The notes beneath the pieces are model-generated. The model did not search any database and had not been told where the DNA came from. It saw nothing but the letters and a program-made list of their open reading frames with translations. Positions 1-53,562 of a stretch of DNA of 53,562 bases are shown in pieces (the first letter of the stretch is position 1; the number at the start of each line of letters is the position of its first letter). The stretch comes from Parafrankia elaeagni (GTDB lineage: Bacteria > Actinomycetota > Actinomycetes > Frankiales > Frankiaceae). A program made the translations under genes and the position numbers. The stretch covers positions 268-53,829 of the forward strand of contig NZ_KB893740.1 in NCBI RefSeq assembly GCF_000374165.1, in the 5' to 3' direction.

Positions 1-785
1 CCGCGCTGGGGATGGCAGTCGATCAACGTGTACTTCCCGGTGCGGGCGCAGTGCACCCAGTGCAGTTTCCCGGCGACGCGGAGCCCGGTCTCGTCCGCGC
101 CGACCACCTCGGCGCCGGCGAGCAGGTCGCGGAGGGCGGTCAGGAAACCGGTCAGGTCGGCGGCGGCCCGGGCGGTCATCGCCGCGACCGTGCCCGCGGA
201 CAGGGGGATCCCGACCAGCTCGGCCAGCGCGGTCGCGGTCCGGTCCTTCGACAGGAACTGGCCCGCGTACAGGTAGACCGCCGCCGCGGTCACCCGCGGC
301 CCGTACTGGACCGGGGCATTCACCCCGTCCGGCGCCGCGGCCTTCGTCGGTGTCCCGCAGCCACAGACACGCTCCACCAGCTCATGCTCGGTGACGTGGG
401 CGCGTAGTTCGGGCAGGTCGAACACCTGCCGGCGTTCGACCCGGGCCACCGGCCGGCCCGCGAGCGACGCCCCACAGCCCGAACACGGGCCCGGTTCGTG
501 CCGCAGACGCACATCAGGTTCATCCGTCAGGCACAGCGTCGACCCGGGATGCCCAGCCTGCCCACCAGGGCGCCGACCGGTCTTCTTCCGCAACGACTTC
601 GGGGGCGGCTTCGCCAGACCGTCCGAACTCGGTGGTTTCGCCGAGTTCCGCGAGGTCTTCGCGACCTGCGCCTCCAACTCCGCGATCCGTGCCAACGCCC
701 GCGCGAGATCCGCCTGCAGGCTCACCACCAGCGCCGCGAGTTCGTCATACGACGGCACCGGCGGCGCGGGCGGATCATCGGACAC
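1..785 (-). CDS. IS66 family transposase, N-terminal part (runs off window)
   Basis: Translating the minus strand from GTG at 785 gives 261 codons open to the window edge. Seen in order: an N-terminal coiled-coil-like helix (residues about 10-40), the motif NSAKPPSSDG, the basic motif GRRPGGQAGHPG, a zinc-finger-like stretch with two CxxC/CxC pairs, and the start of the DDE catalytic domain with VGADETGLRVAG carrying the first acidic residue. These are IS66 TnpC hallmarks. The protein cuts and joins the ends of its own element. IS66 elements often have tnpA and tnpB upstream; neither is seen between 785 and 906, so this would be a single-ORF variant. The start is provisional, as no clear ribosome site precedes it. 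Confidence 0.9.
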   Translation of the reverse strand, partial: MSDDPPAPPVPSYDELAALVVSLQADLARALARIAELEAQVAKTSRNSAKPPSSDGLAKPPPKSLRKKTGRRPGGQAGHPGSTLCLTDEPDVRLRHEPGPCSGCGASLAGRPVARVERRQVFDLPELRAHVTEHELVERVCGCGTPTKAAAPDGVNAPVQYGPRVTAAAVYLYAGQFLSKDRTATALAELVGIPLSAGTVAAMTARAAADLTGFLTALRDLLAGAEVVGADETGLRVAGKLHWVHCARTGKYTLIDCHPQR

Positions 786-906
786 ACCCGGACCCTACGG
801 GCCGATCAACCACGCCACACCAACACCCCAGGACCGCCAAGCCATCACAGCGTCCCAGCCCGCCGGGGAACGAAAAACAAACGATCTACGAGACCTGACC
901 AGTTAC
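1..906 (-). mobile_element. IS66-family insertion sequence, right part only
   Basis: The transposase start and upstream region of an IS66-type element are inside the window; the rest lies beyond base 1. The outer end is placed at about 906 because the isomerase reading frame that enters from the right is protein-like up to about 907 and becomes nonsense beyond it. Read outward-in on the minus strand, the element would begin GTAACTGGTC, and IS66 ends commonly begin GTAA. The next eight bases (907-914, CTCGTGGG) would be the target duplication; the other copy is not visible. The exact end is inferred. Confidence 0.7.
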
Positions 907-1356
907 CTCGTGGGGACGTGCGTGCCGCAGGTGCAGAGGACTGTGAAACTCAAGTGCCAGACCGATCCCCGCCTCCGCCAGTATGCGGGCGCAGCGGACG
1001 AGGCGTCCATGGATGACGGGCAGCATCAGCGCCATCGGTAGATCGGTCGACGGTGGGATGGAACGACCCATGGCGCGGACGCCGATACGCGCGGCGAAAT
1101 CTGCCAACTGAGGGAGTGTGGCGAGATCTTCCTCGAAGGTCTGCTCGTCGGCCCTGAACTCGACGGGAAGGCGGGCGGCGCCCGCCGCGACGCCCGCCTC
1201 CGAGAGTAGGTCCCGAGTTCTGGACTCGCCGCCGGGATGAGCCTCCCGTAGGGGAACTTCGACAGCTGAGAACCCCGCCTGGCCGGCCAGGCGAACGCTT
1301 TCCGGCCAAGTGACCTGCTCACCCCCGGAAAGTGTTCCATGAAAAGAGATCAACAC
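886..1356 (-). pseudogene. Sugar-phosphate isomerase/epimerase (xylose-isomerase-like TIM barrel), truncated by IS66
   Basis: From GTG at 1356 (AGGA a few bases upstream) the product opens with an ISFHGTLSGG strand and continues through segments typical of TIM-barrel sugar isomerases: GFSAVEVPLREA, FAARIGVRAMGRSI and an LALEFHSPLHLRHARPHE stretch resembling the metal-site strand. After PHE at about 907 the frame enters the insertion sequence and stops at 886. Only about 150 of the usual 270-290 residues remain, so the C-terminal half of the barrel is missing and the gene is presumably dead. The substrate cannot be told. An upstream extension of the frame to 1569 has no family-like sequence and was not used. 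Confidence 0.75.
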
Positions 1357-1743
1357 ACCGTTTCCTGTCGTCCGGCTGTTCGCTGGGCAGCTGTGGAGTC
1401 CTGCCGGCAACGACACTAACTCCAGGTGAAGCGCTGGCGGGGAGAGCCGCACGGCGCCTTCCTGCCGCGTCACGACGGCAGGCTCCGGCCTGGTCGCGAT
1501 CTGCCCGGTTATACCGGGGGAAGCCTTGGGGATCGAGTGCGGTGGTCGGGGTGGCGCGGACGCAGCCACAGCAGGGGCCGGTCGTAGCCGGGCAGGCGGA
1601 GCCCGGTGGCGTTTTCCCGGTCGCGCACCGCCGGAAGAGCCCCTCCTGCAGGGGCGGTGATCCGGGGGTGAAAACTGCCGACGATCCAGGATTGGACAGG
1701 CGTGGACGTCGGCCGGTGGCAGACGGGGATCGAGGAGGTCGAG
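1357..1743. other. Intergenic region without a recognisable gene
   Basis: About 390 bp between the divergent isomerase remnant and the cyclotransferase-like gene. Open frames here are out-of-frame G+C-rich artefacts. It presumably carries both promoters, but I cannot point to convincing -35/-10 pairs. Confidence 0.4.
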
Positions 1744-2409
1744 GTGGCGACGGAGGGGGAGGGGGAGGACACACCCCTGGTCTGGTACGTCAGTTACGGG
1801 TCGAACCTGCGGTCGTCACGGCTGGCCTACTACCTGGGGGGTGGGACGATGCCGGGCACGACCCACGTCTACCCGGGTTGCCGTGACCGTCGTCCGCCGC
1901 GTGCCACCACGCCGCTCCTGCTGCCGGGATCGGTGTACTTCGCTCTGGAGTCGAAGGTCTGGGGCGGTGGGATGGCGTTCTACGACCCGGCGGTGCCCGG
2001 CCCGGCCGCGGCCCGCGCGTACCTGCTCAGCCGCCAGCAGTTCGTCGACGTCGCGGCGCAGGAGATGCACCGGGAACCCGGCGGCGATCTTGACCTGACC
2101 GCTCTGCTCGGGGCCGGCCGGGCCGTTCTCGGGCCTGGCCGGTACGAGACGGTGCTGCTCGTCGGCTACTGGGGCCCGGTGCCGTTGCTGACGTTCACCG
2201 CCCCGTGGGGGCTGGCCGACGTCGCTCCCACCGCTCCTTCCGGGGCGTATCTGGACATGCTGGCGTCCGGGCTGCGGGAGGGAAACGGCTGGTCGGCGGC
2301 GCGGATCGCCGCCTACCTGGCCGGGCTGCCCGGCGCTCACGGCGTCTGGCAGCCCGACGAGATCGCCGGACGTCTCACCGCCGTGGACATGACTGAACCT
2401 GCCGGCTGA
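1744..2409 (+). CDS. Gamma-glutamylcyclotransferase-fold protein (often annotated histone deacetylase-like in actinomycetes)
   Basis: About 221 residues. The N-terminal WYVSYGSNLRSSRL matches the YGSNL substrate loop of the gamma-glutamylcyclotransferase fold. That family binds a gamma-glutamyl amide and releases 5-oxoproline; whether this protein does so is unknown. The start is taken at GTG 1744 because GAGGAGGTCGAG sits just before it; an in-frame GTG at 1702 is possible. No signal peptide or membrane segment, so cytoplasmic. The stop codon lies inside the first unit of a 17-bp tandem repeat (2392-2459), so repeat expansion would alter the downstream spacer rather than the protein. Confidence 0.7.
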   Translation: MATEGEGEDTPLVWYVSYGSNLRSSRLAYYLGGGTMPGTTHVYPGCRDRRPPRATTPLLLPGSVYFALESKVWGGGMAFYDPAVPGPAAARAYLLSRQQFVDVAAQEMHREPGGDLDLTALLGAGRAVLGPGRYETVLLVGYWGPVPLLTFTAPWGLADVAPTAPSGAYLDMLASGLREGNGWSAARIAAYLAGLPGAHGVWQPDEIAGRLTAVDMTEPAG

Positions 2410-2459
2410 CTGAACCTGCCGGCTGACTGAACCTGCCGGCTGACCGAACCTGCCGGCTG
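2392..2459. repeat. 17-bp tandem repeat, four units plus a decayed fifth
   Basis: The unit ACTGAACCTGCCGGCTG repeats head to tail from 2392; the fourth copy has one change (ACC for ACT) and a partly matching fifth follows to about 2475. It covers the stop codon of the preceding gene and most of the spacer to the kinase gene. Confidence 0.9.
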
Positions 2460-2564
2460 ACCGACCCGCCGGCCCTGGCCGAACAGCTCCGGACGCCGCT
2501 GTCAGAATGTCACCGTCACACCGACAATCCGTGGCAGACCCGATCGAGGTTGGTTCATCTTCCT

Positions 2565-4796
2565 GTGATCCTCAACGAGGCACGGCTCGTCACCGCCCTG
2601 CCCGCCTACGAGCTGGGTTCCCAGCTGGGCCGGGGGGCGTTCGGCGTGGTCCTGGCCGGCCGGCACCGTGAGCTGGGGCGGGACGTGGCCATCAAGGTCC
2701 TGCCGATCGGCCAGGGACCGACGGCCGAGGCCCGGCTGCTCGCGCTTCTCGACCATCCGCACGTCGTGCGGGTCTTCGACGCCGTCACCGTGGACGATCT
2801 CCACCTGATCGTGATGGAACTGCTGCCCGGCGGAACGCTCACCAAACGTGCGGCGGGCATCTCCACCGAGGCCGTGTGCGCGGTCGGGCTGGCGGTGGCC
2901 GCCGCGCTGGCGTGCGCCCACCAGAACGGGGTGCTGCACCGCGACATCAAGCCGGAGAACATCCTGTTCGACCGGGCCGGGCTGCTGAAGGTCACCGACT
3001 TCGGCATCGCGAAGCTCGTGGAGGGCGCGGCGGCCGACGCGAGCGCGAGCGCCATCATCGGCACCCCCCGCTACATGGCACCGGAACAGCTGCTGGCGGG
3101 GCGGCTCAGCGCCGCGACCGACCTCTACTCCCTCGCGACGATGCTGTACGAGCTCTTCACCGGGAAACCGCCGTACGGCGTGGGCCTTCCGGCGCCGTCC
3201 CTCATCGCCCATCACCTGAACGTTCCGCCGCCCCCGCCGGCCGGGGTCCCCGCCCGGATCTCCCAGGTGCTGATGCGCGCACTCGCGAAGGAGCCGGCCG
3301 CGCGACAGCCGTCGGCCCATGCCTTCGCGATGGAGTTGGCCCACGCGGCGGTCGTCGAGCTCGGTCCGGGCTGGCTCGCCCGCGGGGGAACAGCGGCGCG
3401 CCTGGACGACGACGTCCGCGCGGCCGCCGACGGCCATCCCCACCCGACCCGGTCGGCGCAGGCCCCACACTTCCCGGCGCCCATGCCGTACCCGTACCCG
3501 CAGCCGTACCCGCATCCGCAGCAGCACCCGGCCTCGCCTCCAGGGCCTTACCCCAACCCCAACCAGGCCTCGCTCCAGCATCCCTACCAGGCGCCGCCCC
3601 CGAACGGCCCGGCGGGGCAGGGCGCCGGCGGGCGCCGACCGGCCGGGGGCCGGCACCCGGGCCGCAGCGCCGTCACCAGCCTCGGGACTGTGCTTGTCGC
3701 CGGCCTTGCGACTGTGCTTGTCGCCGGGGTGGTGGGCCTCCTGCTAGTCCTCCTGCAGGGCGGTGGCGACAGCGGCCGGAGGTCCGCCGCGGGCGGCGCC
3801 GGGCCGACCGCGGTGCCGTCCACCGACGGGCCGCTGGCGCGGGTCGGTTCCCGCGAGGCCCCTGAGCTGCTGAGTACGCCGCTGGCCGCGCACACCGCGG
3901 CTGTCTGGACGGTGAAGATCGCGCCCCGCGGCGACCTGATGGCCACCGGTGGCGACGACCAGGTCGTCCTGCTGTGGGACGTCTCCGATCCGACCTCGCC
4001 CCGCGACCTCGGGACAAGGGCGATCACCCACCTCGGGCGGGTCGAGGATGTCGCCTTCGCGCCGGACGGCCGTACCCTCGCCGTCGCGGGCGAGGAGACC
4101 CTGCGGCTGTGGGACATCAGCAACCCCGTCGCTCCCCGCGCCTTCGGTGAGCCGTTGACCGGCTACGACGGCCTCATGTACTCCGTCGCCTTCGCGCCGG
4201 ACGGCCGCCGGCTCGTCGCCGCCGGCAGCGGGCAGGCAATGATCCTCTGGGACGTCGCCGACCGCGCCAGGCCCCGGCTGCTGACCCGTGTCGACGGGAA
4301 CACGGCGGCGGTGGCGTTCGCCCCGGACGGCCGGACCGTGGCCAGCGGCGACGGTCCGCGGGCGGTCCTGTGGGACGTCACCACGGAGAGCTCCGCCCGC
4401 GAGACGGCCGAGCTGCCGTCCGTCGCCGCCGGCTGGGTCTATGCCATCGCCTTCTCCCCGGACGGCCGTACCGTGGCCACCGCCGGCGACGCCGACACGG
4501 TCCAACTGTGGGACATCACCAGGCCCGTGGAGCCCAGGCGGCTCGGCGCGCCGCTGGCCGACCACACCGCGACCGTCCCCGCCGCGGCCTTCTCGCCGGA
4601 CGGGCGCACGTTGGCGACGGGCAGCGACGACGGCAGGGTGCTGCTGTGGGACGTCACCGACCAGGCGGCTCCCCGCCGGCTGGGAGAGCCGCTGACGAGC
4701 CAGTCCGGCTTCTCGTCGGTCGCCTTCTCCCCGGACGGGCACATGCTGGTCACCGCCGGTGGTGACCAGCTGGTCCGGCTGTGGGGCCTCGGCTGA
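2565..4796 (+). CDS. Membrane-anchored Ser/Thr protein kinase with C-terminal WD40 propeller
   Basis: A Hanks-type kinase domain fills the first about 270 residues: glycine loop GRGAFG, the VAIKV lysine, the HRDIKPEN catalytic loop, DFG, and an APE-like MAPEQ segment. A Pro/Tyr/Gln-rich linker follows, then one hydrophobic segment near residue 370-390 (VAGVVGLLLVLL), and a C-terminal region with about seven WD40 repeats recognisable by SPDGR and LWDV/LWDI. The kinase would be cytoplasmic and the propeller extracytoplasmic, suggesting a sensor of an external or cell-wall ligand. The start is uncertain: GTG 2565 is used, and TTG 2550 directly after GAGG is an alternative. It has no obvious operon partner. 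Confidence 0.93.
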   Translation: MILNEARLVTALPAYELGSQLGRGAFGVVLAGRHRELGRDVAIKVLPIGQGPTAEARLLALLDHPHVVRVFDAVTVDDLHLIVMELLPGGTLTKRAAGISTEAVCAVGLAVAAALACAHQNGVLHRDIKPENILFDRAGLLKVTDFGIAKLVEGAAADASASAIIGTPRYMAPEQLLAGRLSAATDLYSLATMLYELFTGKPPYGVGLPAPSLIAHHLNVPPPPPAGVPARISQVLMRALAKEPAARQPSAHAFAMELAHAAVVELGPGWLARGGTAARLDDDVRAAADGHPHPTRSAQAPHFPAPMPYPYPQPYPHPQQHPASPPGPYPNPNQASLQHPYQAPPPNGPAGQGAGGRRPAGGRHPGRSAVTSLGTVLVAGLATVLVAGVVGLLLVLLQGGGDSGRRSAAGGAGPTAVPSTDGPLARVGSREAPELLSTPLAAHTAAVWTVKIAPRGDLMATGGDDQVVLLWDVSDPTSPRDLGTRAITHLGRVEDVAFAPDGRTLAVAGEETLRLWDISNPVAPRAFGEPLTGYDGLMYSVAFAPDGRRLVAAGSGQAMILWDVADRARPRLLTRVDGNTAAVAFAPDGRTVASGDGPRAVLWDVTTESSARETAELPSVAAGWVYAIAFSPDGRTVATAGDADTVQLWDITRPVEPRRLGAPLADHTATVPAAAFSPDGRTLATGSDDGRVLLWDVTDQAAPRRLGEPLTSQSGFSSVAFSPDGHMLVTAGGDQLVRLWGLG

Positions 4797-4860
4797 GCGG
4801 CGCCGCCGTGGTCCGCTTCCCGCCTGAACCACGGTGGCGGCTGGCCGTACGAGTTCGACG

Positions 4861-5019
4861 TCAGTGGACGTTCCCGGTGGTGGGGTGGCCGCCGGGGCCG
4901 TTCCAGTCGACCAGCTGGACGATGACGCCGTTGGGGTCGCGGACCTGGAAGGCGCGCTCTCCCCATTCGAGGTCTCCACGCTGCGCCCTCCACTGGGACG
5001 CGGCCTCCACCCCCGACGG
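4861..5019 (-). pseudogene. VOC/glyoxalase family protein, C-terminal remnant
   Basis: The minus strand encodes, up to a TGA at 4861, a sequence ending LEWGERAFQVRDPNGVIVQL followed by VDWNGP. This is the characteristic last beta-alpha-beta module of vicinal oxygen chelate proteins. Only about 50 residues remain and no start is present. The coding resemblance ends near 5019, exactly where the rightward TetR remnant begins, suggesting a deletion that removed the 5' ends of two divergent genes. Confidence 0.65.
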
Positions 5020-5214
5020 TGACGACACGCGGTGGTGGGCCCGCGTCGGCCCCCTGCTGGCCCGCGTGCTGGACGAGCAGCGCTACCCGCGCGCGACCCG
5101 GGTCGGCACGGCCGCCGGCCAGGCACACGGCAGCGCCCACAATCCCGACCACGCGTACCGCTTCGGCCTCGCCCGCCTGCTCGACGGCCTGGCGCCCCTC
5201 ATCGAACGCCCCTG
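5020..5214 (+). pseudogene. TetR family regulator, C-terminal remnant
   Basis: About 64 residues ending in RFGLARLLDGLAPLIERP, the typical last helix of TetR ligand-binding domains (TetR_C type), preceded by VLDEQRYP. No helix-turn-helix and no proper start remain. It abuts the VOC remnant tail to head on the opposite strand. Confidence 0.65.
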
Positions 5215-5781
5215 ACACCCGCCGGGCCCGCCGCACCCGCCGCGGTACGCCCGGTCGATCGGTCCATGTGCACGACGAACTCGTCACCGTCGGCTCCCAG
5301 GACGCGAAGCGCACTCCTGGTTGCTGGAGTGTTGCTTAGCGACACCGAATGTTGGGGAAGGTTTTGGCTCATTACGTCAACCTGATCGCGGTGGTGGCGC
5401 TCTAAGGAGGTGGTAACCGTCGAAAGGGATGCCAGGTCGTCTCGGTGCGTGCCATCGCCCGGCCAGCGTCCACCAGAGCAGGAGACGTGAATGGCGGATT
5501 GTCCTGATGGCCCCAGTGCGCTGGGGTTGGCGTCCACGCTCGGGGGTGCTCCCGCGTAGTCCGTCGACCGGCGGCTTCCCGGATGTCGCGTGGCCAGGGG
5601 GTGCCGCGCCGCCGGAGCCAGTGACTGTTGGTCCGGCCGACGGCGGCGCAGTCGCGCGCCGTCGGCCGACAGTCGGCCTGGCGCGCCCAGTGGGCAGCGG
5701 ACCGCCTCACGGCGGGCCGCGGTCCCGTCGACGTGTACACGGTGGTACTGGGCGGCGCGGCCCAATCGAGGGGGGCACTCG
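5215..5781. other. Intergenic region upstream of the sigma factor gene
   Basis: About 570 bp with no believable gene: every frame is broken or Arg/Pro-rich nonsense. It is locally less GC-rich around 5330-5430. An AAGGAGG at 5403-5409 looks like a ribosome site but no coding sequence with family-like features follows it. The sigma gene promoter should lie here; I could not identify it. Confidence 0.4.
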
Positions 5782-6297
5782 ATGGACGAGGCGTCCTATC
5801 AGTCGTTCGAGGGTTTCGTCGTCTCCTCGGGCGACCGTCTGCTGAGGACGGCCATTCTTCTGACCGGTAACCGCCACGCGGCCGAGGACCTGTTGCAGGG
5901 TGCCCTGGAACGCACCTACCGGCGCTGGGAGGCAGAGAAGATCATTCTTCCGGAGGCCTACGTCCGCCGGGTGATGGTGAATGCGGCATCGCGCTGGCGG
6001 CGGGCGAGACAGATCCGAGAGGAGTCGTTGGACGCGGCGGCCGAACGGGTCGGCGTGGAGGGAGTTCCGGACCTGGCGCTGCGGGACCAGGTGCTGAGGG
6101 CGCTGCAGGAACTTCCGAAACGACAACGTGCCGTAGTCGTCCTGCGTTATTTCGACGATCTGCCGGAAGCGGCGGTGGCTGAGATTCTCGGTTGCAGCGT
6201 CGGCTCGGTGAAGTCCCACGCGTCGCGGGCGCTTGCCCGGCTGCGTCTGAGTCAGCATCTGGGGGATGTCCGCATCCAAAGCGAGAGGAGGCGTTGA
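5782..6297 (+). CDS. SigE-family (ECF-type) RNA polymerase sigma factor
   Basis: 171 residues. Region 2 is seen in LLRTAILLTGNRHAAEDLLQ and region 4 in LPKRQRAVVVLRYFDDLPEA followed by an HTH (VAEILGCSVGSVKSHASRAL). Length and sequence fit the actinobacterial SigE family of group IV factors, which redirect RNA polymerase to stress or envelope regulons. The ATG at 5782 follows GAGGGGGGC. The stop overlaps the next start (TGATG), so it is translationally coupled to a membrane protein, the usual layout for a sigma factor and its modulator. Confidence 0.92.
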   Translation: MDEASYQSFEGFVVSSGDRLLRTAILLTGNRHAAEDLLQGALERTYRRWEAEKIILPEAYVRRVMVNAASRWRRARQIREESLDAAAERVGVEGVPDLALRDQVLRALQELPKRQRAVVVLRYFDDLPEAAVAEILGCSVGSVKSHASRALARLRLSQHLGDVRIQSERRR

Positions 6298-7148
6298 TGC
6301 CTGCCGACGGCGTTTACCCCGACTCCGACTCCGACATGGGCCCTGGCCCCGGGCCGGGGGCCGGAACAACCCCCGCGTCTGATCCGGACTTCGAGCAGAC
6401 GCTGCGCCAGCTGCTCGACCGGGCCACCCGATCCGTCGTGGCTCCGGCAGGCCTGGCCGCCAGAGTCCGCGCGTCGGAGCTGCCGCGTCGCCAGGGGCGG
6501 CGCAGGGCGCTCGTGATCGGAGCGGCGGCGCTCGCCGCGAGTTCGGTGATCCTCGGCGGCCTGGCCGTCGAGGGTCATCTCGCTCCTGGCGACGGGCTGA
6601 GCATCATCACATCGACGGACGGCGGGCCGTTCTCCAGGCTGGCCACCGGCGCGCCCGCGAACCCGGGCAGCCCCCCGGCGGCCCTGGCGCCCTCGTCGCC
6701 GGGTGCCTCCGCGCCGTCGGCCACGAGCACGCCTGTGTATCCAGGCATTCCGTCGACCGGGGCGACGAGCTTCTCGTCAGCAGCCCCTGTACTGCCGGAC
6801 CAGGCCACCATCGACCAGATCACTCTTGCATTCACCGAGGCGTTCGACTCGGACGGTAATATCGATGACGGGCTGGCCTATGTCCAGAATGGCTTGGAAT
6901 ACCACGACATGACGGTGAGGTTCAGGCAGCGCTATCCAGGTGTCGCCGGCAGCCTCAAGGCCAGACTCGAGGGCATCACGATGAACACCGACCACGAGGC
7001 CAGCGCGACCATCGTCCTCACCCACAACGATCCCGTACTCGGCGAGCAGTGGGGGTACGAGATCAGGCGGCCGGTGAAAGCCGTCCGGGGCAACGGGCGC
7101 TGGCTGGTGAGCTCTTCCACCTATTCCTTCCTCGTCGGAACCGCCTGA
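6297..7148 (+). CDS. Single-pass membrane protein coupled to the sigma factor (putative anti-sigma or sensor)
   Basis: 283 residues. An N-terminal cytoplasmic part has FEQTLRQLLDRATRSVVAP, a helical segment common in proteins encoded after SigE-type factors. One transmembrane segment lies at about residues 71-92, then a Ser/Pro/Ala-rich linker and an extracytoplasmic domain of about 120 residues. Start and stop overlap with the sigma gene indicates coupled expression. A role as anti-sigma factor is inferred from position and topology; no zinc-binding anti-sigma motif (HxxxCxxC) is seen. It overlaps by 28 bp the convergent AraC remnant. Confidence 0.7.
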   Translation: MPADGVYPDSDSDMGPGPGPGAGTTPASDPDFEQTLRQLLDRATRSVVAPAGLAARVRASELPRRQGRRRALVIGAAALAASSVILGGLAVEGHLAPGDGLSIITSTDGGPFSRLATGAPANPGSPPAALAPSSPGASAPSATSTPVYPGIPSTGATSFSSAAPVLPDQATIDQITLAFTEAFDSDGNIDDGLAYVQNGLEYHDMTVRFRQRYPGVAGSLKARLEGITMNTDHEASATIVLTHNDPVLGEQWGYEIRRPVKAVRGNGRWLVSSSTYSFLVGTA

Positions 7149-7679
7149 GGGTTTATTCTCAACGGTCGGCCGGCTGCCTGGTTGGAACGTTCGTGCCAGG
7201 TGTCGTGTCCCGCCGCGGATCCAGCGTGACGCCAACGGCTGGGGGCGAGGCCGTAGGCCTGGCGGAAACGCCGTGCGAAGTAGGCCGGGCTGCCGAAACC
7301 CCAGGAGCGGGCAATGGCCTCAATGGTGCGATGGGCGTGCTCGGGTGCGATCAGGTCGTCGCGGGTGCCTTCGAGACGTTTGCGGATCACCCATTGTTCA
7401 ATGGCTGAACCGCCATCCTCGCACAGTCGGTAGAGGGTACGCAGGGAGATGCCGTGCGCGTGGGCGGTGCGGGCAGGGGTGAGGCCCGGGTCCTTCAGAT
7501 GGGCGCGGCTGTAGGCAAGGACCCGGACGAGGAGGGTTTCCTCGGCAATGGTCCGGCGGGTCCGGCGGGTCCGGCGGTCGGCGGCGGTCGTGGAGTTCCC
7601 GGGCCGCTCCCATCTGCTGCCCGCGCAGGAAGGTTGGGAGGAGGTCGCCGACCACGCACTCGCCTGGGCTCTCGACCAT
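7121..7679 (-). pseudogene. AraC family regulator, frameshifted and lacking most of its sensor domain
   Basis: The C-terminal 130 residues form a complete AraC-type double HTH: the frame through RVLAYSRAHLKDPGLTPA, HGISLRTLYRLCEDGG and IARSWGFGSPAYFARRFRQA is open to the stop at 7121. Upstream, linker-like sequence ending RGQQMGAARELHDRRRP is in a different frame, with the switch within or near a repetitive Pro-Asp-coding tract around 7555-7590. No full ligand-binding domain is found before 7679. Presumably it once regulated the divergent molybdopterin oxidoreductase gene starting at 7790. A sequencing error could explain the frameshift but not the missing N-terminus. Confidence 0.65.
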
Positions 7680-7789
7680 TCCTGAGGCCGCGGGACGTCC
7701 CAGGCCGGGCTCGCCGCCCGGCGCGGTATCGGCGCAGGCGGCGGGGCCGGAGCGCGCGGACCCGTCCGGAATATGCGATCCTGCCGGGC

Positions 7790-10159
7790 ATGACCACGAA
7801 ACCGGGGCCGAACACGTCGACCGGATCGGTCACCGCCCTGCGGATCTGTCCGCTGTGCGAGGCGACCTGCGGGTTGGAACTGCGGATCTCGGACGGGCGG
7901 GTCGCATCAGCCCGCGGCGACACGAAGCATGTCTTCAGCCGCGGTTTCATCTGTCCTAAAGGCGCGTCGTTGCCGGCGCTGCTCAATGACCCCGACCGGC
8001 TGCGTCGCCCGCTGCTGCGTGACCGGGCGACCGGCGAGCACCGCGAGGTGAGCTGGGACGAGGCTTTCGCCGCCGTCCGGGCTGGGCTGGGCCGGGTGGT
8101 CGGCGGCCACGGCCCGGCCGCGGTCGGGCTCTATTTCGGTAATCCGAACGCGCACACGATGGCCGGTGCCCAGCACCGGCCATCGCTCATCCGCGCGTTG
8201 CGGACCAGGGCCCTGTTCAGCGCCTCGACGGTGGACCAGATGCCGATGCATGTCGCGTGCGGGCTGGTTTTCGGCCATCCGTCCCTGATCCCGGTGCCGG
8301 ACCTTGACCGCACCGGCCATCTGCTGATTCTCGGGGCGAATCCGGCCGTCTCCAACGGCAGCCTGTGCACGGCGCCGGATTTCCCGGGCCGGCTCGCCGC
8401 GATCCGGGCGCGGGGCGGGAAGGTCGTCGTGGTGGACCCGCGGCGGACCCGCACCGCGGAGCTCGCCGACGAGCACCTGCCGATCCGGCCCGGTTCGGAT
8501 GCGCTGTGGCTGCTCGCGCTCGTTCACGTGCTCGCCGCGGAGGGGCTCGTCCGGCCCGGCCGGCTGGCGGACCATGTGACGGGGCTGCGCCAGGTGCTCG
8601 ACCTCGCGGGCCCGTTCACGCCGGAGGCGGTCGAGGCCCGATGCGGCATCCCCGCCGAGACGACCCGGCGCACCGCCCGGGAACTGGCCGCGGCGCCGCA
8701 GGCCGCGGTCTACGGCCGGATGGGCACCACGACGGTCGAGTTCGGCGGGCTCACGAGCTGGCTGACGATCGTCCTGAACGTGCTCACCGGCAACCTGGAC
8801 GCGCCGGGCGGGATGATGTTCGGCCGGGGTGCGCACGGCCGCGCGGACAGGGTGCCGGCCGGTCAGCGGGGCGTGGGCCGTGGCTGGGGCATCGGGCGCT
8901 GGCACACCCGGGTGCGCCGGCTGCCCGAGGTGATGGGCGAGCTCCCGTCCGCCGCGCTCGCCGAGGAGATCGATACACCGGGTGAGGGCCAGCTGCGGGC
9001 GTTGTTCACCGTGGCGGGGAACCCGGCGCTGTCCACGCCCGACTCCGCCCGGCTCGCCGCGGCGCTGGCGCAGCTGGACTTCATGGTGAGCGTCGACCCG
9101 TACCTCAACGAGACGTCCCGGCATGCCGATGTGGTGCTTCCGCCCACCGACGCGGCCAGGGTCGGGCACTACGACTTCAGCCTCGGCGCACTGGCTGTCC
9201 GGACGGTGGCGACCTACTCGCCCCCGGTGCTGCCGCCCGATCCCGGCGGGATGGCCGAGCACGACATCATGGCCCGCCTGACCCTCGTCGCCCGCACGCT
9301 CGACGCCTCGCCCACCGAAGATCCTGCCGCGCCTGCCGGGTCTGCCGCGCCTGCCGGGTCTGGCGGGTCTGCCGTCGTGCCGAGCACGGACGAGGTCGAG
9401 GCCTTCCACGAGAGCCTGGTCGTGGACGCCCTGCGCCGCGCGACCAGCGACGCCGGCTCGCCCGTCCGCGGGCGGGACGTCGCCGAACTGCGCGCTCTCG
9501 TCGACGGGGAGACCGTCCCGGAACGCCTGCTGGACGTGGCCCTGCGCACGGGGCACTTCGGCGACGCGTTCGGGGCCCGGCCGGACGGCCTGCGGCTGGC
9601 CACCCTGCTGGCGAACCCGCACGGAATCGACCTCGGCCCGCTCGAACCGCGGATCCCGACCCTGCTGCGGACCGCCAGCGGCACCGTCGAGCTGTGCCCC
9701 GAGCCCGTCCTGGCCGAGCTCGCCCGGCTGCGTGCCACCCTCGACCGGGCGGACGCGCCGGACGAGGCCGAGCTCGCCCTGATCGGGCGGCGCCACCTGC
9801 GGACGAACAACAGCTGGATGCACAACGTCCCGGCGCTGGCCAGGGGCCGGAACCGCTGCACCCTGCTGATCAGCCCGCAGGACGCGGCCCGCCGCGGGGT
9901 GCGTGACGGCGGATCCGCGCGGATCACGTCCGCCGCCGGCTCGCTGGACGTCGCGGTGCAGGTCAGCGACGAGATGATGGCCGGGGTGGTGTGCCTCCCG
10001 CACGGCTGGGGCCACGGCCTGGACGGCACCCGGATGTCGGTCGCGGCGGACCACGCGGGCGTGAACACGAACATCCTGACCGACGGCTCGCGGGTCGACC
10101 TGCTCTCCGGTAACGCCGTGCTCAACGGCATTCCGGTGCGGGTCGTCCCGGCGGACTGA
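7790..10159 (+). CDS. Molybdopterin-dependent oxidoreductase (DMSO reductase/formate dehydrogenase-like superfamily)
   Basis: 789 residues. The N-terminus has CPLCEATC and a fourth Cys in FICPKG (C20, C23, C27, C55), the [4Fe-4S] cluster of this superfamily. Then come the bis-molybdopterin guanine dinucleotide domains (GANPAVSN, VVVDPRRTRTAELADEHLPI) and the C-terminal MopB-like barrel (LRTNNSWMHNVP; GVVCLPHGWGHG). A flexible Ala/Gly/Pro insertion near residue 510-530 is coded by short repeats. Cys157 lies in the part of the chain that often carries the Mo ligand, but I cannot align it firmly. No electron-transfer or membrane subunit and no Tat signal are seen, so a soluble single-subunit enzyme of unknown substrate is likely. 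Confidence 0.88.
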   Translation: MTTKPGPNTSTGSVTALRICPLCEATCGLELRISDGRVASARGDTKHVFSRGFICPKGASLPALLNDPDRLRRPLLRDRATGEHREVSWDEAFAAVRAGLGRVVGGHGPAAVGLYFGNPNAHTMAGAQHRPSLIRALRTRALFSASTVDQMPMHVACGLVFGHPSLIPVPDLDRTGHLLILGANPAVSNGSLCTAPDFPGRLAAIRARGGKVVVVDPRRTRTAELADEHLPIRPGSDALWLLALVHVLAAEGLVRPGRLADHVTGLRQVLDLAGPFTPEAVEARCGIPAETTRRTARELAAAPQAAVYGRMGTTTVEFGGLTSWLTIVLNVLTGNLDAPGGMMFGRGAHGRADRVPAGQRGVGRGWGIGRWHTRVRRLPEVMGELPSAALAEEIDTPGEGQLRALFTVAGNPALSTPDSARLAAALAQLDFMVSVDPYLNETSRHADVVLPPTDAARVGHYDFSLGALAVRTVATYSPPVLPPDPGGMAEHDIMARLTLVARTLDASPTEDPAAPAGSAAPAGSGGSAVVPSTDEVEAFHESLVVDALRRATSDAGSPVRGRDVAELRALVDGETVPERLLDVALRTGHFGDAFGARPDGLRLATLLANPHGIDLGPLEPRIPTLLRTASGTVELCPEPVLAELARLRATLDRADAPDEAELALIGRRHLRTNNSWMHNVPALARGRNRCTLLISPQDAARRGVRDGGSARITSAAGSLDVAVQVSDEMMAGVVCLPHGWGHGLDGTRMSVAADHAGVNTNILTDGSRVDLLSGNAVLNGIPVRVVPAD

Positions 10160-10170
10160 GGCCGCGGGCG

Positions 10171-10659
10171 GTGACCGGCACGCACATCGGACGGGCGGCG
10201 TCCGCAGGGCGTCCCGAGGGCACGGGCGGAGCTCCGTCCGACGGCGGGACGATCCTGATCCTGACGCTCGGCTACCTGATGCTGGCGGCGATGCTCGCCG
10301 TGGTCGTCACCGATGTCTCGGTGGTCTACCTGGCGCGCCGGTCGGTGGCGTCGGCGGCTGACGGCGCGGCGCTGGCCGCCGTCCAGCGCATCGACGAGAA
10401 CGCGATCTACACCGCGGGGGAGGACTACACCGCGCTGCCGCTGGCTGACATCGAGGACACGGTCGCGGACTACGAGACCCGGGCGGATCCGTCCGGCCGC
10501 ACCGCACTTGCCGCCGACCTCGTCGACGAGGCCACGGTGCGGGTCGAGGGCAGCCGGGTGGTGAAGCTGCCCGTGGTGGGCTTCCTGGGTGTCGGTCCGA
10601 TCACCGTGCGGGCGGGCGCCCAGGCACAGGCCCGGGTCAGACTCCCCACCGAACCCTGA
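10171..10659 (+). CDS. TadE/TadG-like pilus-assembly-related protein
   Basis: 162 residues from GTG 10171. A long hydrophobic segment (about residues 28-48) followed by YLARRSVASAADGAALAAVQ is the signature of TadG-like Flp pilus proteins, in which the N-terminal pilin-like helix is followed by a short extracytoplasmic domain. No other tad genes are nearby, so its pilus link is uncertain. It starts 11 bp after the oxidoreductase gene and could be co-transcribed, although no functional relation is obvious and the ribosome site is weak. Confidence 0.7.
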   Translation: MTGTHIGRAASAGRPEGTGGAPSDGGTILILTLGYLMLAAMLAVVVTDVSVVYLARRSVASAADGAALAAVQRIDENAIYTAGEDYTALPLADIEDTVADYETRADPSGRTALAADLVDEATVRVEGSRVVKLPVVGFLGVGPITVRAGAQAQARVRLPTEP

Positions 10660-10703
10660 CGCGCGCCCGGAGCGCTGACGCCGGGCGCGGTCCTGGTCGA
10701 CGG

Positions 10704-11825
10704 TCAGAGTTCGTCGACGCCGCCCTGCCAGGAGGCGCGTGCCCGCCGAGGGGCGGGAACAGTGCTCATCCCGCTGGATCGGGGCATCGCCGCGAAGTCG
10801 GCGGTGCCAGCGGCGGTGTCAGCGGTGCCGGCGGCGGTGTCAGCGGCATCGGCGGCACGGCTGCTGCCCGGCGGCAGGGGCTCGGGGGCGGCGATCCAGC
10901 CCGCGGTGACCGCGACCAGGTCGTCGAAGCCGTGGCCGGTGCGGATCTCGGCGAGGTCGGAGACATCCCGCACGAGACGGGCCACCCACTCGGCCGGACG
11001 GCGCGCGGCGAGCGTGACCGCCTCGGAGGCGTGCTCGATCGCCTCGTCGCGGTCGGGGAACGCCCGGGCGATGGCGGCGCGTGACTGCGCCATCCGCACC
11101 GAGACGATCATGCCGGTCTGCCCGCTGCGCGCGATGAGTGATGCTGCCCGCTCGAGGTACGGAGTCGCCTCGTCGGCGGCGCCGACGGTGGTGAGCGCCT
11201 CCGCGCAGGCGAGGGCGAGATCGGCCGGGGAATAGGTGTCCAGGCTGAAACCGGGGCGGCCGTGCGCCTCCTCGCCGAGCTCCGCCATGGTCGCCCAGGC
11301 GCGGGCGACCGCGTCCCGGACACCGGCGGCGTCACCGGCGGCCGCGCAGGCACTGCTCGCGACCTTGCCGGAGATCAGCGCCCGGGTGGGGCTGCGGCCG
11401 GCGATCCGCGCTGCCGAGCCGGCGATCTGCAGGGCTACCGCCGGGCTGTGCGGGCGCACCACCCGGGCCCGCAGCGCCAGCGCCCGGGCAGCCAGCGGGC
11501 CGTCTCCGGCCGCACGGGCCAGGGAGGCGGCGCGGTCGGCCCGGCTCGCGGCCCTGGCATGCTGGCCCCGGTCGTAGGCGGTGGCCGCGGCGGCGGTGGT
11601 CACCGCGGCGTGCAGCCACATCCAGTCGATGGCTGGACGTCCCCGCAGGCGGTACTGCTGCGGGATGGTCTTCGTGGTCTCTTCCAGTGGTTCGAGGGCC
11701 GTGGCAGTGACAGCCAGGTCGACGGTCTCGTAGTTGGCGACCGCGGCGCGCAACGAGGCCAGGCAGGCGTCGTGCAGGCCCGCCGCCGTGTCGTGGGCCG
11801 CTGTCCCGGTGCTTTTCGCTGTCAT
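10704..11825 (-). CDS. TPR-like helical repeat protein of unknown function
   Basis: 373 residues from ATG 11825, Ala/Arg-rich and fully helical in character, with TPR-like segments (ARAASRADRAASLARAAGDG; YLERAASLIARSGQTG). It resembles the C-terminal TPR half of actinomycete XRE regulators, but no helix-turn-helix is encoded before it. The C-terminus has three direct repeats of a DTAAGTA-type unit, coded by a tandem repeat at about 10800-10857. The upstream frame continues to 12095 without family-like sequence, so the internal ATG was chosen. Function is not assignable. Confidence 0.6.
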   Translation of the reverse strand: MTAKSTGTAAHDTAAGLHDACLASLRAAVANYETVDLAVTATALEPLEETTKTIPQQYRLRGRPAIDWMWLHAAVTTAAAATAYDRGQHARAASRADRAASLARAAGDGPLAARALALRARVVRPHSPAVALQIAGSAARIAGRSPTRALISGKVASSACAAAGDAAGVRDAVARAWATMAELGEEAHGRPGFSLDTYSPADLALACAEALTTVGAADEATPYLERAASLIARSGQTGMIVSVRMAQSRAAIARAFPDRDEAIEHASEAVTLAARRPAEWVARLVRDVSDLAEIRTGHGFDDLVAVTAGWIAAPEPLPPGSSRAADAADTAAGTADTAAGTADFAAMPRSSGMSTVPAPRRARASWQGGVDEL

Positions 11826-13221
11826 CGGGACCACGTGACCGATGCCGTGACCGATACCGCCTGCGGGAAAGCCGACAGGCGCGGCAGACCCGGGCCGGGA
11901 CGGCGCTGCCTGGAGAAATGACACTCCTGACATTCGCAAACAGTTCGTCCGGGCCTGGCCGGGTATCCACCGGCCACCGGTTGCCGGCTGTTGCGGGTGC
12001 GCATATCCGCTGACCTCACGTCTGTTGCTGGTGCTGTGTCGTCTGCCGCGGTGCCGTTGTCCGCCGCCGCGGTGCTGGCCATGGCGGGGTGACAACGACG
12101 CCGAACACCGGCGGTGGGCCCGCCAGCGCGATGTCGTGGTCCGTGTGCGTCGAACAGCAGGGCGAACCTGTGGACGGCATCAGCGACGATGCCGGGCCCG
12201 ATCGGGCGGCCGCGGTGCCGCCAGGGCGTCATTGCCCGGAGCTGGTGCGCAGAAGCCCACCAGACAAAGGCACCTGCGTCAGTGCAGGCTCGCCGCGGTG
12301 CGGGCCTCCGCCAGGACAGCCACGGCGACCCGGACCCGGGGACGTCCTCGTCCCTGGGCACGAACTCCGCCGTGCCGTGCGGCGCCCGCGGCCGACCGGA
12401 AGGCCACCCGAACGATTCGGGCCGCCCGCCGAGCCGAATCGAAGGCTCCGCGTCTCACCACTTGGCGTCTCACCACTCCGCGACGGAAACGACGATATCG
12501 CTTCCGGCCGCCTCGGGAGCAGCTCGGGTGCGGGGCGTGATGTGGAACGCACCTCGCCGGATGTCTCCCGCGAAACATCCCATGCCATTTCACTTGCTGG
12601 TCGTCGTCTGACCGGCCAGATGTTAACCGTACATTTCACGGTGCCCTTGCATGTTTCTTTCTGGTGACCTGGAGATCCGCGTGGCGAAGCCGCTCGGACG
12701 GGTGCGCGGACGGAGCCGTCCGGGACGGTGCGGGCGTCCCACGGGCGTCCCACGGGCGTCCCACGGGCGTCCGCTGGCGGTGGAGACCTGCCTGGTGAGG
12801 AGCCATCTGACCCGGCGCGGACCGGATCCACTGCCCGCCGCTCGACCGCCGCGGGAGGCTCCGCCCGCTGGCGGAGCGGCTCGGGCGTCGTATCCGGAGC
12901 GTCGGCCGGCGGGGCCCGGAGGACCCGTTCCGAAATGTTGTCGGCAGGTGACTCGCCGTGCCCGGACCGGTGATTGGCTCGCGGTTGTCCGTGCCGGCAG
13001 GACGGACCCCGTTGGTGATGCCCGGTCCGTGGTCTCCGGAGGGTTCCTCAGCGGGGGGCCGGAGAGCGTGTCCGGGGGAGTCCGGACGTCCCGCCGGAGG
13101 TGCCTGACCACCCGTGCCGAGCAGCCCCCGGCCCCGGCCCGACCGGCAGAGGTGAGGTGGGACGCGGTCTGCGGATCAACCGTCTGCGGGCCCACCGGTG
13201 CTCGCCGGTAGGCTGGCCACC
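11826..13221. other. Long gap without a supportable gene
   Basis: About 1.4 kb upstream of prfB. Several overlapping open frames exist on both strands, but all give Arg/Pro/Gly-rich sequence with no motif and no ribosome site, as expected by chance in DNA this GC-rich. A short less GC-rich patch at about 12595-12665 could hold a promoter. An 11-bp tandem repeat sits at 12732-12772. Confidence 0.5.
12732..12772. repeat. 11-bp tandem repeat GGGCGTCCCAC, about 3.7 units
   Basis: Three perfect head-to-tail copies and a partial fourth. It lies in the gene-free stretch upstream of prfB. Confidence 0.85.
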
Positions 13222-14322
<1,101 letters not shown>

Positions 14323-14760
14323 CCGGATTTTCCGGTTGTTCCCCGGCCTGATTCGGCAACCACAGTCGCCGGGGAATGGCCGGAAAGAAGTCGGTGTGGT
14401 TTACCCGCCGACGCGCGAGTGAAACAAGCGGACCGCCTCGCATACGAGAAAAATCTTCCGCAGTTCAGGTCATCAACCGGACCATTGCGCTCCACCCTGC
14501 CGGGACGGACATCGAGGGATTGGCTCATCGTCCGCGCGCGTGTAGAGTGACGCTCCGTTCGGCGCCGCCGCGCGACGTGGTTCCTGGCTCCCGTCGGCCG
14601 CGGCGTGGGGATGGGGGCACCACGTGGATTCGCGGTTTCGTCCTTCGAAGCGCACCAGGTCGAAGTACTGTCGTCCCACGTGCTGCCGAACGAGCTTCAT
14701 CGACGAGACGGCGGGTGGAATGTCCGAACTCACGGTAGTCGCATCGAGGCGTGACGACCG
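14323..14760. other. Intergenic region holding the deacetylase promoter
   Basis: About 440 bp without a credible gene. The one open frame (14376-14738) is Arg-rich and crosses a good promoter-like sequence at 14520-14548. Confidence 0.5.
14520..14548 (+). promoter_or_regulatory. Sigma-70-type promoter candidate
   Basis: TTGGCT at 14520-14525 and TAGAGT at 14543-14548 are separated by exactly 17 bp, matching the -35/-10 pattern of actinobacterial vegetative promoters. Transcription would start near 14555, giving a leader of about 200 nt before the polysaccharide deacetylase. Confidence 0.5.
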
Positions 14761-15630
14761 ATGACCGGCATGTCGACGGCCATGGCGGCGTCACCGGGTG
14801 GAACGTGGCATCACGGCACCACCGCGGAGGACTCGGCCCCCGGGCCGTCGAGGGCCGTGCTCCCGGTGCTGGTGTACCACAGCATCGGTGACTGCTCCGT
14901 CCCGTCGTTCCGCAGGTGGGAGGTACCGGCAGGCGCCCTCGTCGAGCAGCTCGGCAGCCTCGCCGAGCATGGCTACACCATCACCAGCCTCTCCGACGCG
15001 CTCGCGAACCCGCGGGAGCGCCAGGTCGCCGTCACCTTCGACAACGGCTTCGAGGACTTCGTGACCAGGGCGCTTCCCGTGCTCGCCGAGTTCGGCGCCG
15101 GAGCGACCCTGTACGTGCCGACGGCGTACGTCGGGCAGCGGGCCCGCTGGCTCGAGCCGTACGCGGAGCGTGAGCTGGCCCTGCTCGACTGGCCGACGCT
15201 CGCCGCGCTGACCGACCGCGGGATCGAGATCGGCGCGGCCGGGCACCGGCACGTCGAGCTCGACGTCGTCCCGCCCGCCATCGCGCGCTACGACGTCACC
15301 GCGAGCATGCGCACCATCGCCGAGGAGACCGGCCACCGTCCAAGCAGTTTCTGCTATCCGTTCGGCTACCATTCGCCCGGTGTCCGGCGGATTGTCGAAA
15401 GCGCCGGTTTCGCATCGGCATGCGAGATGGGATACCGCATACACCGGCGCAGTCGGTCCCGTTTCCAGGTGAGCCGACTCATCGTCGGTCGTTCCGTGGG
15501 CGCCGCTGACATTATTCGCCTGGTCACCGAGGGGCATCGCGACGCGGCACTGGCCGCCCGCCGCAAACTCAGCGCCGGGTGGCGTGCGTATCGGTCGATC
15601 CGTTGGCGCCTCGGCGTGGAAACCGCCTGA
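14761..15630 (+). CDS. Polysaccharide deacetylase (NodB/CE4) family protein with altered metal-binding residues
   Basis: 289 residues: LPVLVYHSIGD at the start of the domain, VTFDNGFEDF, TLYVPTAYVG, and FCYPFGYHSPGVRRIV near the end, all in CE4 order. CE4 enzymes remove N-acetyl or O-acetyl groups using a metal held by Asp-His-His. Here the TFDDG motif reads TFDNG (D95 to N), and the region usually reading IGAHSHTHPxLD reads IGAAGHRHVELD, so the first His is Ala160 while the second (His164) remains. Two of three metal ligands are therefore changed and activity is doubtful. No signal peptide is evident. ATG 14761 is used; ATG 14770 is also possible. Confidence 0.85.
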   Translation: MTGMSTAMAASPGGTWHHGTTAEDSAPGPSRAVLPVLVYHSIGDCSVPSFRRWEVPAGALVEQLGSLAEHGYTITSLSDALANPRERQVAVTFDNGFEDFVTRALPVLAEFGAGATLYVPTAYVGQRARWLEPYAERELALLDWPTLAALTDRGIEIGAAGHRHVELDVVPPAIARYDVTASMRTIAEETGHRPSSFCYPFGYHSPGVRRIVESAGFASACEMGYRIHRRSRSRFQVSRLIVGRSVGAADIIRLVTEGHRDAALAARRKLSAGWRAYRSIRWRLGVETA

Positions 15631-16008
15631 CGGCTTTCGCAACGTGAAGCCGGCAGGCCTCCCGCCGCCGGCTGGCCGGGGATCTTTCCAGCCGTCGTGC
15701 TGAATGTTCGGCTGCGGCTCGGAATCCTCCATGGTCATTCCGCGGGCTGATCCCGTGTCAGCGCCGCCCGGAAGGGCCGAGCGACGCCCGAAGGTGGCAT
15801 CGGGCGCCACCGCTCAGCCCCCTCCGGGCCTTCGGGCCGCCCCTCCGCCCCCCCCGGCCCCCCACCCGGCGCGCGCCGGGCAGCGGCGAAACTGCCCGGC
15901 TTGTCACGACCGTTCGCAGCCGACCGCGGTCAGGACGGACACTGACCAGGCGGGACACAAGGCCGCGGGCAGGCGAGCGGCGCCAGCAGGCAAGGTGGGG
16001 GTGGGCGA
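15631..16008. other. Intergenic region upstream of cobA
   Basis: About 380 bp, with a C-rich run near 15841-15870. I looked for a cobalamin riboswitch and saw no convincing B12 box. No gene seen. Confidence 0.4.
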
Positions 16009-16785
16009 GTGGAGACACCGGGCGGATGGGTCGCGCTGGTCGGCGGCGGGCCGGGCCGGGCGGATCTGATCACACTGCGCGGGCTGCGCCTGCTCCGGCG
16101 CGCCGACGTGGTGGTGGTCGACCGCCTGGCACCGGCCGAGCTGCTCGACGAGGTGCGGCCGGGTGCCGAGATCGTCGACGCCGGCAAGGCGCCGCACGGA
16201 CACAACCTCACCCAGACGGAGATCAACGCTCTGATCGTGGCACAGGCTCGGCGTGGCCGCGGTGTGGTCCGTCTCAAGGGCGGCGATCCGTTCGTCTTCG
16301 GCCGGGGCGGCGAGGAGGCACTGGCGTGCGCAGCGGCCGGGGTGCGCTGCGAGGTCGTCCCGGGGGTGACGAGCGCGGTGGCCGTGCCCGCGCTGGCCGG
16401 GATCCCGGTCACCCATCGCGGGATCACCCAGGACGTGGCGATCGTCAGCGGGCACGTCGACCCGTCCCACCCCGGCTCGACCGCCGACTGGGACGCGCTC
16501 GCCTCCGGACCCGGCACGGTGGTGATCCTCATGGGCGTCGCGGCACTGCCCAGGATCAGTGCCGAACTGATCAAGCGCGGGCGGTCCCCGCAGACCCCGA
16601 CAGCGGTGATCCAGGATGGCGGCACCAGCCGGGAGCGGCTCGTCACCGGCCCCCTGAAGGAGATCGCCGGGCTCGCGCGGGACGCCGGGATCTCCTCGCC
16701 CGCGGTGATCGTGATCGGCGAGGTCGTCGGGCTGCACGGAAGCCTCGGCCTGGGCCGGGTACCCGACCCCGACCCCGAGCGGTAG
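16009..16785 (+). CDS. cobA: Uroporphyrinogen-III C-methyltransferase
   Basis: 258 residues from GTG 16009, preceded by a G-rich ribosome site. It shows the SUMT signatures: VALVGGGPGRADLITLRG at the N-terminus (SAM-binding GxGPG loop), VVVDRLAP, RLKGGDPFVFGRGGEE and a PGVTSAVAVPALAGIPVTHR segment. The enzyme adds two methyl groups to uroporphyrinogen III to give precorrin-2, the branch point to siroheme and cobalamin. No CysG-like dehydrogenase/ferrochelatase domain is fused, so precorrin-2 must be processed by another protein. It is convergent with the next gene, with a strong inverted repeat between them. Confidence 0.94.
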   Translation: METPGGWVALVGGGPGRADLITLRGLRLLRRADVVVVDRLAPAELLDEVRPGAEIVDAGKAPHGHNLTQTEINALIVAQARRGRGVVRLKGGDPFVFGRGGEEALACAAAGVRCEVVPGVTSAVAVPALAGIPVTHRGITQDVAIVSGHVDPSHPGSTADWDALASGPGTVVILMGVAALPRISAELIKRGRSPQTPTAVIQDGGTSRERLVTGPLKEIAGLARDAGISSPAVIVIGEVVGLHGSLGLGRVPDPDPER

Positions 16786-16796
16786 CCCGAGCCCGG

Positions 16797-16822
16797 CCCC
16801 GAGCCCGGCCCCGGGCTCGGGG
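16797..16822. terminator. Bidirectional hairpin between convergent genes
   Basis: A perfect 12-bp inverted repeat (CCCCGAGCCCGG and its complement) with a two-base centre lies 11 bp after the cobA stop and 21 bp before the end of the leftward gene. It has no T-tract, which is common for actinobacterial terminators. Part of the stem arises from a short CCGAGCCCGGCC tandem repeat. Confidence 0.6.
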
Positions 16823-16843
16823 CCCGAACCGAGCGGAACGGGG

Positions 16844-17527
16844 TCAGTCGAAGCTGATCCGGGTCAGGCGGGCCGCCTCGTCACGGGTGATGCCGCGGGC
16901 GCAGGCCCATCCTTCGGCGGTCAGCGAGCCGTTCCGCAGCGCGGTGCGCATGCGTTCCGCCGACCGTTCGTGCCGCTGGAAGGACCGGTGCGGGACCACC
17001 CGCCCACGCTGGTGCTGCCCGGCCAGGGCGGCGGCCGGCGGCGTCTCCAGGAAGACCAGGTACGCGGGCCGCCCCCGCAGCCGCGCCAGCAGGGCGACGG
17101 TGCGCCGGGCCCATGTCCGCGTGCCGCACTCGTGGATGACCAGATCGCGCCGCGGGCCGACGGTCCACGCGGCGATGCGCCAGTAGTGCACGGTGTGCAC
17201 CACCGGACGGTACAGGGCGTAGGGAAGCCGCCCCAGCCGGCGGGCCAGCAGCGCCCGCACCTGCGCGGAGTCCAGCACCACCGGCCCGGCCCCGGCGGGC
17301 GGGCCAGCCGCCGGGTCGGCCGGGAACACACGCTGGATGAGGGTGCTCTTCCCCGCACCCGGAATGCCGGCGACGAGCAGGATCCCGCCGGCGGGCACCG
17401 CCAGAACCCAGCCGGCGTCGCCGGGCGTGGCCGTGTTCGGGTGCTCGCCTGCGCTCCCACCCGGCGGTCGCGGGGCGGGCAGCGGTGCGGGGCCGCCCGG
17501 CACGCTGCTAGAACCGGGCGCGGACAT
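16844..17527 (-). CDS. P-loop ATPase/kinase-like protein
   Basis: 227 residues from ATG 17527. A Walker A motif GIPGAGKST follows a hydrophobic beta strand (GGILLVAGI), and the rest resembles zeta-toxin/AAA-type small kinases: VVLDSAQVRALLARRLGRL, DLVIHECGTRTWARR and LVFLETPP. Such proteins phosphorylate small molecules or nucleotides; the substrate is unknown here. The N-terminal 40 residues are Pro/Gly-rich and probably disordered. It is transcribed leftward, downstream of the zinc-ribbon membrane protein gene, with which it may form an operon (63-bp gap). Confidence 0.75.
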   Translation of the reverse strand: MSAPGSSSVPGGPAPLPAPRPPGGSAGEHPNTATPGDAGWVLAVPAGGILLVAGIPGAGKSTLIQRVFPADPAAGPPAGAGPVVLDSAQVRALLARRLGRLPYALYRPVVHTVHYWRIAAWTVGPRRDLVIHECGTRTWARRTVALLARLRGRPAYLVFLETPPAAALAGQHQRGRVVPHRSFQRHERSAERMRTALRNGSLTAEGWACARGITRDEAARLTRISFD

Positions 17528-17590
17528 CGGTTTCGGCACGGATGGTGACGGTGGCCGCGCTGACCCGCGGCGAAGCGGCTGCAAGCGCCC

Positions 17591-17773
17591 TCAGATGCGG
17601 TAGCCGGCCAGGACCAGCAGCGCCAGCAGGACGGCGCACAGCGCCATCAGTAGCTGCGGGGAGATCGTGAAGGACGAGTGGTGCAGGGATTCGCGCGCAG
17701 CACGACATGAGGGGCAACGACCTTCGGCGACCGGAGCAGCGCATCTCGCACAGACCAGGTCTTCGCAGCACAT
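17591..17773 (-). CDS. 60-residue zinc-ribbon membrane protein
   Basis: Two Cys pairs (CARC and CPSC), spaced as a compact zinc ribbon in residues 8-23, are followed by a single hydrophobic C-terminal segment ([20 protein letters not shown]). The small size and clear architecture suggest a tail-anchored protein with a cytoplasmic metal-binding head. It is divergent from ftsE. Function unknown. Confidence 0.65.
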
Positions 17774-18000
17774 GTGCCGTCCTCCTTCGGCCCGGCCCGG
17801 CGACCGGCGGGCACCGAGGAGGGCCCGTCACCGGCTGGACGCGATACGACACCTCCACCGTACGCCCGGTCGATGTCGTTCGCCGCCACACCGCGTGCCG
17901 TGAACCCGACGATCGCGGACGCGCGCGGGCGACGGTGCGAGACCTCACCCATCCGACTACGTATCGTGATGGGCCCGACGGGTGGGTAAGGGAGGTCCAG

Positions 18001-18792
18001 GTGATTCGGCTCGCCTCCGTGACCAAGCGCTACGCCGCGGGAAGCCGGCCGGCGCTGTGCGACGTCAGCACCGAGATCGGTGCGGGCGAGTTCGTGTTCC
18101 TGGTCGGTCCCTCGGGTTCCGGCAAGTCGACGCTGCTGCGCCTGCTGCTCCGCGAGGAGCGCGCGACGACGGGGCTGGTCGAGGTCGCCGGGCGCGACGT
18201 CGCCCGGATCCCGGACCGGAAGGTTCCGCTGCTGCGCCGCAGCGTCGGCTGCGTGTTCCAGGACTTCCGGCTGCTGCCGGACAGAACCGTTGCCGGGAAC
18301 GTGGCCTTCGCGCTCGACGTCGTCGGGCGTCCGCGTCACGTGGTCCGTGCTGTGGTCCCCGAGGTCCTGGAACTGGTCGGCCTCACCGGCAAGGAGAAGC
18401 GGTTCCCCGACGAGCTCTCCGGTGGGGAGCAGCAGCGGGTCGCCATCGCCCGGGCGTTCGTCGGGCGTCCCCAGGTCCTGCTGGCGGACGAGCCGACCGG
18501 CAACCTCGACCCGGCCACCAGCGCCGAGATCATGGACCTGCTGGACGACATCAACCAGGCCGGCACCACCATCCTGATGGCGACACACAACGCCGGGCTC
18601 GTCGACGCCATGCGCCTGCGGGTCCTGGAGCTGGACGCCGGTCTACTCGTCCGCGACGAGCGCCGCGGTGGCTACGACAACCCCGACGGCCCGTCCGCCA
18701 CCAGCCCCGACATCGACACCGGCCCGCTCGACGTACCCGCGCAGCGCGCCCGCGTGCAGGCGCCGGCGCCCACGGGCCGGGAAGCAGGCTGA
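18001..18792 (+). CDS. ftsE: Cell division ATP-binding protein FtsE
   Basis: 263 residues from GTG 18001, with GGAGG at 17991-17995. Walker [11 protein letters not shown]-loop [10 protein letters not shown], signature LSGGEQQR, Walker [13 protein letters not shown] and the H-loop MATHN are all present. FtsE couples ATP hydrolysis to FtsX and so controls peptidoglycan hydrolases at the septum. The C-terminal about 45 residues, rich in Pro and Ala, extend beyond the typical 220-230-residue FtsE. The stop overlaps the ftsX start (TGATG). Confidence 0.96.
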
Positions 18793-19664
18793 TGCGCCCC
18801 GGCCCCCTGCTCGCGGCGCTGGTCACCACTCTGCGCCGCAACGTCGCGATGACCTGCGCGGTGGTCGTCACCGTCACGATCTGTCTCGCGATGCTCGGCG
18901 CCGGTCTGCTGCTGCGCGCCCAGGCGCACACCGTGGACAGCTTCCTGCTCGACCAGATCGAGATCGTCGTCGACCTGCAGGACGGCCTCGACGACGCCGA
19001 CCGCCAGGCCCTGCGCGAGGAGCTCGCCGCCGACCCGCTGGTCGGCGGCGTCACCTACGAGAGCAAACGGGACGTCTACGACCGTTTCCGCCGCGACTTC
19101 CGGACCTCGCCGGACGTCGTGGCGGGCGTCGGCCCGGACGATCTCCCGGCGTCCTTCAGGCTCGCGCTCACTGATCCGCGGGATGCCGCCGTGATCGTCG
19201 AGACGTACACTGGCCGCGACGGTGTCGAGGCCGTCCGGGACCAGCGGGCCCTGCTCGGCCCGCTGTACCGCTTCCTCGACGCCTTCACCCTGGGTGCGTT
19301 CGTGCTGGCGGCCGTGCAGGCCGTGGCCTCGTTCGTGCTCATCTACACCATGATCAGAATCTCCGCCCACGCACGGCGGCGGGAGACGGCGATCATGCGG
19401 CTGGTCGGCGCGACCAACGCGGCGATCCGGGCGCCGTTCATGCTGGAGAGCGCGCTCGCCGGCCTGCTCGGTGGGCTCCTGGCAGTGGGCGCTCTGGTGC
19501 TGGCGAAGATATATCTGGTGGACGGACGATTCGCCCGCCAGACAATGTTCCCACTGTTCGGATGGGACGCGGTGTGGGTGGCGGCCGCGACAGTGCTTGC
19601 CGTCGGAGTCACGGCCGCGGCGGGCATGGCGTCCGTCGCGCTGCGCAGACACCTGCGGGCGTGA
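18792..19664 (+). CDS. ftsX: Cell division protein FtsX
   Basis: 290 residues with FtsX topology: one transmembrane segment near residues 20-45, an extracytoplasmic domain (DQIEIVVDLQDGLDDADRQA onward), then three segments near residues 175-200, 220-245 and 260-285. The cytoplasmic loop between TM2 and TM3 has RRRETAIMRLVGATNAAIRAPF, the conserved site of contact with FtsE. It overlaps ftsE and precedes smpB, the canonical actinobacterial order. Confidence 0.96.
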   Translation: MRPGPLLAALVTTLRRNVAMTCAVVVTVTICLAMLGAGLLLRAQAHTVDSFLLDQIEIVVDLQDGLDDADRQALREELAADPLVGGVTYESKRDVYDRFRRDFRTSPDVVAGVGPDDLPASFRLALTDPRDAAVIVETYTGRDGVEAVRDQRALLGPLYRFLDAFTLGAFVLAAVQAVASFVLIYTMIRISAHARRRETAIMRLVGATNAAIRAPFMLESALAGLLGGLLAVGALVLAKIYLVDGRFARQTMFPLFGWDAVWVAAATVLAVGVTAAAGMASVALRRHLRA

Positions 19665-19723
19665 CGGCGCCCCACGATGGTGTGACGGACCGTGCGACGG
19701 ACGGGAAGCAGGGCTGAGGAGCA

Positions 19724-20200
19724 GTGCCGAAGGAAACCGGGCGCAAACTGATCGCGCAGAACAAGCGCGCCCGCCACGACTACGACATCCTCGACACCTA
19801 CGAGGCCGGGGTGGTGCTCATGGGCACCGAGGTCAAGGCGCTGCGCGCCGGCCGGGCGTCCCTGGTCGACGGCTTCGCCCAGATTGCCGACGGTGAGATC
19901 TGGCTGCACAACGTGCACATCCCGGAGTACACCGAGGGCACCTGGACGAACCACGCCCCGCGGCGGCGGCGCAAGCTCCTGATGCACCGCGCCGAGATCG
20001 AGAAGCTGATCGGGAAGACGCAGGAGGGTGGCCTCACGATCGTCCCCCTCTCGCTGTACTTCAAGGACGGCCGGGCGAAGGTGGAGGTGGCCCTCGCCCG
20101 CGGGCGCAAGAACTACGACAAGCGCCACGCCCTCGCCGAGCGGGACGCGACCCGGGAGATGGCCCGGATCATGGGCCGGCAGGCCAAGCGTCGCGGCTGA
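19724..20200 (+). CDS. smpB: SsrA-binding protein SmpB
   Basis: 158 residues from GTG 19724 after GAGGAGCA. Typical blocks: [34 protein letters not shown], the HIPEY motif, and [13 protein letters not shown]. The basic C-terminal tail (KKxxDKR-like: [20 protein letters not shown]) enters the mRNA channel. SmpB binds tmRNA and delivers it to stalled ribosomes; its partner ssrA lies 3.2 kb downstream. The stop overlaps the next start (TGATGA). Confidence 0.97.
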
Positions 20201-21702
20201 TGACCGCCGCCGGCGGCACCGCCGCAGCTGACGACGCCGCCACCGCGCGGCTGGCCACCTTCGACGCGCTGCTCAGTCCGCTCGGCACGGAGCTGCTCGC
20301 GGCGGCCGCCGCCGCCCTCGCCCGCGGGTCCGAGCTCGCGGACGGCACCCGCCTGCGGGCTGCCGGCCACCCGCCCGAGCTGGTGGCGGCGGCGTTCGGC
20401 CAGGCGGAGCTGCGGTCCCGCGCGGCCGCGAAGTTCCCCGCCGCCGACCAGATGTTCTTCACCCGCCCCGGGTTGGAGCAGGCGTCGTCACACCGCGCCG
20501 CGGCCCACCGCGCCGCCCGCTTCGCCGGCCGTGGCCGGCTTGCCGACCTGTGCACCGGAATCGGCGGCGACCTCGTCGCCCTGGCCGCCGAGCACCCCGT
20601 CCTCGCCGTCGACCGAGACCCGCTGCACCTGCGGATGGCCGTCCACAACGCCGAGGTGGCGGACGCCGTCGATCCCGTCTCCCGTTCCGGTGTCCGCGAG
20701 CGTGGCCGGGTGGAGCCGTGCGAGGCCGACGTCCGGGAGGTCGATCTGCGCGGCGTCGACGGCGTGTTCGTCGACCCGGCACGGCGCGGCGGCGACCAGC
20801 GGATGGCCACCGGCACCAGCGAGCCGCCGCTCGGCTGGTGCTTCGCCCTGGTCGACCGGGTCGAGGCCGTCGCCATCAAGGCCGCCCCCGGCCTGCGGCT
20901 GGACGTCGTGCCCCCCGGCTGGGAGATCGAGTTCGTCGCGGACGGGCGGGGCCTGAAGGAGTCCGTGCTCTTCGCCCCCGCGCTGGGGACGGCGCCCCGG
21001 CGCGCCACCGTCCTGCTGCGAAACGGTGAGGTGGCGACGCTGACGGGCGAGCCCGACGGCTCCGGCGACGGCTCCGGTGACCGTGTCAGTGACCGTGTCA
21101 GTGACCGTTTCGGTGACGTCGCGGGCGACGCCCTCACCGGTGGTCCGGCCGGCGGGCTCCCGCTGCGCCCGCCCGGCCCGTTCATCCTCGACCCCAGCCC
21201 GGCCGTCACCCGGGCAGGCCTCGTCGGCACCCTCGGCCGGCTGGTCGACGGCTGGCAGATCGATCCGCGGATCGCGTTCCTCGGCGTCGACCGCCCGGTC
21301 GCCACGCCGTTCGCCCGGATACTGCGGGTCGAGGCCGAGATGGCGTTCGACGTCCGGCGCGTCGCCGCCGCCGTGCGGGCCGCCGGCGTCAGCGCGCTCG
21401 ACGTCCGCCGCCGGGGGCTGGCGGGCGATGTGGAGGCGATCCGCCGTCGCCTGCTGCCCGCCCGCCGTCACCTGGTTCCGCACGGCCCGACGATGACCGT
21501 GCTCATGACCAGGGTGCGTGACGCCCCCTGGGCCATCCTCTGCACCGAGCTCACCGCCGCGCAGACGGGGCAGGTGGAGGCGCCGGAGAGGGCGGAGGGG
21601 GCGGCGGCGGAGAGGGCGGAGGTGGCGGAGGTGGCGGAGGTGGCGGCAGAGGGTCCGACACCCGCCGGGGATGGGCCTGGACCAGCGTCGGCCGGGCGGT
21701 GA
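20200..21702 (+). CDS. Class I SAM-dependent methyltransferase with THUMP-like domain
   Basis: 500 residues. The central Rossmann fold shows the SAM-binding motif LADLCTGIGGDLVALA, the acidic VLAVDRDPLHLRMA, and GVFVDPARRG in place of a catalytic motif IV. The C-terminal part (FILDPSPAVTRAGLVGTLGR, FLGVDRPVATPFAR, ALDVRRRGLAGDVEAIRRRL) matches the THUMP-like domain of this family, so an RNA substrate is likely. The last about 50 residues are low-complexity Glu/Ala/Val coded by a GGAGGTGGC-type repeat, and they overlap the convergent DUF1275 gene by 152 bp; the true end may be earlier in an ancestral form. Confidence 0.85.
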   Translation: MTAAGGTAAADDAATARLATFDALLSPLGTELLAAAAAALARGSELADGTRLRAAGHPPELVAAAFGQAELRSRAAAKFPAADQMFFTRPGLEQASSHRAAAHRAARFAGRGRLADLCTGIGGDLVALAAEHPVLAVDRDPLHLRMAVHNAEVADAVDPVSRSGVRERGRVEPCEADVREVDLRGVDGVFVDPARRGGDQRMATGTSEPPLGWCFALVDRVEAVAIKAAPGLRLDVVPPGWEIEFVADGRGLKESVLFAPALGTAPRRATVLLRNGEVATLTGEPDGSGDGSGDRVSDRVSDRFGDVAGDALTGGPAGGLPLRPPGPFILDPSPAVTRAGLVGTLGRLVDGWQIDPRIAFLGVDRPVATPFARILRVEAEMAFDVRRVAAAVRAAGVSALDVRRRGLAGDVEAIRRRLLPARRHLVPHGPTMTVLMTRVRDAPWAILCTELTAAQTGQVEAPERAEGAAAERAEVAEVAEVAAEGPTPAGDGPGPASAGR

Positions 21703-22522
21703 CCAGCCCGAAGCTCGTCGCCGCCAGCACCAGTCCGCAGACCAGCGGGAACAGTGTGGACATCCGCAGGAAGCCCAGCGCGCCCACCGCCGCGCTGCCC
21801 AGCAGCAGGGCCGGACCGGCCAGCTGCCGCAGCCCCCGCGACCCGCGGCCACCGCCGAGCCGGGTCTGGATGGCGAACGTCGTGATCGTCGTGGTCAGCA
21901 CGTTCGTGGGAATCTCCGGCCTCGCCAGCCGCTGCGCCGTCGCGTGCTGCAGACCCATCCCGAAGGCCAGCATCGAGACCAGCGTGTAGTCGGCGGGGGA
22001 GGAGTGGGTCTCGATCAGGCGGCCGCCGGCGTCCACCGCGACCTGCAGCTCGTCGCTGAGCGGGAACGCGGCGAAGATCAGCGCCGCGGCGACCAGCACG
22101 GCCTGTACGAGGGTCACCGTCCCCAGCCACAGCCGGGCATGATGATCGAAACGGGTACCGATGCGCCCGCCGACCAGCGCACCGGCCACGAAGCAGAGCA
22201 GCGCGTCCAGAGAGAGCACACCGGAGATACCGCTGGCGCCGGCCAGCGAGAATCCCAGCACGGCGACATTGCCCGTCATGTTCGCCACGAAGACCTCGCC
22301 GAGACCGAGGAAGGTCATCGCGTCGACGAGGCCGGTGAGCGCCGTCATCGTCAGCAGCAGCGCGGTGATCCGCCGTTCGGCGTGGCGGGGGACCCCCGCG
22401 GCCGCCCCCTCGGTGGCTCCCCTGCAGGCCGCGGTCGCGGTGGTGTGCGCCGCGCGTTGCCTCTGCCTCTGTCTCTGCCTCCGCCGGGTGCGCCTGCGCC
22501 GAGGGTTGCCGAGTGAGCGCAC
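21551..22522 (-). CDS. DUF1275 (YoaK) family membrane protein
   Basis: About 323 residues from a GTG at 22522. Six or so hydrophobic segments and the family block LVDAMTFLGLGEVFVANMTGNVAVLGF, together with LLAFGMGLQHATAQ-like sequence and NVLTTTITTFA, identify DUF1275, thought to be small-molecule transporters. An Arg/Gln-rich N-terminus (residues 8-25) and a C-terminal polyproline tail (more than 25 Pro) are unusual; the tail is the reverse reading of the repeat that also codes the convergent gene's end. An internal start nearer the first TM is possible. Confidence 0.82.
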   Translation of the reverse strand: MRSLGNPRRRRTRRRQRQRQRQRAAHTTATAACRGATEGAAAGVPRHAERRITALLLTMTALTGLVDAMTFLGLGEVFVANMTGNVAVLGFSLAGASGISGVLSLDALLCFVAGALVGGRIGTRFDHHARLWLGTVTLVQAVLVAAALIFAAFPLSDELQVAVDAGGRLIETHSSPADYTLVSMLAFGMGLQHATAQRLARPEIPTNVLTTTITTFAIQTRLGGGRGSRGLRQLAGPALLLGSAAVGALGFLRMSTLFPLVCGLVLAATSFGLVTARPTLVQAHPRRVSDPLPPPPPPPPPPPSPPPPPPPSPAPPPAPSARR

Positions 22523-22596
22523 CCGGTGAGTATCGTGGCCGGCGCATCCGGTGCCCGCGGCCGACGCGCGGGAGTCCGGCGGCCTCCCCGGCCCGG

Positions 22597-23067
22597 TCAG
22601 AGGCGCAGCGGGCGGATGGGCGCGGCGATCAGGGCCGGGTTGTTGCGCCAGTCGACGCCGGGCATGTCGACGTACAGCTCGATCTCGTTCCCGTCCGGGT
22701 CGTAGATGTAGAGGCTGTGCGTCACCGTGTGGTCCGATGCGCCGGCGATCCGCACTCCGGCCTGCGAGATCCGCTCCAGGGCGGCGCGCAGCTCGTCGTC
22801 ACTGTCGCCCACCTTCAGCCCGAAGTGGTACAGCCCCACACGACGTCCACGGGGCAGCTCCGCGGCGTCCTCGCCCACCTCGATCAGCAGCAGCTCGTGG
22901 TGCGTCCGCCCCGAGGAGAATCCGGCGGCCGGGAAGCCGAGCATGCCCGCGGGGTCAGCCGGATCGGGGAAGACCTGGGGCCAGCCCAGGACATCCCGGT
23001 AGAAGGCCGCCGACCGTTCGAGGTTGCGCACGTACAGCACCAGATGTCCGAGCTCCTTGATCTCCAT
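22597..23067 (-). CDS. VOC family protein, catechol-2,3-dioxygenase/glyoxalase-like
   Basis: 156 residues. Two betaalphabetabetabeta modules: IKELGHLVLYVRNLERSAAFYRDVLGW at the N-terminus, and HTVTHSLYIYDPDGNEIELYVD at the C-terminus with the metal-binding His and Glu. VGLYHFGLKV supplies a further His. This pattern fits extradiol dioxygenase-like or glyoxalase-like enzymes. The ribosome site GGAGGGGCC precedes ATG 23067. A -10-like TATAGT and a perfect 12-bp palindrome just upstream suggest tight local control. Confidence 0.88.
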   Translation of the reverse strand: MEIKELGHLVLYVRNLERSAAFYRDVLGWPQVFPDPADPAGMLGFPAAGFSSGRTHHELLLIEVGEDAAELPRGRRVGLYHFGLKVGDSDDELRAALERISQAGVRIAGASDHTVTHSLYIYDPDGNEIELYVDMPGVDWRNNPALIAAPIRPLRL

Positions 23068-23095
23068 GGCCCCTCCAGGTTCCGCGTCGACATCC

Positions 23096-23114
23096 TTGAA
23101 CGTTCAACTATAGG
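23096..23114 (-). promoter_or_regulatory. Promoter -10 with palindromic operator for the VOC gene
   Basis: On the minus strand TATAGT (23114-23109) runs into the perfect palindrome TTGAACGTTCAA (23107-23096), about 30 bp before the start codon. A repressor bound there would cover the transcription start. No good -35 is seen, and the regulator is not encoded next to it. Confidence 0.45.
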
Positions 23115-23361
23115 GAGGTCGGGGATGTTCCGCGCCCGGTAGGGCCCTCTCCGGCGTCCCCTCCTGGTGTCAGCCCGAGGGCGATGGGCTCCGCGGCCGG
23201 GTCCCGGGCCCTGGCGCGGGTGCGGGTGCGGCGCGGGCGGAAACGCGGTGGCGGTGTCCGGGGGCGTGTGGGAACATCGGTGTGGTGGTCGTCGTTGGAC
23301 CATCTGGAGCCCGGGCGTCATGCCGGCGCTCCGGTAGGGTAAGGATGTTGTCACACAGCCA

Positions 23362-23733
23362 GGGGGTGACCGGCTTCGACTCCGGACGTCGAGGCAGGGG
23401 AAGCGGGCCGAGGATGAGCGGTTATCTCGTAAACGATCCGTTCAAAACAATAGCTGCCACTAAGACGCAGCCTGCTACCTCCGCTTACGCCCTCGCGGCC
23501 TGAGCAGAGACCAAGTAGCCGTCAGCCTGGGAGTTCCTCCGGCCCAGGACCTGGCGTCGACAGGAGGATCACCGTCCCACCCGGTCGCGGGGTGAGTCGG
23601 GAAATCTAACAGCGACTGAGCCTGCGCCGGCTTGCCTGCGGGACCGGCGGGGCTGAGAAAAAACGAGCAGGCTGCGCCCGGAGAAGCCCTGTGTCGGGGC
23701 CGGAGGACGCGGGTTCGATTCCCGCCACCTCCA
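23362..23733 (+). ncRNA. ssrA: Transfer-messenger RNA (tmRNA)
   Basis: The 5' end GGGGGTGACCGGCTTCGAC and the 3' end GGGTTCGATTCCCGCCACCTCC form the tRNA-like domain; bases 23362-23368 pair with 23726-23732. The tag reading frame begins at GCT 23453 and stops at TGA 23501-23503, giving AATKTQPATSAYALAA with the YALAA proteolysis signal seen in actinobacteria. tmRNA releases stalled ribosomes with SmpB. After the discriminator A (23733) the DNA reads CCC rather than CCA, so CCA would need to be added enzymatically. This end is also the insertion point of the conjugative element. Confidence 0.95.
23453..23503 (+). other. tmRNA-encoded degradation tag
   Basis: Sixteen codons (AATKTQPATSAYALAA) then TGA. 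The choice of the first GCT as resume codon is inferred from frame and from the usual Ala start; a second Ala codon follows it. Confidence 0.75.
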
Positions 23734-25411
23734 CCCATGTAGGCATTGCGCGAACCGCTCCCTTCGGGGGCGTTGTGGCTGGTAGGACGGCTGCGGCGCC
23801 CCCGCGGGGGGCGGTTTGCGTTGGTGGTCGGGTTGGGTCTGGTCGGTCCGTCTCTCCAGTCTCCACGTTGGCGGCGTCCCTGGAAGCCCCGGGCTCAGGG
23901 ATTTTGAAGATCGGTATGAGTCGGTCGGGTCCGACGATCTTCACTTCGGCGACGAGGGCTTCGATGAGGGCCTTGCGTCGGAGGTCATCGCCTGTCTCGA
24001 TGATCATCTCGATGTGCTTGACGACTGCCCGGAGGGTGGAGCGGGCGGGCATGACCGGTTCATCGTCGATCTCTTCGGTGAGCTCGGCTTGCCGGTGGCG
24101 GAGCTGCCTCTGCCTGGTGCGCAGGGCTTCGAGCCGTGTGGCGAGGGTCTCTTCGTCGAGGGTGCCGCGCTCGAAGGCGCCCAGGTAGCGGTCGATGGCC
24201 TGGTCGGTCTGGGTGAGTTCGGTCTCGATGGTGGTGAGTTCGCCGGTGTGGCCGGAGCGGGCGTCGCGGTGGCTGCGCTGGGCCTTGGTGACGGCGTCGG
24301 CGATGAGCTGCTGGTTGTCGCGGTAGAAGCTGGCGAGCGCTTTGAGCACGGCGGTGTCGACCTCGTCGGCGTCGAGGCGGGGGGCGTCGCACTTGTTGCG
24401 GTTGTAGCGGTTGCGGGTGTGGCAGGTGTAGTAGCGGTAGGTGCGGTTGCGGCCGTTGGCGCGGGTGCCGATGAGGGCTGTGGCGCATTGGGGGCAGCGC
24501 ATCCGGCCGGTCAGGTAGTAGTCGGAGGCGTTGGAGGCGCGGCGGGATTTGCTTTCGCTGCGTTCGGTGAGGATCTTCTCGGCGGCGTCGAACGTCTCTT
24601 CGTCGATGATCGGTTCGTGGGTGCCTTCGACGGTGATCTCGCGGAAGGTCAGCTCGCCCAGGTAGATCCGGTTGTCGAGGATGCGCAGGATCTGTATCGC
24701 GGACCAGGGGCCGCCGACGGAGGTGCGGTGACCGCGACTGTTGAGGTAGTTGGCGATGATCCGGGTGCCGAGGCGGTCGTGGACGTACAAGTCGAAGATC
24801 TTGCGGATGACGGGGGCCGTGGTCTCGTCGATGATGAGTTTCTTGGCGGTCTTGTCGACCTGGTAGCCGAAGGGGCATTTGCCGCCTTTCCACAGGCCCT
24901 TGGCGGCCTTGCGTTCCATCCCGGCGATGACCCGGTCGATGATCATGTCGCGTTCGAACTGGGCGAACATCGCCAGCATCTGGAGGAGCATGCGGCCGAT
25001 GGGAGTGGCGGTGTCGAACGGCTCCGTCGCCGAGCGGAACACGACCCCGGCCTGTTCGAGATCTTCGAGGAGATGGACGGTGTCGCGCAGGCTGCGGGAG
25101 AGCCGGTCGACCCGGTAGACGAGTAGGACGTCGATGAGCCCGTTGCGGGCAGCGGACAGGGCGCGCTGGAGGTCCTTGCGTTCGGTGGTGGCGCCGGAGG
25201 CGTCGTCGGCGAACCGCAGGGCGACGACCCAGTTGGGTTGGGAGTCGACGTAGGAGCGCAGCCGTTCTTCCTGGACCTCGATGGTGTAAGGCTGGTTCTC
25301 ATCGTCGGTCGAGCGGCGCAGGTAGATCCCGACCCGGACGATCTCGGGCAGCGCGGCGACGGCCTGCTTGGTTCGTTTCGCGGTGGTTCGGCGCGCGGTC
25401 GAGCGCGGCAT
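23606..25411 (-). CDS. Large serine integrase
   Basis: 601 residues. The resolvase domain begins GIYLRRSTDDENQ with catalytic Ser34 and has VYRVDRLSRSLRD and MLAMFAQFERD. The recombinase domain (KCPFGYQVDK, AIQILRILDNRIYLGEL) and a zinc ribbon (CPQC, then TCHTRNRYNRNKC) follow, then a coiled coil around residues 385-450. This is the integrase expected to insert and, with a directionality factor, excise the element. The last about 40 residues (from VEVAGIEPASS) are the antisense reading of tmRNA, so the C-terminus is formed by the attachment junction. Start ATG 25411 after AAGGAA. Confidence 0.93.
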   Translation of the reverse strand: MPRSTARRTTAKRTKQAVAALPEIVRVGIYLRRSTDDENQPYTIEVQEERLRSYVDSQPNWVVALRFADDASGATTERKDLQRALSAARNGLIDVLLVYRVDRLSRSLRDTVHLLEDLEQAGVVFRSATEPFDTATPIGRMLLQMLAMFAQFERDMIIDRVIAGMERKAAKGLWKGGKCPFGYQVDKTAKKLIIDETTAPVIRKIFDLYVHDRLGTRIIANYLNSRGHRTSVGGPWSAIQILRILDNRIYLGELTFREITVEGTHEPIIDEETFDAAEKILTERSESKSRRASNASDYYLTGRMRCPQCATALIGTRANGRNRTYRYYTCHTRNRYNRNKCDAPRLDADEVDTAVLKALASFYRDNQQLIADAVTKAQRSHRDARSGHTGELTTIETELTQTDQAIDRYLGAFERGTLDEETLATRLEALRTRQRQLRHRQAELTEEIDDEPVMPARSTLRAVVKHIEMIIETGDDLRRKALIEALVAEVKIVGPDRLIPIFKIPEPGASRDAANVETGETDRPDPTRPPTQTAPRGGAAAVLPATTPPKGAVRAMPTWVEVAGIEPASSGPDTGLLRAQPARFFSAPPVPQASRRRLSRC

Positions 25412-25464
25412 GGTAGGCGTTCCCTTCCTTCCCGGATTCGATCTGCTGGGACGCTGCGGGCGGT

Positions 25465-25734
25465 TTATTCCTGGGGCTGGCGGTTCCGGTTTTCCCGGCG
25501 GCCGGTGGGCCGGGTCGGAACGTGGCGGCGAACCTCACCGGCTGCGTCGAGCTGGACGGTGATGGAGTGGGTCGCGAGGAAGGACAGTGCCTTTTCCTGC
25601 TGTGCCGCTATGGACCGGCACCCGCGGTCGGTGCCGTGCCGGAGGTAGATGATGACCGGCGCGGCACCGGGAACGCGGGTGGGGTTCGCCGTCGTCTTCT
25701 CGGCGGACCATCGGGCTGAATATGGGCGTGGCAT
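25465..25734 (-). CDS. Small serine-recombinase-like protein lacking the catalytic serine
   Basis: 89 residues with a very good ribosome site (AAAGGAGGG before ATG 25734). IIYLRHGTDRGCRSIAAQQE followed by ALSFLATHSITV aligns by eye with the first strand and helix of resolvase domains (YxRxSTDxxxxSIxxQ), but the catalytic Ser position is Gly (HGTD instead of VSTD) and the domain ends after about 60 residues. It therefore cannot be an active recombinase alone. It lies between the integrase and the next recombinase-like gene, transcribed the same way. A regulator of the integrase, an excision factor or a decayed gene are all possible. Confidence 0.6.
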   Translation of the reverse strand: MPRPYSARWSAEKTTANPTRVPGAAPVIIYLRHGTDRGCRSIAAQQEKALSFLATHSITVQLDAAGEVRRHVPTRPTGRRENRNRQPQE

Positions 25735-25795
25735 ACCGGCCCTCCTTTCTGTGTGTTCAAATGCGGATCACGTGAAGGGAGGGTCGGGCCAGATT

Positions 25796-26032
25796 TCAGC
25801 CTGTCTTTCTCGGCACCGTGTTCGGCGCCCCTCTCCTTTCCCACTGTAGGACAAGTTCGGCCAGAGCGGACACCGCCGTGTCGTACTCCTCGATGGTCAT
25901 GTTGACGGTCTCGATGCGTTCGATTTCCACCTGGCGGGCCGCGTTCCGCCGTCCGAAGAAACGCGCCTCCGAGTCGTCCGTAGCGACCGGGTGACGTCTT
26001 CCCTCTCCGTTTCGGGGTGAGGACGCGGTCAC
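25796..26032 (-). CDS. Small hypothetical protein
   Basis: 78 residues from GTG 26032, with GGAG upstream; a shorter form from the internal ATG near residue 45 (MTIEEYDTAVSALAELVLQW) is equally possible. The C-terminal half looks like one amphipathic helix; the N-terminal half is charged and has no motif. It is embedded in the leftward integration operon between two recombinase-related genes, so a role in integration or its control is a guess from position only. Confidence 0.45.
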   Translation of the reverse strand: MTASSPRNGEGRRHPVATDDSEARFFGRRNAARQVEIERIETVNMTIEEYDTAVSALAELVLQWERRGAPNTVPRKTG

Positions 26033-26117
26033 CGCAGGAGCTCCAGACCGCTGTGCTGCGATCCGTAGGCGGGCGCGCTTCGCCAGAAAAAACGAGAAAC
26101 GTGCCGCGGCGGTGTCG

Positions 26118-26837
26118 TCATGTCACCGCCCCGTGACGTCCGCTGTCATTTCCCGGGTCGGTCGGAGGGTCGGCGGGGAACTCCCACGGCGGCAGGTACG
26201 GGCTGATGATCGCGCTTTCGGGGGTGGTGAGGAGCTGGGCGCGGAAGAACGTGCGGCCGTCGATGATCGGTGGGTGGGCGTACGGGCAGATGATCCACTG
26301 GTCGGGTGGGACGGGCGTGCCGGCGTGGGTGCGGCCCCAGACGGTGGCGCCGGTGTAGACGGGGTTCGCCAGGACACGAGCGACGTTGGTGGAGGTCAGC
26401 TGCCAGGGCCGCTTGGTGGCGGGGCTCACCAGCGGGACGAGACGGTCGTTGTGGACGAAGCGGAGGCGCGTGGCGATGGCGCGGGGGCTGAGTTCGTCCT
26501 CGACGCGCCACCGGTAGATGAGTGCGATGACGTGGGCGGGGCCGGGGGCGATTGCGAGGCGGATGCCCTGGCGGACCCGTCCGTCAGCGCCGAGTTCGGT
26601 GATGCGGCGGGGGCGGTAGCCGAGGGGGACGGGTCCGAGGTGGAAGCCGGCGCGGACCAGGTCGATCTGGGCGGCGCGGGCCCGTTCGGTGGTCCAGATG
26701 TGATGGTCCGCGAGCAGGAGTGCCTGCCGTGCGGCACGGGCGGTGCGGCGGTGGGTCAGGCGCCACCACCAGCCACGCCGGCCGGCCGGCGTGGGCGGGG
26801 CAGGCGGCAGCGCGGGGATGGGCAGCAGGTCGGACAT
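26118..26837 (-). CDS. Stand-alone recombinase-domain protein (serine recombinase lacking resolvase domain)
   Basis: 239 residues from ATG 26837, preceded by GGAG. Residues about 65-220 match the DNA-binding Recombinase domain of large serine integrases: GFHLGPVPLGYRPRRI, HVIALIYRWRVEDELSPRAIATRLRF, VARVLANPVYTGATVWGRTH and PPIIDGRTFFRAQ. There is no catalytic resolvase domain before it and no zinc ribbon after it. The protein should bind an att-like DNA site without cutting it. Gene order suggests it is expressed with the integrase, so an accessory or directionality role is plausible; a fragment of a second integrase is the alternative. Confidence 0.75.
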   Translation of the reverse strand: MSDLLPIPALPPAPPTPAGRRGWWWRLTHRRTARAARQALLLADHHIWTTERARAAQIDLVRAGFHLGPVPLGYRPRRITELGADGRVRQGIRLAIAPGPAHVIALIYRWRVEDELSPRAIATRLRFVHNDRLVPLVSPATKRPWQLTSTNVARVLANPVYTGATVWGRTHAGTPVPPDQWIICPYAHPPIIDGRTFFRAQLLTTPESAIISPYLPPWEFPADPPTDPGNDSGRHGAVT

Positions 26838-26911
26838 GCGGGGCTCCAGCCAAAGGGAGAGCCGGCCGCGGCGGCGTGAACACACCCCGCCTCGGCCAGC
26901 GGAGGGGTGGT

Positions 26912-27712
26912 CTAGGCGGCCGAGTGGGGCGAGGCGTCGAGGACGGCGCGGGCCGGCGGCGGGTCCGGCGGTCGCGGATCGTGCGCTCGCCGACCGTCGG
27001 GGCGGAAGACGATCACGTCCTGGTGGACCGGGTAGGCCCGTGCCCGGGAGGTCGGCCGGTCCGTGCCGAGGTCCCGGGTATAGGGGACGGCGGTGAGCGC
27101 GATGGCCCGCTGCACAGGTCGCCAGCCGGTGTCCCGGCCGGCGACGGCGACCTGGCTGGCCAGGTCCATCCCGCCGGCAACGTGGTAGGCGGCGATGACG
27201 ACGAGGTGCCCGCCGGGCCGAAGCAGACCCCGGTAGGCGGCCAGCCGTTCACGTAGCCGGTCACCGGCCGGACCGGCCGGCTCGGCGGGGTCGGGTGGTC
27301 CGATCGCGGTCAGGACCAGGTCGACCGGTCCGAGTCCGGCCCAGGACTCGCGGTCGGGCAGCTGGTCGAGGATCATCCCGTCGCCGCGGGCGCCACGGGC
27401 CTTCGCCAGGGTGAGCGCGGCACGGGCGGCCTCCCACCGGCCGGGGTCGGTGGCGATGCCGACGGCGTGACGGCGGGCATGCACAGCCTCGGTCACGACG
27501 GCTCCCGGCTCACAGTCCGGGTCACAGATCGTGTCTCCGGGCCGGCTGTAGACCGCGATCGCGTGGGCGGCTACCGCCGGGGAAATCGCCGCACCCCCAG
27601 GCGGCAGAGGCGGTCCGCTGGCCTGGCCGGTGGCGATGCTGTGTCGGCCGGTGGACCAGACCGTCGCCCACTGGCCGTCGCGGCGCCCTGTCTGTGGGGC
27701 CGGGCCGGTCAT
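26912..27712 (-). CDS. DNA methylase-like protein with degenerate catalytic motifs (gene B)
   Basis: 266 residues. The fold resembles N4/N6 DNA methyltransferases: the SAM motif region reads DPDCEPGAVVTEAVHARRHA (compare DPFxGxGTT), followed by VGIATDPGRW, LRPGGHLVVIA, and a final DVIVFRPDGR strand. Where a catalytic (D/N/S)PP(Y/F) is expected there is TAIGPPDP without the aromatic residue, so activity is doubtful. Its start overlaps the stop of the upstream gene by four bases (ATGA), showing coupled translation with its paralogue. On conjugative elements such proteins may protect against restriction; here that is inference. Confidence 0.6.
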   Translation of the reverse strand: MTGPAPQTGRRDGQWATVWSTGRHSIATGQASGPPLPPGGAAISPAVAAHAIAVYSRPGDTICDPDCEPGAVVTEAVHARRHAVGIATDPGRWEAARAALTLAKARGARGDGMILDQLPDRESWAGLGPVDLVLTAIGPPDPAEPAGPAGDRLRERLAAYRGLLRPGGHLVVIAAYHVAGGMDLASQVAVAGRDTGWRPVQRAIALTAVPYTRDLGTDRPTSRARAYPVHQDVIVFRPDGRRAHDPRPPDPPPARAVLDASPHSAA

Positions 27713-28428
27713 CGGGGCACGCCCGACGTCGGCGACACGGTGGTGTGCGTGGCGAAGAGCAGGAGATCGGTGTGCACCCGGCGGGCCACGCTCGCCCGTG
27801 GCAGCGGTCCGGGCGGCGAGTCGAGTTCGTCGAGGGGGACCTCCACCAGGATGAACCGGTCGAGCAGCGCGAGCCCGTGGCGGCCGGCGGCGGCGGTCAG
27901 CTCGACGGTGGGGTCGATCAGCCAGCCGTCGACACTGTCGCTGCGGGTGATCACCGCCAGCAGCCCGTCGGGGGTGAGCAGACGGGCCCAGGGGACACCG
28001 CGCACCCAGCCGGTCCGCGTCGGGTCCACGACCGTGACGACCAGCGGGCTGCGGTCGTGGTCCGGACCCTCGTCGGCGGAGTCGAGTCCGGGTCCGGACC
28101 CGGACCCGGACGGTGGCACCGCTCGGACGGCGGGCGCGGTCCGGACCTGGACGCGGCGGCCGAGTCGGGACACGGACTGGCCCGCATCAGCGGGCCGGTC
28201 CGCCGGTGTCTCGCGGCGGCCTCTGGCGGGCGCGTCCGAGCCGGGCGGGATCAGGAGCAGGACCGGGTCGCCGGGCCGGGTGTGGGTGGTGACGAGCTGT
28301 TCGACGGCGGCCTGAAGCCAGCCGGCAGGCGGCCGGGCGGGACTGCCGGGCGGGCACGGCCAGACGGTCGCCAGCCGTCCTGCGGGGACGACAGCGCGGC
28401 CGTCGCGGTCAGGGTCCGATACGGGCAT
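27709..28428 (-). CDS. DNA methylase-like protein, highly degenerate (gene A)
   Basis: 239 residues from ATG 28428 with GAAAGGA upstream; first gene of the leftward operon. The segment LVTTHTRPGDPVLLLIPP lies where a methylase would have its SAM-binding motif, and WARLLTPDGLLAVITRSDSV, LLDRFILVEVPLD and RVHTDLLLFA resemble the later strands of the same fold as gene B. No SAM motif or catalytic motif survives, so it is probably a non-catalytic partner, perhaps forming a heterodimer with gene B. The middle has a Ser/Gly/Pro run. Confidence 0.5.
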   Translation of the reverse strand: MPVSDPDRDGRAVVPAGRLATVWPCPPGSPARPPAGWLQAAVEQLVTTHTRPGDPVLLLIPPGSDAPARGRRETPADRPADAGQSVSRLGRRVQVRTAPAVRAVPPSGSGSGPGLDSADEGPDHDRSPLVVTVVDPTRTGWVRGVPWARLLTPDGLLAVITRSDSVDGWLIDPTVELTAAAGRHGLALLDRFILVEVPLDELDSPPGPLPRASVARRVHTDLLLFATHTTVSPTSGVPR

Positions 28429-28917
28429 CGAGAGGTTCCTTTCACGGCGAGCGTTTTTTCGCGGCCGTAAAGAGAGACCGTCTGCTGGGCATGTCTCGGA
28501 CACCAGCACGGCAACTTTTTCCAAGATTTTTCTCGCTGGGCAGTGCCTAGTCCGACCGGACCATTGATCGCTGGCAGATCGCTGGGCAGTACTCCGAAAA
28601 GCCATCGGAATCTTTTTTCAAGATTTTTCTCGCTGGCATCGCTGTCCGCCGGCCACAAAGCCCAGCAATAGTGCCCAGCGATCTTCGCTGGATGCACAAC
28701 ACGGCAGGTCACAGCCCTGCTGTGCAGGATCGCACTCCCGCTGGCGTCGCCTCGACCCTGAGGCTGGCACGAACGCCGAATAAAGATCGCTGTGCTTCTT
28801 CTGGACGCCAGCGATCTTTTCTGTGCATCTACCGGAAGATCGTTCTGGCTTTTCGCTGGGCGTGGCGTGGATTCCTGGGTGCTGTCCGAAATTCCGTGAC
28901 AGCGAAGGACGGCGGTC
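28429..28917. promoter_or_regulatory. Divergent control region rich in TCGCTGG repeats
   Basis: About 490 bp between the leftward integration operon and the rightward conjugation operon, clearly less GC-rich than its neighbours. The heptamer TCGCTGG occurs on the plus strand at 28533, 28568, 28579, 28630, 28685 and 28853, and inverted at 28675 and 28808, several extended to TCGCTGGGCA. A 25-bp direct repeat (CTTTTTYMAAGATTTTTCTC then GCTGG) is at 28515-28539 and 28612-28636. It must contain both promoters; the repeats could be operators, iterons of an origin, or part of oriT. Confidence 0.7.
28515..28636. repeat. Pair of 25-bp direct repeats 97 bp apart
   Basis: Copies at 28515-28539 and 28612-28636 share a T-run, AAGATTTTTC and the trailing TCGCTGG. 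Two further TCGCTGGSCA copies lie between them. Confidence 0.85.
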
Positions 28918-29811
28918 ATGCCCGACGGAATGTCTTCCTTTCCCGCCCGACCAGCCGGTCGCGGCGTATCCGCGCTGCCGTTGGCGACCTTGCGGGACTG
29001 CTTTGGCCTGCTGGTGGCCGGGCCGGCGCCGCTGGCGCTGGACGGGTCGGTGGTGGCGGGTCTGCCGCCGCGGATGATGGCGTTGGACGAGCTGCGTGAC
29101 CTGCTGCTGGCCAGCTCCTGCCCGCAGGCCGTGCGCGACGCGGCGTGGGCGGTGGTGATCCGCCGTTCGCGGCGTGACGGTGGCGCGTGGACGGTCGGCG
29201 CGGCCGGGATGGCGCTGCCCGCGCTGCACGCGGTCTGCGCCCGACTCGGCGGCCACAGTGACCTCGACGCCGCGGACGTGCAGGCCGAGGTGCTTACCGG
29301 GTTCCTCGAAGCGGTGGCCACGGTGCGCCTGGACCTGCCGCGGATCGCCGTGCGGCTGCGCTGGGCCGCCTACCGCGCCGGGCTGGCGCTGACCGTGCAG
29401 CAGCGGGAGGCCCCGCGTCCTGATTCGGACCTGTTCCAGACCGTCGCCGCGGCTGAGGCGGTCGAGTCCGGTTCGGGACCGGCCGGTCCCGAACAGGTCC
29501 TCGCGGACGCGGTCGCCGCCGGGGTCCTGACCGGTACCGAAGCCGACCTGATCGCCTCGACCCGCCTGGAAGACCTCCCGGTCAGTGCCTGGGCGGCCCG
29601 CCACGCGACCGCGCCCCGCCAGGCGTCCCGGTTGCGCGAACGGGCCGAGCGGCGTCTCGTCGACCACCTCGCCGCCCCGGCTGCCCCCAGCCGGGCCCCG
29701 CACCCGCCGGCCGGCGAGCCTCCGCCCCGGCCCTCTCCACCGGTCGGTGCCGCCGGTTCCCACGCGCCGGTCGGCGCGCCGGCCCGTGCGGTCGCGGGGG
29801 TGCTGGCATGA
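28918..29811 (+). CDS. Sigma-factor-like protein, first gene of the conjugation operon
   Basis: 297 residues from ATG 28918. The middle (HSDLDAADVQAEVLTGFLEA, then LRWAAYRAGLAL) and the later part (LTGTEADLIASTRLEDLPVS followed by RQASRLRERAERRLVDHL) resemble the helices of sigma regions 2 and 4, with an HTH-like end. The C-terminal 40 residues are Pro-rich and disordered. It could direct transcription of the transfer genes or act as an adaptor. The stop overlaps the next start (ATGA), so it is coupled to the pilin gene. The similarity is weak; a conserved ICE protein of unknown function is the fallback. Confidence 0.5.
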   Translation: MPDGMSSFPARPAGRGVSALPLATLRDCFGLLVAGPAPLALDGSVVAGLPPRMMALDELRDLLLASSCPQAVRDAAWAVVIRRSRRDGGAWTVGAAGMALPALHAVCARLGGHSDLDAADVQAEVLTGFLEAVATVRLDLPRIAVRLRWAAYRAGLALTVQQREAPRPDSDLFQTVAAAEAVESGSGPAGPEQVLADAVAAGVLTGTEADLIASTRLEDLPVSAWAARHATAPRQASRLRERAERRLVDHLAAPAAPSRAPHPPAGEPPPRPSPPVGAAGSHAPVGAPARAVAGVLA

Positions 29812-30194
29812 GCCCGACCCCACCCGAGCACATCCGCGTCCCGCGTCCGGCCCGGCGGGTCGGATGGCACCAGGCGGTCTTGCTCGTCGCTGTTGTGGGC
29901 GTGTTCGTCCTGGCCGGCGGAGCGGCTGCGCTTGCGGCACCGCCCCCGGCAGCGCCGGTGGCGCCGGATCTGAACACGGTCCTGAACAACATCCGCAACT
30001 GGATCATGGGGATTCTCGCGCTGCTGGCGACGGTGTTTCTGAGCGTCGGCGGCGTGCGGTACCTGATCGCGAACGGTGAGCCGGGCGAGGTCGGTAAGGC
30101 CAAGGACGCGTTCCGCAACGCGGGCTGGGGCTATGGGCTGGCCGCGCTCGCGCCGGTCGTCGTCGAGGTTCTCAAGCAGATCGTCGGGGGCTAG
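29808..30194 (+). CDS. VirB2/TrbC-like pilin-type membrane protein
   Basis: 128 residues. A hydrophobic N-terminal segment ending AALAAPPPAAP looks like a signal peptide; after it, NTVLNNIRNWIMGILALLAT and VGGVRYLIANGEPGEVGKAK followed by a second hydrophobic stretch match the T4SS pilin/TrbC-like family of Gram-positive systems. The mature product would be a small two-helix membrane protein. In Gram-positive conjugation its role may be channel formation rather than a pilus. It lies between the sigma-like protein and the VirB6-like gene, overlapping the former by four bases. Confidence 0.78.
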   Translation: MSPTPPEHIRVPRPARRVGWHQAVLLVAVVGVFVLAGGAAALAAPPPAAPVAPDLNTVLNNIRNWIMGILALLATVFLSVGGVRYLIANGEPGEVGKAKDAFRNAGWGYGLAALAPVVVEVLKQIVGG

Positions 30195-30197
30195 GCC

Positions 30198-32354
30198 GTG
30201 ACCGCCGCCTCCCGCCGCCGCGTCCAGCCCTCCGGCATACCGGGCACGCCGCCTGCCCAGACGCGCCGCCAGCTGAGCTGTTCTCGGCTTCGCGACCGCG
30301 GATGGGGCCGAGGGGCGCTGCTGGCCGGGACGGCGGCGTTCGCTCTGCTGCTGGTTGTCCTGCTGCCCGCGGTGGCCTCCGCAGCGCCCCCGCCACCGGT
30401 CCCTGCGACCGCGCCGTCCGCCGACACGCCCGCCCCTACCGGTCCGACCCCGAACCCGCAGCCTGGACCGTCCCCGATTCCACCGGGCCAGGAAGCACCG
30501 GCGACACCGGCTCCCTCCGGCGGGGACGCAACGCCCGTGCCCGACGCCCCGGACACCCCGCCCGACGACGGCGGCACGGGCAGCACTGGTGCTCCCGCCG
30601 AGCCGTGCCCGGCCGACGACCCGGACTGCGCCACCACTCCGGAGGTCCCGCCGCCCCCGAGGCCGCAGACGACGCCGGAGGCGCCGGACACCGGCGGTGA
30701 TGGCGGCGGGATCGTCGGGTGGATCACCGACGCGATCAACGGCGCTATTACCGCGTTTTTCCGCACGTTGGTGACCGCCGCGCTGAACCCGCTGCTGGAC
30801 CTGCTCGGCCGCACCTTGTTGACGACGCCGGAACCGTCGCAGCTTCCCGCGATCGGGGAACTGTGGTCGACGTCGTGGGCAATCAGCGCCACCGCCTACG
30901 GCACGCTGATCATGTTCGGTGGGATCACAGTCATGGCGCTGGGCACGGTCCAGTCCCGTATCTCGATCAAAGAAGTCGCCCCGCGTATCCCGATCGGTTT
31001 CCTCGCCGCCGGGCTGTCACAGTTCCTGGCGACGAAGGCCATCCAGATCGCGAACGTGCTACCCGGCGCGATCCTGAGCGAAGGGTTGAACCCGGACACC
31101 GCCGCCGGGCAGCTGAAGACCATCATCCTGGCGGCGATCGTGCCGACACCCGGCGGCTTCGGCAAGAGCATTTTTGTGATCTTTCTCGGACTGTTCCTCG
31201 CCGGATCGGTCGTGGCACTGCTGTGCACCTATATCGCCCGGGTCGTCATCGAGGTGGCGCTCATCGGCGCGGCACCCCTGGCGCTGGCGGGGCACGGCCA
31301 TCCGCTGACCGAGAAGGTGGCCTTGTGGTGGTGGCGGGCGTTCTTCGGCTGCCTGGGTATCCAGATCGCCCAGTCGTTCGTCCTGATCGCCTCGTTCAAG
31401 GTGTTCTTCACTCCGGGCGGGTTCACCATGTTCGGCCCGACGCCGGACGGGGTCGTGAACCTGCTGGCCGCGATCACCCTGATCTACTTCCTGTTCAAGA
31501 TTCCGTTCTGGTTGATGCCGAGGATCGGCCACGGTGGTGGCGGCATTCTGGGTCGGGTCGTGCGCGCCTACGTCATGGGCCGGGCACTGGGCCTTCTCGG
31601 TGGCCGCTTCGGACGCGGCGGCGCCGGGCGCGCGGGCTCACGGGCCGGCCGAGGCCGCGGCGGGCGCGGCCGGGGTCGGGGTGGGCGTGGAAGGGGCCGG
31701 CCGGGCGGAGGCCCGGGAAACGGACCATCCGACCCGTACGAGCATGTCGAGGCTGACACCGACGGGCAGCTGATGCTCCCGTTGACGAGGGTGCCCCGGG
31801 TCCGCCGCCCGGGACCGGCCCGAGGTGCCCCTCGCCCGGCCCGGCCGGCGAGCCCGGCGGGCCGGTCCCGGCCGCGGCACCGCCAGCTGACCATCCCGTT
31901 CGGCCAGGCCGTCGCCCCGGGCGGGCGGTATCTGCCCCGAGACGGCGGTGCGTGGGTGGACCGTGACGGCCAGCTGCTGCTGCCGTTCGAGGTCGACCAG
32001 CCCCGCTCTGCGACCGCGGCTCCTGGGCCTGCCCGGCGTCCGGCTTCGGCGCGGGCTGGTGCGGGCCGGTCGGGTCCCGGCCGGCCGGCCTCGTCTCGGC
32101 CAGCACCGCCGAAGGCTCGGCAGCCGGAGCTCCCGTTCGATCCCTACCGGGGCATCCGCCCGGACCGCACCGGCCAGTACGCCCTCCCCTTGGAGGGCTT
32201 GCAGCGCACCCCACGCCCCACCCGGCCGGCCCCGCCTGCGCCGCGGGCGGCAGCCCGTCCGACCTCGCCGGCGCGGCCGGTCCCGCCGCGCTACCGGCAG
32301 CAGCTGTTGCCGAACATGCCCCGCCGCCCCCGCCCACCCCGCAACGGAAAGTGA
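30198..32354 (+). CDS. VirB6/TrbL-like polytopic channel protein with repeated GQLxLPF tail
   Basis: 718 residues from GTG 30198. A signal-like hydrophobic segment (about residues 35-58) and a Pro/Thr-rich extracytoplasmic stretch precede a membrane domain (about 165-470) with at least five hydrophobic segments, such as GTLIMFGGITVMALG, SIFVIFLGLFLAGSVVALLC and FVLIASFKVFFTPGGFTMFG. This is TrbL/VirB6 architecture. The C-terminal 240 residues are Arg/Gly/Pro-rich and contain six copies of a short motif: GQLMLPL, RQLTIPF, GQLLLPF, QPELPF, GQYALPL and RQQLLP, spaced 15-55 residues apart. The tail is probably cytoplasmic and may bind the VirB4 or VirD4 ATPase. Confidence 0.8.
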   Translation: MTAASRRRVQPSGIPGTPPAQTRRQLSCSRLRDRGWGRGALLAGTAAFALLLVVLLPAVASAAPPPPVPATAPSADTPAPTGPTPNPQPGPSPIPPGQEAPATPAPSGGDATPVPDAPDTPPDDGGTGSTGAPAEPCPADDPDCATTPEVPPPPRPQTTPEAPDTGGDGGGIVGWITDAINGAITAFFRTLVTAALNPLLDLLGRTLLTTPEPSQLPAIGELWSTSWAISATAYGTLIMFGGITVMALGTVQSRISIKEVAPRIPIGFLAAGLSQFLATKAIQIANVLPGAILSEGLNPDTAAGQLKTIILAAIVPTPGGFGKSIFVIFLGLFLAGSVVALLCTYIARVVIEVALIGAAPLALAGHGHPLTEKVALWWWRAFFGCLGIQIAQSFVLIASFKVFFTPGGFTMFGPTPDGVVNLLAAITLIYFLFKIPFWLMPRIGHGGGGILGRVVRAYVMGRALGLLGGRFGRGGAGRAGSRAGRGRGGRGRGRGGRGRGRPGGGPGNGPSDPYEHVEADTDGQLMLPLTRVPRVRRPGPARGAPRPARPASPAGRSRPRHRQLTIPFGQAVAPGGRYLPRDGGAWVDRDGQLLLPFEVDQPRSATAAPGPARRPASARAGAGRSGPGRPASSRPAPPKARQPELPFDPYRGIRPDRTGQYALPLEGLQRTPRPTRPAPPAPRAAARPTSPARPVPPRYRQQLLPNMPRRPRPPRNGK

Positions 32355-32363
32355 TCAGTCCCG

Positions 32364-33644
32364 ATGACACATCCGGTAAGGATTCCCGCCGATGTTGATC
32401 GTGAGGACAGGATCGTGGCGAATTTGACCGCCCGCCAGGTCCTGGTCCTCACGCTCACCGGCATCGTGCTCTACCTGGCCTGGGCCGCGACCCGTGCCCT
32501 GCTGCCGCTGCCCGCGTTCGCCCTGCTCGCGGTGCCGGTCGCCGTGGGCGCCGGTGTTCTCGTCCTGGGCCAACGTGACGGGCTGTCGCTGGACCGGCTG
32601 CTGGTCGCCGCGATTCGCCAGCGCACCAGCCCACGGCATCGGATCAACGCCCCCGAAGGGGTGGTCGCGGCGCCGTCGTGGCTGGCCGCCCGCGCCACCA
32701 GCGGCCCCGATGAACGGAGACCGGCCGCCGGTGGGCAGAGCGCGGCGCCGCTGCGGCTGCCGGCCCGCACCATCACCGGCCAGGCCGGGGTCGGCGTGAT
32801 CGACCTCGGTGCGGACGGGCTGGCGGTGGTCGCGGTCGCGAGCACGGTGAACTTCGCGCTGCGCACGCCGGGGGAGCAGGACGGGCTGGTCGCCGTGTTC
32901 GCCCGATACCTGCACTCCCTCACCGCGCCGGTGCAGATCCTCGTGCGGGCGATGCCCGCGGACCTGACCGGCCAGATCCACCTGCTCGACGACGCCGCCG
33001 AGCAGATGCCCCATCCGGCACTCGCGCACGCCGCCCGCGAACACGCCACCTACCTGGCACAGCTCGCCGACGAGATGCAGCTCCTGACCCGCCAGGTGCT
33101 GCTCGTCCTGCGTGAACCGCTCGCCGCTGCCGGCCCGGTCGATGGGCTCGGGGGAGCGTCCCCGCTGGCCGCGTTGACGGGCCGGCGGGCGGCCCGCGAC
33201 GTCCGCCGCGCCGGGGCCGCTGCCCGTCGTGCCGCGCACACTCGGCTCGCCCGCCGCCTCGCCGAGGCCACCGATCTGCTCGCCCCCGCAGGGATCGTCG
33301 TCACCCCGCTGGACGCGGGCACGGCGACCAGTGTGCTGGCCGCCGCCTGCAATCCCGCCGGCCTGGTGCCACCGGCCGCGCTCGCCGCCCCCGACGAGGT
33401 CATCACCGCCGACCTCCCCGAGCCCACCGACGACTACCCGGCCTACCAGCCCCACCTCGACGACGGTGACCTGGATGACGACGGGTTCGGCGACCCGAAC
33501 GCGGCGGCCGATCTCGGCTATGACGACCGCTTCGACGACCCCGACTTCTGGGACCCGCCGGCCCTGCGTCCGTCCGCCGGGCGTTCCGACGACGGCTCCC
33601 GACGGCCCGCACGACCCACAGCCCGGAAGGGACACCACCGATGA
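32364..33644 (+). CDS. PrgI/VirB3-like conjugation protein
   Basis: 426 residues. The N-terminus (RIPADVDREDRIVANLTARQ, two adjacent hydrophobic segments LVLTLTGIVLYLAWA and ALLAVPVAVGAGVLVLG, then GLSLDRLL) is the PrgI/VirB3 pattern that anchors the VirB4 ATPase to the membrane. The following soluble part (VAVASTVNFALRTPGEQDGL, YLHSLTAPVQILVRAMPADL) resembles the N-terminal domain of VirB4/TraC proteins, as if that domain had been moved to this gene. The C-terminus is acidic (Asp-rich). The stop overlaps the virB4-like start by four bases. Confidence 0.78.
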   Translation: MTHPVRIPADVDREDRIVANLTARQVLVLTLTGIVLYLAWAATRALLPLPAFALLAVPVAVGAGVLVLGQRDGLSLDRLLVAAIRQRTSPRHRINAPEGVVAAPSWLAARATSGPDERRPAAGGQSAAPLRLPARTITGQAGVGVIDLGADGLAVVAVASTVNFALRTPGEQDGLVAVFARYLHSLTAPVQILVRAMPADLTGQIHLLDDAAEQMPHPALAHAAREHATYLAQLADEMQLLTRQVLLVLREPLAAAGPVDGLGGASPLAALTGRRAARDVRRAGAAARRAAHTRLARRLAEATDLLAPAGIVVTPLDAGTATSVLAAACNPAGLVPPAALAAPDEVITADLPEPTDDYPAYQPHLDDGDLDDDGFGDPNAAADLGYDDRFDDPDFWDPPALRPSAGRSDDGSRRPARPTARKGHHR

Positions 33645-35530
33645 GCAGACGAGCCCGACGCCGCGCCCGCGCCCAGGCCCCCAGCCCGTCGACAGCGTCG
33701 GTGGATACCGCCGCGGCGGCGTTCGTCCCGGACGCGCTGTCGATCGCGCCCCGCCACCTGGACGTGGGCGGGGACTTCCTCGCCACGATGGCGATCACCG
33801 GCTATCCCCGTGAGGTCCACGCAGGCTGGCTCGCCCCGCTGGTGACCTACCCGGGCCGGGTCGACGTGGCGGTGCATGTCGAGTCGATCGACCCGGTCAC
33901 CGCGGCGAACCGGCTCCGCCGCCAGCTGTCGAAGCTGGAGTCCGGCCGGCAGCTCGGCGATGAGCGGGGCCGGCTGGTCGACCCGCAGGTCGAGGCGGCG
34001 ACCGAGGACGCCTACGACCTGTCCGCCCGCGTCGCCCGCGGCGAAGGCAAACTCTTCCGCCTCGGCCTGTATCTGACCGTCCACGCGACCAGCGAAGCCG
34101 AGTTGGCCGACGAGGTCGCCGCCGTGCGGGCGCTGGCCGCCAGCCTGCTGCTGGACGCCAAACCGGTCAGCTACCGGTCCCTGCAAGGCTGGGTCAGCAC
34201 CCTGCCGCTGGGCTTGGACCAGGTGCGGATGCGCCGCACCTTCGACACCGCGGCGTTGAGTGCCGCGTTCCCGTTCACCAGCCCGGATCTGCCACCCACC
34301 GACCCGACGTCCCTCGCTCCGACCGGGGTGCTGTACGGGCTGAACGTCGCCAGCAACGGGCTCGTGCACTGGGACCGGTTCGGCGACGTCGACAACCACA
34401 ACGCCGTGATCCTCGGCCGTTCCGGCGCCGGCAAGTCCTACCTGGTCAAACTCGACTCCCTGCGCTCCCAGTACCGCGGCGTCGAAGTGCATGTGGTCGA
34501 CCCCGAGGACGAGTACGCCCGCCTCGCCGCCGCGGTCGGCGGCAGCTACCTGCATCTCGGCGGTGACGGGGTGCGGATCAACCCGTTCGACCTGCCGATC
34601 CAGACCACTCCCGATGGCCGGCGGACCGCGCCCCGCGACGCGCTGGTGCGGCGCAGCCTGTTCCTGCACACCGTGATCTCGGTGCTGGTCGGCCAGGTGA
34701 CGGCGGCCGAACGGGCAGCTCTCGATGCGGCGATCACCGCGACCTACCAGGCGGTGGGGATCAGCTCCGACCCGCGCAGCTGGGGCCGACCGGCGCCGCT
34801 GCTGGCGGATCTCGCCACCACTCTCGCCCGCTCCGACGACCCGGCGGCGGTGGCGCTCGGTGCCCGCCTGCACCCCTACACGGCGGGGGCGTTCTCGGGT
34901 CTGTTCGACGGGCCGACCACCGGCAGCGGCGACGGCCACCTGGTGGTCTACTCGCTGCGCGACCTGGCCGACGAACTGAAGCCCATCGGGACCCTGCTCG
35001 TCCTCGATGCGATCTGGCGACGGGTCTCCAACCCGGCCGACCGCCGGCCACGCCTCGTGGTCGTCGACGAGGCATGGCTGCTGATGCGCCAACCCGCAGG
35101 CGCGGACTTCCTGTTCCGCATGGCCAAGAGTGCCCGCAAGTACTGGGCCGGGCTCACCGTCGCGACCCAGGACACAGCGGACGTGCTCGCGACCGATCTC
35201 GGCAAGGCGATCGTCACCAACGCCGCCACCCAGATCTTGTTGAGGCAGGCACCGCAGGCGATCGACGAGATCACCGCCGTGTTCGACCTGTCCCAGGGCG
35301 AGCGGCAGTTCCTGCTCTCCGCCGACCGCGGTCAAGGACTGCTCGCGGCGGGGGCACAGCGGGTCGCGTTCCAGGCCCTGGCCTCGGACGTCGAGCACCG
35401 CCTGGTCACGACGAACCCGGCCGAACTCGCCGCCGACCCCGACGGCGCGGGCGACGACGGCTTCTTCGATCTTGCCGTACCGGCTGACCCGGGCGATGAC
35501 GACGGCCAGATCTACCTCGACCCCGCCTGA
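33641..35530 (+). CDS. VirB4-like conjugation ATPase
   Basis: 629 residues. Walker A ILGRSGAGKSYLVKL (near residue 260), VDPEDEYARLAAAVGG, INPFDLP, Walker B RLVVVDEAWLLMRQ (near 470), and the late motif ATQDTADVLATDLGKAIVTN with QGERQFLLSADRGQGLL are all VirB4 signatures. VirB4 powers assembly and substrate transfer in every type IV secretion system. The N-terminal domain includes HVESIDPVTAANRLRRQLSK, typical of the family. It is coupled to the upstream PrgI-like gene and followed by the VirD4-like gene. Confidence 0.93.
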   Translation: MSRRARRRARAQAPSPSTASVDTAAAAFVPDALSIAPRHLDVGGDFLATMAITGYPREVHAGWLAPLVTYPGRVDVAVHVESIDPVTAANRLRRQLSKLESGRQLGDERGRLVDPQVEAATEDAYDLSARVARGEGKLFRLGLYLTVHATSEAELADEVAAVRALAASLLLDAKPVSYRSLQGWVSTLPLGLDQVRMRRTFDTAALSAAFPFTSPDLPPTDPTSLAPTGVLYGLNVASNGLVHWDRFGDVDNHNAVILGRSGAGKSYLVKLDSLRSQYRGVEVHVVDPEDEYARLAAAVGGSYLHLGGDGVRINPFDLPIQTTPDGRRTAPRDALVRRSLFLHTVISVLVGQVTAAERAALDAAITATYQAVGISSDPRSWGRPAPLLADLATTLARSDDPAAVALGARLHPYTAGAFSGLFDGPTTGSGDGHLVVYSLRDLADELKPIGTLLVLDAIWRRVSNPADRRPRLVVVDEAWLLMRQPAGADFLFRMAKSARKYWAGLTVATQDTADVLATDLGKAIVTNAATQILLRQAPQAIDEITAVFDLSQGERQFLLSADRGQGLLAAGAQRVAFQALASDVEHRLVTTNPAELAADPDGAGDDGFFDLAVPADPGDDDGQIYLDPA

Positions 35531-35558
35531 CCGTCGTAGCCGCATGGAGATCGTGACC

Positions 35559-38057
35559 ATGGACCTGTTTACCGCGGCAGCCACCACGCCGTCTTCACCG
35601 ATCGCCACCTCCCCGGCCGACCCCTGGAGCGTCCTCCACGAGCTACTGGATCATCTGCGGGCGTGGGCGCCGGTCTGGGGACCCGTCGCCGGCCCGCTGC
35701 TTGCCATCACCGCCGCCGGCCTGTTCACCCTGCGGCGGCGGATGCGCCGCCGCTACCAGCAACGACTCACCACCGGTGCCCGCCTCGTCACCGTCCTGGC
35801 CCCACCCACCGTCGACCCGGCGGGCGCGGGCGCACTGTGGGCGAACCTGCTCGGTCTGCTCCGTCCCGGCTGGCGACGTCTGATCGGCCAGCCGCATCTG
35901 GTGTGGGAGTACCAGTTCACCGCCGACGGGGTCCGTATCCAGATCTGGGTGCCCGGCGTCGTCCCGGACGGGTTCGTCGAACGCGCCGTCGAGGCGGCCT
36001 GGCCCGGAGCGCATACCCGCACCACCCCCGCCCGCGCGCCACTGCCCGTCGCCGCCCGGCCCGGCCGGCGGCTGCTGGCAGCCGGGGGTGAACTGCGCCT
36101 CGCCCGGCCCGAGGCGCTCCCGATCCGGGTCGACCATGACGCTGACCCGATCCGCGCCCTGCTTGGCGCGCCCGGCAGCCTCGCCCGCAACCAACGGGCG
36201 GCGGTGCAGATCCTGGCCCGACCCGTCACCGGCCGCCGCGTCGCCCGGTCCCGCCAGGCCGCCCGCCGGCTGCGCTCCGGCGGCTCCGCGCACCTGATCG
36301 GCGGGCTGCTGGACCTGCTAACCCCCCACACCGGCCGCACCCGGCAGCGCCGCCGGACAGCGACCAGCACGGTGAAGGTCGACCCGCAGACGTCGCTGGC
36401 GCAGTCCGCGGAAGACCGCGCCATCGTCACCAAGCAGCGCGGCGCCCCCTACGAGGTCCGCGTCCGCTACGCCATCGCCGCGATCCTCGACGAGCAGACC
36501 GACGAGACCACCGCCGCCCAGGTGACCAGCCAGCTGCGCGGCCGGGCGCACGCGATCGCGTCGGCGTTCGCGGCCTACGGCGAGCACAACTACTACCGCC
36601 GCGTCCGGCTGCGCCATCCGCTACCCGTCCTGGCCGCCCGGCAGTTCGGCCGTGGCGACCTGCTCTCGGTCGCCGAACTCGGCGCGCTGGCCCACCTGCC
36701 GGTGGACGAGGCGACCCCCGGCCTGCAACGCGCCGGCGCGAAAGCAGTCGCCCCGCCGCCCGGCGTCGCCGGCCCCGGCCCGAACGTCCGCCCCATCGGG
36801 CGGACCGACGCCGGACACGCGCGGTCGGTCGGCCTGCGGGTCCCCGACGCCCGGCATCACACGCACGTCCTCGGCGCGACCGGCGCCGGCAAGTCCGAAC
36901 TGCTCGCCCGCATGACCTTGGACGACGTCGCCGCCGGTCGGGGCGTGGTCAATGTCGACCCGAAGGGCGACCAGATCATCGACATCCTCGCCCGCTACCC
37001 CCTCGACGCCCTCGACCGCCTCGTCCTGTTCGACGCCGAGTCGTCCGGCCGGCCACCGTGCCTGAACCCGCTGGACCAGCCCGACCGGCAACGGGCCGTC
37101 GACAACCTGGTCAGCATCTTCAGCCGCGTGTACGCCGACTCGTGGGGGCCACGCACCGAGGACATCTTCCGTGCCGGCCTACTCACCCTCGCCGCCCAAC
37201 CCGGCGTCCCCGTCCTCACCGACCTCCCGAAGCTGCTGACCGACACCGCCTACCGGCACCGGGCACTCGGGGAGATCAACGACGACATCCTGGCCGGCTT
37301 CTGGACCTGGTACGAAGCCCTCTCCGACGCCGCCCGCGGCCACGTCGTCGCCCCACTGATGAACAAACTCCGCGGCTTCCTGCTGCGGCCGTTCGTGCGG
37401 GCCGCGATCGCCGCCGGCCCCTCCACCGTCGACATGGACGCCGTGCTCAACGACGGCGGGGTGTGCCTGGTCCGCATCGCCCAGGACGCCCTCGGCGTCG
37501 AAACCGCGGCGCTGATGGGCTCGATCGTCGTGTCCGCGGTCTGGCAGTCCACCACCCGCCGCGCCCGCCTACCTCAAGGGAAAAGACCGGACGCCAGTTT
37601 GTACCTGGATGAGGCGCACCATTTCCTCACGCTTCCGTACGCGCTGGAAGACATGCTCGCCGCCGCCCGTGGCTACCGGCTCGGAATCACCCTGGCGCAC
37701 CAGAACCTTGTCCAGCTGCCTCGGCATCTGGAAGAGAGCATCGGCGCCAACGCCCGGTCGAAAATCTATTTCACGGTGAGCCCTGCGGACGCGAAACGGC
37801 TCGCCCGGCACACCGAGCCCCGGCTCGCCGAGCACGACCTGGCCAACCTCGGCCGGTTCACCGTCGCGGCCCGCCTCGTCGTCGGCGGCGAGGAAGCCCC
37901 CGCGTTCACGGTCGTCACGGAGAAGCTGCCCCCGCCGGTGCCGGGCCGCGCCGTCCAGATCCGTCGGGCCCTGCGCCGGCGCGCCGCCGCGCCCGCCACC
38001 CCGGCGCCCACCGGTCCACGGCCGCAGCCCACCGCCGACCCACGCCGCGCCCCCTGA
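35559..38057 (+). CDS. VirD4/TraG-like coupling ATPase
   Basis: About 832 residues. One or two membrane segments near the N-terminus (APVWGPVAGPLLAITAAGLF), a soluble domain, then the motor: Walker A VLGATGAGKSELLARM near residue 440, VDPKGDQIIDIL, and Walker B SLYLDEAHHFL near 680. The late part LGITLAHQNLVQLP followed by SKIYFTVSPADAKRLARH is characteristic of coupling proteins that hand DNA to the secretion channel. ATG 35559 is used, with GGAG ten bases before it; ATG 35544 is possible, and the frame is open back to 35472. The size is larger than classical VirD4 because of the N-terminal 400 residues. Confidence 0.9.
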   Translation: MDLFTAAATTPSSPIATSPADPWSVLHELLDHLRAWAPVWGPVAGPLLAITAAGLFTLRRRMRRRYQQRLTTGARLVTVLAPPTVDPAGAGALWANLLGLLRPGWRRLIGQPHLVWEYQFTADGVRIQIWVPGVVPDGFVERAVEAAWPGAHTRTTPARAPLPVAARPGRRLLAAGGELRLARPEALPIRVDHDADPIRALLGAPGSLARNQRAAVQILARPVTGRRVARSRQAARRLRSGGSAHLIGGLLDLLTPHTGRTRQRRRTATSTVKVDPQTSLAQSAEDRAIVTKQRGAPYEVRVRYAIAAILDEQTDETTAAQVTSQLRGRAHAIASAFAAYGEHNYYRRVRLRHPLPVLAARQFGRGDLLSVAELGALAHLPVDEATPGLQRAGAKAVAPPPGVAGPGPNVRPIGRTDAGHARSVGLRVPDARHHTHVLGATGAGKSELLARMTLDDVAAGRGVVNVDPKGDQIIDILARYPLDALDRLVLFDAESSGRPPCLNPLDQPDRQRAVDNLVSIFSRVYADSWGPRTEDIFRAGLLTLAAQPGVPVLTDLPKLLTDTAYRHRALGEINDDILAGFWTWYEALSDAARGHVVAPLMNKLRGFLLRPFVRAAIAAGPSTVDMDAVLNDGGVCLVRIAQDALGVETAALMGSIVVSAVWQSTTRRARLPQGKRPDASLYLDEAHHFLTLPYALEDMLAAARGYRLGITLAHQNLVQLPRHLEESIGANARSKIYFTVSPADAKRLARHTEPRLAEHDLANLGRFTVAARLVVGGEEAPAFTVVTEKLPPPVPGRAVQIRRALRRRAAAPATPAPTGPRPQPTADPRRAP

Positions 38058-38092
38058 CCACACGCACCTATCCCGCCTCGAAGGACTCCCCG

Positions 38093-39106
38093 ATGGTCAA
38101 ACCGCTGCCGCAGCGTGCCCTACGGGCCCCGATGCGTCCCACCGCCCGCGTCGTCGCCGATGCCGAACACCTCACCAACCTGACCCCCCACCTCAGCCCC
38201 CGCGACCGGTGGGTCGCCCGGCTCCTCTACGAGCACCGGGTCCTGACCACCCACCAGCTTGTCCAGGCCGGCTGGCCCACTCGGCGCACCGCGAACGAGA
38301 GGTTGCTCAAGCTCTACCGCTGGCGTGTCATCGACCGCTTTCAGCCGCTGAGCCCCGTCGGTGAAGGCATGCCGCCCGCGCACTACGTCTGTGACGTCGC
38401 CGGGGCTGCGATCCTCGCCGCCGAAGACGGCGTCGACCTGGCCTCGACCGGCTACCGGCACGAGCGGGCCCTCGGGGTCGCCTACTGGCCCCAGCTCGCC
38501 CACCGTGTCGCTGTCAACGGCTTCTTCACCCACCTCATCGCCCACGCCCGCAGACCGGACCCGGCCGGCACGCTCACCGCCTGGTGGTCCGAAGCCCGCA
38601 CCCGGGCCGCGTTCGGTGACATCGTCCGCCCCGACGCCTACGGCCGCTGGACCAGCCGGGGCAGCGACCTCGAATGGTTCCTCGAACTCGACTGGGCCAC
38701 CGAGCCCTACGCGCGTCTCGCTGCGAAGATCGACAAATATGGGCGGCTCGCCACCGCGACCGGGATCACCACGCCGGTGCTGTTCTGGTTCCCGACCGAC
38801 GGGCGGGAGACCCGCGCCCGGCGTGCTCTGGCCGAGGCTGTCGCCGGGCTCGACCAGCCGCACACCGTCCCGGTCGCGACCACTGCCGCCACGCTCGCCC
38901 CGCCCGACGACCAGCTCGACCCGGCCCTCGCCCGCTGGCTGCCTCTCACCGCCAGCCGCGCCGGCCGGCTCACCCTCGACCAGCTGCCCCGGGCTTGGCC
39001 CCGGCTGCCCGCACCCGCGCCGGTGTCCGACCGGCCGGACGCCATCCCCACCGGGGCGGGCCTGCGCCCGCCCGCGCCTATGCCACCCGAGAAGTACCGG
39101 GGGTGA
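38093..39106 (+). CDS. Replication-relaxation family protein
   Basis: 337 residues, ATG 38093 after AAGGACT. The N-terminus has a winged-helix-like stretch (RDRWVARLLYEHRVLTTHQL then RRTANERLLKLYRWRVIDRF), and the middle includes HRVAVNGFFTHLIAHARR, ARTRAAFGDIVRPDAYGRWT and FLELDWATEPYARLAAKIDKY, which fit the replication-relaxation family found on actinobacterial mobile elements; the acidic and Lys residues recall a nuclease-like core (D, E, K). It may process the transfer origin in place of a classical relaxase. That is inference; the family is poorly studied. Confidence 0.82.
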   Translation: MVKPLPQRALRAPMRPTARVVADAEHLTNLTPHLSPRDRWVARLLYEHRVLTTHQLVQAGWPTRRTANERLLKLYRWRVIDRFQPLSPVGEGMPPAHYVCDVAGAAILAAEDGVDLASTGYRHERALGVAYWPQLAHRVAVNGFFTHLIAHARRPDPAGTLTAWWSEARTRAAFGDIVRPDAYGRWTSRGSDLEWFLELDWATEPYARLAAKIDKYGRLATATGITTPVLFWFPTDGRETRARRALAEAVAGLDQPHTVPVATTAATLAPPDDQLDPALARWLPLTASRAGRLTLDQLPRAWPRLPAPAPVSDRPDAIPTGAGLRPPAPMPPEKYRG

Positions 39107-39145
39107 GCGGCCACGACCAGATACCTCGCCGGAGCGGTCGCAGCG

Positions 39146-40075
39146 GTGGTGCTGCTCATCGTGATGATGGGAGCCGCCGCCGCGGGGGCGGCCGAACGCG
39201 TCCTGTGCCTACCGGTCCTCGGCTGGTTCCTCGGCTGCAACAGCGGCGGAAGCCCCAGCCAGACCGCCCTCGACGACATCCCCGCCGACTACCTGAACCT
39301 CTACATGCAGGCCGCCCCCACCTGCCCCGGCCTGTCCTGGACGACCCTCGCCGCCATCGGCAAAGTCGAATCAGACCATGGTCGCAGTCGGCTTCCGGGT
39401 GTGGCCAGCGGCACCAACAGCGCCGGGGCCGCCGGGCCCATGCAGTTCCTCGCCCCAACGTTCGCCGAGGTTGCCGCCCGCCACCCGCTACCGGCGGGTG
39501 GCGCGAACCCGCCGTCGCTCTACAACCCCCAGGACGCCGTCTACGCCGCGGCGGCGTACCTCTGCGACAATCATGCCGCAGCCGATCTGACCGGTGCTCT
39601 GTGGGCCTATAACCATTCAGACGCCTACGTCGCGCAGGTCGTCACCCAGGCCACCGAGTACAGCTCGACCGGCGGCGGTTTCGGAGCCGACACCAGCCCG
39701 TCCGACGCCGGCTACGCCGCTGTCATCTACGCCCAGGGCCAGCTCGGCATCCCCTACCTGTGGGGTGGAGACGGGCCGGCCGACGGCGGCTTCGACTGCT
39801 CCGGGCTCACCAGGGCCGCCTACCAGGCCGCCGAGATCGACCTGCCCCGCACCGCGCAGACCCAGTACGAAGCCGGGCCTATCGTCCCGCCCGGAGAACC
39901 GCTCCAGATCGGCGACCTCGTCTTCTACGGCACCGCCGCCAACATCCACCACGTCGCGATCTACATCGGAAACGGGCAGATGATCACAGCTCCAGGTCGG
40001 AAGAAAGTGGTGAAGATATCCGGTTATAGGTGGAGCGGCGATGACTATTTTGGGGCAACCAGGCCGGGCACGTAG
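39146..40075 (+). CDS. Bifunctional peptidoglycan hydrolase: lytic transglycosylase plus NlpC/P60
   Basis: 309 residues from GTG 39146, starting at a hydrophobic segment (LLIVMMGAAAAGAAERVLC) that serves as signal or anchor. An SLT domain follows: LAAIGKVESDHGRS with the catalytic Glu near residue 76, AGAAGPMQFLAPTF, and YNPQDAVYAAAAYLC. The C-terminal NlpC/P60 domain has the catalytic Cys in GGFDCSGL (near 217) and His in NIHHVAIYIGNG (near 267). This VirB1-like enzyme opens the cell wall for the conjugation machine. The first GTG after the previous stop was used because the frame has no earlier start. Last gene of the transfer operon; repeat site A lies six bases downstream. Confidence 0.92.
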   Translation: MVLLIVMMGAAAAGAAERVLCLPVLGWFLGCNSGGSPSQTALDDIPADYLNLYMQAAPTCPGLSWTTLAAIGKVESDHGRSRLPGVASGTNSAGAAGPMQFLAPTFAEVAARHPLPAGGANPPSLYNPQDAVYAAAAYLCDNHAAADLTGALWAYNHSDAYVAQVVTQATEYSSTGGGFGADTSPSDAGYAAVIYAQGQLGIPYLWGGDGPADGGFDCSGLTRAAYQAAEIDLPRTAQTQYEAGPIVPPGEPLQIGDLVFYGTAANIHHVAIYIGNGQMITAPGRKKVVKISGYRWSGDDYFGATRPGT

Positions 40076-40080
40076 GGCGC

Positions 40081-40122
40081 TGTAGGTTCTCAAAAGAGAG
40101 GACAGTTTCTCAAAAGGGATGT
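40081..40122 (+). repeat. Dispersed site A: TGTAGGTTCTC with second TTCTC 20 bp on
   Basis: TGTAGGTTCTCAAAAG at 40081 and a second TTCTCAAAAG at 40107; the two TTCTC cores are exactly 20 bp apart. The site begins six bases after the NlpC/P60 stop codon. Confidence 0.7.
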
Positions 40123-40258
40123 CGCCCATCTGTCGCCGGCCCGACAGATCGATGAGAAAGTGGCTCGGCGTGGCGCCCTCGGGTTCGGCGGCGTGTGAGT
40201 AGGCCGCGCCAGTGGGCCCGACCTTCGTCGGAGGCGACCTCGAACGGGGGCACCGGCA

Positions 40259-40453
40259 GTCGCCGCGACCCGCGCATGGATCGAACTGCCCCGTACCGCC
40301 GCCAGCAAGCGAATGCAGGCCGCGCTCGACGCCGCCGGAACCGACGGCGACGCCGGCCGGCTCGCCACCGAGATCCGCGCCTACCAGGCCGGTCACGGCT
40401 CAGCCGCCCGCATCCTCACCCGCCACGGCTACCTGTTGCGCGAGTCCGACTGA
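40259..40453 (+). pseudogene. C-terminal fragment of an unknown protein
   Basis: One frame reads TRAWIELPRTAASKRMQAAL and, after a short Gly/Asp stretch, EIRAYQAGHGSAARILTRHG before TGA 40453. It looks like genuine protein, unlike the Arg/Pro sequence in the other frames, but there is no start codon after the in-frame stop at 40196 except an internal ATG leaving 46 residues. Probably the tail of a gene cut by recombination near site A. Confidence 0.35.
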
Positions 40454-40656
40454 GCTGCCCCCGGGCCGGCGCGTTCTGAGCTCTGCCTGTCGCCGGCGAC
40501 GCGCCGATGAGCATGGCGGCGTCGGGCCTGTGCAGGTGCGGTGTGGGCCGGACCGGCGTGGATGGAGAGGTTCCATCGGGCAGGTGATGCGGAAAAATTA
40601 AGCGCTCATGGTAGGTTGATCCACGTTCAGTAAGAGGGTCGCCCTGTGGAGGGACC

Positions 40657-41463
40657 ATGAGTGGTGGGGTCATGCCGTCGAGGTGGGCCGTCGAGCAGTT
40701 CGGCGAGCACGCAGCAGAGGTGGTGCGGCATGTGGTCACTGGCCTGGTCCGTGGCCAGCGGGCAGCCCGTCTGGTGCAGGAGACGGCCGAGCGCGAGGGG
40801 GCTGGGGACAAGCGGGCATACGGCAGCATGTGGGCCAGCCGCTACAAGTTCGTCGTCGAGCAGTTTGAGCTGGCCGACCTGCGCGGCTATCAGGCCCACA
40901 GGCCCAAGGGTGCCTCGTACAGCCTGGCTGTGATCAACGGACGGGTGCTGATCCCGTTCCGTCACGCGACGTCGCTGAAGGAGCCGATCTCCAGCGCGAA
41001 GCTGAGTAACAAGATCCCCCGCGAGGTCTCGCGGAACAACGGCGTGGAACCGGGTCCGACGCTGTTCGACGTCCCGGGTGGTGCCGGGACCACAACCAAC
41101 CCGACAGTGGCCCAAGCTGCCGCGGCAGCTAAGGCAGAGAACCTGGTGGTGATCTACGTCGCGTACGTCGCCAACGCCGACAGCGACGAGGTGTTGGCTG
41201 CCTGGTGGGGCACACCGAAGTCGCTGGAGGACGACGGCACCATGCTGTGGTCGCCTGAGCGGCTCGACATGACCATCGCCACTACGAAGACCATTGGCGG
41301 GCGCCGTAGTGACCTGCACGTGACAGGAACGAACGCCGCGACGGTGGGCTTCGCCCAGGGCGATCTGCCGCCGCTGGGTGTAACCCCGCGCGCGGAAACC
41401 GCCGAGCGTCCCTCCGCCGAAGCAGATGAAGCCACCGCCGAAACAGAAGACGGCGATGAGTAA
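40657..41463 (+). CDS. Protein of unknown function, operon partner of ImmA-type protease
   Basis: 268 residues, with GGAGGGACC directly before ATG 40657. I do not recognise the family. Visible features are a helical, charged N-terminus (EHAAEVVRHVVTGLVRGQRA), a central segment SLAVINGRVLIPFRHATSLK, a strand-rich stretch NLVVIYVAYVANADSDEVLA with a conserved-looking WWGTPK, and an acidic Glu/Ala tail. It overlaps the following HTH-ImmA gene by eight bases, so the two are expressed together. By analogy with other ImmA/IrrE pairs it may be the effector or target of the protease, for example a toxin. No signal peptide or membrane segment. Confidence 0.7.
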   Translation: MSGGVMPSRWAVEQFGEHAAEVVRHVVTGLVRGQRAARLVQETAEREGAGDKRAYGSMWASRYKFVVEQFELADLRGYQAHRPKGASYSLAVINGRVLIPFRHATSLKEPISSAKLSNKIPREVSRNNGVEPGPTLFDVPGGAGTTTNPTVAQAAAAAKAENLVVIYVAYVANADSDEVLAAWWGTPKSLEDDGTMLWSPERLDMTIATTKTIGGRRSDLHVTGTNAATVGFAQGDLPPLGVTPRAETAERPSAEADEATAETEDGDE

Positions 41464-42667
41464 GGACATCCAGCCACCGCTGTTCGCCGCATCCACCACC
41501 CGCGATCCCCGCGTAGGTCGCCCAGGTACCGCACAGCCCTCCCCGGCCGATGTGCACGAAGCGTTCGACCCCACCCGGTTGACTCAGGCGCGCAATCTCG
41601 TCGGGATGACCAAGCGGCGGTTGGCCGATGAACTCGGGGTGACCCCGGCCGCGGTCAGTCAGTACGAGATGGGCACCAACCGACCTCGCCCGGATCTCCT
41701 GCCCCGGCTGGCCGAGATCCTGGAGGTTCCTCTAGCGTTCTTCTTGACAGGACGCCCTCACGCACGGTTGGACTCGTCTGCCGCGCACTTCCGCAGCCTG
41801 CGTAGCACCCGCGCCTATCAGCGCGCCAAGGCCATCTCGTTCACCGAGCAGGTCTGGGAGTTGACCTATGCCTTGGAGAAGCGTGTCCAGCTTCCCCTAG
41901 TCGACCTTCCCGGATTCACCGGCGGCGAGGTCCATCCCGGCACGGAACTACCCAGCGACCCACCCGCCGCCGCCCGTGCCCTACGAACCACGTGGAGGCT
42001 AGGCACCGGGCCGATCACCCATCTGGTGCGCCGCCTAGAAGCACACGGAATCGTCGTGCACGTCCCGCCCCGCGACGAAGATATGCGGTCGGTCGACGCC
42101 TTCTCCACCTCACGGCTACCCCGCCCGGTGATCGTGCTGACACCGAACAAAACCGACGATGTCTACCGCCACCGATTCAGCGCGGCCCACGAGTTGGGCC
42201 ACTTGGTGCTGCATGGCGAGGCCACCCCCGGCGACATCACCCAGGAGCGCGAAGCGGACACCTTCGCCGCCGAGTTCCTCACTCCCCGCGAGGCGATCCT
42301 GCCCGAGCTACCCGCGCGGGCCGATCTGCACAAGCTGTCGCAGCTGCGTAGCTCCTGGGGAGTGTCAGTGAAGTCCTTGCTTTACCGCTGCCGCGAACTC
42401 GGCCTGCTGTCAGATTCAGCGGCCAGCCGTGCCTACCAGCGCCTGCACAGCCTGCAAGGGCAACCCGGCTTCGCCTCGGAACCCCCGGCCGGCTACCCCG
42501 GCGAGCTACCAGCACTGCTGTCCCAGGCGTTCGACCTTGCCTGTGACCACGGCCTGACGATCACAGACCTCGCTCGTGAACTGGCCTGGAACTTGCCGCG
42601 GGTCCGACAGATGCTCGGCATCGAAGAGCAGCGACCGGTCCTCCGCTTGCTCGGCGGCGAATCATGA
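41456..42667 (+). CDS. XRE-family HTH regulator fused to ImmA/IrrE metalloprotease
   Basis: 403 residues. An N-terminal HTH (LTQARNLVGMTKRRLADELG, then VTPAAVSQYEMGTNRPRPD; residues about 42-90) precedes an ImmA/IrrE zinc protease domain with AAHELGHLVLHG (HExxH near residue 245) and EREADTFAAEFLTP giving the third ligand. The C-terminal 90 residues may form a second DNA-binding helix set (HGLTITDLARELAWNLPRVR). In ICEBs1 of Bacillus the separate ImmA cleaves the ImmR repressor to induce transfer; here DNA binding and protease are in one chain. It may regulate its own operon, the partner protein or the ICE. Confidence 0.9.
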   Translation: MSKDIQPPLFAASTTRDPRVGRPGTAQPSPADVHEAFDPTRLTQARNLVGMTKRRLADELGVTPAAVSQYEMGTNRPRPDLLPRLAEILEVPLAFFLTGRPHARLDSSAAHFRSLRSTRAYQRAKAISFTEQVWELTYALEKRVQLPLVDLPGFTGGEVHPGTELPSDPPAAARALRTTWRLGTGPITHLVRRLEAHGIVVHVPPRDEDMRSVDAFSTSRLPRPVIVLTPNKTDDVYRHRFSAAHELGHLVLHGEATPGDITQEREADTFAAEFLTPREAILPELPARADLHKLSQLRSSWGVSVKSLLYRCRELGLLSDSAASRAYQRLHSLQGQPGFASEPPAGYPGELPALLSQAFDLACDHGLTITDLARELAWNLPRVRQMLGIEEQRPVLRLLGGES

Positions 42668-42861
42668 GACGTGCTCCCAAGTAACATCCCGACTCCTCGA
42701 TGGCGCGCTTCACTGAGCGCGTCATCGAGGACCTGTCCGATGCGGGCCGGCGGTTCGGAGCGGCTACGCGCCCCAATGCCCGCGACGCGATCCCAAGATC
42801 GCCGGTTGATGAGGAATGCGACAGGGTTCAGATAACAGCACGCTGCCAATCGAATGAGTTT

Positions 42862-42903
42862 TGTAGGTTCTCATCGGACACGGCCATTTCTCAGATGATG
42901 TTC
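42862..42903 (+). repeat. Dispersed site B
   Basis: TGTAGGTTCTCATCGG at 42862 and TTTCTCAGATG with the second TTCTC at 42888, 20 bp after the first. A third TTCTC follows 13 bp later. Confidence 0.7.
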
Positions 42904-42967
42904 TCGGTCTATCGCCTGGGACGGATCGGTGAGAAGGAGCAGCCTCAGTGCCCGTTCTAACTGATCA

Positions 42968-42986
42968 TGGTAGCTTCTCATCGGTG
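42968..42986 (+). repeat. Dispersed half-site D
   Basis: TGGTAGCTTCTCATCGGTG matches the first half of sites B and C; the second TTCTC is missing and is replaced by a TCGGTGC tandem repeat. Confidence 0.5.
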
Positions 42987-43221
42987 CTCGGTGCTCGGTG
43001 CTCGGTGCTCGGTGGACTTGGCGCCCTGGTCAGGGAATTTCGTAATCGTCTGTGGTGCTTGCGCGTGCCGGAGAACGCCCGTTGCGGCAACCCGGGTGCT
43101 TCGCTGGTCCGGCTGCCTCGGCCGTCGCTCGCTCGGCAATCCGGCCCGAATGTAAAAACATCCTTCGCCCCCGACGATGCGACGGATCGCCTCCGCTATC
43201 AATCTAGTAGAATCGAGTAAA

Positions 43222-44052
43222 ATGAGAGCAGCCCGGAACCTTGGCCTAGATATGCGGTCGCGGCAGCTGCGCCGCTGCGGACTGTGCGGAAACACCTCGA
43301 TCCTCACCCGGAGTCATGTCCCGCCGCAGACGGCCGGAAATGATGCTGGGGTCTCGCGCATGGCGATCGTAGAAGACGGGAAACGGGCATTCCTGGGTCG
43401 ACGCTCCGATGGTGGACTGTGGGTACGCGGGCTCTGCGGAGATTGCAATAACTTGGGAGGACGTCGCTATGATACTGCTTACGGAGATTTCGCTAAAGCG
43501 CTCCGCCCCTACGGCGGTGCGGCCAGACATCTCCTCGTAGAAAGAAATTCTGCCCCTGCGGTTCTCTTTGCTCCTGGCTTGGTATCGCGTGCAATCCTGC
43601 ACGGTATGCACGCGCTTAGCCCTCATCTCAGAGAGAAATTTCCGATCCTGGCAGATCAACTCGCGGCTGACGAGGAAGCGGTGCGGTTGCCTCCCGGGCT
43701 TCGACTCAGAGTTGCGTTGACCTATGGGTTGACGGCGCGGGTCTCGGGAGCTGTTCACGCTCAGCGAGTGCTTGACCTAAGGGAAACCTATTATGTGTTC
43801 GCCGAGGTTTTCTTTCCTCCTCTTGCGTGGGCCCTGTGCCCACCGCATCACGAGTCTATTCTCGATCGCGAGCGGTGGGTGGACGCAACAGATTGGGTCA
43901 GATATAGCCGAGAAAGAACTTCGGTGGACCTCCGAAACATAGCCTCCGGAGTCCCGATCGTTCAGCATCCGCTGCACCAGAATCCTGATGATTGGGTCTA
44001 CATGTTTTCAGACAAGATCACTCCGCTACTCGAAGGAAGGTTGCCCCACTGA
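43222..44052 (+). CDS. Low-GC protein with CxxC-type HNH-like zinc motif
   Basis: 276 residues from ATG 43222 (upstream frame open to 43177). CGLCGNTSILTRSHVPPQ near the start and GLCGDCNNLGGRRYD about 55 residues later form the four-Cys plus SHV pattern of treble-clef/HNH nucleases. The remainder (about 190 residues) has no motif I recognise. Codon use and GC content are clearly lower than the flanking genes, so it was acquired separately. It is bracketed by repeat sites D and C. A nuclease effector, for example for phage defence, is possible; the catalytic His is not certain. Confidence 0.65.
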   Translation: MRAARNLGLDMRSRQLRRCGLCGNTSILTRSHVPPQTAGNDAGVSRMAIVEDGKRAFLGRRSDGGLWVRGLCGDCNNLGGRRYDTAYGDFAKALRPYGGAARHLLVERNSAPAVLFAPGLVSRAILHGMHALSPHLREKFPILADQLAADEEAVRLPPGLRLRVALTYGLTARVSGAVHAQRVLDLRETYYVFAEVFFPPLAWALCPPHHESILDRERWVDATDWVRYSRERTSVDLRNIASGVPIVQHPLHQNPDDWVYMFSDKITPLLEGRLPH

Positions 44053-44403
44053 AGGGGGCTAGAAGCCTTCGCGGACCACTGCTCCGGTACGCGGAAGCCG
44101 GCACACCACCAAGTTCCGCTGGTCGAGACGCGGCATCGGCTGGTCAGGACCATCACCGCTGCGCCGGCCAGGAGACTCGGTCAGCGTGACGCAGGACAGC
44201 CTTCCATGATCAGCGCATACTCATACTTTGAATAACAATACTCCGCCAGTCAACTGCGATTTATGTAGCTTCCTATAAGAGACGCCGTTTTCTCGGATGA
44301 GTTGTCGTCCGCTTGCCGTGTCCGAAATCTCGACGAGAAGGCGGTAAGCGTGTCGCCGGGCGCCTGATGCGACGATGATGGCCCGAGCGCCAACGTGAGG
44401 TCG
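44053..44403. other. Gene-free junction with site C
   Basis: About 350 bp with low GC around 44210-44300. No gene seen; carries site C at 44264. Confidence 0.5.
44264..44305 (+). repeat. Dispersed site C
   Basis: TGTAGCTTCCTATAAG at 44264 and TTTTCTCGGATG with TTCTC at 44290; again 20 bp between the two cores (the first core is TTCCT). Confidence 0.65.
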
Positions 44404-44575
44404 TCAGGTGCCGATCCCCCGTGCGACGGTGCCGGTGTAGTGGCCCTGTCCGTCGAGGTTCCAGGCGATGATCCTGCGCGGTTGGATGCGGAGCACCTCG
44501 TTGGTGTCCTCCATCAGTGGCTGCTGAACGACGAGACTCTCGATGTTGCCGCGGATCTCCAGGCTGCGGCTCGGT
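44404..44575 (-). pseudogene. PPOX-class (pyridoxamine 5'-phosphate oxidase-like) protein, C-terminal remnant
   Basis: The minus strand reads SRSLEIRGNIESLV, a helix with EDTNEVLRIQPRRIIAWNLD, and a short tail to TGA at 44404. This matches the C-terminus of F420/FMN-dependent PPOX-type flavin proteins, where EIRG and RRIxxWxLD are conserved. An in-frame stop lies just upstream and no N-terminal half is found, so it is a remnant. Not a shadow frame: the plus strand here has no meaningful translation. Confidence 0.6.
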
Positions 44576-44638
44576 CTGGCTTCCGGGCCCTACCGACTCC
44601 TCGGATGTGCCCCTCGGGCCCGCGGTCGTGCTCGACCT

Positions 44639-45130
44639 TCACGTCCATGGCAGACGGATGGGACGCAGCGGTAGATCACCGGCTAACAACCGTCCTGCCA
44701 GCCCGGCCAGGCCGACGGGAAAGATCAGGTCGCCGGTGGTGTGCAGGTCGACAACGCTCCACCAACGATGTTCGAGAAGGTCGCGGCGTTCATCGTCGTC
44801 CTGGCCTGACAGGTCGATGTCAGATGAGGTCGTGCGGGAAAAGAAGTACCAGTTCGTCGTGACGAACACGCTGCCGTGCGCGTGCCACTCGCCGGAGTCG
44901 AGCGCGATCGGGCGTCCGATCTCGGCATGGGACAGCAGGTGTCCGGTCTCTTCCGCCAGCTCCCGCAGTGCGGTCTGCGCCGGGCTCTCACCAGGGTCGA
45001 TGGCGCCACCTGGAGTCAGCCATCCTTCCTGCGCCCAAGGCTCCGGCAGGTGGTGCCGGAACAGCAGCAGCCGATCGTCCGGACCCGCCAGGATGATCCG
45101 GGCGGTATCGCGGCGGGTCGGCGTGGTCAT
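44639..45130 (-). CDS. NUDIX hydrolase
   Basis: 163 residues from ATG 45130. The full Nudix box GGAIDPGESPAQTALRELAE followed by ETG is present after WLTPGG, so the metal-dependent pyrophosphohydrolase site is intact. The N-terminal strand RIILAGPDDRLLLFRHHLP and the later WWSVVDLHTTG fit the fold. The substrate (nucleotide or nucleotide-sugar) cannot be told. The frame stays open to 45247, but that extension is not family-like. It lies next to the PPOX remnant between site C and a degenerate inverted site near 45300. Confidence 0.88.
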   Translation of the reverse strand: MTTPTRRDTARIILAGPDDRLLLFRHHLPEPWAQEGWLTPGGAIDPGESPAQTALRELAEETGHLLSHAEIGRPIALDSGEWHAHGSVFVTTNWYFFSRTTSSDIDLSGQDDDERRDLLEHRWWSVVDLHTTGDLIFPVGLAGLAGRLLAGDLPLRPIRLPWT

Positions 45131-45436
45131 GGCCGCCGAGCATAACCGGGGTCGGGCGCCGCCACATGCCAGCAGCGGCATGGCCATCCCGACGCCTGCC
45201 GAGGGAAACGACAGATCGGTGAGACACCGCCAACGATAGATCGACAAGAACGGCCATGAAATCTTTGGCCGGCGGGAAGTAGAACGACAACAAGAATGAT
45301 AACCTACAGGCGCCGCATGCGCATTCGACGCGGCGCTGACAAAGACGTGGGAAAGAAACGCCTCTGCCGGCCAGATAGCCGGCGTGGGCGGTCCCGAGCC
45401 GGCAGCTCGATGTCCGGATTCAAGCGGTGGCAGTCG
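45131..45436. other. Gene-free spacer with a degenerate inverted repeat site
   Basis: About 300 bp, less GC-rich at 45240-45310. The minus strand at 45308-45276 reads TGTAGGTTATCATTC then GTTCTAC, resembling sites A-D but with 18-bp spacing and changes. No gene seen. Confidence 0.35.
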
Positions 45437-46174
45437 TCAATGCCTTTTCGGCAGGCGGTTGGGAGCCGGCGTGATCAGGGAGAGGGTGACGAGATCGAGC
45501 GCGTTGCGGCCGGCGCGGTCCAGTCCGGCGGCGACGCGCTCGAAACTTTCTCGCGGGTCGGCCCCGGGCGGTGGGCCGGGAACCTTGTGATCGCCCGCGG
45601 GGTTGAGGATCGCCTGCTGGAGGGATGCGATGTTGTCCAGCAGGCTGCGGACGCCGTGGAGGAGGTCGGCGCGGGTCGTGTCCGCGTCCCTGGCCGCGGT
45701 CGTGGCGAGATCTGCGGCGGCCAGCCCGGGGATGGTGTTGTCGCCGAGGTCGCGTGCGAGACGGCGAGCCGCGTGGGCCAGCAGGTAGAGGAGCCTGACG
45801 GCCTCGGTGTGCCCTGCGATCCCCGTCAGGTCGGGGTCGTGCAGCGCCCGGTGCAGAGCGAGGGCGTGGGAGGCGACGCGTGCGCTGGCCGGCGCGAGCG
45901 GTGCCCGGTCGAGGGTCCAGGTGACTCGGCTGCTGTAGAAGCCGAGACCCGCGATGCCGCCGAGTATCGCCAGTCCACCCGTCGCGAAGCCGCGGATGTC
46001 GCCAGGAGGGGTGATGAACGGTGGCCACACGATCGCGCACGCGACCGCGGGAAGCATGAGCAGCAGCTGGGCGACGATCGGGATCAGCAGTCGGCGACGC
46101 TGGTAACGCCGGGCCGCCCGCAGGACCCGCCCGTCGATGGTCAGCACGTTCTCAAGCACCTCCTCCCGCACCAC
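45437..46174 (-). CDS. Two-transmembrane-segment protein of unknown function
   Basis: About 245 residues from GTG 46174. After a charged N-terminus (REEVLENVLTIDGRVLRAAR) come two hydrophobic segments (LLIPIVAQLLLMLPAVACAI and FATGGLAILGGIAGLGFYSS), then a long helical soluble part (LAHAARRLARDLGDN, TTRADLLHGVRSLLDNIASL) and a C-terminus predicted cytoplasmic. I do not recognise the family. The start is uncertain; the frame runs open far upstream, but that part is antisense to the BldD-like gene. It is downstream of, and codirectional with, that gene. Confidence 0.6.
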   Translation of the reverse strand: MVREEVLENVLTIDGRVLRAARRYQRRRLLIPIVAQLLLMLPAVACAIVWPPFITPPGDIRGFATGGLAILGGIAGLGFYSSRVTWTLDRAPLAPASARVASHALALHRALHDPDLTGIAGHTEAVRLLYLLAHAARRLARDLGDNTIPGLAAADLATTAARDADTTRADLLHGVRSLLDNIASLQQAILNPAGDHKVPGPPPGADPRESFERVAAGLDRAGRNALDLVTLSLITPAPNRLPKRH

Positions 46175-46295
46175 GGCGTCCGTCAACGCCGGGACGAACG
46201 GCAGCCACGCGGCTCCGGGGAAACACCGCCGGCCCTCACCGTTCGATGATGACCAGGGCGGCGCCGGCGGTCGCGTGGAGGTTGTTCGCGTTTGC

Positions 46296-46327
46296 GCGTC
46301 CTCCCGCCGAGTACGACGGGAGGACGC
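46296..46327. terminator. 11-bp perfect hairpin between two leftward genes
   Basis: GCGTCCTCCCG and its exact complement flank a 10-base loop, just past the end of the BldD-like gene. No T-tract follows on either strand; it may be an intrinsic terminator or a processing hairpin. Confidence 0.5.
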
Positions 46328-46344
46328 GGTGGATGCCGGCTGGA

Positions 46345-46863
46345 TCACGGCCCCTGCGTTCCTGCTGTGTCGGAGGTGCTCGTGGGGTCGAGGACCTTCC
46401 ACTGCTGGAGCATGTCGAGGAGTTGGTCGCGGCTGAGGGTGTAGAGGGTGGTGAGGGTGCGTAGGTCTCCTTCGCGGATCGAGAGGACGCGGCCGGCGTA
46501 GTCGTCGCGTTCCCGCTGGATCTGGGCGACCCAGCGGCGCAGCGGCCCGGCGTCGGCGGCGGGCACGTGGGCCAGGGCGGGCAGGTTGAGCACGACACGG
46601 GCGGCCTGCGGTGGGAGGGATTCGGCTTGTCCGCCGGGCAGCAGGGTGTGGATGGGGACGCCGTAGAAGTCGGCGAGCGCGGCGAGCCTCCCGATGCTGA
46701 TCATGCGGTCGCCGCGTTCGTAGGAGCCGAGTGCTGCGACCTTCCACTCGCCGTCCGAGCGGGTCTCGACCTGCTGAAGGGAGTGGCCTTGCTGGGTGCG
46801 GATGGCGCGCAGTCGGGCGCCCACCTCGCGGGCATAGGAGCGGTTGTCGCTGGTCGTGGACAT
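46345..46863 (-). CDS. BldD-like XRE regulator with c-di-GMP-binding signature
   Basis: 172 residues, with GGGAGGAAGC before ATG 46863. The N-terminal DNA-binding domain (GARLRAIRTQQGHSLQQVE, then ALGSYERGDR and ALADFYGVPIHTLLPGG) closely follows BldD. The C-terminal domain contains RDD, eight residues, then REGD (R119-x-D121 ... R130-x-x-D133), the exact RxD-x8-RxxD signature through which Streptomyces BldD binds tetrameric c-di-GMP and dimerises. BldD is a chromosomal master repressor of development; finding a copy on a conjugative element suggests control of element genes by c-di-GMP, or interference with host BldD. Position upstream of the two-TM gene suggests co-transcription, apart from the hairpin between them. 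Confidence 0.88.
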   Translation of the reverse strand: MSTTSDNRSYAREVGARLRAIRTQQGHSLQQVETRSDGEWKVAALGSYERGDRMISIGRLAALADFYGVPIHTLLPGGQAESLPPQAARVVLNLPALAHVPAADAGPLRRWVAQIQRERDDYAGRVLSIREGDLRTLTTLYTLSRDQLLDMLQQWKVLDPTSTSDTAGTQGP

Positions 46864-47153
46864 GCTTCCTCCCTGTGGATGGGTGGAACGGGAACGGGTG
46901 TGGGAAAGGTCGGGGTCCGTGTCCCTGCGCCACGCCGGACTGGGGGCTTCGGCCTGCGGCCGGGATCGCGGTCGGGTCCGGGGTGGGCTGCGCGGGTGCC
47001 AGTGATCAGTCCGGCAGTCCAGCCGTGCGGTGCGGCCGGAGTCGCAGGGACGCGGCCGGACAAGTACGGGCTGGGCAGAATCGCGACAGCCCCACTGGGG
47101 AAGCAGGGAGGGATTCGAGGGGGCCGCGCGACGTGGCTGGTGCCGGTCCTGTC
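46864..47153. other. Upstream region of the BldD-like gene
   Basis: About 290 bp with no gene; open frames are antisense-type nonsense. A run ACCCGTTCCCGTTCC on the minus strand near 46880-46896 is a small direct repeat (CCGTTCC twice) close to the ribosome site. Confidence 0.35.
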
Positions 47154-48050
47154 CTACGGAGTGCCGGTGACGGCGGGGGCGGCGCCTTCGTCGAAGGGGA
47201 GATCGTCGTAGGGGTATCGGGGTGCGGCGGCCGGGTCGATGCCGTGGTCGGCGATGCGGGTGGCGCAAGCGATGGTGAAGACGCTGCCGTCGGGATAGCG
47301 GTGCTGGTAGGCGTTGAGGCCGACGGGTCGGATGGCGGTGGCGCGCAGTCCGGTGAAAGTGGCGTGGTAGCCGCGCAGCCACCGGGTGGCGGCGTGGCGG
47401 CTGCTGGTGCGGCGCAGGAGGCGGGTGCCGTCGAGGACGAGCCATCCGGTGTGGGGCCAGCCGTGCACGACGCGGTGTTCGATGATCCATCGGCGTGCCT
47501 GATGGCGGCTGCGGAACCGCCGAGGGGCGTGCGTGTCGGCGTCGTCGAGGTCGGCGAGGAACCCGTCGGTACGGGTGTGGATCGTGCCGGCGGGCCGCCA
47601 GCGGCCGGTCGGGGCGGCGAGGAGAACCCGCCACGTCTCGTGGTCGGCGGGGCCTATCCGTCGGCGGTCGCGGCGCAGACGTGCGGTCGCGAGCGCGGTG
47701 GTGTGGGCGTGGTCCCAGGCGTGGAACCGGGCAAGTCCGATGGTGTCCGCGGTGCTGATCGTGCGTCCGGTCGGGTCGGCCGCGGTGACCTGGCCGGGAC
47801 CGGTCGACGTGGCGGTGAGGTGGTAGCCGGGCGGGTCCCCGTCGAGCGGGTGCAGGACGGCCGTGCGGGCGCAGCGCCGGCAGACGGGTGCGGTGGGGCC
47901 TGGTTGGTCCGAGGGACTCTGTTCGCGGAAGGGGCGACCGCAGAGGGCCACGGTCATCCCGGTAAGCGTCAGGTGGATCAGCCGAGAACGGGAAGAGACT
48001 CGAAGCATCGTGTACTGCTCCGATGGTGAACAGTGAACGAAGGGGGACAT
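47154..48050 (-). CDS. Mobile-element protein of unknown function with CxxC-like motif
   Basis: 298 residues from ATG 48050 (GGAG six bases upstream); an internal ATG at 48008 also has a GGAG. LTLTGMTVALCGRPF and APVCRRCARTAVL near the N-terminus give a possible three- or four-Cys metal site. The middle has ARFHAWDHAHTTALATARL and a basic Arg-rich stretch (RRRIGPADHETWRVLLAAPT), and later FRSRHQARRWIIEHRVVHGW and FTGLRATAIRPVGLNAYQHR. No family recognised; the basic character suggests nucleic-acid contact. The C-terminus is acidic (YDDLPFDEG). Confidence 0.65.
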   Translation of the reverse strand: MSPFVHCSPSEQYTMLRVSSRSRLIHLTLTGMTVALCGRPFREQSPSDQPGPTAPVCRRCARTAVLHPLDGDPPGYHLTATSTGPGQVTAADPTGRTISTADTIGLARFHAWDHAHTTALATARLRRDRRRIGPADHETWRVLLAAPTGRWRPAGTIHTRTDGFLADLDDADTHAPRRFRSRHQARRWIIEHRVVHGWPHTGWLVLDGTRLLRRTSSRHAATRWLRGYHATFTGLRATAIRPVGLNAYQHRYPDGSVFTIACATRIADHGIDPAAAPRYPYDDLPFDEGAAPAVTGTP

Positions 48051-48465
48051 GACGATCTCCGGCGGTGCTCGCGAAGGGCAAAGGCCAGCTCCGTGCGGCG
48101 CGTCGCTGTGCGGGGATGCCTCGGCGGTCCGGGGCCGGGTGTCGCCGATGGCGATATCGGCACGCGCCGCGTACTGGGTGCGGTCGGCGGCCTGCCCAGC
48201 AGAACGGCCGCGCCGGTCAGGGGACAGCTGCGGAAGAGCGGAACAGCGTCGTCGCTGCTGGCCCTTCACCTGGGAGTGGCCGTCCGAGAACCGGAGGACC
48301 TGCCGTCACCCGCTGCTACGCGGTCAAGCCTCGGGACGGGCACCCAGCGCACCCGGCTGGCTGCCTGGCCTCTGCCCGCAGCGCGACCCGGGTGGGACCG
48401 TGGCGAGCGCGCGGGGACATGCCGGCCCGACCGACGTACGCGAACAGTGCCCGGCGGGCGCTGGC
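48051..48465. other. Gap without a supportable gene
   Basis: About 415 bp. Open frames on the plus strand are Arg/Pro/Ala-rich artefacts without ribosome sites. Presumably the promoter region of the leftward gene ending at 47154. Confidence 0.4.
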
Positions 48466-48945
48466 CTAGTCGGCGGTGAGCAGGCGCAGCAGGCGGAGAC
48501 CGGGGAAGCCGCTGGTCGGCCTCGCCGGGAGGTGGAACGTGCTGGGCTCATCGAAGATCGGCTGGCCGGACGGCCGGCGGGTGTAGGGGGCCCAGCCGTA
48601 GTCGACGCCGTCGTCGGCGTCGTAGGCGGTCCAGACCACACATTCCTGTTCGCCGTCGCGCAGCGGCCGGACGGAGAAGGCGTGGGCTTGCAGGTTACCG
48701 GGGCTCATCTCGATGATCTGCGGGACGGCGAAGGTGAACCGGCGGGCGTGTAGGGCGTGGGCGTGGTCGGCGGCGCGGGTCTCGAAGTCGGTCCGGGCGT
48801 TCTCGCCGTGGATGTAGTCGTAGTCGGAGAGGATCTGGCGGCGGTCCCCGTCGAGGATGACGATGGCCGGGTAGTCGGTCATCCGGATGGATTGCTGGAC
48901 GCGGTCCACGACGTCGGTCACCAGGGTCCAGGTGGCGTCGTTCAT
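48466..48945 (-). CDS. Unknown protein, paralogue of the product at 49300-49830 (copy 1)
   Basis: 159 residues, GGAGGCCGCG before ATG 48945. By eye it aligns along its whole length with the gene at 49300-49830: PAIVILDGDRRQILSDYDYI against PAIAVLEGEPSRTLSNSAYL, FTFAVPQIIEM against VILAVPQISRP, YGWAPYTRRPSGQPIFDEPS against SGMVPYRRKRDGTPVFDAFD, and GLRLLRLLTAD against GLVLLRELLSE. No catalytic motif, signal or membrane segment. An alpha/beta soluble domain is likely. Two copies close together suggest partners or diversified effectors. Confidence 0.68.
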   Translation of the reverse strand: MNDATWTLVTDVVDRVQQSIRMTDYPAIVILDGDRRQILSDYDYIHGENARTDFETRAADHAHALHARRFTFAVPQIIEMSPGNLQAHAFSVRPLRDGEQECVVWTAYDADDGVDYGWAPYTRRPSGQPIFDEPSTFHLPARPTSGFPGLRLLRLLTAD

Positions 48946-49299
48946 CGCGGCCTCCAGTGGTCCAGGAATCCCGTTCCGGAGCCCAGAGCGGTGGAACGGC
49001 GGTCGGGGTGTGGACGGCTTGTGGGTGTGTCCACCGTATGCGGAGGTGCGTGGCCCGTCGCGGGTTGGCTGTGGCGTTCTGGTGGCGCGATGCCGGTCTG
49101 GGTGGACGGGGACAGTCCCTGTGGTTCGAGGTAGGACGGTGACGATGCGGATCGTCGCCGGCTGCGGGTGTGTGGTGACGGCCGTGGGCGCTGCCGGGCG
49201 GTTGGCAGGGGCGCGCTGGCCGGCGGACTGCCCGGCTGGTCGCCGCGGGCTGGCGGCGCGCGGACCTCGCGCTCGCGGGTTCCCGCCCGGTGGGGCAGG
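48946..49299. other. Gap between the two paralogous genes
   Basis: About 350 bp, GC-rich, no credible gene. Short plus-strand frames here lack ribosome sites and motifs. Confidence 0.4.
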
Positions 49300-49830
49300 T
49301 CAGGGACCGGTGCGTCGCAGCTTCTCGCTGAGTAGTTCTCGTAGCAGGACGAGGCCGGGGCCGCCGCCGACGTTCAGGGGGATGGAGAAGATGTAGTCCG
49401 AGTCGTCGAACGCGTCGAAGACGGGTGTGCCGTCGCGCTTGCGCCGGTAGGGGACCATCCCGGACTCGTGGCCTTCCTCCGTGTCCCAGAGCACCCACAG
49501 GATCACGTGCATCTCGCCGTCGTCCTCCAGCACGGGCCCGCCGGTGTAGGGGGAACGCAGCTGGACGGAGGTCTCGTCGTTGATGGTCTCGGGCCTGCTG
49601 ATCTGCGGGACGGCCAGGATCACACGGTCGAGGTTGATGTGTTTCGCTTCCTCGGCGACCTGCCGCTCGAACGCTTCCGCGCGGGCGGGGTCACGCAGGT
49701 AGGCCGAGTTACTCAGGGTGCGTGAGGGTTCTCCTTCCAGGACCGCGATCGCGGGTTGGTCGCCTTTCGTCAGGGCGTCCTGGACCTGCTTGACGGTCAT
49801 GTCGACCAGGACGTGGGACTCGAAGTTCAT
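49300..49830 (-). CDS. Unknown protein, paralogue of the product at 48466-48945 (copy 2)
   Basis: 176 residues, AAGGAC before ATG 49830. Shares the blocks listed for copy 1 and adds a more acidic middle (TGGPVLEDDGEMHVILWVLW) and a Lys/Arg C-terminus. The N-terminal VDMTVKQVQDALTKGDQPAI corresponds to VVDRVQQSIRMTDYPAI in copy 1. Function unknown. The genes are 354 bp apart, transcribed leftward, each with its own ribosome site. Confidence 0.68.
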   Translation of the reverse strand: MNFESHVLVDMTVKQVQDALTKGDQPAIAVLEGEPSRTLSNSAYLRDPARAEAFERQVAEEAKHINLDRVILAVPQISRPETINDETSVQLRSPYTGGPVLEDDGEMHVILWVLWDTEEGHESGMVPYRRKRDGTPVFDAFDDSDYIFSIPLNVGGGPGLVLLRELLSEKLRRTGP

Positions 49831-49993
49831 CGGCGGTGTCCTTCTACGGGGCGGGGTCGCAGCGGCAGCGCGGTCCGTCACCCGCGAGGGAAGTGCCGGA
49901 CCGCCTTCCCCACCAGTCTGATCGCGCCAGGCCGGCCGGCACCACACCGGGCGTGTTCGCCCTGGCCCGGCATCTCGTCTGCCCCGGCCAGGC

Positions 49994-50437
49994 TCAGCCT
50001 TCCGATCGTGTCTGGACCGTGGTGATGTGGCGTCCCGACCGGGCTACGCACCGGTCGATCTCGGCGCGCAGCCCGGTCGTGTCACCGTGGAGCGGCAGGT
50101 CGACGGGGCTGACGAGGGCCGGACCGTCGCGCTCGGCGTCGCTGACGCGCACGCGCCTGCTGCGTGGCGGGAGAGACGGTCGCCGTCGCCGCTTCGGGCA
50201 GGGTGCGGACGCGCACAGGGTGAGGTCCGCGAAGTCGATGCGCCCGATGATCTCCCGGGTCGGCCAGGTGATCAACAGGCCGCAGGTCAGGCAGCAGTAG
50301 TGGCCCCGCCAGCGGGCCGAGCTCGGGTCGATTTCCCGGCCCCGGTGGACCGGGACGAAGCCGTCGCCCCCTGGGCTGTTGCCGCATCGGCACAGCCAGG
50401 CATCATCCATGCCCGCGCGCGCAATGTATTCACGCAT
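49994..50437 (-). CDS. Zinc-ribbon protein
   Basis: 147 residues from ATG 50437. WLCRCGNSPGGDGFVPVHRG and, 25 residues on, HYCCLTCGLLITWPTREIIGR provide two Cys pairs (CRC and CLTC) of a zinc ribbon, a pattern common in small proteins of actinomycete mobile elements. A further pair (LCASAPCPKRRRR) and a basic stretch follow. Nucleic-acid binding is plausible, function unknown. A purine-rich GAGGAAGAGAG lies about 14 bases before the start, further than usual. Confidence 0.65.
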   Translation of the reverse strand: MREYIARAGMDDAWLCRCGNSPGGDGFVPVHRGREIDPSSARWRGHYCCLTCGLLITWPTREIIGRIDFADLTLCASAPCPKRRRRPSLPPRSRRVRVSDAERDGPALVSPVDLPLHGDTTGLRAEIDRCVARSGRHITTVQTRSEG

Positions 50438-50576
50438 GCTGATGGCTCTCTTCCTCGTGAAGGTGGTTGAGGGGAGGGAGGTGCAGGCCGCAGGCGAGAC
50501 ACCGCTCTGCCTGGCGGCGAGGGCGGTCGTGACAGCCGCCGCCGGCCGCCGAGGCGGTCGCGGGCGCCGGGGCGGT

Positions 50577-51308
50577 TCAGCGGTCCCAGGGCTCGCGGGG
50601 CAGGTGGTCGCGGGGGGTGTCCCTGGCCTGGATGACGACGTCGGTCCAGGTGGCTCCGTCCGCTTCGACCTGCTCGGCGGTGGTGAGGACCGCGCTGGCG
50701 CGGGGGGACAGCGTCCAGCCGAGGTGGCCGAACAGGGCCAGCGCGCGGGTGTCCCCGAGCGCGGAGGCGTGGACGGCGTCGAGACGCAGCTCGGCGGCCA
50801 GGTGACCGAGGAGCCCGGTCGGGTAGCCGCGGTGGAACAGCGGGACGGCCCGGGTCGGGCTGGTCATCTCGGGGGCGTGGCGGGCGGCGAGGTGGGTGAG
50901 CACGGCCATCACGGTGGTGTCGCCGATGCGGGTGTCTTCCGGGTCGTCGTCCTCGACGGTGCGCAGGACCGCCGTGTGGACGGCGTGGCCCCAGGTCCAG
51001 CCCTGCAAGCTGAGCTGCTCAGCCTCGCTGGCGAGAACGGCGGCCTTGACGGTCAGCGGGTAGCCGAGTGCGCTGAGGACGTCGGTGGCGGCATCGAGGT
51101 TGAGCAGGCTGGCCGGATCGAGGTGGCCGTTCAGCCAGAACAGGATGTGCCCGTGCAGACGGCGGGGCCAGCCGTCCCGGCCGAAGTACGGCTGGTAGGT
51201 CAGGTCGGTGGGGCGGCGGGTGATGGTGTCCTCGCCGTTGACGGTCAGGACGTGGCGGAGCCGGCCGAGGAGTTCGGCGAAGCCGAGCAGATGCGGGGTC
51301 GAGGGCAT
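50577..51308 (-). CDS. Unknown protein with internal duplication
   Basis: 243 residues, AAGGAGCGCC before ATG 51308. The stretch GYPLTVKAAVLASEAEQLSL followed by QGWTWGHAVHTAV resembles GWTLSPRASAVLTTAEQVEA followed by DGATWTDVVIQA near the C-terminus, so the protein seems built from two related helical units of about 90 residues. The first half also has TYQPYFGRDGWPRRLHGHIL. No recognised family, signal or membrane segment. It is one of a series of leftward genes with individual ribosome sites. Confidence 0.62.
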   Translation of the reverse strand: MPSTPHLLGFAELLGRLRHVLTVNGEDTITRRPTDLTYQPYFGRDGWPRRLHGHILFWLNGHLDPASLLNLDAATDVLSALGYPLTVKAAVLASEAEQLSLQGWTWGHAVHTAVLRTVEDDDPEDTRIGDTTVMAVLTHLAARHAPEMTSPTRAVPLFHRGYPTGLLGHLAAELRLDAVHASALGDTRALALFGHLGWTLSPRASAVLTTAEQVEADGATWTDVVIQARDTPRDHLPREPWDR

Positions 51309-51577
51309 GGCGGGGCGCTCCTTCCGGGCGCAGCACGGCGGACAGGCTGATCGCAGAGCAGACGAGGAGGTCGGGGCGTGACGGCCGGACTGGCCGGACC
51401 GACAGGTGCGCGGTGGCCGAGGCGCCGACGGCGGCACGTCGGCCACCGCACGGCCTTGGGTCCGCCCTGGCCGGTGAGAACGGGTAGGTGGGGCTGGTCG
51501 GTCAGGTCCCGACCAAAGGGCAGACCGCGGTGCTCAACCGTGCTGGCCGCACGACCTGTCGAGGGGGCCGCCGGACG

Positions 51578-52207
51578 TTACTCAACCGGCGGAAGAGAGG
51601 CCAGGAACTCGGCGATCTTCACGGCGTGGCCGGCGTGCGTGGAGAACGTGAACTCGACCTCGCCCCGGTGCTTAAGCTCCGCACTGAAGTTCCCGATCGT
51701 CTGCTTGGGGTGGCGCCAGAAGCTGGCGACCGGAACCCAGCGGTCTCGCTGGTACTCGTCGGCCGTGCGGTCGAGTCCTGTCCACGGAAGACCGAACGCG
51801 GCCATGACGTCGCGCGCGATCTCCTCCGCGTGTTGCTGCGTTCTGCGCCGGCCGTCGAGAATCTCACACACCCGCGCCAGCTCAGCCTCGTAGCCTGGCA
51901 GGACATATCGCTGGATCTGCCGCGTAATCGCCAGCGCCGACTTGTTCGGCGCGGCATAGGTCCTGTCCCTGGGTGCGCGACCGGTCCGGTACTCGGACGC
52001 GCGGTGCGGGTAGATACCAGAGATCTCGATCTTGTCTCGCTTGCTGTAGTGCCGGCCCATTTGGACGTGTATCTTGCAGAGCGGGTTCGACTTCTTGACC
52101 AGGAAGGCATCTTCCGGCCAGTTACCGGCCTCGACCTTCCAGTCGTCTCCCAGCTCGGCGGCGACGCCCTCCGCGAGAGCCGGAAGCGGTGTGCCGGACT
52201 CGGACAT
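51578..52207 (-). CDS. Protein of unknown function
   Basis: 209 residues from ATG 52207, preceded by CGGAGTACAGCC. Mixed alpha/beta character: NPLCKIHVQMGRHYSKRDKI and GEVEFTFSTHAGHAVKIAEF look like beta strands flanked by helices, and the middle has a helix-rich part (YEAELARVCEILDGRRRTQQ) with a Trp-containing end. I do not recognise it. The leader sequence CGGAGTAC-xx-CC-ATG is shared with the next gene upstream, hinting at common translational control or recent duplication of the leader. Confidence 0.62.
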   Translation of the reverse strand: MSESGTPLPALAEGVAAELGDDWKVEAGNWPEDAFLVKKSNPLCKIHVQMGRHYSKRDKIEISGIYPHRASEYRTGRAPRDRTYAAPNKSALAITRQIQRYVLPGYEAELARVCEILDGRRRTQQHAEEIARDVMAAFGLPWTGLDRTADEYQRDRWVPVASFWRHPKQTIGNFSAELKHRGEVEFTFSTHAGHAVKIAEFLASLPPVE

Positions 52208-52236
52208 GGCTGTACTCCGTTCCACGATCCCATTGG

Positions 52237-52785
52237 CTACTGGGTACGGGTGTAGGCGCAGTCGACGATCACGCCGTTGTGTACGCCGTCACAGGTGATC
52301 GGTCCGAGCCGACGGTCCTGCACGGTCAGGTCCTTGCGGATATCACCCTCCAGCTCGTCGATCTTCGGGCCGAACAGGGCCTCGTAGTGGTCGATCTGAG
52401 AGTCCGACGCGGTCGTCGCGTGGTCGGGGAACGCCTTCGCCCACAGCCGGAAGTAGAGCCCGTAGCCATACGACGGGAAAGGCGTGGCCTTGCTGACCTC
52501 GGTCAGCAGGCAACACGCCTCGGCAGCTGTACCGGGGCGCGTGTCCTTGCCAGCGGCGACCCGTTCGAGGATCTCCCGGAAGTGCCCCCGGTAGACGAAC
52601 TCGACCGGAAAGAGGAGCGTGGTCGGGACCAGGATCGGGTAGCTGTGAAAGAGCTGGTCACGCTTACGTGGGTGGCGGGCAATCGCCTGCGTGATCTCCT
52701 GCTCGGCCCAGTCGAGGGCCGACAGTGCGGTGTTGACCAGCTCGGCGCAGTCCGCCACGATCTGGTCGAGCTTGCTTTTGGTCAT
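52237..52785 (-). CDS. Protein of unknown function
   Basis: 182 residues from ATG 52785, preceded by CGGAGTACGACC. The N-terminal half is helical (LDQIVADCAELVNTALSALD then WAEQEITQAIARHPRK), and the C-terminal half contains YGLYFRLWAKAFPDHATTAS and a final strand GVIVDCAYTRTQ. No recognised domain and no membrane segment. It is 29 bp upstream of the next leftward gene, so the two are probably co-transcribed. Confidence 0.62.
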   Translation of the reverse strand: MTKSKLDQIVADCAELVNTALSALDWAEQEITQAIARHPRKRDQLFHSYPILVPTTLLFPVEFVYRGHFREILERVAAGKDTRPGTAAEACCLLTEVSKATPFPSYGYGLYFRLWAKAFPDHATTASDSQIDHYEALFGPKIDELEGDIRKDLTVQDRRLGPITCDGVHNGVIVDCAYTRTQ

Positions 52786-52908
52786 GGTCGTACTCCGCGT
52801 TTCTCGGCCTGGTGTTGGCGTGTGCGCCGCAAGTCGGTGTTGCTAACCGGCGTTGTTTGGCCGCCCGGCCTCACGTAGGCGCGGAGCCCCGATCGGGAAG
52901 GGTTCCCG

Positions 52909-53237
52909 CTAGTCCACGAACGCCGCCCACCGGGCACCGTCGTGGGCGAAGAAGGCGATCTGAATGGCGACCTTGGGGTTGAGTTCCCGGGCGATCTCCG
53001 CCGCTCGCTCGATGACCTCCAACGCCGTTCTTCGGTCCTCGAACAGGCGCGGGAAAGCCTCGACCCGAACATCGGCAGTCCAGAGAGAGAGCGATTCTTG
53101 TTGTGGGCCAGCGCCACGCTGTAGAGCGGCGTGTTCTTCTGGGCCATCGCACCCTCGACCGCTTCCGGGTGCGGAACGAGGGCCTGGCGTAGATGCGGCT
53201 CCGGGGCCACGGCGGTGATGCGTGTGCGACGCGGCAT
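52909..53237 (-). pseudogene. Small conserved-looking gene frameshifted at a (CT)5 tract
   Basis: From ATG 53237 the product reads through AVAPEPHLRQALVPHPEAVE and YSVALAHNKNRSL. At a five-unit CT repeat (plus-strand AG repeat at 53082-53091) the meaningful frame changes: removing one CT unit would continue as WTADVRVEAFPRLFEDRRTA and ELNPKVAIQIAFFAHDGARW, ending AAFVD at TAG 52909, about 108 residues in all. As written, the frame instead runs into Arg/Ser-rich nonsense to 52782. This is either a phase-variable gene, a decayed gene or a sequencing error. Confidence 0.6.
53082..53091. repeat. (AG)5/(CT)5 dinucleotide tract inside a coding region
   Basis: Five AG units on the plus strand; loss of one unit restores the longer reading frame of the leftward gene at 52909-53237. 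Confidence 0.85.
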
Positions 53238-53325
53238 CGTCGTCCGGTCTTCGGAAGAATTCAGTCAGGTAGCCCGTCCGGGCCCAGGGCTGCGCGAAGA
53301 TCGCCTAGTGTGACGATCCATTGCC

Positions 53326-53562
53326 CTATGTAGCCAGGTAGTGGAGTGCCCGGTAGCGGTCGCCGGCGATGCGCTCGAGGGTTTCCTTGACCTTTCGGAC
53401 TCCGTGGAGGCGGAGGAGACTCAGCGCGAGGTTGCGGATGGTGGCGAGGTTTCTGGGCCCGTTTCCTCGGGAGGCGTGGCAGGCGTCCTCGCGCCAGGCG
53501 GTGTCGCGGATGTAGTGGAGGCGGTTCTCGATTCCCCAGTGCAGGCGGACGTGGGTGTGGAT
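53326..53562 (-). CDS. ISAs1-family transposase, C-terminal end (runs off window)
   Basis: 79 codons enter from the right edge: HVRLHWGIENRLHYIRDTAW followed by REDACHA, and GNGPRNLATIRNLALSLLRL, ending at TAG 53326. The HWGIEN block with the downstream acidic residue is the C-terminal catalytic signature of ISAs1 (H-repeat) transposases. The catalytic Glu of the DDE triad is in IEN. The left end of the element should lie within a few tens of bases of 53326; I could not identify its inverted repeat. Confidence 0.9.
   Translation of the reverse strand: MHTHVRLHWGIENRLHYIRDTAWREDACHASRGNGPRNLATIRNLALSLLRLHGVRKVKETLERIAGDRYRALHYLAT

Follow-up and report, generated by a model that had tools for sequence, protein, structure and literature searches.

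Probable Tn7-like transposon ends behind a conjugation hydrolase gene in an actinomycete ICE

Among Tn7-like transposons, an Actinobacteria-dominated clade is the nearest in features to the locus described here; no member of it had been experimentally characterised as of 2021, according to PMC8649781. In that text the clade is, like the elements found in this work, characterized by TnsA, TnsB, an AAA ATPase and TniQ, by arrays of repeats of about 20 bp at both ends, by a fixed insertion behind a conserved gene and by defence-type cargo (PMC8649781). Two differences are apparent: the elements described here seem to target a conjugation peptidoglycan-hydrolase gene, on ICEs as well as on plasmids, and within this ICE family to enter a foreign attachment motif too; and several copies here are mini-elements devoid of tns genes.

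A second parallel is offered by Tn6022, which is Tn7-like, and Tsy, a tyrosine recombinase element, which share comM as target (PMC10293859). Here too, one target appears to serve both a Tn7-like element and one with a tyrosine recombinase, and, as in Tsy, the partner element encodes a recombinase and a large Cys-rich second protein. However, comM is replaced as target by the 3' end of nlpC or by a motif of 56 bp, and, unlike Tn6022, the plasmid Tn7-like elements examined have no separately annotated TnsF-like gene. Tn7 itself reaches the same outcome, a transposon on conjugative DNA, by its TnsE plasmid-directed pathway (PMC10293859), whereas the elements described here, judging from where they lie, would use a sequence-specific site at a single conjugation gene. 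Finally, Tn7706 of Rhodococcus erythropolis, similar to our elements in its genes, carries tnsA, tnsB, tniQ and tniB and has copies in many contigs; it differs by its size, 19,377 bp with 19 genes (PMC12915292).

Repeated sites in the window

The window, the whole stretch of 53,562 nucleotides from Parafrankia elaeagni that was analysed, had been described in an earlier note as containing three two-part sites and one degenerate inverted version. All were located where announced: the forward sites at 40081, 42862 and 44264, and the inverted one, which reads TGTAGGTTATCA on the minus strand and has 45308 as its outermost position. The proposed common consensus applied to the third site with some reservation, as it reads TGTAGCTTCCT, with 2 mismatches, and has its second TTCTC intact at 44290. 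A half-site was indeed present, one base away from the position proposed, at 42969 (GGTAGCTTCTC), and devoid of a second unit. This sequence (42969..42984, + strand, GTAGCTTCTCATCGG) is 93% identical to the core of site 2; as its score with the unit model used below was too low to be reported and it has no second unit, it was treated as a decayed fragment or a chance match.

With up to 3 mismatches allowed, TGTAGSTTCTC-N15-TTCTC had 3 matches in the window (40081, 42862 and 44264) compared with 0.24 expected, and none of 100 shuffles of the window gave 3 matches. In the 7.59-Mb genome, the exact pattern matched solely at 40081 and 42862, and a reversed control pattern nowhere. Genome-wide, matches with up to 3 mismatches were as numerous (19 + 24) as those of the control (23 + 23); the motif is therefore not a chromosome-wide signal. 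A blastn comparison of 191 bp around the first site with plasmids gave no match.

The sites are longer than previously seen. By eye, each forward site spans about 75 bp and includes a third, inverted unit, so that its layout is two direct units and one inverted unit of about 18 bp each; the site at 45308 is of the opposite end type, with three spaced units (by eye). A unit model was built from 14 ends, none of them from the window, and its four best matches in the window, at 40107, 40087, 44290 and 45302, all fall within these sites. For the inverted third unit, we also weighed, and then abandoned, a structured RNA or a hairpin resembling attC.

These sites are very probably Tn7-like transposon ends, in which a 5'-TGT terminus is followed by an array of units for TnsB binding. 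The earlier note knew of no such site in the literature; in fact, Tn7-like elements in general have arrays of TnsB sites of about 20 bp at either end (PMC8649781). The note had also proposed operators, in which a dimeric regulator bound to halves spaced by 20 bp would tie separate cargo genes to one control. The intergenic position of the sites and a spacing of two helical turns agree with this proposal, but the next gene on the + strand is 576 bp away from one site, 315 bp from another and absent for the third, and in relatives and plasmids the ends are paired in inverted orientation with 5-bp duplications and adjoin tnsA, which makes operators very improbable. A TGT terminus and multiple terminal repeats are also features of the IS21 family; remnants of an IS21-family or other TGT-ended insertion sequence are nevertheless a practically negligible prospect, as the genes enclosed by the same ends encode TnsA, TnsB, a TniB-type ATPase and TniQ rather than an IstA/IstB pair. 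The large serine recombinase of the ICE (23606-25411) was set aside as owner of the sites, since transposon genes account for the ends.

The probable element at 40081-45308

The conjugation block of the ICE is closed by a gene on the + strand (39146..40075) for a peptidoglycan hydrolase with SLT and NlpC/P60 domains (PF01464, 3.2e-08; PF00877, 8.8e-26), referred to as nlpC. Directly behind its stop codon, TAG at 40073-40075, is the sequence GGCGC (40076..40080), followed by the first forward site. This end, A1 (40081..40158, + strand), is of the type found on the tnsA side, and its layout recurs beside tnsA in relatives L130, L131, L132, L161, G003 and G014. Its first two units (40087-40105 and 40107-40124, both direct) score 24.5 and 28.8 with the model made from other genomes; the third (40142-40158, inverted) was recognized by eye. 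The opposite end, B (45209..45308, - strand), is of the tniQ-side type. Its outermost unit (45285-45302) scores 16.1, the inner two (45234-45250 and 45209-45224) were placed by eye, and the B end of relative L081 is similarly spaced. GGCGC is found again at 45309..45313, a perfect match to the left copy. A 5-bp target duplication is a hallmark of Tn7. By simple arithmetic, chance would produce a 5-bp match in roughly one of 1000 cases, and more often in GC-rich DNA; the case rests on the whole set of duplications presented below.

As judged from sequence, 40081-45308 would most simply be one element of 5228 bp, with repeat arrays of about 20 bp at both ends. No tns genes lie within it, and a search of the window with the TnsA, TnsB, TnsC and TniQ proteins of L081 gave nothing at E 1e-3; it was therefore filed as a non-autonomous derivative and not as a complete element. 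In the whole genome, the top-scoring TnsB match was only 34% identical over 168 aa, and no such transposon end was recognized in the 18 kb around it; hence we make no claim of transposon activity in this host.

The cargo includes, on the + strand, a 268-aa protein (40657..41463), which had no family match in Pfam, NCBIfam or PADLOC. It is paired with an RmrA-type regulator (41426..42667) made of HTH and ImmA/IrrE (M78) parts (PF06114, 2e-19; PADLOC RmrA, 2.6e-97). They are followed by a 291-aa protein, thought earlier to be HNH-like (43177..44052, + strand), of no known family in Pfam, NCBIfam or PADLOC, and, on the - strand, by a NUDIX protein (44639..45247; PF00293, 3.6e-17), the first listed codons of which overlap the B end.

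Relatives with the same ends

The same ends enclose tnsA, tnsB, tnsC and tniQ in several relatives, as identified by Pfam in L081 (TnsA-like PF08722, TniB PF05621, TniQ PF06527) and by annotation in L130-L134. The TnsB of L130, which is near-identical to that of L081, matches the solved TnsB structure 7svw at 3.3e-11. In G003 and G014, TnsA is encoded just inside the A end. Mini-elements without tns genes are the one in the window, that of G010 and one in G014.

Perfect 5-bp duplications flank the elements of G010 and G017 (GGCAA in both, which is one shared insertion), G014 (GCGTT) and G028:C135 (GATTT); that of G003 is imperfect (GCGTT/AGCAT). In plasmid records encoding a TnsB at least 60% identical, a perfect 5-bp duplication was present at the best copy in all 11, with 7 different sequences. 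L135 gave no clean end pair. Two further A-like ends were left out: one in G031:C1, of nearly the same sequence as the cassette start in G028:C135, and a degenerate one in G024:C25, behind a copy of the 56-bp motif described below.

Ten of the 11 plasmid elements begin directly behind a gene for an NlpC/P60 protein or a peptidoglycan metalloendopeptidase. The distance from the target gene is fixed, 5-6 bp past the nlpC stop codon in G003, G010, G017 and G028:C135, and amounts to 7 to 26 bp past the hydrolase stop codon in L130-L132, L134, L136 and L140-L144. In G028:C135 the nlpC gene ahead of the A end is intact; in G003, G010 and G017 only a 3' fragment of it, 98-99 codons long, precedes the end. 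We infer from these positions that the 3' end of nlpC (39146..40075 in the window) is the attachment site. An intact TniQ at nlpC was not found within the window's own family.

In G003, G010 and G017, the ICE backbone (78-88% identity) aligns with the window through the A end and resumes at the B end or soon after, and the cargo between the ends differs from that of the window; these observations identify the ends as recombination ends. Elsewhere the right backbone did not resume at the B end: in G014 it resumes at 48460, and none was found in the G028:C135 stretch. Recombination sites had been one of the earlier proposals, and its spirit was right, as the switch from backbone to cargo occurs at the ends; what did not stand is a new type of exchange site, as these are Tn7-like ends with 5-bp duplications.

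Inner ends and the 56-bp motif

The two inner forward sites have the layout of A ends. End A2 (42862..42935, + strand) has two direct units (42868-42885 and 42888-42906) and an inverted one (42919-42935), all placed by eye, and fits the unit model poorly (score just 6.8). In end A3 (44264..44339, + strand), the first direct unit (44270-44287) scores 6.4, which is weak, and the second (44290-44307) 21.4 with the model from other genomes; the inverted unit (44319-44339) was seen by eye. Each lies behind a copy of a 56-bp motif and replaces its last bases: A2 behind a degenerate copy at 42811..42866 (+ strand, profile score 62.3), and A3 behind a second copy at 44211..44266 (+ strand, profile score 48.9). 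Partner B ends were found neither for A2 and A3 nor for the second A end of G014.

The motif profile was made from 29 copies in regions that were later scanned, including the window copies if they passed the seed filter. It recovered 33 copies, and no match above 14 in 770,320 shuffled positions (single-base shuffle); as the regions were partly picked for holding the motif, 33 is a count and not a frequency. Genome-wide, a pattern derived from previously observed copies gave 22 matches in 11 of 36 genomes, and its control gave 0.

The 56-bp motif probably serves a Tsy-like element, with a tyrosine recombinase, as its attachment site. Four copies of the integrase at least 75% identical (one being the query and two partial) all begin directly behind nlpC or a motif copy, and not at comM, so that the element is Tsy-like at most. 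The recombinase gene at its start gives an ordinary Phage_integrase match (PF00589, 3.9e-17). The second protein is large and Cys-rich with many CxxC pairs, its presumed catalytic Tyr is a Trp in both copies (both by eye), and it had no match in Pfam or in PDB. No clear sequence similarity was detected between TniQ and this protein (best E 0.21).

It had been suggested that the sites allow cargo to be swapped cassette by cassette. This was borne out only in part: the inner sites have no partner ends, and it is the 56-bp motif, not the repeated sites, that punctuates cargo in relatives. Sites of an integron-like system or of a serine or tyrosine recombinase would explain why cargo switches at the sites, why a cassette-boundary motif stands directly ahead of two of them and why tyrosine recombinase elements occupy the same hotspot. 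However, the sites pair as inverted A/B ends with 5-bp duplications beside tnsABC-tniQ, the motif differs in sequence from the repeated site TGTAGGTTCTC, and most of its 33 copies are not followed by a Tn7-like end; we regard such cassette sites as highly unlikely.

Stacking of several insertions deserves more weight. The ends at 40081 and 45308 may belong to different stacked elements, the intervening ends having been deleted and the equal 5-bp flanks reflecting a reused target position. This reading keeps the Tn7-like ends, so that its probability is not additional to theirs. A tandem insertion is present in Rhodococcus opacus L161, where a mini-element of 310 bp (9340-9649) comes immediately after an element at 2298-9336, and the window has three A ends for one B end. 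Ahead of the inner A ends there is nevertheless the 56-bp motif, and neither an nlpC end nor a B end, so that these ends were not inserted at nlpC. Stacking is possible, but we consider it unlikely. With 40081-45308 as one Tn7-like element, the sites at 42862 and 44264 would be ends of further insertions, now decayed, into copies of a 56-bp motif that would mimic the nlpC 3' end; as they lack a B partner, the history of these two ends, like that of the additional A end in G014, is a matter of guesswork.

A proposed shared address on conjugative DNA

In the mechanism that we propose, TniQ would act as target selector and recognize the hydrolase gene of the conjugation block by its 3' end, as suggested by the position of the elements; TnsC would relay this choice, and TnsA and TnsB would excise the element and join it at the fixed spot. 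The hydrolase gene would thereby be left intact, and transfer of the conjugative element would carry the transposon along. For the window copy, movement would require tns genes supplied by a partner. We hold it somewhat probable that the TniQ of a Tn7-like lineage homes by sequence on conjugative plasmids and ICEs via the 3' end of a hydrolase gene, that in one ICE family it also enters Tsy-like attachment sites, and that two unrelated machines sharing one address stack arrays of defence cargo, partly non-autonomous. A single cargo array, at an address tied to conjugation, thus seems to be the work of both machines.

On this reading, an odd repeat becomes a legible insertion history, which shows how cargo is acquired and exchanged at a single spot of an actinomycete ICE, and repeated landing behind one cell-wall-cutting gene would help to explain why cargo differs between elements. 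For actinobacterial Tn7-like elements, it provides defined ends and duplications, together with a candidate address that would favour conjugative spread. The parallel with Tn6022 and Tsy at comM suggests that target sharing by unrelated elements may be common.

A scan of a contig collection was made with a 21-bp period, compared with 20 bp for the window sites, and returned 50 stretches, some of them plainly chance matches. With the same 21-bp-period pattern, 3 stretches were found in viral contigs.

The two-part sites and their repeat units

Three + sites (A1 at 40081, A2 at 42862 and A3 at 44264) and one inverted site (B, outer base 45308), which had been reported in an earlier note from the sequence alone, are present in the window. 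The pattern TGTAGSTTCTC-N15-TTCTC, with up to 3 mismatches allowed, matched three times in the window compared with 0.24 matches expected, a number reached in none of 100 shuffles; exact matches in the whole genome were two, both inside the window (control, 0). Similarly, TGTAGGTTCTCA-N13-15-TTCTCA was found in 7 of the 36 genomes of the family, and the control gave 0 in every genome. Taken together, these counts indicate that the two-part motif is neither a chance occurrence nor a general chromosomal signal.

A1, A2 and A3 are organised alike over about 75 bp, with TGTAGG followed by a direct pair of units at a 20-bp spacing and then by a third unit in inverted orientation. The units were picked by eye, in A1 at 40087-40105 and 40107-40124 (direct) and 40142-40158 (other strand), and in B at 45285-45302, 45234-45250 and 45209-45224 (outer bases 52 and 26 bp apart). 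A unit model trained solely on 14 ends of other genomes was run on the window, where its four top scores were at 40107 (28.8), 40087 (24.5), 44290 (21.4) and 45302 (16.1), followed by 13.2 at 28615. A2 (6.8) and the first of the A3 units (6.4) scored weakly, and the model reported no hit for the half-site at 42969. Nine scores exceeded 8 in the window, compared with a mean of 2.6 and a maximum of 8 in 20 random sequences. End arrays of Tn7-like elements, and an uncharacterised clade dominated by Actinobacteria, are described by Benler et al. (PMC8649781).

Target-site duplications, transposition genes and cargo

The sequence GGCGC is present at 40076-40080, next to A1, and again at 45309-45313, next to B. 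One insertion, or two events at one spot, would leave the same duplication, and A1 plus B is compatible with either. In other genomes of the family, a single insertion shared by G010 and G017 is flanked by two copies of GGCAA, a 2597-bp element in G014 by two of GCGTT (the other A end of this genome has no B partner), and a 6844-bp element in contig G028:C135 by two of GATTT; the duplication is imperfect in G003 (GCGTT versus AGCAT). A TnsB relative was found in 153 PLSDB plasmid records. Ends were examined in the 11 records with a TnsB at least 60% identical, at the best place of each (some records have up to four): in all 11, the two ends were present and the 5-bp duplication was perfect, with seven different duplication sequences. 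The 11 represent fewer independent events because several plasmids are near-identical.

Such ends are carried with transposition genes. A 7037-bp Rhodococcus jostii contig (L081), with these ends at both termini, encodes a TnsA-like endonuclease (PF08722; 27.6 bits, cut-off 26.5) together with a transposase frame of 772 aa, an ATPase of the TniB type (PF05621) and TniQ (PF06527); a near-identical transposase in another retrieved stretch (L130) matches the solved TnsB 7svw (E 3.3e-11). TnsA lies just inside the A end in G003, where its match is split over two frames and the copy looks broken, and likewise in G014, at one of its two A ends. TnsA, TnsB and TnsC are present in G030, with a TniQ truncated by the contig end, and the G028:C135 element contains a TnsA fragment only. 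The window element (40081-45308) lacks tns genes and the best TnsB match in the host genome is 34% identical, which suggests that the element is most likely stranded at present.

In Rhodococcus opacus (L161), a mini-element of 310 bp (9340-9649), again with both ends, directly follows a complete element (2298-9336), and Nocardia aurea (L162) carries a 255-bp mini-element (6011-6265) with both Tn7-like ends and a 4-of-5 duplication. These mini-elements are like MITEs of a Tn7-like transposon. Stacked copies and gene-poor copies thus belong to this lineage, and three A ends in the window are not surprising. Separately, three distinct TnsA-containing Tn7-like gene sets are adjacent in one region of a Rhodococcus sp. 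AH-ZY2 plasmid (L139, 1-13000).

The earlier note proposed, as one of two readings, that the sites allow cargo exchange, in which case they should lie at the boundaries of differing cargo in otherwise similar elements. This holds for the most part. The backbone of the window ICE (conjugation block to nlpC, then regulator block) can be aligned with those of G003, G010 and G017 (78-88% identity) up to and across the A end; the alignment restarts at the B end in G010 and G017, and some 230 bp past it in G003. Between the ends, both length and content differ from the window. The right-hand backbone does not restart at the B end in G014 and G028:C135. The cargo includes a 688-aa AAA/OLD-like protein in G010 and, in the window, an RmrA-type HTH-M78 protein with a partner of no known family, a 291-aa family-less protein and a NUDIX protein. 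The gene pair at 40657-42667 encodes the RmrA-type HTH/ImmA protein and a 268-aa protein that occupies the place of a toxin and matches no family.

Genomic addresses of the ends

By annotation, the gene directly before the A end in 10 of the 11 plasmid elements belongs to the NlpC/P60 (two) or peptidoglycan DD-metalloendopeptidase (eight) family; the eleventh (Nocardia NBC_01377) lies behind a hypothetical protein adjoining an SCO6880-family gene. In the S. virginiae element, a methyltransferase gene is inside, between the A end and tnsA. Among 8 examined of 142 more distant TnsB records, a hydrolase gene preceded tnsA in none and dnaB in one, a rough contrast as the ends are mostly unlocated and cargo could mask the true neighbour. 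Within the family, what precedes the A end is an intact NlpC/P60 gene, up to its stop codon, in the window and in G028:C135; only the last 98-99 codons of nlpC in G003, G010 and G017, which have a further nlpC copy some 4 kb upstream; and dnaB in G028:C121 and G030. From these neighbours, the lineage as sampled is associated with the conjugation hydrolase gene, dnaB being a further address. No published report of the hydrolase-gene address was found in a literature whose subscription journals were poorly covered, which is weak evidence of absence; the words NlpC, peptidoglycan, gyrB, dnaB and Actinobacteria do not occur in Faure et al. (PMC10293859).

In G003 (L087, 43-4619), G017 (L089) and G010 (L088), about 4 kb separates a diverged copy of nlpC, which in G017 is complete (73% identity), from the 98-99-codon nlpC 3' piece downstream; it looks as if a different element had inserted into nlpC and brought its own 3' end. 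A 21-bp-period version of the end was observed within about 20 bases 3' of the gyrB stop codon in 25 of 50 genome-contig stretches (L032-L081), mainly Betaproteobacteria by record title. GyrB was confirmed with Pfam in one, L048, where a weak TnsA match (27%, 97 aa) lies 4.4 kb further in. Several of these stretches have a terminator-like hairpin (by eye) close behind, so that many gyrB-adjacent ends may be solo ends.

The 56-bp motif and a tyrosine-recombinase element

A2 and A3 sit not behind an nlpC end but behind copies of a sequence of about 56 bp, with consensus GnCGAATACnGCAnGGTTCGAATAACAGCACTCCGCCAGTCAAATGAGATTTATTC (n, variable), the last third of which is similar to the 3' end of nlpC in G014 and G015. 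Its core pattern gave 22 matches in 11 of the 36 family genomes (control, 0), and a profile of the motif detected 33 copies across the 22 regions scanned (0 in shuffled sequence). In G014, G015 and G001, the interval from nlpC to the regulator block contains copies in series, nearly all co-oriented (one exception, in G014). No nlpC was found near the copies in G032 and several other stretches; the motif is therefore not tied to nlpC alone. Insertion into the motif is documented by sequence once, in a G014 copy that is split by a Tn7-like element flanked by a perfect duplication. Both at nlpC ends and in motif copies, a CC pair precedes the insertion point by 16 to 18 bp (eight sites, by eye).

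In G001, a 389-aa tyrosine integrase begins about 120 bp 3' of nlpC. It has 13 matches in the family, four of them at least 75% identical (counting the query; two are partial with internal stops). A motif copy precedes two of these four, and nlpC the other two. Three of the nine lower-identity matches were checked (two in G032, one in G017:C229) and showed no motif match. The next gene, which overlaps the integrase, is a frame of about 970 aa in which many CxxC pairs and a C terminus like that of recombinases were noted by eye; it has no match in Pfam or PDB. This arrangement is similar to the pairing of a YRec with a TnsF-like protein in Tsy (PMC10293859); unlike Tsy, whose target there is comM, the element described here is not at comM, and we therefore call it Tsy-like only. 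The 56-bp motifs are probably its attachment sites, judging from the placement of integrase genes and motif copies.

Rows of the motif between cargo genes, nearly all in one orientation, were seen in G032 (L118-L119, G032:C1 2611729-2631649), G015 (L122), G031 (L123) and G014 (L085-L086). One cassette start is shared by G014, where it lies behind nlpC, and G001, where it lies behind a motif copy. Elsewhere in the window, a three-gene operon (26118-28605, - strand) between the ICE serine integrase and the conjugation block has one gene with a Recombinase domain and two without family (G014 counterparts 53-65% identical), and an IS66-type transposase (PF03050; 1-785, - strand) is truncated at the window edge.
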